Shown: positions 1 through 64,000 of the stretch, piece by piece
Layout: each line of letters starts with the position of its first letter
Position numbering within the stretch: the stretch's first letter is position 1
Notes under the pieces: model-generated
Databases searched by the model: none
What the model was told of the DNA's origin: nothing
The model's input: the letters and a program-made list of their open reading frames with translations, nothing else
Assembly (NCBI GenBank): GCA_921293015.1
Contig: OV121094.1
Coordinates: 36,392,054-36,456,053, forward strand
DNA: 64,000 nt
Source: Phorcus lineatus
Taxonomy: Eukaryota > Mollusca > Gastropoda > Trochida > Trochidae
Direction of reading: 5' to 3'
Translations under genes and position numbers: made by a program

Positions 1-446
1 CAAAAGTGGCGTCAGCTGCCCTTTGAGCAATTCCGACGTCTTGTGACGGGCATGTGAAGGCGACTGGAAGCAATGATCAAAGTGTTATGTGAAGGACCCG
101 ATATAAATGATTGTGTTCACTTCAAGTGGAGATTTTATAACGACTAGATGTTAACGTTTACTATGGCTGAGGTATTTCTTGTAATGTCCTTGACCAATTC
201 AACACTATAATCACATTAAGAGCATTTCAACAGTCTCGGTACGCAGATCATGATAACTAAAAGATTGAAGGTGGTGAGAGAGCTTTGTGATATGTAAAGC
301 CTTGGTGAACCTTGAAATGAATTTTAGATGAATGACACAAAGCAATATATCTTTTTTATTTTGATCCACACGTTACTGACTGGAAAATATATAACATCTA
401 GTAGAAAATGTCTTTCATATTTCTTTACTAGTCAGTCTTGATCATA
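1..446. other. No gene seen
   Basis: AT-rich sequence without a convincing ORF, splice pair or known repeat. Nothing further supported. Confidence 0.5.
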
Positions 447-537
447 GTTGCGGGCTTTCTCCCTGCAATAATACTAGCAGTCGCGATATAATTGAAATCC
501 TCTGAAAGCGGCGTTTAACCCAATACCACCTCACCTT
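447..537 (+). repeat. SINE 3' fragment
   Basis: Contains the block TTGCGGGCTTTCTCCCTG, CAATAATACTAGCAG, then GCGATATAA, GAAAGCGGCG and a CACCTCACC end. The same block in the same order recurs at 1.6, 10.1, 21.4 (inverted), 27.6 and 28.5 kb. Only the last third of the element is present. The tRNA-like head seen at 10.07 kb is missing, as expected for a 5'-truncated retroposon. Confidence 0.85.
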
Positions 538-1620
538 TGTACTAGGAATCCGGGTTCTATTCCAATCAAGCTAGACATTCACATCAAAAGATTTAAAGTA
601 ATGTATAGGATTTTAGTTTGAATGACACAAGTATTGATTTTACATATGGTTTATATGTTTCATATAAAGGCGTAACAATTAGTTGAGTTAAATTTTACGT
701 TCGTATATATTTAGTGCCTTCATTTCTACAAAACATACAGAACACAAACACATAAGTTTAAAGGTAATGTGTTTTAGAATAAAGTCGCAATTGCTAGAGG
801 AAATTGGCTTGGAATTACCAACTTTATTAACATCCTCTGTTAGTTTTAATTCCAAAGAATTTGATACCACTGTGACTTAATTACTAAACTGTAAATGGCA
901 AGAACATTTACTACCCAAATCAGGTCATAAATCATCTGCTAATGGCGATTATGTAGGTCAGTTGGTTACTGTTTCATTCAGAATGGGTAGAAACTAACAC
1001 TTCAATTTTTATCTGGCTCTGTATCTGGACATGAAATGTTTCTAATTCTTCATTCAATATTGAAATACGTAGTTATTTATGGAAATTGACTAAGAAGACA
1101 CTAAAGTGATAAAGTTTTAAGAATATTAAAGTCAGGTTAGATATCCCCCAAAATGAATAACCCTGATAGACAAAATGAATACACTGTATGCATCATGTCT
1201 TATTCGACATGAATTCTTTGTATAAGGCTGTTACTGAGGCAAGGGAACAGTTTAAATGTGTAAACTACGGAAGGTGATAGTCGGTTGGTGCACGAAATGA
1301 TATGTATCTACTGTCACCCAATCAAAAGTAAGTAGTTTAACTTACGTAAAAAAGTTCGCTCTACCCAAATGTGTTTTTTTTTTGTATTAAGGTATAGTTT
1401 TGCACTATAATTAAACTTTATTTCTTTTCTAAGGTGTCAAAATGATCTGTACGAGAACCATACTGGTATTAAACATCACGAATTAATTAATAGTGTTATA
1501 TCAACGATTATATAATTATGTATAATTAACGAACAGGGCAAAGAGCTTGCTATCCAAAGTATAGTAACCAATACGTTTTTTAAAACGATGTTTGATTAAA
1601 CTTTGATTATTTTAGTTTTC
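538..1620. other. No gene seen
   Basis: AT-rich. One 60-codon minus-strand ORF (688-870) has no recognisable feature and is about as long as chance allows. Confidence 0.5.
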
Positions 1621-1756
1621 GCAATTCTACACTGAATTTCACCGCAATGCATAGCCACAATGGTGTCGCGGGCTTTCTCCCTGCAATAATACTAGCAGCC
1701 GCGATATAAGTGAAATAATCTTGAAAGCGGTGTTAAACACTAACTCACCTCACCTC
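1621..1756 (+). repeat. SINE fragment with internal deletion
   Basis: Begins with the SINE body segment CAATTCTACACTGAATTTC and passes directly into ACCGCAATGCATAGCCACAA and the conserved tail. Compared with the 10.1-kb copy, about 35 bp between two TTTCA words is missing. It ends in the usual ...AACTCACCTCACCT. Confidence 0.85.
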
Positions 1757-4700
1757 ATTTATTTGAGTCTGAATTATATTCATTCGCTATAGTTGTCTAT
1801 TAAAATGCAAACTAACAAAAGACTTTTGTCTTAATAAAAACTTCTTTTACACATTTGTGTTGTGCGATAATGCAGTGCGGGCCACTCTGCCGATAGAAAG
1901 ATTATCACGTGGTTAACATTCCACCATGAATTATGTGTATTTTGATCAGGAGGTGTAATGGCGGACTGAATCCGAATATTCATGTTTTCCTGCTGTCATA
2001 TACATTGAAAGTGATGGATTATATAAGCAAGCTGATGAGGCTTTAAACATAAATTACTATTTTGGACTTTATAATTCCTGTCTTGCGTAAAGAACTTCAC
2101 AATATCTTATCAATGTTTCTAAACTTTATTCTACGTAAGTGATAATCATATAGCGTGCTTGGCATGCAGTGAATATTTTTTCTGCCATGGCCATTGACTT
2201 GAAGCGGTCGACTTTTCAATTTCAAAATGGCAGTACTCTTATGCAATTTTTTTCAGAGTATGACCCTTGACATCGAGCTAGAAAATTTGAAGTTTCATCC
2301 TGATGGTAAATGGGTAGCGAAAACCATATCCTTCAACATTTTTTTTTTCAATCTTTATGAAACTCTCGATTGATTTCGTTCATGCCCGTATCAAAATGTA
2401 AGGTAGTTTTGTGGTGCTGCAGGGATGGTGCTCTTGAGAGCATATGTGCAGAGCAATGTAAGCTACTGGTGGTCCCCGTTTTAACATACCATGCATGTGG
2501 GTCAAGATAAGGCCCGGACGGGTCAACTTTTCAAAACACACTTTTTTATGGGACGTAGACTTTTGGTTCTCGGCTGAACTATCTTTCTTTAACAGCCAAA
2601 TCCCGGTTAATGATAATAAAGTAGGTCATTGGTACAGTGAGTCTATTTTGCCATTACGTCCAATATAAAAAACAAACTATTTTATGGTAACTTGGCATCT
2701 CCAACTAATCAACTCTTACATCATTATCTTTATTTACACTGCTAGTGACATAGGGTTTCATGATTTTGTTTACGTCGCTAAGATAATAGCCAATATACCA
2801 TATATCCCGTCTAAAGGTCAATCATGTCGTGAAACTTGTATTGTCATCATTAAAATGCTAATCTACTTTCAATCATAATCCATATACATGTAACGAGGTC
2901 GAAAGACAAGTTCACATTTGCTTGTATTTCATTAACAAGTGATATTTGTTTTTGTAAATAAGTTTTAAAAATAACGTTTCATTTAATGTCTTGTTTTCGA
3001 AAACAAATCACAACCTTATTTTTTAAAATCTCACTTTACTCAACTGACAGTCATTGAAATGTTAATGTTTTAGATACATCCAATCGTTCTCTTTATAATA
3101 ACACAATTTTTAAAGTTGATCTATTTGACAACATACTCTGTGCATATTGAGTCACACTGTTGAGTTATTTGAGCAACACATGTCAAACGTTATTTGATCG
3201 ACGAGTAATGATTGCTGTGAACATAAAGCAGGTTAAGCTAAACAGTTTATTTTAGTGACAACAAATTAAAACAACGGGCGGTTGAAATGGTCACTTATAA
3301 ATATGAAAACCGTTCCAAAGCAGACAGATTGGGAAAGGACAGATTGTTGTTTGATATAACTTCTACTCAAATAGATAGGTGAGAAATACCGGTTTGTTAT
3401 GCATGTTTATATGAAAAGAAAGGTTGCTTCAAGCCTAATAAAATGTCATGTTTGTAACGGAATGTCTGCAAAGATGACGAGGGCCACGTGAATGGTTGTG
3501 GTAAAAGAGATACCAAGTTCAGCTGACTCATCCACTGATATATGGAAGGCTCCTATGATGATTGTCATAAATAATTGACTTTTTCAAGCATAAATTCTGT
3601 AAAGGATATTTTATAGCCACATCGATTTGCCCCCGTCTTCTCATTTTTATGATTTACTCATTATCTGATAAAGAACTTTTAATCGCTTTCTGCTCGAATT
3701 GTCATCAATGAGGTATCATGTGATACCTTCATTGCAAATGATCAATTGAAACAGTGTCAAAAGTGAGCTTAGGAAATACAATTGGCTCTGGTGATCATTC
3801 GGTTCAGTGGATCGTGTGATTATAAAACTGGTGTCTCTTCAAGGATGCAAATTGATGAAATAGCTTTAATTCCCCTGAATGCTTTATCAAACGAAAAATT
3901 CAATTAGCACTTAGTGCCAGGTAGTGTCTTGAAAAAATTGGTAATTGAGATTAAATTGGTATTTTGTCACTTCGTTATAAAAGACAGATCGACGAGTTAC
4001 TTTAGTTATTCAATCCGTGTTATTTTAGTTATGAGGTGCCAGTGGGAGATACTGCAATGAATAGATGTAATCTGAGTGGCAATATCATAGTGGACGTCAT
4101 TTATCCTTCGGCTAGCCCAGACTGCAAGAATGATACGATGCTATTTACTCTACCATCCTTGGCCTTATTATTGGTTGGAGGCCCCACCGGCCTCCAATCA
4201 TCTTAACAGTTGAAATTCTCTCTATATTACAGTTGGAATTTTCAAAGGAACTTTTAACCAATCATATTTAGCCTCTTTGTATTTCGGCAATATCGTAAAC
4301 CAATGAACACATCTGTATCAAATTTAGAACCACGTGTCCATGTGGGTATTCCAAAATAATTGGCAACCTTTAATACGGAAAACGATTGTCTCTGCAAATT
4401 TCAAAATTTAAAGGGAACAGTGGTGTCTAAGAATAAAAACGACAGTGCAATTCTTCATGACCGCACGTGTATTAAATTAGACGCGGAAATGTCGCATGAA
4501 AAGTTAGAAAATTCTATTCCATGTTAGTAAAAAAACCTCCTTTACAACGGCACACGCGAGAAACAAGCGGCTACAAGTCGATAAGTAGAGAATGTCATAA
4601 AGGCGAGTCAATTTGTGGGATATCGCTTCGTGACAGACAAAGATAGAGGTAGTGAACTATGCGTGTTCATTTCTTAAGGACGTGTGAGAGGACACTTTTA

Positions 4701-5280
4701 AATTCCATCTGGTCTGACTGTGGCTTTGCTTTGGACTCCTCTCTCAGTAAAAGTATCAATTCGAGGCAAGGAAGGGAACAGATAAAATAAAATCAAATCT
4801 AATAGATTCTGGAGGTTGTAGATTTTTCTGATGACGTTGAAAATTAGGGTATCTGTCTCATGTTTCTAACGTCCATTCTTTAGACCCAAGTTCCCAGAGT
4901 AAGTGAGCACCCAACAGACATTGGACATTCAGAGAGTCTCAATTTGCACCTTTTTCATTATCATTATCGCCATACGTGTCCTCATTTACTTCATTGAGTT
5001 CCATGAAGATGTTAATATTATCTACCTGAGCTTATTTATCAAATAAAATATAATGGATTTGGTTTTCTACCGGTAGTCTAAATGTAATATACCATGTATC
5101 AATTTTTGCATATGGTAAAATATTTTTGTGGTTATTGTAATAAAATATCTAAATGTAACCTAATTCTTGTCAAAAGCTGAAAGTAACTAATTTAAGCTGC
5201 TTAAAAATGATTTATATGAAATTATTATCATACTAACAATAAATAGGTATGAAAATGTGTATCCAAAACCCCCACCTATT
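1757..5280. other. Long non-coding stretch
   Basis: No ORF above 64 codons and no recognised repeat except a hairpin at 4175-4197. Short homopolymer runs occur (poly-T near 1371 and 2340). Confidence 0.5.
4175..4197. other. Perfect 9-bp-stem hairpin
   Basis: TTGGAGGCC, loop CCACC, GGCCTCCAA. This is a GC-rich perfect inverted repeat in an AT-rich context. It could be the remnant of a small transposon terminus or a chance palindrome; function unknown. Confidence 0.6.
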
Positions 5281-5345
5281 CGTGAGTGAGTGAGTGAATT
5301 GGGGTTTAACGTGCTTTCAACAATATTTCAGTTATTTAACACGTA
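5281..5345 (+). repeat. GAGTGAGTGAGTG-type dispersed repeat fragment
   Basis: GTGAGTGAGTGAGTGAAT followed by GGGGTTTAACGTGCTTTCAACAATATTTCAG. I recognise this head-to-body layout (GAGT repeats, then 'TTTAACGCCGCTTT..CAATATTCCAG') from very common gastropod interspersed repeats. That is family knowledge from memory, and the match is partial. It is the main taxonomic clue in the window. Confidence 0.5.
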
Positions 5346-6254
5346 GATGACGACCATCCACAACAGAGTGGACAGATCAGGGAGAAAGGGATCGATAGGA
5401 ATAGGGAACAGACGGAAAGAAAGGCATAGTTAGATATAGAAAGCAGGTTTTAGAAGGACGTGAATAAGTACTCAATAATTAATCATGGACATATTGATAT
5501 TAAAAAAATTACATAACATTGTCATTTATTTATAGAGACCTAAATTGTACCCTCACAAAGTCAAACAGATATTTATCTTATTACTTTAGTTTTGGCATTA
5601 ACTCGAACTTAATGAAACTACCTAAAGATGGCGGCGCACTGTTCAAGGGTAGATATCGTGAAATCGTTCTGCTTTTATCTTTAATTAGACAACTACTTTA
5701 GCTTTAAAATACACTTTACTGTAAGGTCCATATATTTATAAAAACAAATGGGTTAGACGTGCATGTTAAAGAATCCACATACATCGCTTCCTATTCGTGC
5801 TTTGTTGTCTTCATGAGGAGGCAAATTTATCGTATTTTTGCAAAAGGTGATTAATGGCAAAGGATTGAAACTAGGGAATGTTCGGAGAGAACGTTCATCA
5901 AAATCGTACTATTAAGATGAAGACAAATAATTGTTTTAAAAAAACAGGATGTCAAACATTAGCTTTGTCGTTCTTTTGAAGTAGAATATGATGATTCTTC
6001 TGCAAAATGATTTAAGTTTAAAGGTAATTTTTCGCTTCGTCAAAAAATACAGATTTATTTTGACTCACATCTCAGAAAAATAGGACTTTAGGAATTTTGC
6101 TTTTCTTGAGTTGAAATTTCAATACCTCAAAGTATTTTTAAGTTGTTATTTAATGGGACATTATCATGACTGAGTACTCTATTCTGACTGTAAACGTTTT
6201 TGGAGAGTTGGTGATTTATATCGATATGCTGAATCTGTGAAACAAAATATCAAT
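5346..6254. other. No gene seen
   Basis: AT-rich. A 60-codon plus ORF (5519-5701) has no recognisable motif. Confidence 0.5.
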
Positions 6255-6690
6255 CATGTTAACATTGAAAGCGCAAGTCTGGACAGGCTTCTCCGTCATG
6301 TACATTATAAAAACATTTAACGTTCACGCCGACGACGAAGGGTGAAGATCGGTCTACGGCAAGTTCTACGGAAATGGATGTTCTTTCCGACAGGACATCA
6401 GCGCACTGTGTCGGCACTGACGGGTCTTCCGTGTGTTCCCACTGTTTGGCGTGCTGTTTCTGTACATGTTGTCGCACAACGTGGCGGTCCCGACGTCAGG
6501 TGGTAACTTGGTCTGCCAGTACGGGGACGATCGTTCATGGTGTGAATGGCCTGGACAATCTTACAGCCTGTGTATGGTCTGTGCGTTGACCTGGACATGA
6601 TTGGCAACGGCTTGGGCAGTGTGGCCAGCGTCAAGTCTTCCTGGATGCCTGGTGTCTCTGTGGTGTCGTGAGTCGCAGCATCCACCTGAC
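6255..6690 (-). pseudogene. Tc1/mariner-like transposase remnant (DNA-binding region)
   Basis: On the minus strand one frame reads LDAGHTAQAVANHVQVNAQT followed by IHRL and a stop. This resembles the first helix-turn-helix of Tc1-type transposases. The next frame gives NDRPRTGRP, the GRPR-like AT-hook linker that separates the two HTH motifs. It continues with TARQTVGTHGRPVSADTVR, the start of the second HTH. Two frame changes are needed and the DDE catalytic part is not recognisable downstream, so the copy is dead and truncated. The segment is visibly richer in GC than its surroundings. Assignment to the Tc1 group is from family motifs; the exact subfamily is unknown. Confidence 0.65.
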
Positions 6691-9600
6691 GTTGTAATGT
6701 GAATGATTCAACCAGGTATGGGGATGCATGTTATAGGGCTGACTCGGTGCAGCACGTGCAGCATGAGGTGCATAATAACTATTAATAACATCTTTCCATT
6801 CGCGAAATGAAGCTGCGTTTTTAGACCGTTTCGTTGGTTCAATTCCGAGTGTGGGAAGAAACATTCTTGCACACAAAACGCGTTTAAATAAATGAAAATG
6901 TCAACTAAGACGACACGGTTATATCGAATATACTATTACAGACAATAATCATTGATTAAACAACAACTCCATTTAAGCTCAAATTGATCTCATTTCTCCT
7001 TTACAAATGGATTTATTTCACTTGTGACTCACGTTTGTCGTCCAGTTTGTAAACGATTTCAGTTTGATAAAAGTGGCAGCTGGAAGTGCTGATACTTTCC
7101 CTCACAACATCAATTATTATTGTAAAATGTTGTTATCACAGCAATTTGATTTCGACATCATATTGATCAGCAGTTTGACATGACAACTTAAACATTGATA
7201 TCTGGTACAACACATCCTACAACCAAAGTAATGTGGCTAGTTTTTCTAATATGAATTGTGAAAACAGGGTAATTTTTGTTATAATTTATTCCTCTCATGC
7301 AATTTGCTGATTTAATGACCACGAAAGAACATTCATGCTTTGGCTTCTTTCCATCTCGGATCAATATGGTCCTAAAAACAATTGAGAAGTTGTTAACTCC
7401 TTTATTGCAATTATATAACATTTAATGTAATATTGGAAAGCATCATTCAGTCCCTTCTGTAAGCATATAATCTTTTATCATTCTCTCATTAGGTCTGCTA
7501 GGTCCGATGAGCTTATGGCATCGAATGGCGTTCAAAACCATGTCAGACGTGCAACCATAGTAAATCCATAAAACTTGTTGTTCAATATTTAACAATAACA
7601 AGTTGATTTGAACAGCAACATCACATTGATGAGAATCCACTTTTACATGATCGCTTGAAAAGCGCTGATTACTTGCAAATATGCCTTAAATCAAATTGAC
7701 CCCAACTCTCCTTATGGTGAAAAGTGCAAAAAGGGCAATAGCTGTAATAAGTTTCCTGCAAGTTGCTAAATCGATGTCCATTTTTATGTCCGTATTAAAT
7801 GTAAAATGAGTATGGGCAAGAGGAAAAAAACAAATCAAGACGCTTTAAATTCGTTTTGCTATTTACCACATTAAGAATCAATTTAACAACTCGTTCATTC
7901 ATTTATTTTAATTTTGGAAAAAAAAAGTTAATTTCTGTTGGCATTATTTCTTGAATTTTTTTAAATTTTTATTATTTTTCAATTAAGAACTTTTCGTACG
8001 TTTAAGGTGATAATCATATTATCCCGAGAAATTTTTTAACCTATTTTCAAGAAAAAAACCCATAGATGTTTCTCAAAAGCATACAAATGTTGGAAAAACG
8101 TACAACACTACGAATATTTTGAAAAGTTAATTTGTAAATGGAATCATTTGAAGTCCAAATTGCATGAAATAAGAAGTCAAAGAATCTACAAAACCTGTAA
8201 CATAACATCAGTCAATCGAACTTTATTTGCGACTCAATTTCCATGAATAAGAGACTCGATATTTGGGCAAATTGATATCTAGATAAAAATGATGAACGCA
8301 GGTTTGACTATTGTAACTACCACTCTGCCAACAATTCCGCATGTTAAGTAGATGAAGAACATGGACGTTCTCATCACGTCATTAAAGATGGCGCTCATGT
8401 CATTACATGGACATATTTTGCATTGATTTATACAACTTTGTCCATAATGCAAGAATCAAATTGATCTGTCTTGTGTTAGCTAAGTTAACTAAAAACAAAT
8501 TCTGATCTTGACAAATGGAACATGTATATGATTGTGCTTTTTGAGTTGGCCTTATATAACATTTATGAGCTGTAAAACACACTGACAAGAAAGACCATCA
8601 ATGTCGATAACGGATCTCCTGATGATTCCTGCAGCTGTTTTGTGGTAAAGTTTTAACAGACAGAATCACTGCAAAATTTACCGATGCTTTGCTGCATAAG
8701 CTAAAACCTCTGAATTAATCTCAAATCAATCGCTGCATTTTGTTTAATAGAATTAAAAAGGTCAACTTAAAAAGCAGAGGATATTCTGCTTTCAATGAAT
8801 CAAACAAGCATTTCCAAACTTATCATCTAATAGTCAGATAATTTGTGTAAATTACTTGGACAAGAAGACGTGAATCAAGGTGTCAGAATTTCTGCATCTT
8901 TCATTTCACTTTCTGCATTTATAATTATAATGTACGGTGAACTAGATTTTAAAAACACATCCTGAAGTTTCATCAAATTGTTTTCAAGAATCATTTGAAA
9001 ACAATTTGAAACAAAAGCATGAGAATAAATACACTCATTTCAAACTATACAACAACATGGGTTACAATGAAATCTTTTCAGTTTTGCGAGTGCCTATCAA
9101 TGTTTCTGTTCATTATTCTGTCCTGTAAGCTGTAAGTATGTAAAAAATCTGTCATCAAATTTGATAAGTTGAAAAGATGAAAATATATTGATAAAAAAAC
9201 AGTTGGACTTACTGCTAATCACATATATTGACCGTGATAAATACCACCTACAATCAAAGTAAATACTCTAAATTAGCTTCTTCTCGTAATTGTAAAGAAC
9301 GAAAATATAGTAATTGTTTTTATCATTTTATCTTAACGCGCAAATTGATAAATAAATATTCAAAAGGACATTTCAGTATAGGGTCAGAAAAACTAATATA
9401 AAAGGTCATTTAACCCGTACTTGCTAATTCGAACATTTTTTCTTTCATATTAATATACATTTATTTGCTGCTGTCAACATATTATTCTACATGAAGTTTT
9501 AACTGTTTTTTTCTTTTTTCTATGTTCATAATAAATGAAGTCATTTGTATATATTTTGGTTAAACGCATTAACACATTTCATTATGAACTCAATTTATAA

Positions 9601-10065
9601 GCAAAAAATTCATGGAAAGCAGAAAAATAATATCTCCCATAGTCGTACTTCCATCTGTGAGCACTTCAGTATTGGATCCAAGTGGTACTTCAATCAAATT
9701 GACTCACCTTAAAATAGTATTCATTATATCTCATTTAATCATCTAAATGTCAAGCAGCTCTCTACCAGACTCTTTTCGTTTATAAAAGTCATAGGCATAG
9801 TTTTAAATGTTAACTTTTAATAACAATTTAGATTGAGTAAACCTTGATAATATTGCATAGACATCCATGAATATAATCATACAGTACATTCATATTAAAT
9901 GCTTACATTGACAAACAATACATTGGTATTTATAGATAAAACAACGTAAATTTTCCCTTTACAGAAGTGGTGTGTCATTCATTTAGTCTTATAAGACGTG
10001 GCACTTCAGTTGTAACCTGAGTTAGCTAAGTTTCTGATTGAGCACCTAAACATCCTCATTTCATT
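6691..10065. other. Long AT-rich non-coding stretch
   Basis: Several 60-81-codon ORFs occur on the minus strand (for example 7188-7421, 7443-7640, 8403-8588) without recognisable motifs or splice logic. I treat them as chance. No repeat was identified. Confidence 0.5.
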
Positions 10066-10330
10066 GCGGGATAGCGCAGTGGTTAGTGCGTTCTGCTTCG
10101 GTCCGTGGTTCGAGTCCTGACAGGGGTTTAGAAACTTTGTATGCGGTAGAGAATTGTTTTACACGCAATAAGGTTTTGGTGTAATTCTACACTGAATTTC
10201 AGCGCAGTACCACCCATAATCGAAGGTTTCACCGCATTGCATAGCCACAATGGTGTTGCGGCCCTTCTCCCTGCAATAATACTAGCAGAAGCGATATAAG
10301 TGAAATACTCTTGAAGGCGGTGTACAATCT
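10066..10330 (+). mobile_element. tRNA-derived SINE, near full length
   Basis: The head is tRNA-like. GCGGGATAGCGCAGTGGTTA holds an RNA polymerase III box A (TAGCGCAGTGGTTA, 10072-10085), and GGTTCGAGTCC (10107-10117) is a near-perfect box B. The distance between them fits a tRNA promoter. A unique body and the conserved tail shared with the other copies (CTTTCTCCCTG-like block, CAATAATACTAGCAG, GCGATATAAGTGAAATA) follow. The clover-leaf is not maintained after the head, so this is a SINE rather than a tRNA gene. It is the best master-like copy in the window. Confidence 0.85.
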
Positions 10331-12600
10331 TGACAAGGAATTTATGAAACATTAAAGACCTGTTTGAAAACTATTTTTTCTGTCCAAAATCATAACAAAG
10401 GCCGTAGAAATCTGATAACGGAGCAATCGAAAAATAAAAATCATCTGGAAGAATATCAGACAGTAAATCTTACTTATCAAAGTACAGAGACAGCCTTGCT
10501 GCGGGTTGTAAGTGACGTTAGACCTTAGGTGAACTGTCTCTCCGTTGTGTTAGATCTGTCATGAGCATTTGACAATGTTAGTCACTCTTTGCTTCTATTA
10601 TTATTATTTACACGTACATGTATCTATAATAAAATATCATAAGTGTATTTTTATCTTGTTTATTGAAACCACTATATCCTTTTGATAATAGAACGCATGT
10701 CAGAAGTGAAGTGACAAAATGGACACAATATCTGAAAAGGAAGACAACCAAATATTTTCCCCATCAGATGACTCTTGCTCATAAATATAGACTGCATGTG
10801 TACTAGGATAGGCGTAAAACATACTTGCTGAATATTCACTTCCTTACACCTTACTACTCGTGTCTTTGCCCTGAACGCGTTACACACTTTTTACATACCC
10901 AGGTGCTAGTATCGTAATTTTGAAATAAGATGTAAATGGTTATGGGTTTGAAATAGTTGGGCATTTCCTTCTGATATAGATATTAATCAAGTTTGTTATC
11001 ATGTCTGATCACGTGCGGTAAAGCGAGATAACAAATCATTTCTAAAATTGGTTCAAATTTGATCCACTGTAAATGTAATTCTTGATTAATAAAGAAATTA
11101 CTCCAAAATCACAAGGGAGACACCTTTTCTTACTTTGGATAAAAGTAATTAGACATCGCGGTAAGTAATATTTTTGCATTCACTTATTTCCTTTCCGATG
11201 TAAAGAGGAGGTTAGTTTGTAACTGACATTTTTACATAAAGCATTTTTCTGAAAATATCTAAATGTATCTTTTAACCATTCAATAGTTTCTTACAGAAGA
11301 CTGAATACGTTTGTCATCTGCAGCAGATATAAAAAGAAAATAGTAACTTGATAGGAATCATAAGTCAAAGAGAGATTTGATAATCCTTTTTACAAAAAAA
11401 TAGTTTTTATGCTCTGTTTCGTCTTATTTTGATTTGGCTACCACTGCCTAGGTAAGAATGTCATAAATGTTTAAATTCAGAACAAAAACTCAGTATTGTA
11501 ACCTTCACTCTTATCAAGCAATATGCAATGATTTAAATCAGAAATAAAAACATTATTTTCTGGTATTTTTGAGCAGATGGTAACAATTTCAAATCACAGA
11601 TGATACCTTTATACGTTAAGACTGCTCTGTCTGCTCTGAGTACTTTTCCATATGTGGCGTGCATGATTAATTGTGCCCTTGGGCCAATCGATATCAGCAG
11701 CGAAACACATTCAGCTTGACACTTTTTGTATATTCAAGGTAAGGTTAGTAAACCAAATAAGACCCTACATGTTCGGAAACTACGGGAAGTTAAGTAATAA
11801 CTCCGTCTGATATAAATGAGATTGTCTCTTAATATACTGTGCTGTCCGCTGTTTATTTTACTTACCCAGTGATAATCAATATCTCTTTATTCTGATTATT
11901 TTATCTTTTTTTTGGAATTATTTGTTTCCTGTTATAAAAACCATCATCTTTCTTAAATGACGGTTATAGAAATGTCTAGAGATCATTGTATCATTCTCAC
12001 TGTCATTGCCAGGAGGAACTATGAAAATATCCTGCCCTTTGTAACATTATATGATATCTATCCAAGATGATTGATATAAAGAAAGAAATCGAGAAAGTTA
12101 TTTTCAATTAAGTGTGACTTTGAGCATTTTAATAGATCTTCTTTCCTGCTTTTTTAATCAAACAGGATTGCTCATGGCATAACATGACATTTCTTTTGAT
12201 ATTTCAATTGTCTTAACACATCTCTCAGTTGGAAGCCTAACTCGATGATTTACATGTATATAGTCTGTCAAATTTGCACATTTACGGCAATATTGATCAT
12301 ATCGCCTTACCTTATAAATAGATTTTGCACTATAACATACTTTTGTTGCCTCTTTAAGTTAAATGAAGAAAGGCGCCATAGTTATAATTAAGCATTTTTA
12401 TTTCGTGTACAACTATTCCAAAATTATTATCCATAGTGTTATCCGAAAGTTGCTTACATTGATAGTACAAACGAATGATTGAATAGCGGCTAACAATTTG
12501 ATATAGTATGGTGACATTAGGTCTCACTGGGAAAGGGTAAAATCACATAAATGCTCTAAGCCTGGTAGCAGCCCTAGTTTTCTGAACCGAAATTAGTTGA
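10331..12600. other. No gene seen
   Basis: AT-rich non-coding sequence. The 71- to 74-codon minus ORFs at 10128-10352 (inside the SINE) and 10672-10887 are not supported as genes. Confidence 0.5.
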
Positions 12601-12601
12601 T

Positions 12602-12797
12602 AGACAGACAGACAGACAGACAAACAGATTTTTTATTCAAGTCTCGCCTCAACATATTACAAAAACGAATAAATACATAAATAACAAATCACAGTTAGAA
12701 GTTGAGCCATTCCGTACGGAATTATGAGAGACACTTATGTCTAAAATATATACATGGATACAGGTAAAAGGGGAAATCCAAAAGGGATTTAAAAATA
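12602..12797 (-). repeat. LINE family A 3' UTR and (CTGT)n tail
   Basis: The GACAGACAGACAGACAGACA tract is the 3' tail in element orientation. Beside it lies a segment shared with 29543-29692 and 32558-32715 (TTTTTATTCAAGTCTCGCCT and so on). At 12709-12722 is ATTCCGTACGGAAT, which can fold as a hairpin at the same place as ACCCCTATAAGGGAT in the other copies. Confidence 0.8.
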
Positions 12798-14152
12798 CTA
12801 AGAAGATATATACAAGTTTGCAGTACGCTTTTTATGAATATTAAGACAGGTTTTGGCAGATAAAAACGAAACATCTGGACAACTAAGAATAAAACTAACT
12901 TTTTCCCCATCCTCCAAATTTAAAAATCCATCTAAAAGACTTGCACATTCGGATAAAAGTTGTAGTCGCTCATCGTTTAGCACAATCGCCAGGCACACAC
13001 TTCGTAAGATTAAACAAGAAGACGAGACGTAGATTTTCATGGGTTTATTTCTTCTAAGTACTTTGACTAATCTGGCTGTCGATCTTTCTCGCCCGCTTCT
13101 CCTGGGCACCCTCACGACACCCAGCGTGTCTCCGCTCACATGGCTGGTCGTGGCTGTCACCAGCCAATGGCCGAGTCCCGACTGAGACTCAACATCTCAG
13201 TCCCGTGGTTGAGACTCAACCCTCTCTCCAGGACGATGGCTGAGAATGGACTACCTTCTTAAGACAAACCTGGGTCTTATATACCCACAGACTCAGTTGT
13301 CAACACAATGTGACTTGGCAACAGCCTATGGATTATTTCTTAGGGATTACTTGGAGATGGGATTAGCAGAGTATAACAACTATGTTACAATCGGCATACA
13401 AAGGACAATACAATAAAACATGACATTCATTTTCAATAAAACGTTTACAGTAAAAGCAGGTTCTTTCATTTAAAGGACAACCGACATACCGACCAGTCTC
13501 GATTCTTAGCGGCGCTACTCCACATCTAAATAAAGCTAGTGCCTTTCTCATTGCACGCGACATATTGCAATAAACATAAAATTCACACCCGAAATCCGAT
13601 TTAAAAGTACAATATGTGCGCAACTTATTACCTCCCTTGCCATGTATACTATCAACTCGTAAAATATCCTGCTTCCATTTACATACGAAATTATCAAAGA
13701 TAGCCTCAGGAACTTTTGACACTACAAAGGGGATATGATAAACTACATCAATATTATTAAAGTGATCTAGCTTAAGGTCTGACAACATCTTACAAACTCT
13801 AAAATTCCAATTCCGCTTACTTTTTATCGCAAAAACATGACTCCATCTAAAAATCTTACCCGATTAAAATCTAGATGACTGAGACGTCTAAAAACCTCGA
13901 CACACTTCTCCACTGATTAACAACTGTAGGGGACCAGCCCATATCTCCGATAACAACATTAGACGGAGCAAACTTGCGGAAACCAAGAAAGAAACGCATA
14001 GCTCTGTTGTGAACCGCATTAATACAGGAAAAACTATATGTACCCCATATTGCCGAACCATACTCAATAGATGACCATACCATGGACTGATATAACTTAG
14101 TGTAAGTTTGATATTGCATGCCACCCAAAAGTTTAAACTTGGTTATAAGCAA
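12798..14152 (-). pseudogene. LINE A ORF2 C-terminal region, broken
   Basis: Successive minus-strand pieces are 14152-13871 (YTKLYQSMVWSSIEYGSAIW, the segment following the RT thumb) and 13788-13363, which ends in the Cys/His motif ERTCFYCKRFIENECHVLL. The latter is typical of the C-terminus of many invertebrate LINE ORF2 proteins (C-x2-C...E-C/H-HxLLxCP). The last piece, 13160-12798, includes LNDERLQLLSECASLLDGFL. The reading frame changes between pieces. Between the second and third piece lies about 200-350 bp of foreign sequence. The final residues resemble the 66-codon ORF in the 32.7-kb copy. Confidence 0.75.
13030..13375 (-). mobile_element. Possible solo-LTR-like insertion inside LINE A
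   Basis: On the minus strand this segment interrupts the LINE C-terminal coding region. It has a TATATAAG box (near 13273), a GC-richer downstream stretch and an AATAAA near its far end (about 13050). That is the promoter and polyadenylation layout of an LTR. It starts near TGTTATACTC. I cannot find a clean TG...CA pair or a matching target duplication, so the boundaries and the LTR label are tentative. Confidence 0.3.
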
Positions 14153-14155
14153 ACC

Positions 14156-15627
14156 TTAAGCCCTGCTAGCTGAACTTGCTACAACTTTAGCCATAAGACC
14201 AAAATCTAAATGCTCCGATAAAAGAAGTCCTAAATAAATATAACCATCCACAACTTCCAATTGTATATCTCCACAGAAAAATAAAACATTAGATTTAACA
14301 ACTGAAGCAGCTCTAAAATGTACAACCTTAGACTTGGAGCAATTAACAGTCATATTGTTACAAGCAGTCCAGTTATGCAGACACTCACGCATGGTATTAA
14401 GATCCTTTTCACAAGTAGCAATTAAAACTATATCATCTGCATATGCTAATATACCAACATTACAACCATCAATATCAACACCAATAGACAAATTGTTGAT
14501 AGTTACAATAAGATCATCAAACATCAAACCATTGAGTATAAAATCCATTGAGGTTAACAGAACATTTTACATTTTTGTAGATTGACATTATGGCTTTGAA
14601 CATACACCCGTTCACACCGATTGCGTCCAATTTTCTCCATAGCAGTGTTCTATCTATACAATCGTAGGCCTTCTTAAAGTCTATAAAGGCAGTGAAAGTC
14701 GATTTACGTTGTAGCTTCCGGGTTTCAATTATAGAGGTAAGACTAGAAATGTGTTCAGTAGTTGATCGATGTTTTCTAAAGGCATTTTGGAAATCATGTG
14801 TAAGCTCATTTTCTTCTGTGTACTGATAAAATCTGTTGTTCAGAATTTCGCAGTATAGTTTGTAGGAGGCACTAGCAAGTGTGATGCCTCGGTACGACAT
14901 CGGGTCTCGCCGGTCGTCTGCTCCTGACTTAGGGATGGGGGTAATAATCCCCTGGGCCCAGCTCGAGGGTACATAACCAGTCTTATAACACGTTAGAAGA
15001 GTTTATGCAAATAAGATATACAAGCGACATTTTTAGGACATCAGCTGGGATATTGTCGAAGCCGGGAGATTTTCCCTTCTTTGTTTGACTTACTGCCAGT
15101 TGCACTTCTTCTAAAGTAATGTGATTGTCAAAAACACTTTCTTCGTCTTGAGACACGTAGACATCTGGATTGTTGCTACTACTGGTTGTACTGTTTAATA
15201 AGTCCTTGTACTCTGTCCGCCATTTGTCAAGTACTTCTGTGACGTCATTACTAATGCTTCCGTCACTCCGCTTCACTTCCATCGGGATTTTCTTCCTCCG
15301 GTCGTAACCTACTCCAATTCGCCCGATCTTTCTCCAGAAGTCGCCGTCGTTAGCATCGCACAATTCCTCCAACTCCTGAAGTGTACGCCTGGTGTGGTCC
15401 CGCTGAGTATGTTTGTCAAACAGTTTCCGCTTTGTTACATAGGCGTGTTTTAGAACACGCTTACTGGGGCCATGACACTTACACCAGCGCCTTTCAGCGT
15501 CATACATGTCGTTCCAGAGTTGAGATAGATAGTCAGTCCACCAAGCCTTCTTCGTTCTATGTCTTTTACTAACTGACGAGCTGATCGACGTTTTGATAAT
15601 GACTTTTGTAGGAAGCTTGTTCACCAT
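14156..15627 (-). pseudogene. LINE A reverse transcriptase domain, motif B missing
   Basis: The pieces, in element order, are as follows. 15627-14983 ends in KGKSPGFDNIPADVLK, the first RT block. 14900-14517 carries YRGITLASASYKL, QNAFRKHRSTTEH and motif A AFIDFKKAYDCIDRTLLW. 14548-14156 carries the catalytic motif C LAYADDIVLIA, motif D NCSKSKVVHF and the primer-grip-like YLGLLLS. Motif B (usually GxxQGxxLSPxLF) is absent because the second and third pieces overlap where it should be. This points to a short deletion with a frame change. The YADD catalytic pair is intact, but the enzyme cannot be functional without the B region. Confidence 0.85.
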
Positions 15628-15684
15628 TTCTGACCTAACAATGTCTTTAAAATCATCAAACGCACAGTCAATATCTTCTTGACG

Positions 15685-16005
15685 CTAAATAGACTTAGAA
15701 AGGCTATCAATTACATCATTTAGGGAATTAACACATGATTCAGATGATATAAAATCACTTATTATAGATGAAGTATCACATTTTACTGCCGTTGTTGTTT
15801 CACAATTATCGGGTAAGCATGTCGTTAAAAAAGTTGAACATAACTCTATATCCCAAGTAAGTATGGAGTGATCCAGTTTCAGAATGGAGTTAGCGCTTGC
15901 TACACCGACACAGGCAGATTCGTCAACAAACGAGTTAGGTCGTACCACACGAAACGTAGAGAACGATTCTAGTTGTTCATATGGGCATATGCAATAGTCA
16001 ACCAC
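15685..16005 (-). pseudogene. LINE A endonuclease C-terminal part and linker
   Basis: Continues the endonuclease in a shifted frame. VDYCICPYEQLESF and later KLDHSILTWDIEL correspond to the final strands and the (S)DHs catalytic histidine block of APE-type endonucleases. The overlap of a few bases with the 16651-15998 frame marks a frameshift. Confidence 0.75.
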
Positions 16006-16651
16006 TAGTCAAACCCCTTGGTGATACGTAAGTATAGTCGATGTCACTTTCACTCCTTCCGTTTAACATACAGTAATTGGCACCGATTAGAAAATCAATT
16101 AAAATCCTTCCTTGTGAATTAACCACTGTATCTAACACATTTCTCTGAGGTAGCACATCCACGCCCTCTACAACATCAGACAGATCTCCACATCTACTAT
16201 TAAAATCTCCACAGATGAAAGAAATGCCTGGCTGATAATATTGGTAAGTCTGTAGTAGAAGTGTGTCGAAGAATTCTGTCGCATCTACATTCCTACTGGA
16301 ATTTTCCGGTGGGAGATAACATACACATGCAATAACACTACAGTCACTTACACCCTTATGGCTAAGTTTAAGCCATAAAATACCTTCATGTGAATTGTCT
16401 AAAATATTTATATTAAAAGTATCTAATAAACAATTCTTAATTAAAAACCCAACGCCACCCGATCCACACTTAGCTTTTGTGTGAAGTTGGGTTCTATTAT
16501 GGCCAAACCATACATAATCGTCTAAAATCATTTTATCTTCTCCCGTTAGATGTGTCTCTGCCAGTCCGATAATGTCTAGATCCGCCGCTTGTAAACATGA
16601 TGAGCGAATCACATTGTTTTCCGAGTCTACAGAAGTTGACCACCCTGCCAC
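15998..16651 (-). pseudogene. LINE A AP endonuclease N-terminal part
   Basis: This 217-codon open frame carries the EEP-family blocks: LDIIGLAETHLTG (catalytic Glu), GSGGVGFLIK, FICGDFNSRCGD (catalytic Asp and Asn) and SDIDYTYVSPRG. In an active LINE this domain nicks the target DNA for target-primed reverse transcription. The very start (ENNVIRSSCLQAADLDIIGLA) matches the endonuclease start in the 29.7-29.9 kb copy (ENNVLRSD...), which ties the two copies to one family. The frame breaks near 16,000. Confidence 0.85.
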
Positions 16652-16672
16652 ATTCCAAAACCCGCATGTGAG

Positions 16673-16870
16673 CTAATGTCTGGTATGCACTCTGTTGCCA
16701 CTGTGTGCCTGTTCGTCGTTGCTGTGACCTCTATTATTGTATCCTCGCTCCTGATTGGGTGAACGTGACCAGAAGCCATCACGTGGTCTGTGTCTGTGTT
16801 GATATGGCAATGAAGGTGTGCCCTTAAAGAAATGCACGTAATATGGATTAGGGGGCTTTACAAATAACAA
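16673..16870 (-). pseudogene. LINE A ORF1 C-terminal tail
   Basis: An Arg/Gly/Ser/His-rich tail (RHRPRDGFWSRSPNQERGY and so on) lies immediately before the endonuclease. Its composition and position match the C-terminus of the intact ORF1 at 29932-31038. The rest of ORF1 is missing, consistent with 5' truncation of the insertion around 16.87 kb. Confidence 0.6.
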
Positions 16871-19425
16871 TACATCTTAACATTTTCGAGATTCTCAGAG
16901 AGACGAAAAGCAAGACTGAAAGTCTCCACAAGTTTATAATGATATCATCTGTCATTATTGCAGCATTGAAGGCCGACATAAAAAAGGGAAATTTACAATA
17001 TTGATATGTGTCTCAGCGGCCACGTTAACTGTGTCTGCGGTTTTTCCTGTAATAACCTCTCCCATTCATTGAATGATATTAACTTAAGAGCTCCAAAGCA
17101 TCAGTTCTGTCTACATTTGAAGATTTTAGTCTTGTTTAGACTTGTAAAAAAACCATTTATCAATGATGCGCGCTTAGCTTTATTGTGTTACATGCAACCA
17201 TATTCTTCGAGTTATCAAGATATCTGGTTAATATCTGCGATGCGACTTTGGATTGTGTTGGACTTCAGATTGGCTTACTAAAATTAAAATCTAGATAATC
17301 TATTCTAGAAACCATTTATTACGTTGAATTTGAGTGCTAGTGGCATTTTGCTATTTGATTTTTTTTCCATTAAAGTTCAGATGGAAAATTAGTTTAAAGA
17401 AAATTCTCGAATGTATGTACTGGTAATCATTCACGTTAAATCATAAACTGAGTGCCTGTGAGGCTCCATGGAAACATCGCGATTTCGGATCAATGTTACG
17501 GCACTTAATCTAAAATGGAATCAGACAACTTTGTTGTATTGGCTGCGAGTAGTGGGATTATAGATGGTGAAGTGTAGAACTACGATTTCCTTTATTTCCA
17601 CATTATATTCTTCTACATTTTCTTATCTTTGGTTAATATGAAAATCTAAGGTAAATACTTTCATACATTCAGCAAGTGAAGATTTTTAAATTCAACAACC
17701 CCACTGGAAGTGAAAACTGAGCCTCTTTACTTGGTTCTTTTGGAGTTGTCTTGATCGCCTTTCGTTAACAATTTATTTTTTGTATCAGATTGATAATGAC
17801 GATTAATCGAAACACCATTGTTCATCAAGGATTATGTGGCATCACTTGAAGTTTTGATTTGCTTCATTTTCGAAGTTTTAAGCAAAAGATTGTACCTTGT
17901 ATCATTTAATTTTGTGTAGACATTATTATCAGTGTTAACCTATTGTAATATGTGTGTTTTATCAATGTAATTTTGAATTAATAATGGACTCGTTGTTACT
18001 CATGACTGGGTTTCCATTTAGGTTTGCTTGTTGTTATCTTAAAACAATAACGGTGTAAACATTGAAGCAGCTACTAAAGTATCTACTGTATTATTCATAG
18101 CCAACCTACATGCCTAGCAGTTAGAAACCATAGAAAGTATTTTATCAGGCAATACAAGTATATTTATTTTATGACGCTATAATTGATTTTATGAAGCTAT
18201 CGACCAACAGAGTTGTGTCAGTCGTCGAGTTCTATCTACCAGAAAGAAAAATGGAAAGCAAATGTGGCACTGTTTTTTTTGTTTACGTCAGCCGTCTCTG
18301 ACAGGTTCTAATTCGAAACCGCAAGACAGATATCCGCTTCTCGGGACGGACCTTTTGCGCAAATTACATGTCAATAGTAACAACAGCCATAGTTTTTAAA
18401 AATGTTTTTTATCATCCGTTTTGCTCAAATATAATAAGCAGAAGAGGAATAAAAGTAGTTGAAGACACTGCTGTTAAATCTTTAAAATAAACTTAGTTAA
18501 AGTTGTCCATGATATGTTCTAAAGAAAACGTTTGTTGCACTGGTAAATGAAGTTAGAACATGGAGGTTATTGATACAAAGTAACGCAAATACATTTCATA
18601 CGTGGATGGATGATTGACATTTTTATTTCACATTGAAAGGGTAGAGATTTCCTTTGGTCTAATTATATCATTTTATGCCATGACATAACCTAAACTTTTT
18701 AAGGCATTCACTCCAAAAGGATACTTCCAAACAGCCTCAATACATCTTCAAATCGCAAATTGATGTACAGTTTTCGTGATATCAAAGATTCTTGAATCGC
18801 AGGCCGACAGTATCGATTTCAACGGAAGAGAACCTGGACACCAGTCGATTTACGTGGCCTTGACATCATGTTAAAGTTAAAATGATACTTTTATCTCTTT
18901 TCTTTTGATACTAGCTAAAGAACCGTTGCACCCTTAATTTTCAAATTTGCTATCACTATTCAGTGAACAGGTACCTAGACACCAGACTCTTTTTGGTGAC
19001 CCTGACATCAGTTTCAAGGTCACTACAAGACTGTTCAGGTATTTTCTTAAAATTGTAGTTGTTTTTTGTGTCTTTTATTTCGTACCACAATGCATTAAAC
19101 AGTGTTTACTTGGGTCATCCTGTCAACTTTGTTTTCTACTGCGTTTTCAATTTCATATTCGAAGAACAAATAAACGTAACAGGTTCGTTTCCAAGTTGAA
19201 AACTTTATTATTGTAATGACCACAATATCCAAAATCATATGCTGTGGGCCATTCAATATTTTAACAACACTTATTATAATCAAACATGAACCCTGTGTTT
19301 CCATCATTTTAGCTCATTTTAAAGTGCGGCGTTAACATGTTAACATTTTTAGTCTTATTTCAATTTACGTTTCATATCAGTTTTTACCACTGGTTTGTCT
19401 GTCATAAAAATTGGAGATAGCAAAA
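16871..19425. other. No gene seen
   Basis: AT-rich. A 91-codon plus ORF (17006-17281) and 89- and 70-codon ORFs near 19.0-19.3 kb lack motifs. Two loosely similar segments, near 18830 and 18962 (ACACCAG...CTTGACATCA and ACACCAGACT...CCTGACATCA), suggest an old local duplication. Confidence 0.45.
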
Positions 19426-19528
19426 TGGGCCGAAGGACAAAACGGCCGAAAAATAGTAAAAAAGGCCGAGCCAAAACGTCATAAAGGCTAAATTCAAAAG
19501 TCAAAACGGCCGAGGAAAAAGGCCGTAT
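19426..19528. repeat. AAAA-CGGCCGA short-motif repeat
   Basis: Seven irregularly spaced GGCCGA/GGCCG words separated by A-rich spacers (for example AAAACGGCCGAAAAATAG and AAAAAAGGCCGAGCC). Their self-complementary CGGCCG cores contrast strongly with the AT-rich surroundings. It lies just upstream of the LINE fragment at 19.64 kb. Origin unknown. Confidence 0.6.
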
Positions 19529-19639
19529 TTATTTTAACTTTATATCAAGTAGTACAATCATAAAATTAATTTTGATATGCTTTTGTTTTGTTATCGTCTT
19601 CTATATCCATTTTTTGGGTGGCTCACATTTTACATATTT

Positions 19640-20620
19640 TCTTACCTTATTATCTCCGTTAACAGTCTTTCCATTGGAGTGACCATTAATGACAAAATAG
19701 TGAGTGTTCTGGCTTATGCTGACGACATCGTGATTCTTGCTGAGACTGAAGAAGAACTAAATATGTTGTTGGACTGTCTTCATATTTGGTGTAGAAATAA
19801 TAGATTAACCATCAACAACTCTAAATCCAAAAATTGTTCATTTTAGGGATGCTTCAGTGGAAAGAACAGAGTGTGAATTCAGATGTGGCAGTCAAATATT
19901 AGAAGTAGTGAATCATTATTGTTATTTGGGCCTGCTACTGACAGAACATTTAGATTATAATAGAATGGCAAAGGCAGCAGCAAATTCAGCTAGTAGAGCT
20001 CTGGGACTGTTGATATCAAATATAAGACTATAGGAGGTATATGCACTACAGAACCTACAGTAAACTCCACGACAGGATGGTTTTGTCTATCATGGAATAT
20101 GGAGCCGGTTTCTCGGGCACGTATAATACATCTTATGTTGATGCTTTACACAACCGAGCTCTGTGTTTCTTTCTCGGCCTAAGGAAATTTGCACCTAACC
20201 ATGCCGTCTGTGGAGTCATGGGATGGACCCCACCGATTGTTCGCCGCTGGGTTGCTGTAATGAGACCAGATACAAAGACAAGACTTATTCATCAAGAACG
20301 TCTCAACTACGTCATCCTCAAATGGAGACATCGCTGGGCGAAGCGTCGGTAAAACAATCGAAGCTTGAGAATCGTTCAGCAACTTGACAAGTTAGGATTA
20401 CGACATTTTGGACCCATGGAACATAAATACAGACCTAAGTACGTAGCTGCTACAATACAAGAGAAAATGATGGAAGAATATAATCTGGATTGGAGACGAC
20501 AAACACCTTCTTTCATCATTCTGATAAACAGAGAACCTACTCTCATCCGCGTGTCTGCCGTCCTTGACGTGCCCACCATAATCTATTCTGGCGATTTGAA
20601 ATGGTTCGAATTGTACTTGA
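19640..20620 (+). pseudogene. Family A LINE reverse transcriptase fragment
   Basis: The plus strand reads LSIGVTINDKIVSVLAYADD followed by IVILAETEEELN, then (frame change) EVVNHYCYLGLLLTEHLDYN and the following ASRALGLL. It then reads further ORF2 C-terminal sequence (RMVLSIMEYGAGFSGTY, NRALCFFLGLRKFAP). Each block aligns with LINE A at 14.55-13.9 kb (LSIGVDIDG, YLGLLLSEHLDFG, NRAMRFFLGFRKFAP). Only motif C and downstream remain, and the YADD pair is intact. Stops and frame changes mark it as a dead fragment. Confidence 0.85.
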
Positions 20621-21307
20621 TTAGTGTCCGGTTCGAATACATCTGACCATTGTTTATCATTTCAGACTATGAAGCAATCCTGTTTCGGTCTCTGTAAGGC
20701 TTGATGTACCACACATTTTACTTGAAGAAAATATGAAGCTATTTACTCGAGCATGATGTCAATCTATAACATGATCTAATCAGCAGGATCATTATTCCGT
20801 ACTGCGTGTTAGCAAACACGGTTGAAACAAATCAACGCGTCCTTAACACATGCTTGCAGATTTGATGAGTTTAAATGTTCATGACAATTTTTTTGACTTA
20901 CTTCCTCGAGTAAGTACACATCAAGATATCTCATTTCCATTATTATGTTTGAAACATTTGTATATCATTTGGTACAGCCTCTGCACTTTAAATGAACAGC
21001 AATTCATGCAGACCTTAACACTTAATAACAAATTGATATAGTCATGTCTACACGCTAAAAGGTTCCGTGATAATTCAGAGTAAACATTGCGATAATTCTC
21101 CACAAAATCTGGATCTAGGGTAAGATAGAATCGACTTCATTACCTCTTTTAGAGTGGCTTGTTTCCTATCAGATATATAAGCGACTTCAATCCCCTTCAT
21201 CGAACAGAGTACAGGCATGGGTAGAAATAGGTTTCGATAGTTTGTTATCGGTTTTGAACACTATAAAGATTTAATTTGATTGACCTGGTTCAGCCGACTC
21301 GGGTTCA
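20621..21307. other. No gene seen
   Basis: AT-rich sequence with no recognisable feature. Confidence 0.5.
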
Positions 21308-21545
21308 GAGAGGTGAGTTGGTGTTTAACGCCGCTTTCAAGATTATTTCACTTATATCGCGGCTGCCAGTATTATTGCAGGGAGAAAGCCCGCAACACCA
21401 TTGTGGTAATGCATTGCGGTGAAACCTGCGAGCATCGGCTGGAACTAGCAAACCATGGGTGGTACTGCGCTGATTTTCAGTGTAGCATTGCACCCAAACT
21501 TGACTGCGTGTAGAAAAGTTCTCTACTGCAGACAAAGTTGCCGAG
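21308..21545 (-). repeat. SINE, inverted orientation, head-truncated
   Basis: The reverse complement gives the SINE tail (ending AACTCACCTC), GCGATATAAGTGAAATA, CAATAATACTGGCAG, GTTTCACCGCAATGCAT and the body ATGCTACACTGAAAATCAG. It then gives TCTACACGCAG and CAACTTTGTCTGCAGTAGAG. The pol III box A is missing, so it is 5'-truncated near box B. It contains two short ORFs that are only SINE sequence. Confidence 0.85.
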
Positions 21546-24500
21546 CCCCTGGCCGGGTTCAGTGAAAAATATTGAAACAGATTTATAATATACTCACTCG
21601 TTCGTTACCCTTCGTTGGTGTGTTTGCCAAGTCTAGATTTCAAAAGCTCGATAATCTCCTTCATCACTATTTTATGAAAATTGCTAGGGATGTGCGTAAG
21701 CGCTCGCAAACATTCAACGGTAGAAACAGGATTCCTGTCTCGAACATTATTATGATATGTAAATACTAATCAGGGCGGGTCATAATGTAGGAGTCACTTT
21801 TAAAAAAGGACGAATCTAAGACCAATGACGTTCGGCGGGACATTGTTATGGATGAATCCGTTACGGTCACGTCCTGACAAATAGCTTGGGAAAACGAACT
21901 CTCCCTTGGATTGGCAAACCAGCGGCATCGGAGAAGAAAATAAAAATGCTTTCAATTTCATTTGGGTGTCAATCTATTTGACAGAAAGCAACGTGAGATC
22001 ATCAATGAGAACAAGGAAAAGGAGATGAGTGCCTATTTATAAAACGGGAAGCTATTAACCGAACGTAATGATATTAAGTCCATGTACCACTTATTTCGGA
22101 ACCTCGATTGACTCTAAACCGAACGTTTTTACTCCGTCAAAAACTGCAAGGTTTGTGAACAGAGTGAATTTTGTTGTGGAAGCGTCATCAAACATTTACT
22201 CCGATAAGCTCTAGGTCGAGCTCGCATGTCGCATGTAATTCTACATGACACAAAGACAGCTGGGTTTGTGATACATCAGAATCTCGTCCTGAAGCTGATA
22301 CCACATCAAGAACTGACCAGCATAAAGCATTCCAACGCTCTATGTTTCATCCTCGCAGATTTATATCATGGAATTTTGATAGCTTGGATTATTTTCGATT
22401 TTTTTACTATAGTTTTTATTCGATAATTACCTTGATACATGTATAACTATACCCGAGCTTTGTGGTTATGAATTGAAAAATAGGTAGGCACTAAATTACC
22501 AAAATATGGTAGACTTTCAGGTGAAATTTATGCTTTAAGCAAGTCCGAATACTGAATTTCATCCAAGTTGTCATTGAACTGAAATAAACAGTTAAACAGT
22601 TAAACAGGATTAATATAAATAAATGACACACAGGTTGATTAACATGTTAGAAACAAAGGTCGTAGATTTCAGATTTCGTTAAAGTTCAGTTTCGATCGGG
22701 GCTGCTTCACATAGGTTAATAAAGGAAGATGGCAGAACATTCACAGGCTATCGAGAATTTCTATTGAAGGACTGATATTCATTTCTATTTGTTCTATTTG
22801 GAAAGGGACGACTGAATATATTTCAACAAAAAACAGTATCTGATAAAAAATGGTGGAGACCTTTTTCGATAGCACTAAAGCACGCTAATAATTTGTAAAT
22901 CTAAATAATGAGTAGCTAATACTTTATCTTTCCCAACGATCCGCATACCATAAATGTACATACATAATATATCATAATTTGAGAATATGTACGTATTCAC
23001 GTAATATGGTAAATGACAACAGAAAGAAAGGAATAAAAATGAGACAGGAAAGGGACAATTGATTATATTTCAACGTGACATAATGTAACTTTGATCTTTA
23101 CACTTTTAAATAGCAAACACTTAAGGATGTTGAATATATAACAACATTGAATTTCTTTAGCCGAAATGAAGAATATTTCGTTTTCAAATTTAAAAAAAAA
23201 ACATTAACAGAGAAAAACTTCTTGTATCATCATTTACACTGAATTGAAATTGTGTTTCATCAGTTTGTGGGAACTATTGTATTTTATTCCGAGGCCATGT
23301 TAGGAAATGAAGGTTAGATCACATAGGTTCAAGATTTCACATCAAATAAATGCTGCCCTTCTTACCATGTGGCATTGTATTCTTCATATTGAGTTACTAC
23401 TAAAGCAACGTTTATATAATTTCCTTTGTATGCTACTCACAAATGTCTTCAGAGACATGTTAAACCTTTTATAGAAATGTTTGTGAAGTTGTTATTTCTA
23501 ATGATCGATACCGTCGCATACAGAGACAAATCATTAAGTGTCATAATGTAAATATTTTCTCCTGGAGAGAGTCTCAATAATTATCTGAAAGTAAACACCA
23601 AATAACGAGATCAATTCAAACAGTTAAGCCATTGATGACAAGCAACTCGCCAGCCGAATGAAAGTCAACACTTATACGATGATTCGACATTCGGTCTCTA
23701 TTTATCCCAGTTGCTCTATTACTAACCCATATAACCACAATTATCTGAAACTATTCTATTTATACAAGCTATGCGATCAATACTGTTAGAGGTGCTCCGC
23801 CATCCTATGCGCAATGAAAGCCTGAAGTTCCACCTTTTATTACTTCTACTGATCTTCAAGCAATGACCTTCGTTCAAACGACAATCTTTAGTGTTCATTA
23901 ATGTAAGGCCTCTTATTCCACTCAATATCAAATAATAAACTTGTTGAATGTTGAACAATCTGTGATACCAACAAATATAAATCTTCATATGACAAGATGC
24001 TTTTTTAAAATTTCAATTGCATAAAAGAGAAATTTCGTAGTAATCAGATAGATGTATCGGTTTTTGGATTACGATTTTACAATATTTGCAAAATGATAGA
24101 TGAAGACAACAAACAATTTGAATTTAGTTAATGATGGTGCGAAGATATGCAATTTGTTTCAATTGTTTTAAATTTAGTGTTGGTAGCACATGAAAAAACA
24201 TTGTGTTCCCAAGGACTTAAAAATTCCGAAATGTTTCAAGCTAAGCAATGGGTTCGGGGGCGAAATTGTTATAAAACAGGATTTACATTCATTTACATTA
24301 CTATGCTTGACATGGATTATTACTGCTACAATTACAGTAAGAATGCAATCGTAGGCTCGAAGATAAATCTGCTCACCAAACGTTATAATATCTCTGATCC
24401 TCTGCAAAACACAACTACAACACATTTTCATAGCAGTAAGATTGAGAATTCTTAACATGACCAAAAGCTAATATGATTTGGATAAAAGATGCGTAATTTT

Positions 24501-27458
24501 AGTGACCTAATCACAATACACTCATCGTGTTTTCACACTATTGAGGCAATCGGTATCTCTGCATATGAAGATGAAATCAATCATTAATACATTTTTAAAG
24601 AGAAAGAAATCGATTGGTATATCCGTCACACCCTAATTTGATATAGAGGTATGCGCGAAGTTATTTTATATCGAAACATTTGGAGTCATGGGTTACAATA
24701 CGCTGGTAACACTTCGAGAATAATTGTCGACCACTGTATATGGATATAAGATAATCAAGGTAACTAACCTGTATTAATATTTCGCAAAATGATTTCAAAG
24801 ACATCACAATTTTGTTTGAAATTTGTCAAAAGATTTGATCTATTGAAACTGATACTGTCGCCCGAGGGGATAATTTTAGAGAACTGGTCTATTGCAAATA
24901 ATTGTTTTCCCCATGAGCTTCAAGCTTTTCAACTTTGAGTAAACACCTAATCACTAGATCGATTCAAACTGTGAAGAGCAGGAGATGGCAACCTATTCAC
25001 TTCTTGAAAGAAAATCGCAAGTCAACAGTTATTTCGATGAGGTACAGAGGAGCTACTTTTTACGTCAGTCTCTCTTTTACTATATCTAATGACCATACCT
25101 AACTTAGACTGTCCCGCTTGTGCAAGCAACGGAGTCGACAGAAGCGACAACAGTAGATTCCAATGAAATACACAGGCGATCTTCCGTTCTTCGTGATAGG
25201 CAATATGTGAAGCCAAATTGAAGACCGAGTCTGACTGACCGTCCGTGACACTGGGGTGATATTTGTTTACTCTGCCTACCGGTTTTAGGAGCCGCAACAT
25301 GTGTGCTCATTTTGTAACTGAAAACTGCTCTATGGCAGGTAAGTTAGTGTGCAAAAGCTCAATTGTCTACCAGATATAGGGAAGTGGCTGTTATAGAAAA
25401 ACAATGGTGATAAAACTAGTTGGAAAAAATCGTGTTCTATTGCCAACAGTGTAAGGTTGAGGATCAATTAACGACGACTCTTGTTACTGCAACTGGTCTT
25501 AAAGCAGCATCTGTTTAAAAAACTATTTGGTTATTGTGCCAAGAGTTTGAACCAGTTTAAAAGATCAAAGATTAAGACTTTGTTACCTCCATTAACATTT
25601 AGTAACTTAATACTTAGCACTTTCAATCAAAACCTGTCTTGACTACTTTACAATGAAATTTGATTAGCAAGAAATTCAAGGATATACAGTGATTTTTGTA
25701 CAAGTTTCGATTGGAAATAAAAGGGACATACTTACATACTTTAAATGCTTGAGTAATCGCCTGCTTTGAGTTATTCCGGAATTTTCTTATATTTAATGAA
25801 TAAAACTCTATAAAAAAGATGATATAAACATTCTGTAGTAAAAACATTTGCTTGAATGCGATAGCGACGTAGTCTATTTCTTGGGTGAAAATATCCTTCA
25901 GTCTCAGTGTGACATTATTAAAAAAAATTGACTGAACATTATTTTGACTTTGCAATATATCCCCATATCCAATATCCATAGTAAACTGGTATCACATTGG
26001 GCAAAGACTTGTTCAATGCTGACTAGTATATCATGTTTTTTAAAACAACATGCACTATCCTTTAAGTTATGTAATGGAAAATAAGGAAAACATACCTTAC
26101 TTATGGAAACATTGTTGTCGTTTCAAAGAAGGATAAGTCACATCCAGTCTTAAGATGTAAATAACAAATCCATATCGTTCTGATAAACAAGTTTAAATCC
26201 CATCGATTGCTCTCATTGTTTCCTTCAGAATTAAACCATTCACAAGTGCAAGCCTAATTGTGGTTTCAATACTCTGAATATTTACTCGAATAAGATAAAG
26301 TTATTTCTTAAATGATTTCAATGACAAAAAAGGGGATTTGAAGGAGCAACTCTAAGCCTAAGAAGGTCGAACTCTATTTCTTACAAAGAATTCTATTGCA
26401 AATTGAGAAAATAACAAAATGATGTGATGAAACACAGCATTCGGCATTGATAACTACTTAATATAAAGATGTACATGTTTAACAGAAAACGGATTTTTTT
26501 GCATAAATATAACATATATAAACAGATTCGAAAAACTTTATGTAAACATAGATTTTAAATACTAATAATTCATTAAAAACAGTTCAATTCAATCCATCAA
26601 AAATAATTTTAATAAATATCATATTAGAAAAGACATAAAAAGATATTAATTAAGTATGTATTTAAAATGAACAGTTGATTGAGAAGAAATGATTTTTAAG
26701 AACATTGATTTAAAGCAATTTAAAATGAATTACTATTTCAACAAAATGTCATGCTAAAATTGAGTATCTAGTTCAGAAAATGCGTCAGTTGACAATTGTC
26801 CATTTGAGTGAATTCATTCTCTCCCAACAAAGGTAACCCTGTTATAAATTCCTATACAACCTCTGTTATAATTAGAGCTCCTCTCGAGCTTTCGGCAGTC
26901 TCCCCTAGCGGCACAATATTGCAACTTAAACTACCTTGCATTAGGTCACCCAATGAAAACACCGAATGCATGTATAACATATTTGTTGTCACACAGGCAT
27001 GCAGCTGCTTTTTAAGGCGTATATGTGTTCTGTAAAGCAGATTCAAAGTCCAAGGTGTATATTTGAATAAAGTTTAGCTTTTGGAAACTTTACGGAAATA
27101 ATTTAAGCGATTTGAATGATAACTTTTGAAACGGCGTCGCTGATTACACAACTAATTTTGATTGCATCCAAATAGGTTTCTACATTTCCGACAGACCGAG
27201 AAACGTTGTATAGAAATTTAAGACGGAGCTACCTCTGTGGGGAGAGAGTGAGGTTGAATAGAAATGTATGACGGAGCTGCCTATCTTGGTAGATGATAAA
27301 GATTCAATGGCTTTCGACTAACTCCTCTACATGACATAAAAGTCCTTTTTATTTGGTAGGAAGCAGTCTGTAAACTCAAACTTGGAACGTAAACTGCAGT
27401 AATTTAGATTTTTTAAAGTTGAATAAAAGATAATGTTCAATGTCGATAGTCGATAGTC
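21546..27458. other. Long non-coding stretch with diverged local similarity
   Basis: No convincing gene. ORFs of 60-118 codons (for example 24147-24455, 25022-25300, 25623-25979) lack motifs. The region 23510-23690 resembles 24838-25030 (gata-cYgTCGC ... AACACCwAATmACkAGATC ... ATTCAAAC), which suggests an old duplication about 1.3 kb apart. I could not align it rigorously. Confidence 0.4.
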
Positions 27459-27748
27459 GAGGTGAGTTGAGGGATAGCGTAGTGGTTACCGAAGTGGGTT
27501 TGGCAACTTTGTCTGCACTTGAGAACCTTTCTACACGCAGTACGTTTCGGTGCAATGCACACTACATGTCAGTGCGGTACCACCCTTTGGTCGCTAGCCC
27601 CAGCCGATACTAGCTGGTTTCACCGCAATGCATAGCCACAATGGTGTTGCGGTCTTTCTCCCTGCATTAAAACTAGTACTAGCAGCTGCGAAAAAGGTGA
27701 AATGCTCTTGAAAGCGGCATGAAGCCCACAATTACCTCACCTTACATG
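27459..27748 (+). mobile_element. SINE, long copy with altered head
   Basis: Starts GAGGTGAGTTGAGGGATAGC with a box-A-like GGATAGCGTAGTGGTTA but no box B: the segment between it and GGCAACTTTGTCTGCAC is shortened. The body (CTACACGCAGTACGTTTCGG, GGTTTCACCGCAATGCATAG) and the tail match the other copies. It probably cannot be transcribed by polymerase III. Confidence 0.8.
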
Positions 27749-28461
27749 CAAGACAGGTTAAAACACAACTCGCTCACTCACTCCGGCTGGTATAGTTCTA
27801 TTGGACTCTGAAGCACATAATCTACCACACCGTGATAGAAGTTAAGTAAGTGGTCTATATACGCATTCGATAATGTGCATCCTCATAAAGTCACCGTTTT
27901 ACAGTTTTACCACATAATCAATAGACCAAAGCTTCACCGTTACGATTAGTCTTTTCAAGGTAGCCTTCTTAAATTAAAGGTTAGGAAACTCTGGTTTCCT
28001 GTCTTAAAAGAGGAATATTCCCGAAATAGCAGGTAGTTAAAACTTCCTACTCCATTGTCAAGACATTTAGTTAAAAGGTCTTTATTACCACATGGGGTTT
28101 AATGGAGGCGGTCTGCTGTAATTAGGACATTTAGCGCTTTACAGATGTATGAATAAGGTCATCAGCAAGAAGATGTAGAGTAGGCGGGTAAAGTGTTATA
28201 ATCAATTATGTCAATTATCAATAAGTACGTGAATGAGAGTCATTCCAAAGGGAGAGGACACATCATGGAGGAACAGCTTCGAAATAATGAAGTGAAACCG
28301 GAAAGAAAGGCATGGTGAGCGAAAGACAACAGATTTTAGAATGATTCAACTTTGGTTTGGCTCGGCTCCTAATCGTCGACCTCTGTAGCTTGGATTCCTC
28401 TACCAAGAGCATATAAGCTGGCACAGCTCTCAAACCACCACACCAGGGGAGCGGGATAGCG
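27749..28461. other. No gene seen
   Basis: Non-coding, no recognised repeat. Confidence 0.5.
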
Positions 28462-28590
28462 GTCGCAGGTTTCATCGCAATGCATAGCCACAATTGGTGT
28501 TGCGGGTTTTCTCCCTGCAATAATACTAGCAGCCGCGATGTAAGTGAAATAGTCTTGAAAGGGCGTTAAACGCCCAACTCACCTCACCTC
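28462..28590 (+). repeat. SINE 3' fragment
   Basis: Begins at GCAGGTTTCATCGCAATGCA and carries the conserved tail through AACTCACCTCACCTC. It overlaps an 85-codon minus ORF that is only SINE sequence. Confidence 0.85.
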
Positions 28591-29237
28591 CCCTCAATAC
28601 CTACGGCTATGGCTACGTTAAAGGCCAATACTACGGGAACACCAAAGAGGACTCTATCACCTACACAAACTACACCAGCAACACCATATTCACAGTCATG
28701 TTTTAGGTTTAAGTAGCACAATATTCAATTATCTCAAAATCCCCCAAAATAAAAAAACAATTATTTAGTAGTCATAACTACATGATCTTGAGGACAGGCA
28801 TGGACCGAGAGTATAGCCCGAATGTTGAGGGTAAGGCAGAGTCATTCGCGGCCTAGTCACTTCAAGAGAAACCAGTAACCCTTCAAATGACTGACTTAAG
28901 GTCAATATTCTTCCCGAAATCTCAAAATTCAGGCAAAAGTTTTTAGTTCAGTGATGAAAACGACGATGTCTTGAAAATTATAGAAACGTCGCTTTCGGAT
29001 ATGTCGGACGATACACCTTCGTCAAAAGTGAAAAATGAAGAGAGGAAAGAGGGAGTGATTATTATTGATGGAAGCGATCAATCTTTACTGAAGGATATAG
29101 CTAAATGCAGAAACGACACCACGGTGTTTATAAAGTCAGTATAAAGCCACGAACCATGGTCCTTGCAGAGTAAATACTAACTTTACCTTTCTTCCAATTA
29201 GCATATTTTATGGATTATATGTGAAATCATTGCTTCT
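28591..29237. other. No gene seen
   Basis: Short possible coding-like run around 28950-29130 (Ser/Asp/Glu-rich in one frame), but with no start, splice signal or recognisable motif. Confidence 0.35.
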
Positions 29238-29310
29238 AAATGATAATGATCATAGTAATGATGATTATGATAATAATGATGTGATGACACTACTCTTAGT
29301 ACTACTACTA

Positions 29311-29370
<60 letters not shown>
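29238..29370. repeat. Trinucleotide microsatellites (GAT/AAT and CTA)n
   Basis: Imperfect AATGAT/GATGAT units run to about 29290, followed by a nearly pure CTA array at 29300-29370. The poly-Leu ORF here is a product of the repeat. A similar GATAAT array lies on the far side of the neighbouring LINE (31266-31345). Confidence 0.9.
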
Positions 29371-29371
<1 letters not shown>

Positions 29372-29542
29372 AATCAACTCGCGGTAGTCCGGCCACCGAT
29401 GATCCGAATCTCGCAGTATCCGAACGGTAGCAAGCTGTAACCAAACTAATCTCTATATAAACTCATTAAATGTTGATTCATTAATCCGTTGATTCAGTCT
29501 CCGAATCCGACCGCTGATTAGCTGTAACGGGTTAGTTAATTA

Positions 29543-29692
29543 CAGACAGACAGACAGATTGTTTATTAAAGTCTCACCTCAACATAAAAATACATAGAAT
29601 ACAATAGATACAACAGTAAAAGTTGAGCCACCCCTATAAGGGATTATGAGAGACTAATGTCATAAAAATATTTACAAGAAGCAAAATAGTTT
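29543..29692 (-). repeat. LINE 3' UTR and tail
   Basis: GACAGACAGACAGATTG followed by TTTATTAAAGTCTCACCTCA and ACCCCTATAAGGGAT (29630-29644), a potential hairpin. It is nearly base-for-base the same as 32558-32715 and more distantly like 12602-12745. Confidence 0.85.
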
Positions 29693-29694
29693 TT

Positions 29695-29931
29695 AACTAA
29701 AAAACCCACACCCCCAGATCCACATTTAGAGTTGATATGTAATGCTGTTCTATTCTGTCCATACCATGTGTATCCATCAACAAATAGTTTATTATCTTTC
29801 TTCAGATGAGTCTCAGCTATACCGACAACATCTAAATCAGCATACGTTAGAAGTCAGAGCGTAGTACGTTGTTTTCAGAAGAAGTGTCCGAAGACCAGCC
29901 CGCTACGTACGTTCCAGAACCCGCATTTTAC
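29695..29931 (-). pseudogene. LINE endonuclease start, truncated
   Basis: Recognisable blocks on the minus strand are AGWSSDTSSENNVLRSDF, then after a frame change DLDVVGIAETHLKKDNK, YTWYGQNRTALHINSKCGSG and GVGFLVKNYF. They match the start of the endonuclease at 16651-16400. Coding sequence then stops and the 3' UTR begins. It has the catalytic Glu block but no GDFN or DHS block, so it is non-functional. Confidence 0.8.
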
Positions 29932-31038
29932 TCAGTATTTACGATGATTGTTGTGTGTACTGTGATCTGTAGGTTCATCGCGTCCTTGACCTCTGCCCTG
30001 ACGAGCATCACTCTGATTTGTCGACCGGGGGCCGTCACGTGACCTCTGTTGGTAAACATTACCACGTGGAGACCTGTCACTGTAAACACCGACTGACTGA
30101 GCGTCCTGGTATCGTCCTTTTTTATTGTTGTCATGTCCAAGACGGCGATGTTCACGTTGATCGTCCTGTAAGCGTTGTATCCGACCTCCAGACACTTTCA
30201 GCTGACCATTTCCTACCGTATCTACCAACATTTTCATAATCGATTCAAACAATCTTTGCTGGAAGGATTTATCACCCATTACGTAAACATTACTATAATT
30301 TCTACTGTCACGTAGTTTCTTCTTTTCAGTTAGAATCTGTCTCTTATCGTCAGTGGAGCGGCATTTAGCGATAATAACTCCCGGGTATCTAGAATGCCTG
30401 GATATCTTTCTCTCTGCCGAGTCGATCTGGATATCTCTCAATTTCAAACCCTCCCTGATTAAACTATTCACCTTGCTACATACATCTTCAGATCGCATTT
30501 CCGGTACATTTCGTACAACAATATTCAGGTGTGTATTGTCTGTCTTCACTGTATCGGCGTATGTGCGACTCCGTTTCAAATCAGCCACTTCTTTCTCAAC
30601 ATTCTCTATTGCATGAAACTTATAATCGCGAAGCTGTTCAACTCGATTGTTTATATCGTCGATGTTGTCAGCGAGATCTTTTCGCACATGCTTTATTTCG
30701 CTATCAACCAGTACCTTCACCTTTCCCATTAACCGTACTTCTAATTCATCAAAACGTTGATCGAAATGGGAAGAAAGTTTATCGATGGCTAACAAAATGT
30801 CAGACACAGTTTTCGTGCACCCGGGTGAACAGTTTTTGTTTATATCATTAGGAGGTCGCGCAATGTGCATATCACTGACATTCACACCTCTTAGCTTTTT
30901 GGTTTGCATATCCATCTCTTCATTATCACTAGTTAAGTGTCTCTTTCGCTCATCTGACGATCGGATCTCAATGTTGAGTCCTGGCGACCACATGACTGAG
31001 TCGACAAAATCTTTTGACGAATCTATATCCATTGTCAT
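29932..31038 (-). CDS. LINE ORF1 protein (coiled coil plus RNA-binding region), intact
   Basis: 368 codons from the first ATG (31038). The frame is open a little further upstream, but only with a non-ATG start. It is an ORF1-type nucleic-acid chaperone that would coat the LINE RNA in a ribonucleoprotein. Residues about 80-160 form a heptad-rich, charged helix (ISDILLAIDKLSSHFDQRF-like, VEQLRDYKFHAIENVEKEVA) suited to trimerisation. About 170-285 is an RRM-like unit (HLNIVVRNVPE ... YPGVIIAKCRSTDDKR ... NVYVMGDKSF). The last 90 residues are rich in Arg, Gly, Ser and His. No CCHC knuckle is seen. It sits directly upstream of a truncated endonuclease. Identification rests on position, the coiled coil and tail similarity to the 16.7-kb copy. 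It is remarkable for being uninterrupted in a defective element. Confidence 0.75.
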   Translation of the reverse strand: MTMDIDSSKDFVDSVMWSPGLNIEIRSSDERKRHLTSDNEEMDMQTKKLRGVNVSDMHIARPPNDINKNCSPGCTKTVSDILLAIDKLSSHFDQRFDELEVRLMGKVKVLVDSEIKHVRKDLADNIDDINNRVEQLRDYKFHAIENVEKEVADLKRSRTYADTVKTDNTHLNIVVRNVPEMRSEDVCSKVNSLIREGLKLRDIQIDSAERKISRHSRYPGVIIAKCRSTDDKRQILTEKKKLRDSRNYSNVYVMGDKSFQQRLFESIMKMLVDTVGNGQLKVSGGRIQRLQDDQREHRRLGHDNNKKGRYQDAQSVGVYSDRSPRGNVYQQRSRDGPRSTNQSDARQGRGQGRDEPTDHSTHNNHRKY

Positions 31039-31265
31039 CGGTGTAGAATAACAACAACGTCGGCTTAAAGGTTCATACACAGTTTACAAAACATATAAAC
31101 ACGTTCGATTTCTCACTTATTGCTGCCGATGTTGTCCCGATTTCCCGTAAACAAACTCTTTCAATTTGTCTGTTTAGAGAGAGAAAATGTCCACCTTGCC
31201 GCATTTACCTTCACCTCTGACCCTTTACAGCTATTTCTGCTTCATTAATCCGACGGTTCATCAAA

Positions 31266-31345
31266 GTAATATGTAATGATAATAATAATGATAATGGTGA
31301 TGAGGAGGATGATTATGATGATGATAATGATAATAATGACAATGT
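31266..31345. repeat. GATAAT/GATGAT microsatellite
   Basis: Imperfect AATGATAATAATAATGATAA array. Similar composition to the array at 29238-29290 on the other side of the LINE. Confidence 0.85.
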
Positions 31346-31568
31346 TAACAATGCCTTACATATTTTATGCACACGTTTCTTGGCAGCTTGCATTCTGTCA
31401 TCGAGTTTTAAACGATGTATATACCGATAGCGTTATTTGTTTCTTAACTTTGGATGTTTAACATTTTCGTATCCAAGCGTTGTATCAAATGAAAGGTACA
31501 AATGGTAATAATGAACCATCAAGAAAGACCTACTAGATATAACAAGTAAAGAAGTGAGCACAGCTCAC

Positions 31569-32106
31569 ATACCCCCGCTTCAAACTATAGTCTGGCTTTC
31601 TTTGTTGGTTTTACCCTCAAAAAGCTCACTTAGGGATCATGGTTGATAAGTGTATTAAGTTTGTTGAAGCTAACATGTATAGTTTAGGAAATATGCTCAG
31701 GAAAAAGGACTTGGTCATAGATTCACTGTTTTAGTCATGTTTCCATGGAAACCGCAAAAAATAAAAATCATTTGTTGGTCAAACCCTCAAAAGACACATC
31801 AAGGGATCATGGTTGATAAGTGTATGAAGTTTGGTAAAGATATCATGTATAGTTATGAAGATATACTCCGTACAAAGGACTTTGTCATTGTTTAAGTCAT
31901 ATTTCCATGGAAAAAGCAAAAAATAAAAATCATTTGTTGGTCTACCCCTCAAAAGGCACATCTAGGGATCATGGTTGATAAGTGTATGACGTTTGGTGAA
32001 GCTAACATGTATAGTCTAGGAGATATGCTCCGGACAAAGATTTGTGACGGACGGACGGACAGAATGAATGCTATATACCCCCGCTTACGCTGTAAGGCGG
32101 GGGTAT
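31569..32106. mobile_element. Tandem-unit element ending in TATACCCCCGC hairpin
   Basis: Three direct copies of a roughly 165-bp unit start near 31601, 31771 and 31933. Each contains TTTGTTGGT..., AGGGATCATGGTTGATAAGT, GTATAGTYTAGGAR and (in two) TTTCCATGGAAA. The left end has ATACCCCCGCTT. The right end has a GACGGACGGACGGACAG run and then TATACCCCCGC...GCGGGGGTATA, a perfect 11-bp stem at 32075-32106. I recognise this terminal motif as typical of abundant invertebrate repeats but do not know a family name. No coding capacity. Confidence 0.7.
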
Positions 32107-32398
32107 AATTACAATATGAAGTATTTCAAGCTGGTTTCGGAGCACTCGGGAGTCATTGTTGAGACTGTATTCGAAGGACTCGTGAGTCAGTTTTTGGCCA
32201 GTCTGAAATAACCCGAAGAGTTTTTTCTGCTACTGTAATTTGTCGCTGAAGAACTCGATGAGTCATGCGATAAGCGTCCTTCAACCACGTTCTAGTTATG
32301 TTTATCGTCTTCATGTGTACACAAATCTATACACGTGATATAGTCGTGATGTGAAAGGTTTAAAGATCCATTAGAAGTTTACTTGATGTACCTGCGTG
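32107..32398. other. No gene seen
   Basis: Non-coding. GGACTCGTGAGTCAG/GAACTCGATGAGTCA-like words recur two or three times near 32135-32265. Confidence 0.4.
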
Positions 32399-32557
32399 AA
32401 AATGAGAAACATCAACTAATACGTTAAATGTTATAAAACCAGTATGACGTATTTGTCATTGGCTTGTCTTACAATCACCGAAATATCCCCGCCCCTGCAA
32501 GCATCTTAACTTTGTAAGAGAATACATTCATCGTATGGAATACGTATGCTTAATGCA
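32399..32557. repeat. 159-bp direct duplication, left copy
   Basis: AAAATGAGAAACATCAACTA... to ...GTATGCTTAATGCA. The same 159 bp recurs at 32925-33083 with about five differences that I can count. The two copies abut the LINE fragment on either side. Confidence 0.9.
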
Positions 32558-32924
32558 GACAGACAGACAGGCAGACAGATTGTTTATTAAAGTCTCACCT
32601 CAACATAAAAATACATAGAATACAATAGATAAAACAGTAAAAGTTGATCCACCCCTATAAGGGATTATGAGAGACTAATGTCATTAAGATATTTACAAGA
32701 AGCAAAATAGTTGCTTAAAGTAAAGTTATGGTTATAAAATTTATAAAAATAAATCTATTGGGTTAAAATCATGAATTATATACATAAGATTGACGTTTAG
32801 AAAGAATAAAATGGCAGGTTTTCGCAGCAGTAAAACATACATTTGGGCTGGATAAGATAAATTGTAACTTTTGAAATCACTTAAATCACCAAAACTATCA
32901 CACTCGGCTATACATTTTCTTAAT
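32558..32924 (-). mobile_element. 5'-truncated family A LINE, 3' end only
   Basis: Starts (3' end in element sense) with GACAGACAGACAGGCAGACA, then the 3' UTR nearly identical to 29543-29692 including the ACCCCTATAAGGGAT hairpin (32651-32665). About 66 codons of ORF2 C-terminus (32941-32741; ECDSFGDLSDFKSYNLSYPA) resemble the end of LINE A at 12.9 kb. It is flanked exactly by the 159-bp duplication. Confidence 0.85.
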
Positions 32925-33083
32925 AAAATGAGAAACATCAACTCATACGTTAAATGCTATAAAACCAGTATGACGTATTTGTCATTGGCTTGTCTTACAA
33001 TCACCGAAATATCTCCGCCCCTGCAAGCATCTTAACTTTATAAGAGAATACATTCATCGTATGGAACACGTATGCTTAATGCA
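32925..33083. repeat. 159-bp direct duplication, right copy
   Basis: Second copy, beginning AAAATGAGAAACATCAACTC and ending GTATGCTTAATGCA. Degenerate partial repeats of its second half follow (ATTGGATTGTCTTACCATCACC at 33086 and 33241), so the site was already repetitive. Confidence 0.9.
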
Positions 33084-34379
33084 TTATTGGATTGTCTTAC
33101 CATCACCCGAATAAGCCTTAGACAGCGTCTAATTGGTATAAGAGATTATCATATTCCGTCAAAGGGTATCAATATTTTGCAGACATGTATTTTGTGTTGA
33201 GAAAACATTCACTACAGGTAACACGTACGAGTAATTTATTATTGGATTGTCTTACCATCACCAGAAAAATCTTGGACAGGCGTCTAATTGATCAATGGGA
33301 ATATCATATGCCAACAGAGGATATGACAATAGAGAATACTGTCCTGTATCGGGGTTATTTACTGTGTTATGAAGAGAAGGGGATATCATGAAAGAATCTA
33401 TCGATTAAAACCATTGTATCGAATTTAGAAAAAGAGAAGTAAGTACTTAAAACCAGTTCAAAATTTAAACAAGTTAAATGGCACTTCCGTTAAATTTGAC
33501 GTAGTTTTAAACTGATTAAGAAAAGTGGCCTTTGTGACCTCGAAGAGCAGAGTCCCATCATATATAGAGCTTTCTAAAGCAAATATCAATTTCGCACTGG
33601 AAAACATAATGATACTTAGGGCAAATATTGTGTAATTATAAGACAAAATACAATTTCATACAACCAAAAGCACATCACCTGTCAATATAAGTAATAACAA
33701 TTTTGAAATACCTTGTTAACTGTTAAAGAAAACTGGACATAAACTACTGTAAGATTCACTATGCTAGGATTGAGGCGGCCAATGCTGTGTCTATTTTAGA
33801 CGTAAACGCGATTGGTTTAATTAAAGTTCTTTCATTTGCTCAGGAAAGTTACACGGGATGACCCCAATCTTAGATCGACTGTAATGAAAAAAGTAGACCA
33901 GACCATCTAAAATTATTTAGATTGAATCTGAGCAATAAATAAGGAGCATCTGTAACAGTTCCGGGCACCTTTAAGTGATTGAAATTATTTTGTTTAACAC
34001 CCAAAATATAAAATGCAGTTTCATTGCACTTAGTATTATTAGAAAGCATTCATTATGCATATGCGTTAAAATCCTGTCCATTCTAGCAAATACTCACAAA
34101 AAAGTGGTTTGACGTTTTTCTTCTTTGAAATGTATTTTGAAGGTATTTGTGCCAAGTTCAAATAAATTCTCCTAAGAAGGGAAATTCAATGCACTCACAA
34201 TGCACTTAGAAGTTTAAGGGTATCGCTGGGAATGTATATACCTACAGCATTCGCTCTAATCATTCGACCTGTATCCATGTTCGTTTATTAGAGAAAAATT
34301 TTATTACAGTGTCACGTACCTCTTAAATAAGATACAATCATTATGCATTACAACATACATATATTTTTTAAAAGTACCC
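33084..34379. other. No gene seen
   Basis: Degenerate repeats of the preceding unit to about 33300, then AT-rich non-coding sequence. Confidence 0.5.
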
Positions 34380-35138
34380 GGCCTGAAGGCCTATGAGACA
34401 CCTTCGTTTGAGTGACCACTTTTGCACTTTGCGCGGGGGTCTACATTTAGGCATTTTTTAAATTCTTATCCACATTCTGCATACGTGCATAGGCATTGTT
34501 TCTTGTGGCGATTTTAGATGATTTACTGTTATCGCCAAGAAAAAAACTGACAGGCTCGATTTTGGATTTTATTAAAAGCTTTATGTTCGTAATGTCCCCA
34601 GATTGCCGCTCCATATATGAGGATAAGTAGATACATCATAGGCTGTTCCACCTGCATCATAAAACATGGTTCAGAGAGCACTCAAGAGCCCTACCTGCAG
34701 ATATCGCTAGTTGATTCACGGCTATTTTTAAGTCCACATTTTCGTCAAACCACAAGCTTAAGTATTTATAAGAGTCAGTGTAATGCAATGAAATATCACC
34801 AGACACAAACTTGAACTCAGGGCAGTTCCGTGAACAATCTGAGAATTTTCCATCTTTAACTCCAATCTACATTTTCGACACCATCTATCAACTTCATCTA
34901 GCATAGACTGCAGAAGCTCCTCAGTTAGTGCAAGCAAGACGATGTCATTTGCAGAAAGAAAAATACTAACATTGTCTCCGTTCACATCGACACCACAGTT
35001 CATGTTCCCTATACTCCGAGCCACCTCGTCGATGTAAATTGCAAATAGGGTAGGTAACAGCAAGCAACCTTGTTTTACACCGTTTGGCTGAGAACATAAC
35101 AGGTGAGAAGAGCAATGAATTATCAAGCCGCTAGCCAT
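34380..35138 (-). pseudogene. LINE reverse transcriptase fragment
   Basis: The minus strand gives motif B NGVKQGCLLLPTLFAIYIDE, then GVDVNGDNVSIFLSANDIVL where YADD would be expected, then WCRKCRLELKMENSQIVH (motif D region). Further down are degraded blocks such as DLKIAVNQLAISAGRALE and SYMERQSGDITNI. The catalytic YADD has decayed to SAND, so it is inactive. The layout resembles family A but the sequence is clearly more distant. Confidence 0.8.
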
Positions 35139-35231
35139 ACGAGGGATTTAGCCCGAAAGAGATCAGGGTGGTAGGAAGGAGCGTGAGCGGATTCATAAAT
35201 GCCGATTTAGCATTTTACGAATCTTGGTTTG

Positions 35232-35505
35232 TGGTTAGGTCTAGTGGTGGAGTGGTGCCTTTAGCTATTTTGGTAAGTCTGAATTTTTTTTTCTGGTTTC
35301 CATGGAAACAATTCGAACTAAGTGCATAGGGGGTAGGGTTTTTATCCAACCTATATCTAACTAACTATAAGTATTATTTACTTAACTTATGTGGTTAGAT
35401 CTAGTGCTTGGGTGCCTTTTGTTACTTAGGTTACTCTTAATTTTTCCTTTTACTTCGTTTCCATGGAAACAATTTGAACTTAAGGAATATTGGGGGCTGT
35501 AAATG
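35232..35505. repeat. Imperfect tandem duplication with GTTTCCATGGAAAC
   Basis: Two units of about 160 bp start near 35232 (GGTTAGGTCTAGTGGTGGAG) and 35391 (GGTTAGATCTAGTGCTTGGG). Each ends with a GTTTCCATGGAAACAATT palindrome followed by YGAACTWAG. The palindrome is also present in the units at 31.7-31.9 kb. Non-coding. Confidence 0.75.
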
Positions 35506-35867
35506 CTAATGATAATATTTGATGTCTGTGTGATTATCAAATATCACATTCCCTACAATAATGAAGTTGACAAATAAATAAAATCTTCCCTTATGCACTA
35601 TTGAACTTGTATATTTCACGTGTCATTATTATGTCACGTTCATTGATGCTAATATATTAACCTTTTCATAATGTTTGGTATGGATTGTTTCTGGTATAAG
35701 TGGCAGTTTGATAAAATGATTAGGTTGGATTAAAAGTTTGGAAGGGGGACATCACTATGCATCACATGCACATATATATCTAGTTATTAATGATATCAGG
35801 GTCATAAAAGGTCGTCAATAGAACCGTGCCAGCAAGCATGGTGTAGATACATTCATCAATAATTTGC

Positions 35868-36087
35868 CATCCTGCTTCATGAGCGTAATTGAATCCGCTC
35901 CTTCCTTTCAAAAGAGTAGCTTCAAACTCCTTGGATAACGACATTTCATTTGCTTAAACAATAACAGGTGAGCACAGCCACGAACACCAAACCGCGCCAG
36001 CCGTACGAGGGAATTGGCTCGAAAGAGATCAGGGTATATGGAAGGAGCTGGATCAGCGGATTCAATTACGCTGATGCAGCAGGATGA
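35868..36087. mobile_element. MITE-like element with CATCCTGCT termini
   Basis: The left end is CATCCTGCTTCATGAGCGTA then ATTGAATCCGCTCCTTCC. The right end is the reverse complement of CATCCTGCTGCATCAGCGTA then ATTGAATCCGCTGATC. About 220 bp with 35-40-bp inverted ends and no ORF. The interior CAATAACAGGTGAGCACAGCC also occurs at 47.59 kb. No clear target duplication was found. Confidence 0.6.
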
Positions 36088-36179
36088 TTAATTGCATGTT
36101 TACTGATAACGAGCTTTCACAAGTCATCAGCTAATGTAGTTCATAAGTAATATATCCGTTTTCCCTTCCATGCATCTCG

Positions 36180-36345
36180 TCTCCCAATATTAAGATTTCG
36201 CACATTTTTTTGGATTGTTTACTTGCACATACGCTGTAGAAGAAAAGAACAATAAATTGCTAATTAAGTTCCACGAAAAATACTTTGTGGTAGGATATTG
36301 CGCCGGGCAGAGCATCTATCAATGATAAGGGTTTCTTGTTTAGGT
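36180..36345. repeat. Dispersed repeat R1, short copy
   Basis: ACGCTGTAGAAGAAAAG...TTAAGTTCCACGAAAAATAC aligns with 50.74-50.86 kb and, more weakly, with the GTAGAAGATAAGACCTGGTA block at 37.3 and 62.07 kb. Confidence 0.6.
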
Positions 36346-36511
36346 AAGATATGTAATTTAACCAGTACTTCTTATTTTGAAGTCTCGATTTAGCAAAAAC
36401 AATCAAAAAAGTTCTTAATAGTATATTCATCAATATGACAATGACATCACCAATCGTCGAAAAATCCTATTTTAGCAGGTAACCTTTGTGAACCTTAAAT
36501 TTCGTTAAGGT

Positions 36512-37495
36512 GGATCCAATCTCTCGAGATCGCTGGAGTGTATAAAGGGAATACGTTATTTCATTATTATTTAATACATATTTGCGACAGTAAGTGCATT
36601 GGTTCTTCTATTATTCCCAACTGTTTATTGTCTATTTTCATTGCAATGTTATTTCATTTACGTGAACGTTTTTAATCGGGGATGTTTATTTTTCTAATGC
36701 TAGATGAAGTACATTTTGTTAATGGGGTCTAATCGTTAACAAACGAAATGCAATTGAATGTAACTGTAAACTGAAATAGATTATACAGTGAATGTGGTCT
36801 ACATGCTAAAATAACAATTAACAATTCAAGTTTTTGACAGTGTAATTTACGAAATGGAGCATTTATTCTTTTTCCGTAGAGAGCGAGATGAAGTCCAAAT
36901 CTCGAAACAGAATTGAAGATTGAAATCCAGTGCTCAAAGTACCATCGTCCATCAACAAACTAACAAAAGGTAGTTTTTAATCTAAATCCTACGAAAGAGT
37001 ATAAACACATTTATAGATTGTAACAGTACATTCCGCATGTTTTGTGTCTTGATAAGAAGCCTAACGTACGTGATCATGTTTAGGGATTTTTTAATTGAGC
37101 AGGTAGAGTGCCATCTCCCTTTCAAATAACTCAATTTCACCTTGTTTCATGTGCTAGCCTAAAGAAACTGATATTACAGTGCAAAAAACAATATCCTTGT
37201 TGTACTTTCACGTCCCATCAAAATACCGAACTGTCCGTGATGTTAAATGTTAGTTTAGATTACATTATTCAAACGTCTTTATTAGGTTACTGGACATTTG
37301 CCGTAGAAGATAAGACCTGGTAATTAGTGACTTATTTCCACGAAGGTACTCTTCACTTGATAATTATGCAGGTAATTAATTCTTGGTGATAGGAAGCAAA
37401 GTGTTCCTTTATTACTATATTCGCGCTCTTAACATGTAGACTGATTGTCGTGAACTCCATCAAACCATCATTGATCCTCTTATTTCTGAATTAAA
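36512..37495. repeat. Dispersed repeat R1, long copy
   Basis: Matches 61190-62235 in order and orientation. Shared blocks include TTATTTCATTATTATTTA, CATTTACGTGAACGTT, AGATGAAGTACA, AGTTTAGATTACATTA, GTAGAAGATAAGACCTGGTA, ATTTCCACGAA and GCTCTTAACAT. No coding frame is conserved between the copies. Either an old segmental duplication or a non-coding retroposon. Confidence 0.75.
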
Positions 37496-37507
37496 ATGTT
37501 AGAAATT

Positions 37508-37575
37508 GATACATCCTCCTACATCAGCGTTATTAAATCCGCTGATCGAGCTCCTTCTATATACCCTAATCTCCT
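37508..37575. repeat. CATCCTGCT-type terminus (left)
   Basis: CATCCTCCTACATCAGCGTT followed by ATTAAATCCGCTGATCGAGC and TCTATATACCCTAATCTCC matches, in the same 5'-3' sense, the reverse complement of the right end of the element at 36087. An opposite-facing terminus of the same family lies at 47560-47657. The two may therefore be the ends of one element into which the 8.76-kb transposon inserted. Confidence 0.5.
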
Positions 37576-38068
37576 TGTCAAGATCTGATCTAGTGAGTGT
37601 TTTCGGCGAGTGAACGGATCGCCTGAACGCATCCGACGGTGTGGAGAGAGCGTGTTCTGCGTGCGCGGGTACTGAAGCGTGACTGTCTTGGTGAGAGGGC
37701 AGGTACCTAGCTATTTTGGTAAGCTGCAGACAGGTACTCGGTGGTGTTTGGGCAGAGATGCGTGAGTGTATATTAATTTGCACTGAATATGTATTGTGTT
37801 AAAGAATAGGAATGAATTGGATATTTTAATGCATGTGAATTTTGAATGTTCAATGTTAGAATAAGCAATGTATTCTGTTGAGCAATATATTGAAGATGTG
37901 CTGTATAGAATTTAGTGTACAGTAGGGATATATGTATTTATATTGAAGGTTGTGTTTTATATGTGTGTAACAGGATGGTTAGAAATGGCAACTATTATTT
38001 TGTGTTCAAAATGGCATCGATAAAAATTACGGACTGTGGTTCGGATAAATAAATACAAGTGGTTTGTA
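37576..38068. other. No gene seen
   Basis: Non-coding sequence between the CATCCTGCT terminus and the transposon. A GATAAATAAATAC polyadenylation-like run lies near 38043. Confidence 0.4.
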
Positions 38069-38073
38069 TTGTA

Positions 38074-38471
38074 CAGGTTGGGGAAATCCTTAAATCGACG
38101 TATAATACGTCAATCGACGTATAATACGCCGATCTAGGTAGAAAACTATACTTCGATCGACGTATTTTGAACATTTTCGCCAGATGATTCGCGTACGCCG
38201 TTTTCCGAGTATTCGGCAGTTGCCTAATCAAACACGCCATTTATCACTTTCACGATTTTATGCAATTTGCAAGTTGCATTCCTCCACTTTTTTACTTTGA
38301 ATGCCTCAAACATTGACACGGTCTATTCTACTTGACTTCAAACGCGAAATAACAACACAAAACCAACTCTAAACTTTCTCAAACTTACACGAACCGCAGC
38401 ATCGACTTCTCATCGCCCTTCACTCTCGAAACCGGAAGAAGTACTAATCGATAAATTGGAGTATTTGAACG
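38074..38471 (+). repeat. Left terminal inverted repeat (398 bp)
   Basis: Pairs with 46453-46831. Carries the palindromic word CGACGTATAATACGTCG in nearly intact form twice (38097-38135), plus a GATCGACGTAT copy near 38155. Ends ...GTATTTGAACG. Confidence 0.92.
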
Positions 38472-38902
38472 ACATGCGATCAATTACTGTAGAAAGCAAA
38501 TAAAGTATGGAAGCCCATATTAATTGTTGCCATCACCATTATTACGAAATGACGTCATAAATGCGATTTCTATGTAAACATTAATAATTTACAAAATCGA
38601 CTTGTTTTCGAGGATTTATTTCCATGGATACTTATTCATAACAACTTAGTTACGAATGATTTGTATGGTTTAAAATAATATTTCTGTAATACAAGGTTTT
38701 TCGTTCGTTGTCATTGTTGAAAACATACTATATAAGAGGGATTTTGGCTCATTACCTGTTCCAGCAATATTTTTGCAAGATTTTCTCTATTCAGAGTAAA
38801 CTTTTGCACTAGTTGGTGGCCATATTTTGACTTTTTGTAAACTGTGTCCTTTTATTCTAATTTCAAACACATAATTTGTAGCCCGTTGCATCATATAAAC
38901 CC

Positions 38903-38907
38903 TTTAA
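38903..38907. repeat. TTTAA flank of nested element (left TSD)
   Basis: Same 5 bp as 40253-40257. Because the wider flanks (CCCTTTAA and TTTAAGGG) are also nearly inverted, the duplication is probable rather than certain. Confidence 0.65.
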
Positions 38908-40252
38908 CAGGTTCTGCACACCCCTCGATCGGGAACTAGTTCCCGTTCGGGAACCAACACCCCGATCGGGATAATAAAATCGTCTAAAATACGGTCAAAA
39001 GTGTTGTTTTTCTTTTATGCACTTTAATTTCACATTGGCGCATCACGACGAAGGAATCTACAGGTAAACAAACCTTTCGGCCAACTATCGGCAAAACGTC
39101 CGTGTCGAAACGATGCCAAACTTTGGTCGCTACCCCGTTAAAACACAGGGCCCCTTTCCTAACTTTTACACATTATAGCCTGAAAAAGCATGATTAAAGT
39201 CAATATTCACTCAAGTATTAGCAAACTTGCAAGTAAAAGCGTCCTAACTTTCTTTTCCACGCTAAAGTACCATCGAAACTCCTTCCGGTTTCCTGCAAAG
39301 GGGGGTAATGCACCCGATTAACGGTTCTTCGGCTCGAGGTACGGAACCGCATTTTGACAATAATTCGCGTTTTGTCATGCGATACATTTAATTCCAAATC
39401 CTTTGGTTTCATTTTTTTTTTAGAAATTTTCAAAATTGTTTATGTTAAGTTACGTGCTCCTGTGTGTTATAAGTCGTCAGGAATAAGAATTACTTAAGTA
39501 ATTACCAAAAAAATGGCTGAATTAATGTTTACTCAATCAATTAATTTAAATATTTCAATATATTCTTATTTATTTAAAACAATCACTGTTATTGTTAGTT
39601 TGAGGGAAGGAACACCTGAATTCCACATGAAGATTTTGTGTAATTTTATTAAACCTATTCAATTCATATAATTCATTGCATATAAACAGATTTAACAATA
39701 GAGTGATGTTTTCTCCATGTTGTGCTGAAAGTTTATGAGGTATTTCCTCTCGAAATTCTTATTTTGTCTTAAGAAATTTTTAATGGGTTAAAAAAAAGAT
39801 GTGGAGAATGCGCTTTCATAGTTTTTTCCTGTTTAGCGGCCTTGAGATGCATTACCCCCCTTTGCAGGAAACCGGAAGGAGTTTCGATGGTACTTTAGCG
39901 TGGAAAAGAAAGTTAGGACGCTTTTACTTGCAAGTTTGCTAATACTTGAGTGAATATTGACTTTAATCATGCTTTTTCAGGCTATAATGTGTAAAAGTTA
40001 GGAAAGGGACCCTGTGTTTTAACGGGGTAGCGACCAAAGTTTGGCATCGTTTCGACACGGACGTTTTGCCGATAGTTGGCCGAAAGGTTTGTTTACCTGT
40101 AGATTCCTTCGTCGTGATGCGCCAATGTGAAATTAAAGTGCATAAAAGAAAAACAACACTTTTGACCGTATTTTAGACGATTTTATTATCCCGATCGGGG
40201 TGTTGGTTTCCGAACGGGAACTAGTTCCCGATCGAGGGGTGTGCAGAACCTG
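38908..40252. mobile_element. Nested foldback element, two 405-bp arms, CAGGTTCTGC termini
   Basis: Arms 38908-39312 and 39848-40252 are equal in length (405 bp) and nearly identical. I count differences only at isolated bases, such as GGGAACCAAC versus GGAAACCAAC and GGCCCCTTT versus GGTCCCTTT. The ends start CAGGTTCTGCACACC and contain GATCGGGAACTAGTTCCCG (itself palindromic). The 535-bp centre has no ORF of note. It shares CAGGTT and a 5-bp AT-rich target duplication with the host transposon, so it may be mobilised by the same enzyme (inference). Small ORFs in the arms are mirror images and not genes. Confidence 0.9.
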
Positions 40253-40279
40253 TTTAAGGGAAATTGATGTAGGGCAAAT

Positions 40280-40790
40280 ATTTTAACGATTATAGCCACT
40301 GTTTGCGGATTTTCTTTACGACATATCTGCTCAACTTGGCTATATACATTGCCTATATACACACATACATACATAAACAACTACATACATGTGTTAGTTA
40401 ACTAAGGTAAGTCCTCACATTTACAACTGTTTGCGGGTTTGGTAAACAATACATTCCTGCTGCACTTGGCTTTCTTTATTTCATACATACAAACATATAT
40501 ACATACCTCCAAACACATATGAATTAAGGTAAGTTATTCACATTTACAACTGTTTGCGGGTTTAGTACACAATACATTTCTGCTGCACTTGGTTTTATAT
40601 TTTTCTTACATACAAACTTACATACATACATACATACATACATACTTGAATACTTCCAAACATATATATTCATCAATTAAGTTTGGTAAGTTCTTCACAT
40701 TTACAACTGTTTGCGGGTTTTGTACACAATACATTCCTGTCGATATTTATTTCATACATACACAACCATAGATACATACATGTTACATAA
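40280..40790 (+). repeat. Tandem repeat leader upstream of the 705-codon ORF
   Basis: Four diverged units share ACATTTACAACTGTTTGCGG followed by GTTT, then ACACAATACATTYCTG, a TGCACTTGG block and a CATACATA tract. Cores begin near 40293, 40417, 40540 and 40697. Units 2-4 are each preceded by a splice-donor-like RRGTAAGT (AAGGTAAGTC, AAGGTAAGTT, TTGGTAAGTT). A pure TACA/CATA microsatellite occupies 40615-40645. The array probably forms the 5' leader or promoter region of the downstream gene (inference). Confidence 0.8.
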
Positions 40791-40997
40791 CCTTAAATAG
40801 TAAACTTCTGCCTGTGATATCAGTCTCTCTGTACAAGGATACTGACATATTTGGTCACACGGACCATTTTAGTGATACATACATCGGTGCAATATACAAG
40901 TAGACCCATTCACTGTGATACCATTGTGATACACCTATTGTATTCATTTCTTTTGTACATAACTATTTCCCCTTAAGGCTGTATTCATTAAAGCATC

Positions 40998-43115
40998 ATG
41001 AATTGCGCATGTAAAAAGCACAAAGACATCACAAAAGACAAAGACTTTAAATTGCTTAAAATATCTTGGAACAAAATCAGGAAACCTGTGATAGATGTAA
41101 TGATAAAAAACGATTATATCACGAAATATTCCAATCACGTTTGCACGGTTTGCGCCGCATATGCTGAGAAGCATCTATTGAGTATAAGTTCCACGACTTT
41201 ATCAAGTGATGATGTTGTGAATGCCATAAAGTCTGGTACCTTCACACAGTCTCAGCTTGAGGACATTGCACAGGCTTTAGGACATTCCCAACAAGATTTG
41301 ATGTTTGAGGACGGAAAAACCGTCAGTAATTACTACAGAAATTGTAAATACCTTACTAATTACAAACCAAACTCATGGCTTCACAACAGAAATTCAATTT
41401 TGATAAAATTCTTACAAGCACTTACAGCAACCTCTGACCAAAACTCAAAAAAAACTTTACTGTTAGCTCATGGGGTTGAGCACATTTATGCTGCTAGAAA
41501 CTTGAATTTCATTGGGCCCTTGTCTTTCTCATGCAATTTACTAACATATCTGATGACAGGAAGTAAGATTGCATGTAACAATCTGTCATCTACCAGCCCA
41601 TGTGGTTCATACACAACCATCACAAATTGGATCAATGACCAAAGTCAGGAGGCAATTAACTGTCCAAAGGACAATGACGTGATTACCTTCTTTGACAACA
41701 ATCAGGTTCTGGCAAGGAATTGGCGTGTGCGGCTTGATGCAAAAGCAATGATCAGTGTTGTCACAACACTGGTCCATATGTTCACAGGTGGCAGTCAGCT
41801 TCAATCAAAGGATGAGTTTCATCCCCGTCACTGGTTGAAGTTTGACGTGAACAGCATCGCCCGCGTTATTCCCTTGTATACAGAACCTGTCTTGACACTG
41901 TTCAGAAGGTATCGACTTTGTGTCATTGATCTGATGCTTCGTGAGGTTGTCAATGACCATGTGGGTCAAGAAGACATGTTCGACCAGACATCACTACCAA
42001 GCACATCTGCTAGCGTCAGTGGTTACTCCGTCAAACGGGACGAAGATAGCTGTAAGATAAGGATTGTAAGATATGGGGACCACAGCAGGAATTACCGTAT
42101 TGTAGAAGCTGGCAATCTAATACAGCCAAGCCTGCTTGTTGGTGATCCCATTGACATCAATCCTTGTTCCTATGCAGCTATGAGGGTTGTACTCAACAAA
42201 ATCATGGTTGATGCCAGTGTAGGCTCTTCACGCCTTTGGACTATTGTCGGCTGTGATGGGCTTCCCTACAATCTGGCATCACGAGTCATTGAGTGCACCT
42301 TCAAGTGTCCCGTGTGTGACCATTGTGATATCGTTGGTCGCGATGGCTTCTTGACACACATGTCACAGGAGCACAAGAAGGTAGATGTACTTTGTGAAAA
42401 CAATCTGTCATTTTCTTCTGTCCTACTTATTCCAGGGCCAGGCCACATGGAAATAAACATGACCAAATCTGTTTTCAAGGTCATGTGGCAGGTCCTGATC
42501 AAAGATTTGGGTCTTATGCTTGGCTTGCGTTCAATGAAAGCCCAAGCTGCTTGTGAGAGAGCTGGGGATCACCACAAAGCATGGCAGATGATTGAAATTT
42601 TGCTTTGGGGCACAGGCCAGGAGTTGCTCGTGACTTATGTCAGACAATGCATGCAGCTTCGTAAGGAGCCTTCAGTTGGTGAATTCACTGGTTGGTTAGG
42701 CAGGGTTGTCAATCCAAATTATCTCTTCATCAGTGATATGGTGCTTACATACATCATGGCACTTCATTTGTATCGCTGTGCCATTCGTAGAGGTAACAAC
42801 AAGCTAGCAAACCAGTGTTTCTCCCGCTTCTCTGACATGTTCTTTATAACTAATATGACCCAGTACCAAGAACTCAGTGTCAGGGAACATGTAACCAGAC
42901 TGCAGGCTCCCACACCAGTTCAGGAGTTTTTAGGGGCAACAAACTCAATGTCAGTTTCGGGCAATGATTCCAGGGGTGAAGGCGGTGATTTCATTCTGGA
43001 AGCCAAGAATCGCCGCATTAAGATGTGGCTCCCTCCTGGAATGCCAAAGCCTATGCACTGGCAGCGAGTTTGTCGTAACCTTGACAACCTACCGCTACCA
43101 AAATGGTCATACTGA
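40998..43115 (+). CDS. 705-aa uncharacterised transposon protein, putative DDE-type transposase
   Basis: Intact single-exon ORF of 705 codons starting ATCATGAATTGC, far longer than any other in the window and alone on the plus strand of the transposon. Visible features: Cys/His clusters at the N-terminus (CAC at 3-5; HVCTVC at 47-52); ITFFDNNQ with Asp 233; WTIVGCDGLPY with Asp 420; a C-x2-C...H-x4-H unit (Cys 437, Cys 440, His 454, His 459); IPGPGHMEINM (480-488); and a C-terminal RGEGGDFILEAKNRRIK (659-675) followed by LPPGMP. From memory, DNxx / CDGLP / PGxxHxEMN / GGDxxxExxNRxxK is a recurring signature of uncharacterised invertebrate proteins and is reminiscent of DUF6589- or KDZ-like transposon proteins. 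Proposed triad: Asp 233, Asp 420, Glu 668. That assignment is inference. No intron signals interrupt it. Confidence 0.75.
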   Translation: MNCACKKHKDITKDKDFKLLKISWNKIRKPVIDVMIKNDYITKYSNHVCTVCAAYAEKHLLSISSTTLSSDDVVNAIKSGTFTQSQLEDIAQALGHSQQDLMFEDGKTVSNYYRNCKYLTNYKPNSWLHNRNSILIKFLQALTATSDQNSKKTLLLAHGVEHIYAARNLNFIGPLSFSCNLLTYLMTGSKIACNNLSSTSPCGSYTTITNWINDQSQEAINCPKDNDVITFFDNNQVLARNWRVRLDAKAMISVVTTLVHMFTGGSQLQSKDEFHPRHWLKFDVNSIARVIPLYTEPVLTLFRRYRLCVIDLMLREVVNDHVGQEDMFDQTSLPSTSASVSGYSVKRDEDSCKIRIVRYGDHSRNYRIVEAGNLIQPSLLVGDPIDINPCSYAAMRVVLNKIMVDASVGSSRLWTIVGCDGLPYNLASRVIECTFKCPVCDHCDIVGRDGFLTHMSQEHKKVDVLCENNLSFSSVLLIPGPGHMEINMTKSVFKVMWQVLIKDLGLMLGLRSMKAQAACERAGDHHKAWQMIEILLWGTGQELLVTYVRQCMQLRKEPSVGEFTGWLGRVVNPNYLFISDMVLTYIMALHLYRCAIRRGNNKLANQCFSRFSDMFFITNMTQYQELSVREHVTRLQAPTPVQEFLGATNSMSVSGNDSRGEGGDFILEAKNRRIKMWLPPGMPKPMHWQRVCRNLDNLPLPKWSY

Positions 43116-44757
43116 ACTTTGTGCAAATTTTGAATGACTGCCGCGCCAAAATACTAACCCAGCTAGAGGATTGAAGGAGCGGTTCTCAGCCATGACGTTT
43201 TTTTTATGCCTTTAGATATTGAACATAACCAGTTTGTATATAAAAATATTTGTATAAAAGCTAATTGTACATGAAATTGTATAAAGGAGACCTAATATAA
43301 TATATAATAAGGAATTTTTAGTAGTTAGTTACTTTTTAAAGAGTGAACAAATTCGATAAATGTGCAATATCACACTAAGATTTTTAATGACCGTTTAATG
43401 TGCAATATAAAAGATTTAATGAAATTTTTACAACCAAATATATCAACTATATCTGATCTTAAAAGACATTTTGGCAGTGAAAGTGATAGTGTGTTTCATG
43501 AACTTGTAAAGATGTAACTTGTAAAATAACAGCCAAAGTCCCTGAGTACAAGTCAAATCGGCTGATTCTAATTGCTTTGTATGTGTATCATATGCAATAA
43601 TTATAATCTCTTGTTATGAATGATAATCCACAAACTACAATACAAATGTTGCGAAGTCAATATGATCTACTTAAAACTGCAGAATATTATTTGTCTGCTC
43701 TGAACAAATTTCCTACATTAAGTTTGAGTCCCATCGTCCGGTTTTCGATCACAACATTAAAACTGCGACTTTTACCCGTGTATTGCCCTTATAATGAACT
43801 GATAAGCATTTATATGTGCGTTTTAGAAAGAAACAATAATTGTCGATAAGATAACATCATGTTAAAATTTTACAATGTTTTGAGTCCATCAACATGCACT
43901 GTGGGCCTTTAAAGATAAATGACTGCATGTGTGTTATAGTCTGGGTGTGCCGATTTAATGAATAACAATATTCAACTTAAAAATGAGATTAATGGATGTA
44001 TTAAATTGCATAAAGCTTAATTAGCTTTGTTTATTATTCCTTGAAATAAATCGGGAGTTAAGTATACAGGTCCAGTTGAACGGCAGTGACATCAAGTTAA
44101 CATAATTTCAGCGGTTACATCCCTTTGGAAACGAAAAGACGTACTATTTGCACATGCGTTCCTTTCTTAAGTTAAAGTATTTCATAAGTTAGAAAAGTAT
44201 TGATATTGCGTCTGATATAATTTATTTTAATTTGTTGTTAAAAATAAAATGTGTATAAAAATGATTGAACAAAGTAAATTATATTGTAACAGATGAAAAA
44301 TATTTATTAATCTGTTGAACATGCAATTTTAAAAATTGACACCATTATAAATAATTATAGTATTTAGATGATAAATTTCGTACATAGTAATTACTGCAAG
44401 TGTTTCATGGATTAACGATTAACATATGCGATGATATATAGATTACCTATATATATTACCTATATTACTTTGCATACTAACAATAATGCATTAGTATTCA
44501 GGTCAAGATGATGTATAGTATGTGGTTTATAAGAGTACCAACAGCAGTTACTTCCCTTGCATTTTGTGAAGTATTATTCCGATCCTTTGCATATCTTCAT
44601 TTTTAAGTTCCTAAGACTTAACACTTGTGCATGGCTTATGCAAATTTGAAGTAAAGTAGGATAATATGATATATTTAGTTTTTAAAAAAATAACAACGCT
44701 TAATCTGTATATAGAAGTACATATATATGTATATATTCGTATACACATAAATAATGT
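43116..44757. other. Non-coding 3' region of the transposon
   Basis: AT-rich, with polyadenylation-like AATAAGG and AATATAATA words after the ORF. No further exon was recognised on either strand. A 77-codon plus ORF (43616-43849) is not supported. Confidence 0.45.
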
Positions 44758-45277
44758 TTATTCGTGTTTACGACAGTGGTAGGGGACATTTTTGAAGTTT
44801 TTGGTCGTTTGTTTGGTAACCGTATACCCCGTACACTTAAAATGCGCGCAAAATTCACAATTGGTGGCATCACATCCAACCCATGGCCCTTTCTCAGCGT
44901 CCCCAGGTTCCCCGCTGGTGATGTGGCAGCGGGCTCGCTCGGAGTTGGAGTTGTCAGTGACTGCTTGGCCTATAAGTTTTAAAGATGGTTATATTAGGAA
45001 CATATTTTTCCGGAAACTGTTTCACTTACATTATGTAGACATAATGTTATGTAATGCATATCTATAAGTAAGGATATATATAAAAAAAATATAACATACT
45101 TCACATAGTCGTTTGCACAATAATTTTAATCCGATACTAGTATTTCGTCAATAGTATTGACTCATCAGGGATGAAACGATATGATCGTTAACATCGCATT
45201 ACAAGCGTTTTTATAACAAAATATACGTACAATGCACAAAGATATATTGTAAATTATGCTAATCAGGTGGCAACAAT

Positions 45278-45346
<69 letters not shown>

Positions 45347-45911
45347 CTTTCGCTTACCAAATAGAGTACTTAACATTATTACAAAACATACGAAATGTAA
45401 CTTACAAGAAGATTCTTGTACTGCGCCTTTATTAAAGTGGAACCATGCATAAAATTTTGTCCAGTGTCTGTTCTCACGTGGCAGTAGATCTCGGCACCAC
45501 ACCGAGTGCACATGCCGTCTATCTGTAGAATAACATATGCAAACATGTCAATATAGAGTTCAGTTGCATGTTTACCTGAAAAGTAATAAGTACTGACATT
45601 GTTGAAACTTCCAAAAGCTTTATAAAATATCATTTTATATCCAGAGGTGGATAATATTAATCAACAGAGCGACACAAAGTGAAAATGACATCCTATTACT
45701 AAAGTAATGTCATAATAAAAACATATGTAGTGTTATAAAATTAGAACCCGTTTTTGGAGTACGTCCTCGGTCAATATTGTTTGTTTCGGTACATTAAAAG
45801 ATATTGACACATGTAATATTTCGCTGATGAATAACATGATTATTACCACATACCTGTTTTATTAAGGTTTTTTCCGCTCACAAAGGCAATTAGCCCTTTG
45901 TCCGGGATCGC
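44758..45911 (-). CDS. Spliced minus-strand transposon gene, C-terminal exons with PHD-like zinc finger
   Basis: Three exon segments read in one frame: 45911-45854 (PDKGLIAFVSGKNLNKT; donor CAG|GTATGT), 45522-45406 (acceptor TTCTACAG; donor CTT|GTAAGT) and 44969-44758 (acceptor CTTATAG; stop TAA). Intron phases agree (phase 1 at both joins). The last exon encodes ARCHIT...GPWVGCDATNCEFCAHFKCTG and ends VPYHCRKHE. That is the spacing of a PHD finger, with W-V-G-C-D, C, A-H-x2-C and Y-H-C. PHD fingers read histone tails, so a chromatin-targeting accessory role is plausible (inference). The gene is convergent with the 705-codon ORF. The first segment has an in-frame stop just upstream, so its true 5' boundary is unresolved. 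Exon 45522-45406 also has an alternative open frame with CTRCGAEIYCHV. Confidence 0.55.
45090..45160. repeat. 71-bp dispersed repeat, copy 1 (in intron)
   Basis: ATAACATACTTCACATAGTC GTTTG...TTTTAATCCGATACTAGTA, TTTCGTCAATAGTATTGA. The same block, with few changes, is at 50439-50509. Both copies are preceded by TATA-rich runs. Confidence 0.85.
45280..45339. repeat. (TA)n microsatellite
   Basis: About 60 bp of pure TA within the intron of the minus-strand gene. The poly-Tyr/Ile ORFs here are artefacts of it. Confidence 0.95.
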
Positions 45912-46222
45912 TTATGTAGCCGCCGGTGTGGTGCCTTTTTTGTTTTGTTGAGGTGAGGGTACTCTTTCTTTTTACGACCCTCTTTCCCCTTTGGAACTCT
46001 ATTGGTATCTATAAATGTAATGAAAAGTATTGTATACGTAGTTATTCATTTCTGCTTAAAACATTGCTTGTAATTATTTAAATTTGTTACTTGGCAATTT
46101 ACCACATTTCTGATTTTGACCTTTATTTTCATTAAAAAAAAATTAGCAAAAGTAACTATGCTTACCTCAATTTCCTCTTTGTTTGACATCTTTGACAGTT
46201 CGGAAGCAATGAAAGATTCCAT
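45862..46222 (-). CDS. Candidate 5' exons of the minus-strand transposon gene
   Basis: Exon 46222-46166 starts ATG and reads MESFIASELSKMSNKEEIE, ending at a consensus donor GAG|GTAAGC. The next exon starts after TTTATAG at 46008. It reads in frame IPIEFQRGKRVVKRKSTLTS followed by a Lys/Arg-rich, nuclear-localisation-like stretch and ends ANCLCERKKP with a stop at 45862, overlapping an AATAAA. The same DNA in another frame supplies the PDKGLIAF segment of the PHD gene. So either this is a separate 67-aa basic protein, or a frameshift or missed exon separates it from the PHD exons. Both splice sites are good. Orientation and position favour one gene with the PHD exons. Confidence 0.45.
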
Positions 46223-46452
46223 GAAAGTTATATAGCATTAAAGGACCAATGGAAAGTATCGGTTAAGATGTCAAATGTTTTTGACCAAACGTATGACTTT
46301 TCGTCAAACTTGTTATCACAGTATCCATGGTTATTACTCTCTATACCATTAAAAAAACATAAGTTAAGAAATAACGCGACTCGAGGCAGATGGTGTCGTT
46401 TGGTGAACGGGCCTCCATACATTGCACTAGTTTTGGGTACTTTCTAAAAGAC

Positions 46453-46831
46453 CGTTCAAATACTCCAATTTATCGATTAGTACTTCTTCCGGTTTCGAGA
46501 GTGAAGGGCGATGAGAAGTCGATGCTGCGGTTCGTGTAAGTTTTAGAAAGTTTAGAGTTGGTTTTGTGTTGTTATTTCGCGTTTGAAGTCAAGTAGAATA
46601 GACCGTGTCAATGTTTGAGGCATTCAAAGTAAAAAAGTGGAGGAATGCAACTTGCAAATTGCATAAAATCGTGAAAGTGATAAATGGCGTGTTTGATTAG
46701 GCAACTGCCGAATACTCGGAAAACGGCGTACGCGAATCATCTGGCGAAAATGTTCAAAATACGTCGATCGAAGTATAGTTTTCTACCTAGATCGGCGTAT
46801 TATACGTCGATTTCAGGATTTCCCCAACCTG
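46453..46831 (-). repeat. Right terminal inverted repeat (379 bp)
   Basis: Reverse complement of 38074-38471 apart from one missing 19-bp CGACGTATAATACGTCAAT unit and about one base difference (TTCTAAAACTT versus TTCTCAAACTT). Followed by TTGTA. Confidence 0.92.
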
Positions 46832-46832
46832 T

Positions 46833-47431
46833 TGTAGCACCCGGGACATGGTGTAACAGAGGCCAAGTCAGGATGACCTTTTGTTCAACGACGGACTGTT
46901 GAATGTGATTCTCCGGGTGATGACAAGCTTTGACCAGTGGGCGAGCGTGGGGTCATCAGGAGATTAAGGTCAGAGTAGGGTTCACTGTGGACTGAGGAGT
47001 CGGACAGTGGAACTGCGGTGGACTGTGCCTGCACCATGGGAACTTAGGAACTGTGTTCTTACTGACAGAGGTCAGGGGTGGATGCTGAACACGGACACTG
47101 CTACCTCGTTGCCATAGTAACCATCAGTATCTATAAGCACTGTTATATCAGTTATCTTTATAACTGACCCGCGAACCTGTGTTTATATTAGTGTAAATGT
47201 CATTTACTGTGTTATAAGTAGATGGAAGGAATAATTATTGTATCTAGGTGAGGAAAGCGAAGCCTTGATATGCACGTGTGGGTGCAAGTGAGGAGCATGC
47301 GCACAAGAGGGAAATATTTATCAGTGTTTTGTATGGAATGAATGTGTGTGTGATAGTGTGTTTGTGTTGTATTTTGCACGGTGGGGTGTAAATAAACTTT
47401 TGAAACCCTTTTATGTGTTCTGATTTGTGAC
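46833..47431 (+). mobile_element. LTR-like sequence
   Basis: Starts TGTAGCACCCGGGACATGG and ends ...TTCTGATTTGTGACA. AATAAA lies near 47390 and a TATA-like CTATAAGC near 47130; it is GC-richer than its surroundings. TG...CA ends, a late polyadenylation signal and size (about 600 bp) suit a solo LTR. I find no matching 5-bp duplication: the left boundary is disturbed by the transposon, whose TTGTA target overlaps the first bases. Tentative. Confidence 0.4.
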
Positions 47432-47559
47432 ACTCCTTAAGGCCAAAAGTCTCGTATCGCTAGCTATCTTACCAGCCAATGAGACTACTCGCATCCAGCA
47501 ACAGCGGTACAACCCGGATGGAAATGTCCATTAAGTTAAAGAAAGTGGCTGCAAACTTC

Positions 47560-47657
47560 TTGGAATACGACATTTCATTGGCTGAAACAATAACAGGTGA
47601 GCACAGCCATACGAGGATACGAGCGGGTTCAATTACGCTGATGTAGCAGGATGACAT
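47560..47657 (-). repeat. CATCCTGCT-type terminus (right) and body
   Basis: CGACATTTCATTGGCTGAAA, CAATAACAGGTGAGCACAGCC and ...TTCAATTACGCTGATGTAGC AGGATG match 35943-36087 in order. The terminus faces opposite to the one at 37508. Confidence 0.65.
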
Positions 47658-50438
47658 CTATAATGAAAACAAATAAACTAGCAAAGTACCTATTGATGAA
47701 CAAATTCCTTCCCACTTAAAGATGTTTATGATCTATAGTTGTATTGCGTATCCATCCTTTTATAATGATAGTGATAGCTAAAATATCTTTGTTGATTAAA
47801 CGCGGGTTAGATAATGTAAGCCTCGACATGAAAGAGATATTAATGGATGGTGATCATCTTTAGTCACTATTACTGGGGGCAGGATATGGTTTTATCCTGT
47901 TATGGATACAACAACAGTGTGAATTTGTTAAGATTAATGAATGTTTGAATAGCTTCACCACATTTAAATTGAATACTTAACAATAGTCAGTTAATTATTA
48001 AGGGTCCAATTGGGTTGGTACAAAATAAGTAATAAGAGGCTTTTATATGGAAGTATTAATGATTTCGATATTGCATCTGATATCATTTTTCTAGCGTAAT
48101 CGTAATGCTTGGGTCTGGTTCTCAGAAATTGGGCGTTTTTTTTAATTTAAATTATGTTTCGGAACTATTAACAAGATGCCAATGCCAATTTCCTATCAGT
48201 ATTGTTCCCCTTCATGTAAAATGTTTTAATGATCTCTGTGGATGCAAAGGAGAGGTTCAACATGAAAGAAACGCTACACTGTCATTTGTTATTTCTTTGT
48301 TAATACAATATGGGATTATCAAAGAAACAAATCATTCTTAATTTAACATCTCACTGCATTTGTCTTTGGAAACTTGATCTGCTGTAGTAAGTCCTATTAA
48401 CATATAAGGAACATCAAACGTATTAACATATCTATCATTATCTATGCTATGCTTATTAATTTCTCTCTTTGATTTGTATCTGCAATCTTTTTGAAACAGT
48501 AAATAACGCTGGGTTTCGTCTGGCAGCATCAGCAGTGAACTACTGCAAAACTTCCCAAAGCATCAACTTGTCTCCGAACTCTGGTAGGTAATTAGAAAAA
48601 TATTTTGAAGGCAGGCAAAAGTATAAATTCAATTTTTTTAATATTAATTTTCGTGACGCAGCTTTAATGAGGCAAATCCGATGTAAAATAAAATCCCCCG
48701 AGTAACACGAATCATGCATACATTCACTTACAATGTATAGACTTTATTCTCATTATAAATATGCCTATTTTGATTTGAATAGAATTAGATATAATGAGAA
48801 GGTTGGTGGTAGTTTCATGCTGAGGGATACGGATGCAGTACACAGATGTCATCTGGCTCTCTTAAAAGCAATACAGTGGAAAATATGTATTGAAACGTTC
48901 CCGGACATACAACGTCGCAATAGAGGATATGTCTGGTACATGTACGAGCTGATTAACTTCACGTTTTACTCTTATCACTCTCAATCTCAGGGGCTTATAT
49001 GGGGCTTAGGTTAATGTACTTATAAGTAAAGATATCAGTAGGTTTATCGTAACTTTTCATGGGAGATTAGGTGTTATATGCCGAAACAAGCATCAAATGC
49101 AGGGTCAGCTGTTTAACATATTATACGCTTTAAAAAAAATGAGAGAAAATGTATGAACAGATAATTGTTGCATAAATCTTGACTTTGTGATTGATCAAAG
49201 TAAGTTTTTGTATAGAGTGAATAGAGGAACCTTTGCTTCATATGCAACAAGGAGAAATAAAAGCGTTAAAATAAATAATAATCCCAACTTTTTCCATACA
49301 AAAAAGTACATTGGCTGCGGGTAATTTCAGTTACAGGCCTCTTGTGTTGAAAACTGTAAGGTAACCATTACATCTAAACAACCAAATTCTATCAAATTAT
49401 AAGGGATATTTATTTTAGTGTTGATAATAAGATTGATAAGATGAGTGTTCTGCCATGACAAGAAGCATCAAAATTAATTTACACCATACTTCAGAAAGCG
49501 TTCCCAGTTAAGGTTAAAGGTTCATACTTTGTTAATCAATACACATCTTATCATGCATGTTATACATTTTAAATTTAAGACAAAGCTTTAACCTTGTTGC
49601 GCTTGGGGATGACACAATTACTGTATTACTTTTGTTTGGAGATACTTAAAACATTTTGGATAAGTATCTCAAGAATATACTTTCCTTTACCTCAGCAGTA
49701 GCCTCTTAATCCAGTACGATTACCATCTTGAATGACAAATGGTGTTGGGATGGAAATACTATCCCCATGGGGGAGTTGGTGATCAATGTATTTTGACGTT
49801 CCAACTCCTTAACAGAAACGAGGAGGAGCTAATTGCTAGGTAATACATTTGCGTACTTATTTTTGACCAGGCACTACACGACCCTGCTAAGTTTAATGTC
49901 TTTTTCTGTAAATGCTCCCGTATATATCCATTCATAAATATATAATTCTCAGAAGATATTCTGGTCAGGATATCAATTGATTTATAAAAAAGTGAGACAG
50001 TCTCAGAACTTTACGCATGCCCTAAGCAAAATAAACTATTTAAACGATAATCACATTTGAATTTTATTCAAGAATACCAGCGACCTAGCCATCACACACA
50101 TTCACGTTGTAATAGTTCGTGTTCTTATCTAATCGCTCATGGTCTGTGTCTACATGATGTAAAGTGATGTCTGATGATTTAATTAGAACGGCTAAAAGGG
50201 TCAAACAAATCTAGAGTATGGAATGATGTTTTAATTACCATAGACAGAAAGGGTTTCCAAATAGTTGTCAGCATTATTAAAATAATAGATAACATTGAAT
50301 TTGGAAAATCTTTATGATATTTAAATATTTAATCTCATCTACCGTCGTAGTTCAGTATATATAACCTTATAATGTATAAGGTATATATACATGTATATAC
50401 ATAAATGACATAAGTTAGCTTATATATATAAATATAAA
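47658..50438. other. No gene seen
   Basis: AT-rich non-coding stretch. The 78-, 63- and 93-codon ORFs at 48105, 48338 and 48733 have no recognisable motif or splice context. Confidence 0.45.
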
Positions 50439-50509
50439 TATAACATACTTCACATAGTCGTTTGTAAAACCATTTTAATCCGATACTAGTATTTCGTCAA
50501 TAGTATTGA
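50439..50509. repeat. 71-bp dispersed repeat, copy 2
   Basis: Second copy of the block at 45090-45160 (ATAACATACTTCACATAGTC ... TTTCGTCAATAGTATTGA), outside the transposon. Confidence 0.85.
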
Positions 50510-50694
50510 AATTAATTGAAAGAATCTTGCTAGAAAGGTAAAAACTTGTTTATAGTCTCCTTAACCAATTGGGAATATGACTTTTACATTTTCCGATTTT
50601 GTAGCCCCGAAATTATGACTTTTGTACCATCTGTTAGATAAATTATATCCAGCCTGGTGAGTTCCAGAGCCAATCGCACTATTTTTTATTTCAG

Positions 50695-50890
50695 TAACTT
50701 GCAAAGTCATGACCACATCAATCAAGCGGCTTAGTTTAGTTCCCTAGACATATGCTGTGGAAGATAAAAGCTACTTTAGACATTTGCTGTGGAAGAAGAA
50801 AGCTACTTAAGTTCCACGAAAAATACCTGTTCGTAGGTTATTGTACTGGTAATGACATCTATTAAGGTAAAGAGTCAATGATGAGATAAG
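50695..50890. repeat. Dispersed repeat R1 copy with internal 32-bp tandem
   Basis: TAGACATATGCTGTGGAAGA TAAAAGCTACTT (50745) is followed directly by TAGACATTTGCTGTGGAAGA AGAAAGCTACTT (50777). Then TAAGTTCCACGAAAAATACC matches 36.26 kb. Confidence 0.7.
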
Positions 50891-51139
50891 CTGATACTTA
50901 GTATAATAGTATTTTGGTTTCTTGAGTCTCACTTTAGTTTACTGTGATTTATCAAGGAATAAGAACCTTTTAAAATGGAAATTATACAATCGGTCAAACA
51001 TAAAAGTCTACGTAATATAACAAGTCAAAATCCATTTATGTTAAACTTCTTTGTCACAAATTCATGTTCTTGGCAACATTAAGCCATATTTATACGTCCA
51101 GTTCATTCGAATGCAACGGATGATGTAAATGATCTCTCA

Positions 51140-51635
51140 ATTATTTGCTCTTGAGATTCTCATGCAATGTCAAGACTTTTTATTACAAACGTGATTTCGT
51201 AATCAGTGATGTACATGTTTATGTAGCTCTTCGAAACACATGCTGCCCATTCCTTCAAAAAGTCAAACATGCAGGATAGTAAGTTGAGTGACGCCAATTG
51301 AGAATATCAAACATATATGTATGAACATTCATATTCATCATTCAGACGCTGCAGAAAAGTATTAAGACTGTGACATCATTTCCATATATGGTTTGTTATT
51401 TTGTGAAGCATAAGTAATCATAAATCATCTTTCATTTATTTACTCTTTGAGAAGGCAACGTCATGCCTTTTGTCTACAAGCGTCGCTTAAAAAATAGCAG
51501 TGCTTGGATATGACTAGATCAATTCCTGATCAGTGATTTACACGTTTATGTAGCTCCTTGAAATACATGCTGTCCACCCCCACAAGGAAACTAACATGAT
51601 GGAGAGTAAATTGAGTGACTCTAATTCAATTGAAA
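51140..51635. repeat. Diverged tandem duplication, period about 294 bp
   Basis: Unit 1 (51140-51310) and unit 2 (51434-51635) share ACACATGCTGYCCA, AATCAGTGATKTACAYGTTTA, TGTAGCTC and TWAGTTGAGTGACKC in the same order. Non-coding. It lies inside an otherwise featureless region. Confidence 0.6.
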
Positions 51636-53214
51636 TTATCTCAGCTAGAAGTACATAAGTTCAATTACAGTATTTCTTATAAAAAACACGTTTATCTACA
51701 AATGGATTTATATAAAAAAGTTTTCCATGAATCACCACTTGAGCCGCTATCACTACTGGTTCAGTGATCAAACTTAGGTCGTTGTTTAGATGAACAGTTG
51801 AAGATTAAACAGTTACTATGAAGCTGAAGCCAAAGTGAAATTAATCTTATTGAAGATAAATCCATTACAATACGAACAATGTAGAAAAATATAGAAATTG
51901 AGTAACCAAACAGAGCTGATAAACAAACATTGAAAATGACATTTTACCTTTTCATATGGGTTGTTTCAATGACTTTTTTCAAAATAATAAACACTTCAGT
52001 ATGAATAAGTTCCTAATCGATCAAATATTATTTCAATCAAGTCAGACAAAAAAGGTATTGTAATACTTTTCCCCAGACGTATATATTTGTATCAGACAGA
52101 AGTATGACTTTTTTTTATCTCTTCCGGGCTAGAGTTTAGAATAAAGTGTCCCTAAGACAATTTCCCTGGAGCTAATTAAAAGTTTAACACAAATGCACAA
52201 GTTATTACGGCTGAAAACCCGTTATTCAGAGGAATTGAGACATTACATAGTTGCATCATAACATAAGACACCATGGGTACATTTATAATGGTTGACGTAG
52301 AAATTATATATAATGTTATCGTCGTGTTATCGCCATTATTAGTGATACTTGTTACACTATGTTACAATGTGTTGTTGTTAGACATCGATAGAGGCAGTAA
52401 AACTAAATCATTACATCTGCTCACGAAAGTAATGAATTTGTGTCACTAGTGTTAGATAATTAGATTTTGTATTCCTAGAGCTGATCAGAGATAAATAAGT
52501 ATTGCACAACTTTATTTCATGGCGCACGTGATCTGCTTTAGGGGTAATAAAACAAACTATCTATCTGTTTGGTTTGGATAGTCTAGGGATAACAATGGGA
52601 GGAAAACTGCGTTGAAGCTTGAAATTACTAATAATAATTAATGAATCATTTAGATCACTTGTGCGATATTACACACTTTTGTTTAAGTCTTAAAAACGTC
52701 ATATGACACAAATTAGAGCTGCCAGCGATTTTCAGGTGTATGTTTCATAACTGAACATTAGTTTCCTCTTCTGCTGTCTTCCATCGAGGAAACGATTGTA
52801 TATATGGAAGGGGATGTGTGCCAAAAATGAAATCATGTAAACTCGTAATTCTCAAGTTGTAACATGTCTTTCTCAACCAAACAATTCTCGAAAAGTCAAG
52901 TTCAAGTATGCAAACCTAACATTTCAATCCTATGGAACTCAACCTACTGTTCTCAACTTTACAAAGTTCAAATGTAATTCTAGAAATGTCGAAGTCGAAA
53001 CTCATTTTTTTGTTTCAAATAAGAGGGACATACCAATTTAGCAATGCTACAAATTTCGTTTTACAAATGGTAAATGAAAAATGAAGAGTTGTAAAATAAA
53101 CCTTGCGAAACAGACTTTTGCATTTCGAATTTTACATGAGTTGCATGGCTATGATTGCAATTTTCCGAAATACATCTCCAAATGATTTCACTGCCGATGA
53201 TTTCCGAGTATGAT
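51636..53214. other. No gene seen
   Basis: AT-rich, no ORF of note, no recognised repeat. Confidence 0.5.
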
Positions 53215-53345
53215 TGGTATTTGACAACAACGAGACCTCCCTTATCCAAGCTCCATGCAACGCTGTGCAAGCTTTACGGATAGCGTTGAGTTGAGTCCAT
53301 CGCAATGCACGGAGCTTGGGCCAGTGACCTTCACCTTTTGCCAAA
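53215..53345 (-). repeat. Inverted-pair repeat, copy 1
   Basis: The minus strand reads GGTGAAGGTCACTGGCCCAA GCTCCGTGCATTGCGATGGA, then CTATCCGTAAAGCTTGCACA GCGTTGCATGGAGCTTGGAT, matching 54945-55060 on the plus strand. No coding frame is shared convincingly. Confidence 0.8.
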
Positions 53346-54944
53346 GTTCATTTACAATAAGTTTTGAAGGGGCTACATGAGGTTTATCTCACGAAAGAAT
53401 ATGAAGAACTTTAATTCTGGGTTAGACTTTACTGGACACTAAATCTCTGCACAACTTACTGCATCGAAATGATTCACTATAAGAAAATCTCTTTAGATAT
53501 TAAGGCAGGGTTTCAAAAACTCACCAAATCGCAAAGACAAATAACAGAAGAATAAATATATCTATATTGTATCCCCATGTTACCTGTTTACGAGCGTCAC
53601 GTCTTTTCGAACCCCTAAAACACGAGCATGGAATTCTTTCAAATTGACATACAGAAAATAACCACCTAACGTAAAGTTAGGGGAAAGTTCCAAAATCTTT
53701 GTTAATGATTTTTTTCATTTGTGGTAGTCTTTCATTCGGTCGTTTAACCAATAAATATTATTCCGTTTAAGAAACTTTGATTTAAACTTATACCGTTTAA
53801 AGTCATGTTTTAAAGCTATGAACGTTCCAAACCAGACGTTTGAAAACAGTTTGAACTAAATTTTCACTGAAGAACATGTCAAAATCATGTGACATTTTTA
53901 ACTCTCCGCCCGATCGACGGGTCGTCTTATAAGCGAACGGTCTTTTTGGACCGGTCTTGCAGGCCGCCAAAGAACGTCGGGTCATTGATAGATTCATATA
54001 TTGCCAAATTTTAAGTCGAAAAGCTCTTGCAAATTTAGATATCATCAACAATTGAAATCAAGATACCTTTGTAATCATCAATTGCAAGATTAAAGAATTC
54101 GAAGTATTATTTGAAATACAAGATTACATTTCCATACATTTAACTAAGGGTCTACACTTTAGATTTCTCGCATCAAGTGGCACATCAACAAAAACACGAC
54201 TATTGTATTTTATGTGATAGTTAATTATTAACGATTTACGTTGGGTTTATCTAGAATTTTATCAAAAGGTGTGTTTAATTACAAATGTTACCAATTGCGT
54301 CCATCAATTACTCCGAATCAATTGCACAGCTGTGCGGCTTGTTAAAAACATAAGATTGTGGTTTTTTAAAAAAATCAAACTTCACATCAAACCATTATTC
54401 CTGTGATAAATCATAATTAGGTGATGGCATAAAATAATAGGCCTAATCATTTAAAATTAATTGCCGAGACGACACAAAGGTATGGTGCTGAAAGATTGTC
54501 TTCAAAGAAATCATGCTTTAACAAAGGCTTCGGAAACGCTCATAATCCATTTTCATAACAATTAGGCTACTAAAAATGTGCTTTGAAATAATGATACTTT
54601 TCAGTTTTCTAAAAATTTGTTATACTACGAAATTAATAAAACATTTTGAACTATTGAAATCGGTCCCCGAAAAGTTAATATGCTTTGACTAGAATACGTC
54701 ACAAAATCTGAGGGGCTCGAAAAAAGGTGACGTCTCAAAAATCGTGATCAAATGGACCTTTTCGAAGTTCGGAGATTTTCTTGCAATAAACACGGGTATA
54801 TTTTATAGAACTGCGCATTCAAGAAAAAAACCCAAATTTTGAAAATGGTCAGATAAGAATTAATTGCAAATGATATTTGTTCTTTTACAATTGTTGCTGT
54901 TTGCCTTGGGGTTCGAAAACACCGTACGCGAGGTTATAAGAACT
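53346..54944. other. No gene seen
   Basis: AT-rich spacer between the two inverted copies. An 82-codon minus ORF (53803-54051) is unsupported. Confidence 0.45.
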
Positions 54945-55060
54945 TTAATAGAAGGTGACGGTCACAGGCCCAAGCTCCGCTCATTGCGATGGACTCAACG
55001 CTATCCGGTAAGCTTGCACAGCGTTGCATGGAGCTTGGATCAGGGAGGTATCCTTGTTGT
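54945..55060 (+). repeat. Inverted-pair repeat, copy 2
   Basis: Plus-strand copy of the block at 53215-53345 (about 90% similar by eye). It directly abuts the LINE YADD fragment at 55.06 kb. Confidence 0.8.
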
Positions 55061-55135
55061 GTAAAATTTGTATCATCTGCATATTGAAAGATACAATATT
55101 CCACTCCATTTATACCATTAATTTGTTTGTCTTTT
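55061..55135 (-). pseudogene. L1/Tx1-like reverse transcriptase motif C fragment
   Basis: The minus strand reads KKDKQINGINGVEYCIFQYA DDTNFTQQ. The combination of 'I.GI...E..I.QYADDT' is the catalytic motif C block of L1-like reverse transcriptases. The coding match ends at about 55,060 in the inverted-pair repeat and begins at an A8 run next to a 10-bp-stem hairpin. It has the same orientation and clade as the broken reverse transcriptase at 56.9-57.7 kb and supplies exactly the next motif missing there. Confidence 0.65.
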
Positions 55136-55139
55136 TTTT

Positions 55140-55163
55140 GCATGGAGACATTAGTCTCCATGC
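55140..55163. other. 10-bp-stem hairpin GCATGGAGAC-ATTA-GTCTCCATGC
   Basis: Perfect inverted repeat with a 4-base loop at the junction between LINE sequence and the segment carrying the RPA-like gene. It may mark the end of an inserted element. No CTRR Helitron end follows it. Confidence 0.75.
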
Positions 55164-55526
55164 CTATATATATTGGCCAAGTTGCGAGTATGCTATGGGG
55201 GCTGCCATATTGAATGATGCATTGTGGAACGGTTTCTAAGACGCAGAACATTAGGCTTTGGCTCCTGATATTCACTCAGCTGATAAAGTCGGCATTACTC
55301 GGTACTGGTAATGCTTCATTCTATTAGAGGCAGCGAATGTATACAACTTGATGAAGTTGACCCTTTAATGTCACAGAGCGTGAGAGTTCACATTGCCTAC
55401 GTGACAGACTGGGGCGTATTGCTGTAATTGAGCTTTAACATTTGTCTAGGCATAAGATAGCATCGTATGAAAACACACGATTCTCAGACTTAAACAATTT
55501 ACAACCCTTGCCATATTTACACACAG

Positions 55527-56344
55527 AATTCAATTTACACAAAAAATCAAGTTTGGACAAATTTAATCATATCTTCTAAACTGATTGGATTTTATCGAAG
55601 TGTAGAGAGTATCCAAGAGATCCTAATCAAGGACCAGACGGCCTCTACAACCATCACTGTTTGGGGACAGTTGGTTAACAAATGCGCAGACGGTGATCTC
55701 GTCCGAATTAAACGATGTCGGGTGAAACTCTTTGATAATGAAGGCAGCCAGAAGAAGAAAATAAAAACCACATCTCAGAGCAACATTGAGGTATGTTTAT
55801 ATCCCCTCATCGTCCACCATTTGAGCTTATCCCATTAATACATATCATTATGAATATTAAGATATAAATCCAACAATAATTATTTGATGAATGAGTCGTT
55901 TAATGGCAATATGCCATTAAGTTTAACAAAAATATATCTCCCAAAAGTATTAATGCTACAGCAACATTATGCTTTTCTTCAGACTAATGTTCGTTACATA
56001 TACTATGTTTTTGCCTACAGTTTATCAACGAGGATGCTGATTTGGAGGGGGTCTGCACCACGCAAGATGATGAGGACGTCACTTTCCAAGTTGAACACAC
56101 CTGGCAGGAATGTGAATTGATTGCGGTCATGACTGCTGGACCTTACTGCACCTGTCCCAAAATGGCATGCCGTAACGCTACAGCTAAAACCATTTGCAGG
56201 CAGGGTAACTACATGCTGCAGTGTACAACGTGTGACAGTGTATTTAAAGCTGCTAATGCCAATAATTATGGCAGTGCGAAGTTCCTACTTGATAGCGGTC
56301 ATTATGTATCTCCCCAATCTGCTGCGAGAAATGTTCTGTCTTAA
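55527..56344 (+). CDS. RPA-like OB-fold / zinc-ribbon protein gene, partial, two exons
   Basis: Exon 1 is open from about 55527 (after TTTACACACAG) and certainly coding from 55602. It reads VESIQEILIKDQTASTTITV, WGQLVNKCADGDLVRIKRCR and VKLF, ending at donor GAG|GTATGT (55790). Exon 2 begins after TTTTGCCTACAG (56021) in phase 0. It reads FINEDADLEGVCTTQDDEDV ... AGPYCTCPKMACRNATAKTI CRQGNYMLQCTTCDSVFKAA and stops at 56342. 'D.TAS..I.VWG.L' is an OB-fold strand signature of RPA70-type DNA-binding domains, and the C-x-C-x4-C...C-x2-C unit resembles the RPA70 DBD-C zinc ribbon. It would bind single-stranded DNA. The 5' exons are not found. It may be a transposon-captured RPA paralogue. The fold call is from motif reading only. 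Confidence 0.6.
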
Positions 56345-56465
56345 AGGCAAAGAGTTCCTGGAAACGATGGATCTGGATACATTTCGTACCTCCAGCCTGG
56401 ACCTCATTCCCATTACCATAACTGCAATCACCGAAAATAATGTTGTTAAGGAAGTCAAAGTCTAA
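56345..56465 (+). pseudogene. Downstream frame-shifted continuation of RPA-like gene
   Basis: After the stop of exon 2 another frame reads CLKGKEFLETMDLDTFRTSS LDLIPITITAITENN and ends VVKEVKV. The composition looks coding. It is likely the original C-terminus reached through a single frameshift near 56,300, or through an unrecognised splice. Low certainty. Confidence 0.4.
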
Positions 56466-56562
56466 AATGTTCATGGCATGTATATCCCATTACCATAACT
56501 GCAATCACCGAAAGAAATATTGTTAAGGAAATCAAAGTCTAAAATGTTCATGACTTGTATAA
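56409..56562 (+). repeat. 77-bp tandem duplication
   Basis: CCCATTACCATAACTGCAAT...GTTCATGGCATGTATAT (56409-56485) is repeated at 56486-56562 with a handful of changes. It duplicates the end of the RPA-like frame and its stop codon. Confidence 0.9.
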
Positions 56563-56884
56563 ATAGATATTGTTCTTTGCATTATATAGCGCTGTTTTCA
56601 TTTAATATACTAAGACTACAAGTGGCAAAAATATATATCACTATCGCTGCATTACACATTCATAAAGTTCTAATTAAGCCGCGGAATGTCAAATGTCACG
56701 TTAAATTTGACGCCTGACATGATTCAAGTCTTTTGTCGCTGTAACTTTTTATCGGTACTGAGATACTCGCTATCAATTGATAAAGAATATAAACCAAATA
56801 TCACTTTCATGGTTTCTTTCGCAACTTCTACATAACGGCAGATCATACTTGCGTCTCCATGTAATGGATTCCTATTTAAAGGTA
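56563..56884. other. No gene seen
   Basis: AT-rich tail of the segment carrying the RPA-like gene. The junction to LINE sequence lies near 56,885-56,905. Confidence 0.45.
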
Positions 56885-57701
56885 GCCATCTTGTTAAATT
56901 AAATGCTTATAGACAGTGGCTCGGCACATATGATAAAAAGGTATGGAGAAACGGGATCACCTTGTCTACATTTTCTCCCTAGATTGAAGTACTCATAAGA
57001 TATATTAGAGAAGAGTTATTACCAGCATTTATCATTGCACTAACAATGTTATTTTGAAAATTTTTGATCCATTTTCCGAATGAGATACCAAAATTGAAAG
57101 TTTCTAATGCCTTATCGATAAAGTCCCATTCAATGGTATCAAACGCTTTTTCGAAATCAACAGTAACTAACAAACCGGGTATTTTATTTACTTCGTAATG
57201 GTTCATAAGGTCGTATAGTAGTCTAGTATTTTCTGAAATGAATCGATTTTTGAGAAATCCTGTTTGAGTTTCACTAATGATAATTGGTAAAAAGTGTTTC
57301 ATTCTACTTGAAATTACGCCAGATGCTATCTTATAGTCAACATTAAGAAGGGTGATAGGGCGCCAGTTTTTTAGATATCGACGATCGCCGCTGTCTTTCG
57401 GTATACAGGTGATAATGCCTTGCCTTTGAAACGTAGATAATGTTTCGTGTTCGTACGCGTATCGAATTGATCTTATAAGAGGGAATTTAATATCCTTCCA
57501 AAATAAGTTATAGAATTCGACGGTAAATCCATCAGAGCCTGGACTTTTTTTGTTATCCATATGTTTTAATACCGCGGAGCATTCTTCCTGTGATATATTC
57601 CCTTCGCATGATTCTCTTTGGTCATTTGACAACTTAACATCTATGTCTGTAAAAGTGTTCAAATTATCTGTCCAGTTCGGATCGTGATTTGAAGAATACA
57701 A
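56885..57701 (-). pseudogene. L1/Tx1-like reverse transcriptase, N-terminal half
   Basis: Blocks in element order are MDNKKSPGSDGFTVEFYNLF, NWRPITLLNVDYKIASGVIS, ETQTGFLKNRFISENTR, motif A LLVTVDFEKAFDTIEWDF, and, after a +1 frame change near 57,000, motif B GRKCRQGDPVSPYLFIICAE. 'SPG.DG...EFY..FW' and 'KAFD.I.W.F' are characteristic of the L1/Tx1 group. Coding ends at AEPLSISI with AT-rich sequence. Motif C is missing here but a matching block is found at 55.1 kb. Confidence 0.88.
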
Positions 57702-58123
57702 TTTTTCATAAAATTTTGAAGATTCTTTTAAGATGTCTTCTTTAGATGTTAAGGATTCGTTTTAAGGTGTGATAATTTCGCACATGCTTTTGTTGACATA
57801 ATTTCTTTTTTCAAGATTCAAATAATATTCAGTGTTTTTTTCGCCGTCTTCTGACCATTTTGCCTTGCTTCTAAATATGATTCCTTTTATTTTCTCTGTT
57901 CTTAGATTTTCCAACAATTCTTTGCTAGATTCGAGCTTATTTTTTATCCTCATTGCTTAAGTCATACGAATGTGATTCTAAATTGCGGACAATTTCTTCT
58001 AGGAGTTTTTCTCTTTTTTTGTTTCCTTATTCTTATTAATAGAGTATGAAATTGTTTCACCTCTTATTTTCATCTTCAGTAATTCGAAAAAAGTTTGATC
58101 GTTTATATTGTATTTCACATCTT
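57702..58123 (-). pseudogene. L1-like ORF2 linker between endonuclease and reverse transcriptase
   Basis: Includes MRIKNKLESSKELLENLRTE, KIKGIIFRSKAKWSEDGEKN and TEYYLNLEKRNYVNKSM (57953-57762). 'R.KA.W.E.GEK.T.YF.NLEKR' is the well-known pre-RT block of L1-like ORF2. A stop and frame changes flank it. Confidence 0.85.
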
Positions 58124-58973
58124 CTAAGTCAGAAGGATCACCTGATACGTAGCATTCATTAACTGTTTGTTGAATGACATCTTTACTAATTTTACATACT
58201 GGGTATCATGTAGGAGTAAAGAGTTAAATTTCCAATAACCTGGTCCTCTTTCTACTGGTTTCATGGATAACTCCAATGATATGTAAGAGTGGTCAGATTT
58301 ATAACTTATTCCTATAGAACATTTTTTAACAATAGGTAATATATCTTCTGAGATAAGAAAGTAATCTAATCGGCTTTGTTTAATGGGCGATTTTTGTCGC
58401 CAAGTGAATTGGATTTTATCAGGATTGAGGAATCTCCAAGGATCGACGAGTTCTAATTTGTCTTTCATTTCTTTTATGGCATTATTAGCTTGTAAGTTGT
58501 TTTTATGTTTGTAATTGAAAGTGTCGAGATTATAATCTTGAACAACATTGCAATCTCCGGCAAGAATCGGGCTTCCTGGGAGTTGAACTAGTTGTAACAT
58601 AAGTTTTGTACAGAAATCAGGTGAGTCGGGATTTGGACCGTAGAGGTTGACTATAGACATACTCGTATCTTTTACATCAATGTCGAGGATAATAAAACGA
58701 CCGTTTTCATCGTTTAAAATTTCATGAACGTGATAGTCAAAATTGTTTTTGATCAAAATCATTACACCCGCACTGTTACTTGTATCATGTGAAAATATGC
58801 GCGAAATCCCATTCTGCCGCCCAGGTGTGTTCATTATTAATAGTGCTATGTGTTTCTTGTAGGAAAATAATTGAGGATTTTTTACTCTTAAGAAAATTAA
58901 ACAAGTCTCTTCTCTTCACTGTATCCGATTGGAGACCCCTAGCATTCTTAGAAATAATAGTTAAATCAGCCAT
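58124..58973 (-). pseudogene. L1-like AP endonuclease domain
   Basis: The start reads MADLTIISKNARGLQSDTVK with SSIIFLQETHS (catalytic Glu). The second frame, with a short overlap at about 58,800, covers SAGVMILIKNNFDYHVHEIL, GPNPDSPDF, PILAGDCNVVQD (Asp/Asn), TWRQKSPIKQSRLDYFLIS and YKSDHSYISLEL (catalytic Asp-His). One frameshift splits it; all catalytic blocks remain recognisable. In an active element it nicks AT-rich target DNA. Confidence 0.88.
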
Positions 58974-59719
58974 GTAGGTTATCGTCAGTTGTTATTGTTA
59001 TCATAGTGATCTTATTTGAAATGGTTGAATATATGTGAGAAGGAGGAATGTTCAATTTCAAATTCGAGCAAAGACTGGAGGCAGACTTGATATAACCGTT
59101 GCAATAAAAGAAAAAAGAATCAGCATGAAGAGTGTCAGTGAAAATGAAAGAAAGAGCGATAAAGTGAAAAGGAAAGATATAGAGAAATTAAAATAAAAAA
59201 CCTGCAGAATTACCATCTCTTGAGTACATATCATGTGTGTCCATGTATAAACACAAAAATCGTAACAACTTTTACTGTGTAATCGAAACTGAAAGTTTTG
59301 GGAGTGATCTGAAAGAAAAGAAAAAACAACAACAAAAAACCCTTAAAAACGAAAAAAAGAAAACCACAAAACAAAACTCAAGTCCTTTCACATGTTGAGA
59401 TTCGATTATCGCAATATTATTAAAGGGAGAGAACTTCTGGAGAACACTATTATATTGACCCTTTCTCTCAAGGAAAACGAAACGTTCATAAAATATGTTA
59501 TTTCTATTGAGTTTCTTTTGTAGTCTATATCCAAAAGAAAACAGGGGTCTGTCTTTAAATTATCAATAATATGAAAGTGAAAATATTTGTATATATCATT
59601 CTGATCGTTCAGACTTGAAAGAGTTTGTTGCAATTTGGTTGTATCACATCGGCCAGAAGTTGCGCATATCCACTGAATCGTGTAGATCTCACAGTTACCT
59701 GCACGGCTACACAACACAA
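58974..59719. other. LINE inter-ORF region
   Basis: Lies between ORF1 and ORF2 of the L1-like element, A-rich, with poly-A/C runs near 59310-59385. A 103-codon minus ORF (59406-59717) has no recognisable feature. Confidence 0.5.
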
Positions 59720-60506
59720 TTAACGATTGAGAGTAGCATCTATGTCGTCATGCGGGTAGAACTTGAACTTTTGACCTTGTTTGGTTTGACCATATACACG
59801 ACCATTAAAGTACCATGCATTCTCAATATTTTTGTGTGCATTTAGTCTGTTAATCAACACAACATTAGCCTTTGTCACGTCGTCAGACAGACTGAAAGAG
59901 CGAATTTCTTTAAGTTGCCTCCTAGCTCTCAACAGACGCATCTTTATATCTGATGAGGCGAGCTTCACCAACACAGGTTTTTCGATCGACTTGTCACGGT
60001 GGTCAATCCTGTGAACAGCCAGAATTTCACATTCAGTAATCACTACTCACCCCTTATCTTTCATGGTACTGATGAATAATTCCTTGAGTTTGTCATCTTT
60101 TTGTTCTGGAAGATTAAAGATTTTGATATTGTTTTTCCTCGAGAATTGTTCATTTTGATTAGCCAGAGAGAATGCAGATTGGACCATTTTAGAAGTGTTT
60201 TCAAGCTTTGTTTTAGTTTCATCGATAACTTTAGACTTCATTAGCAACTCGTTTTCAAGCTGGTCATTTTGAGTTTTTAACGAAAAAAGCTCATTTGACA
60301 TTTTGTCTACATCAGATTTCTCTCTTTCTTTCATTCTTTAGAGATTCGCGAATGGAGTCCATAACGCTAGTGACAGCTGTTTTTATGTATTCTTCAAGTT
60401 CGGATTTCTTTGGTATCTCAAGTAGAGTTTTCTGTATTTCAGCCAACTCTTCACTATGGTCAACTTTTTTCGGCCCCATATTCAAAGAATGATGCGTGAT
60501 ATTCAA
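59720..60506 (-). pseudogene. L1-like ORF1 (coiled coil plus RNA-binding C-terminus), broken
   Basis: The N-terminal piece (60506-60312) reads MGPKKVDHSEELAEIQKTLL and a helical segment. The middle piece (60334-60047) is a strong heptad coiled coil (VDKMSNELFSLKTQNDQLEN ELLMKSKVIDETKTKLENTS) followed by RKNNIKIFNLPEQKDD, an RRM-like first strand. One in-frame TGA separates it from ITECEILAVHRIDHRD ... KPVLVKLASSDIKMRLLRAR ... SLSDDVTKANVVLINRLNAH (59720-60043), the C-terminal RNA-binding part. Domain order matches L1 ORF1p (Transposase_22-like). One frameshift near 60,320 and one stop inactivate it. Confidence 0.8.
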
Positions 60507-61189
60507 AAGTATATTAACAGTTTCATATGAATATATATCGGCTTGAGGAAGAAATATATTGAAGTCAGTCTTCGCGCGAAGAACACAAGCTGAACTTTGA
60601 CCTCACGAGAAACGTGGAGTAAACATTTTCTGGGGAAGTGTTAATTAAGTCACTTTTTTACATATAGTTGAACGGACGTGATAATTATAATGTCAACTTA
60701 CATCGAGTCTTGAAAACGTTCAGTAGTTCATCTTCTATGAAGAGATATATTGGCGTTTAGCGAGAGCCAAATTGAAGCACGACTCACATGTCGCCAACCA
60801 AGGGAGGCAATCCACAGCATCAATCATAATTACAATTATGAATTCCAAATTTGGCAAAACGCCCTTATTGAATTTGGCTTTACGCAGTTGGCATGCATAT
60901 GAGGTCATGACTACTTTCACCTTATGGCATAATGGAAGCCTTGATTGCTTAATGCATCTTATCATGACGAGCAATTCAATATGCTACATAATTAGAGAAG
61001 CATTACACTCCAGACAAAAATAAACAGATTAACGTCATCAGCAGCGCATTTGTGATCGATGTTGTAGAGTGTTTTATAGAAGCGACAGCATTAGTAGCTC
61101 GTTATTAACTAAAATGTATATTGATTGATGTAGCATTATGTTGTCAAAGAGTTTGCAATTCCAGTAGTTCACCCTTGTCCTTAATTCCA
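60507..61189. other. No gene seen
   Basis: Probable 5' UTR of the L1-like element to about 60,640 (somewhat GC-richer), then AT-rich non-coding DNA. Confidence 0.4.
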
Positions 61190-62235
61190 TTGAAATGTGT
61201 CTCAAAGTTTAAGGGATCCATGGAACATATTATTTCACTATTATTTATGAAATAATTGCAACATAAAGTGCATTTTTAATTCTGATATTCACAGTAGTTT
61301 AGTGTCGTATTTCATTTTGACGTCATTACATTTACGTGAAAGTTATGTAAATATATACTTTTCTACTTCACGAGATGAAGTACACCTGATGTATTCGACG
61401 AGAATTTTCAAATGTTCTACTTGTAATGTTTTCAAAAACGTTATAAAAGACGTTCAATTATCAATACAGTAGCCATGGTCAGTATGTACAGAACACCCTT
61501 AGATTAAGGTGATTGTAGCTTGGTGTCATAAGTAATGGTTCAGGGTGTCCTTGGGGTCTTTGTGATTGATTCACTGATTTGGGTTATTACACAGCGTCAT
61601 GTTATTGTTTCATGACGTCAATGATGACGTCATTTGATTGAACATGTAATTTCACTGAGTCTGTTATTTCACTTAGTAACACATTTTGATATTTTGATCG
61701 GCAAAGGTCGTATTTCATTATTAAAAATATATTGAAACAACATTCAGAATTGTTTAGACACTTGTCTCGTTATCAAGTTTAATAAATGTGATGATGTTGA
61801 GGGATTTTTTTTAAAATGACCAGTTAAATTCTTAGCAGATTGCTCTGCCATCTTTCAAGTTTTTCTCGGAGTTGTTTGATGAATTATTACATTTTGCAAC
61901 TATCCTGTCGTTTCATATGCTGGAACAGAAACTGAATCTGCAGTACATAAACACGATATCCTTGTTTCACTTACACGGGCCTTCCAACTACCAGACTGCC
62001 CTGATGCAGTTAGTTTAGATTGCGTTAATCAATTGACTTTATTGGGTTTCTAGACATATGCCCTAGAAGATAAGACCTGGTAATTGATAATAAATTTCCA
62101 CGAACAGTATCCTTCACTCAATAATGGCCCTGCTAATCATTTGTTGATGACAGGTGGCATCCCGCTCTTAACATTTAGAGTAATTATCATGAACATCACA
62201 AACCACAGTTGATCTTTTTATTTCATACTTAAAAT
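61190..62235. repeat. Dispersed repeat R1, long copy 2
   Basis: Aligns with 36512-37495 in the same orientation: TTATTTCACTATTATTTATG, CATTTACGTGAAAGTT, AGATGAAGTACACC, AGTTTAGATTGCGTTA, CTAGAAGATAAGACCTGGTA, ATTTCCACGAACAGTA, CGCTCTTAACAT, AACCACAGTTGATC. About 70-80% similar in the best blocks by eye. No shared ORF. Confidence 0.75.
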
Positions 62236-62769
62236 GAAAGGAATTTACCATAGTAATAGTTAAATGAATTATTTCAAAGGTTTGGATTAGAATTATGTTA
62301 TACTATATAGAGGATTTTTTATGAATCTCCATGACATATCATGTTTAAGACACGAGTGCCTACATATTAGTATTCCCTGAGTAGTAGCGAGTCATATACA
62401 AATATGTACGCACTTGTGTCGTACACATAGTATGTCATAGACACGACTATGATATTCTGTTTATTGAAGTTGCAATATCAAAGAAAATATCCAAAATCAA
62501 CATCCAGCATTGGCAGATAACCTGCAGCCAGAATGCAAAGTCATAGGCGAACTGTTACGTAAATAAATTGTTTATTACGTGACATCCCAATGAAAGAGTG
62601 ATATTTTGCCCTCGTATAATGAAAGGGAACACCCATAATTATGATTGTCCTCGTAGGTGATAAATGAGGTTACATGTACGTTATCAACTATGCCTGAGCT
62701 ACATCTCACCACTTTTCAAGCCCGTAATGTGCCCATGCTAATGTATTTGGTTATTTTATTTATTATTAT
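62236..62769. other. No gene seen
   Basis: Non-coding, no recognised repeat. Confidence 0.5.
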
Positions 62770-63260
62770 TTTTTAAAATTTTTTATTGACAATTACAAAT
62801 TCTTTTATTCTCAAAAACGCCACCACAATATATTACAAATTAGAGACGTAAAGTTTCCAAGATGGACAAAGAATGGTTACAGTTGATTAAAAAACAGTGT
62901 ATGTTGGTGTAATGTTATAGATATTATACTCATAGTACAAATCAGGATAATTTTAAGATAATTTTAATAAACTTCGCTAGTTTTTTTCAATTCCTTAGTA
63001 TCTTTAGTGGACATAAGTTATTTAAATGTTAAAAGATTTTGCCTGGTAAAATAAAAGTGGTTAAGAAGTTGTTGCCGCTGTTGATGGAGAGTAGATAGTG
63101 GAACTCGTCATTAAGTGCGGGCGAGTTATAAAGATTGCACGCTAGTTCTGATCTAGGTATTGTTTGACATCGGCCCTTTTTAATTGGCAGTTTGTGAGCT
63201 TAATGAACTCCTAGATTTAATTTCAAACCGAGCTATCGAGGTTTGAAAGAGGTTTAAAAT
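62770..63260 (-). pseudogene. LINE ORF2 C-terminal fragment and 3' UTR
   Basis: The minus strand reads AHKLPIKKGRCQTIPRSELA CNLYNSPALNDEFHYLLS and then, past a stop, LTTFILPGKIF...LNNLCPLKILRN and KKLAKFIKIILKLS. 'HKLPI..GR...IPR....C..C....DEFHYL' and 'KL.KFIKI' are the familiar C-terminal blocks of many invertebrate LINE ORF2 proteins. The second Cys of the motif has become Tyr, and stops interrupt the frame. The 3' UTR runs to an AT-rich end near 62,770. It is a 5'-truncated copy, possibly of the same L1-like group as 57-60 kb. Confidence 0.7.
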
Positions 63261-64000
63261 GTTAATTTAGGGGTAAAGAATGCACTACATACAACCCCAA
63301 AATAAAAACCGAATGGATTTATATCCATTGTAAAATGACTAATTAGAAAAATAATAATGAGGAGCTACTTCGCCTTGCGCAACAGCATTGTGATTAGGTC
63401 GAACTAATACGGCCCGGTTCTACTTGCTTGTGAAACTACGGTACAGTTCAAGTTTCAAAGAACACACTTCAATAAAAAAAATATCTAAACATAAAGAAAC
63501 AGGTTTTTAAAATTCTTCTTTATTTCATTTAGAATAATATAAAAAAAGACAGATATTTTATTCGTCAAAGTTACGTTTTTCACGTAAATACATTGGTCGA
63601 CCTATCGCCCCTATAATACCAACAAGGACTGAGCCAATCAAGGGACGTTACTCTAAAAGTAGTGTTAACTGCCTTTTTTTGGTCGATTTTGGCATGCTGT
63701 TTAGTTGCTGTAGTTCCTTGTAGCTTTATCGTCACTACAAGTGGTCTAAGATTTAGTTGTTAGGCAATTTTTTAGCTGACACAAAAAACCACCTTCCTCC
63801 CGCCATCTTGATCACGTGACAAGATTTCAGTTAAACTTAGCAAACCGGAGTAAATGCAATCAGGAAGAAGGCTTTTTTAAATATATTGAGAGCATGGCAA
63901 TTCACATGCATCGTTAATGGTCAAGTATTGTCAAATATGAATAAGTAACTTTTAAAGTCACCTTACCTTAATTCGTAACAGATTTATTGGTAGATAAATT
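63261..64000. other. No gene seen
   Basis: AT-rich non-coding end of the window. Confidence 0.5.

Follow-up and report, generated by a model that had tools for sequence, protein, structure and literature searches.

We analyzed a 64-kb stretch of Phorcus lineatus DNA, referred to here as the window. A complete transposable element with inverted arms and flanking duplications occupies positions 38074 to 46831 (8,758 bp). Its left arm (38074 to 38471, plus strand, 398 bp) begins CAGGTTGGGGAAATCC, and alignment with the right arm (46453 to 46831, minus strand, 379 bp) gave a single mismatch in a block of 360 bp (38112 to 38471 with 46453 to 46812). The outermost 17 bp are identical in the two arms, the element's termini are CAGGTT..AACCTG, and the left arm exceeds the right by 19 bp owing to an additional unit near its tip. 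Copies of TTGTA flank the element at 38069 to 38073 and 46832 to 46836; when we compared duplication lengths of 2 to 10 bp, the flanks matched exactly at 5 bp only. Between the arms, on the plus strand, lies an open reading frame (ORF) of 705 codons (40998 to 43115) predicted to encode a DDE transposase. A first-pass annotation of this DNA had described near-identical inverted ends of 398 and 379 bp, a perfect 5-bp TTGTA duplication, and an intact 705-codon ORF, and all three were borne out. It had also proposed that the element moved recently. The near-identical arms do suggest recent movement, but homogenization of the arms could give the same result. Since the ORF is intact and the arms differ by one base over 360 bp, the copy may still be active.

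A second element, missed in the first-pass annotation, is nested in the outer element between the left arm and the ORF. It spans 38908 to 40252 (1,345 bp), has ends CAGGTTCTGCACACCCC and arms of 405 bp with 2 mismatches (38908 to 39312 and 39848 to 40252), and is flanked by TTTAA at 38903 to 38907 and 40253 to 40257. Both the outer and the nested elements thus have terminal inverted repeats (TIRs) and target-site duplications, as expected of cut-and-paste TIR transposons. The flanks of the nested element read CCCTTTAA (38900 to 38907) and TTTAAGGG (40253 to 40260), which suggests that it entered a near-palindromic target. We looked for ORFs of at least 80 amino acids inside the nested element and found none; we therefore read it as non-autonomous.

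Like the outer element, the nested one has CAGGTT ends and is flanked by an exact 5-bp duplication of its own. Past the sixth base, its arms show no likeness to the outer arms, save for one 15-mer shared in opposite orientation at 14 of 15 positions, a weak resemblance that was equalled in 4 of 300 mononucleotide shuffles. From the arm sequences, we take the two elements to represent two families. Because the arms diverge past six bases, the nested element is probably another family of the lineage to which the outer element belongs. The main argument within the window for a single lineage is that two elements, inserted independently, begin with the same six bases and have duplications of equal length.

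We determined how often such terminal pairs occur by chance. A pair was defined by CA..TG ends matching at 14 of 14 positions, no more than 12 kb apart, with a 5-bp duplication. Two pairs of this kind, those of the outer and nested elements, were observed in the window, compared with none in 60 dinucleotide-preserving shuffles, and we therefore reject an origin of these pairs by chance or artefact. Looser pairs (at least 12 of 14 matching) do arise by chance, with 37 found in the 60 shuffles. A third pair in the window, at 10240 to 21411 (CATTG; ends matching at 12 of 14 positions), is at chance level, sits within a dispersed repeat, and was set aside as noise. We also discarded a site at 56306 as a further terminus; it matches the tip with 3 mismatches, as do shuffled sequences at a mean of 0.25 per shuffle.

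The rest of the window contains other repeats. Two broken non-LTR retrotransposons lie at 12798 to 16672 and 56979 to 58915 (minus strand), and in each the matches to reverse transcriptase and to endonuclease fall in different open pieces; the endonuclease match of the second is slightly below the Pfam cut-off. A dispersed repeat occurs in both orientations at 10116 to 10323, 21310 to 21556, 27496 to 27738, and 28495 to 28585, with copies 75 to 89% alike. Two further inverted-repeat pairs, 1.5 to 1.8 kb across (53224 to 53354 with 54935 to 55060, and 36022 to 36086 with 37512 to 37576), have no clear duplication at their edges. There is also a 162-bp tandem repeat at 31601 to 32039 (2.6 copies, 82% matches) and a 383-codon open frame on the minus strand at 29932 to 31083 that has no Pfam match at an E value of ≤0.01. 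Rfam and tRNA scans across the window found nothing.

We next consider the 705-aa protein. A Pfam scan gave no match above the cut-off, and the protein reached, in Pfam, no family of a named transposon superfamily, in support of the first-pass annotation's view that the superfamily is unassigned. Three protein searches with the ORF returned 7, 6, and 17 matches, amounting to 19 different proteins, 7 of which are from Haliotis rufescens, Saccostrea echinata, Saccostrea cucullata, and Argopecten irradians. LOC124127059 of H. rufescens is 48% identical to the 705-aa protein with 64% of the query covered, and LOC134275243 of S. cucullata is 37% identical with 99% covered. In a tree built from the region that the proteins share, the one closest to the window protein is that of Haliotis (support, 97/96). 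Taken with the predicted fold (see below) and the nested element, these data suggest a transposon lineage that is poorly described and has mollusc relatives. DUF6589 (PF20231) appears in the precomputed annotation of 3 of the 19 relatives. In our own DUF6589 scan, 4 of 20 rows matched at an E value of ≤0.1. The top match (E value, 2.8e-6) scored 26.8 bits, so that even the best relative stayed under the gathering cut-off of 27; the 705-aa protein itself had no DUF6589 match in Pfam. A search of NCBIfam returned nothing, and sequence searches of the PDB returned one weak match to a designed protein in one search and otherwise none. No match at an E value of ≤0.001 was found in a viral fold library. 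In viral contigs, there was no pattern match with the single protein, and none of the 59 pattern matches obtained with the alignment was confirmed; a pattern search of genome contigs gave 41 pattern matches, likewise with none confirmed.

Conservation was counted in a 20-row alignment, using the rows that reach each position as the denominator. D227 and D233 are the same in every row, D420 is conserved in 16 of 16, and H483 and E485 are conserved in 15 of 15. E661 and E668, within the motif EGGDFxLE, are kept in all 6 rows that reach the motif; rows P0006, P0007, and P0014 have other letters at their ends and stop short of it. An N-terminal CxCxxH is present in 12 of 13 rows and reads CxCxxH...CxxC in the window protein. 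Between D420 and H483, the window protein has a C2H2 finger (residues 437 to 459) that is found in 4 of the 15 rows spanning the region; judged from this alignment, the finger is optional in the family.

In a comparison using VIA-align, the predicted fold of the 705-aa protein best matched those of DDE transposases that carry a helical insertion domain. The P element, Hermes, and ISCth4 all ranked above HzTransib, in a listing from which absence excludes no fold match. An earlier, shallower structure model had given no fold match. Identity to the P element transposase in the structural alignment is 9%. P elements have duplications of 7 to 8 bp, for which the first-pass annotation gives 8 bp, and a THAP DNA-binding domain; in contrast, the outer element has a 5-bp duplication, and its protein has no THAP (Pfam; E value, ≤1) or other P-family match. 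The 705-aa ORF is predicted to encode a DDE transposase that resembles known transposon enzymes in fold but not in sequence. On the basis of conservation, E485 was the first candidate for the third catalytic residue. However, the ranges that VIA-align gives for the P element, Hermes, and RAG1 stop opposite residues 672 to 674 of the model, only a few residues after the catalytic glutamates, which we take to be E531, E572, and E962, respectively. We therefore now tentatively prefer E661 or E668 over E485 as the third catalytic residue.

On the minus strand, convergent with the transposase ORF, we modelled a gene with putative exons at 46166 to 46222, 45882 to 46008, and 45406 to 45522 (exon 3, in a tentative reading frame) and a putative last exon at 44758 to 44969 that contains the stop codon and a PHD-like finger. 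When joined, with GT..AG introns of 157, 359, and 436 bp, the four exons form an open frame of 170 aa. The PHD-like match at the end of the gene fell short of the Pfam cut-off both with the exon (E value, 0.0021) and with the spliced model (E value, 0.0097), and no kelch-type match was found in the gene. The first-pass annotation had proposed a convergent spliced gene here. This is plausible, but the gene is a model: 192 of 7,392 splice combinations tested stay open, and different splice sites give exon 3 an alternative open frame reading CTRCG. The gene is probably spliced, and its PHD-like product is a probable accessory protein. Within the span of this gene, between putative exons 3 and 4, a 100-nt stretch (45064 to 45160) is 89% identical to positions 50410 to 50509, outside the element, and could be either a dispersed short repeat or the remnant of another copy. 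On the plus strand, imperfect direct repeats of approximately 123 to 130 bp occupy 40298 to 40799, between the nested element and the ORF, and are possible binding sites or promoter parts.

Given the arms, the CAGGTT..AACCTG ends, the 5-bp duplications at two insertions, the intact ORF, and the DDE-like predicted fold, we consider it likely that the outer element is an autonomous DDE transposon of the cut-and-paste type, from a lineage that cannot be placed here in a named superfamily. Such a lineage might already be in Repbase or Dfam, unpublished or under a known name (e.g., hAT5, Academ, or EnSpm), in which case the element would be merely a new copy. We searched the open-licence PMC literature and found nothing on DUF6589, PF20231 only in an unrelated paper, and no description of a 5-bp-duplication transposon matching the lineage. 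These results weigh little against prior cataloguing, since the search covered open-licence PMC papers only and Repbase holds many mollusc families that are absent from open-access papers. We regard prior cataloguing as a serious contender, albeit not the one we favor, and we see a fair chance that the lineage is an undescribed superfamily.

Our comparisons with known systems draw on published descriptions (PMC12730594, PMC10045372, PMC10799480, PMC9435367, PMC8355894, and PMC8289069). The first-pass annotation held that a 5-bp AT-containing duplication with very long arms and a CAGG terminus fits none of the superfamilies that it listed. Consistent with this, no Pfam family of a named superfamily was matched, but the length is not unique: in these sources, 5-bp duplications are published for Transib, RAG-like elements, hAT5, and some Ginger2 elements. 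Duplication length is the same in hAT5 (PMC12730594) as in the outer element; however, no hAT family match was found in Pfam. Academ elements, which occur in animals and fungi, are also TIR DNA transposons, with duplications of 9 to 10 bp (AcademH) or 3 to 4 bp (AcademX) (PMC10045372); they differ from the outer element in duplication length.

We also considered membership in the CMCT clade (Transib, EnSpm, and their kin). As described in PMC12730594, the clade has CA..TG ends, 2- to 5-bp duplications, and a conserved C2/H2 motif. The CAGG..CCTG ends and 5-bp duplication of the outer element are CMCT-like, and the window protein contains the motif. Yet the finger is found in just those 4 of 15 family rows, HzTransib was outscored by the P element, Hermes, and ISCth4 in the fold comparison, and sequence searches of Pfam and the PDB gave no match to RAG1 or Transib. 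We therefore think that the outer element is rather unlikely to belong to this clade.

The outer element also resembles Transib and RAG-like transposons in its 5-bp duplications, ProtoRAG in having a putative convergent gene, and vertebrate and sea-urchin RAG2 in the PHD-like finger that ends this partner gene. According to the literature listed above, ProtoRAG has two tail-to-tail genes, 5-bp duplications, and a CAC tip; a PHD finger ends the RAG2 of vertebrates and the sea urchin, whereas the RAG2-like protein of lancelet ProtoRAG has no PHD finger. In contrast to the CAC tips used as a criterion for RAG-like elements, the tips of the outer and nested elements are CAGG, and our sequence searches gave neither a RAG1 match for the 705-aa protein nor a kelch-type match for the convergent gene. 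Since the lancelet protein itself lacks the PHD finger, we conclude that the likeness to ProtoRAG is one of layout, not of membership.

We think it improbable that the nested element is an unrelated Kolobok- or piggyBac-type insertion whose CAGG tip is coincidental. In favor of that reading, such elements duplicate TTAA, which is contained in TTTAA (although not in the outer duplication, TTGTA), and past six bases the nested and outer arms are dissimilar. Against it, under TTAA the nested ends would differ by one base, whereas under 5 bp they are symmetrical and start exactly like the outer element, and the 15-mer adds a weak tie.

For the preferred reading, an autonomous DDE transposon of an unplaced lineage, we propose the following mechanism. 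The 705-aa protein would bind the long arms, perhaps via its N-terminal Cys/His region, and would pair and cut the CAGG tips using an active site of the RNase H type (D233, D420, and E661 or E668). It would then join the element to the target, whose strands would be cut with a 5-bp offset, and gap repair would produce the duplication. The PHD-like protein may assist, perhaps at chromatin. The nested 1.3-kb element would be a non-autonomous relative, probably of another family of the lineage, mobilized by an enzyme of the outer element's kind. More tentatively, and with the doubts outweighing our confidence, we suggest that DUF6589-related DDE transposases define a separate superfamily, characterized by CAGGTT..AACCTG ends on arms of approximately 400 bp, 5-bp duplications, and non-autonomous derivatives. 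The convergent PHD-finger gene would then represent a RAG-like tail-to-tail layout reached independently, with a partner that perhaps reads chromatin to guide insertion.

The outer element ties one DUF6589-related protein to defined ends and duplications, the tie between the protein family and CAGG ends coming from this single element. Under the proposed reading, proteins akin to a Pfam family of unknown function would have a mechanism, namely, DDE transposition in which insertion occurs with a 5-bp stagger. If other copies agree, the annotation of mollusc repeats would gain a lineage, and the comparison with RAG and Transib, based on 5-bp duplications and a convergent partner gene, would become testable.
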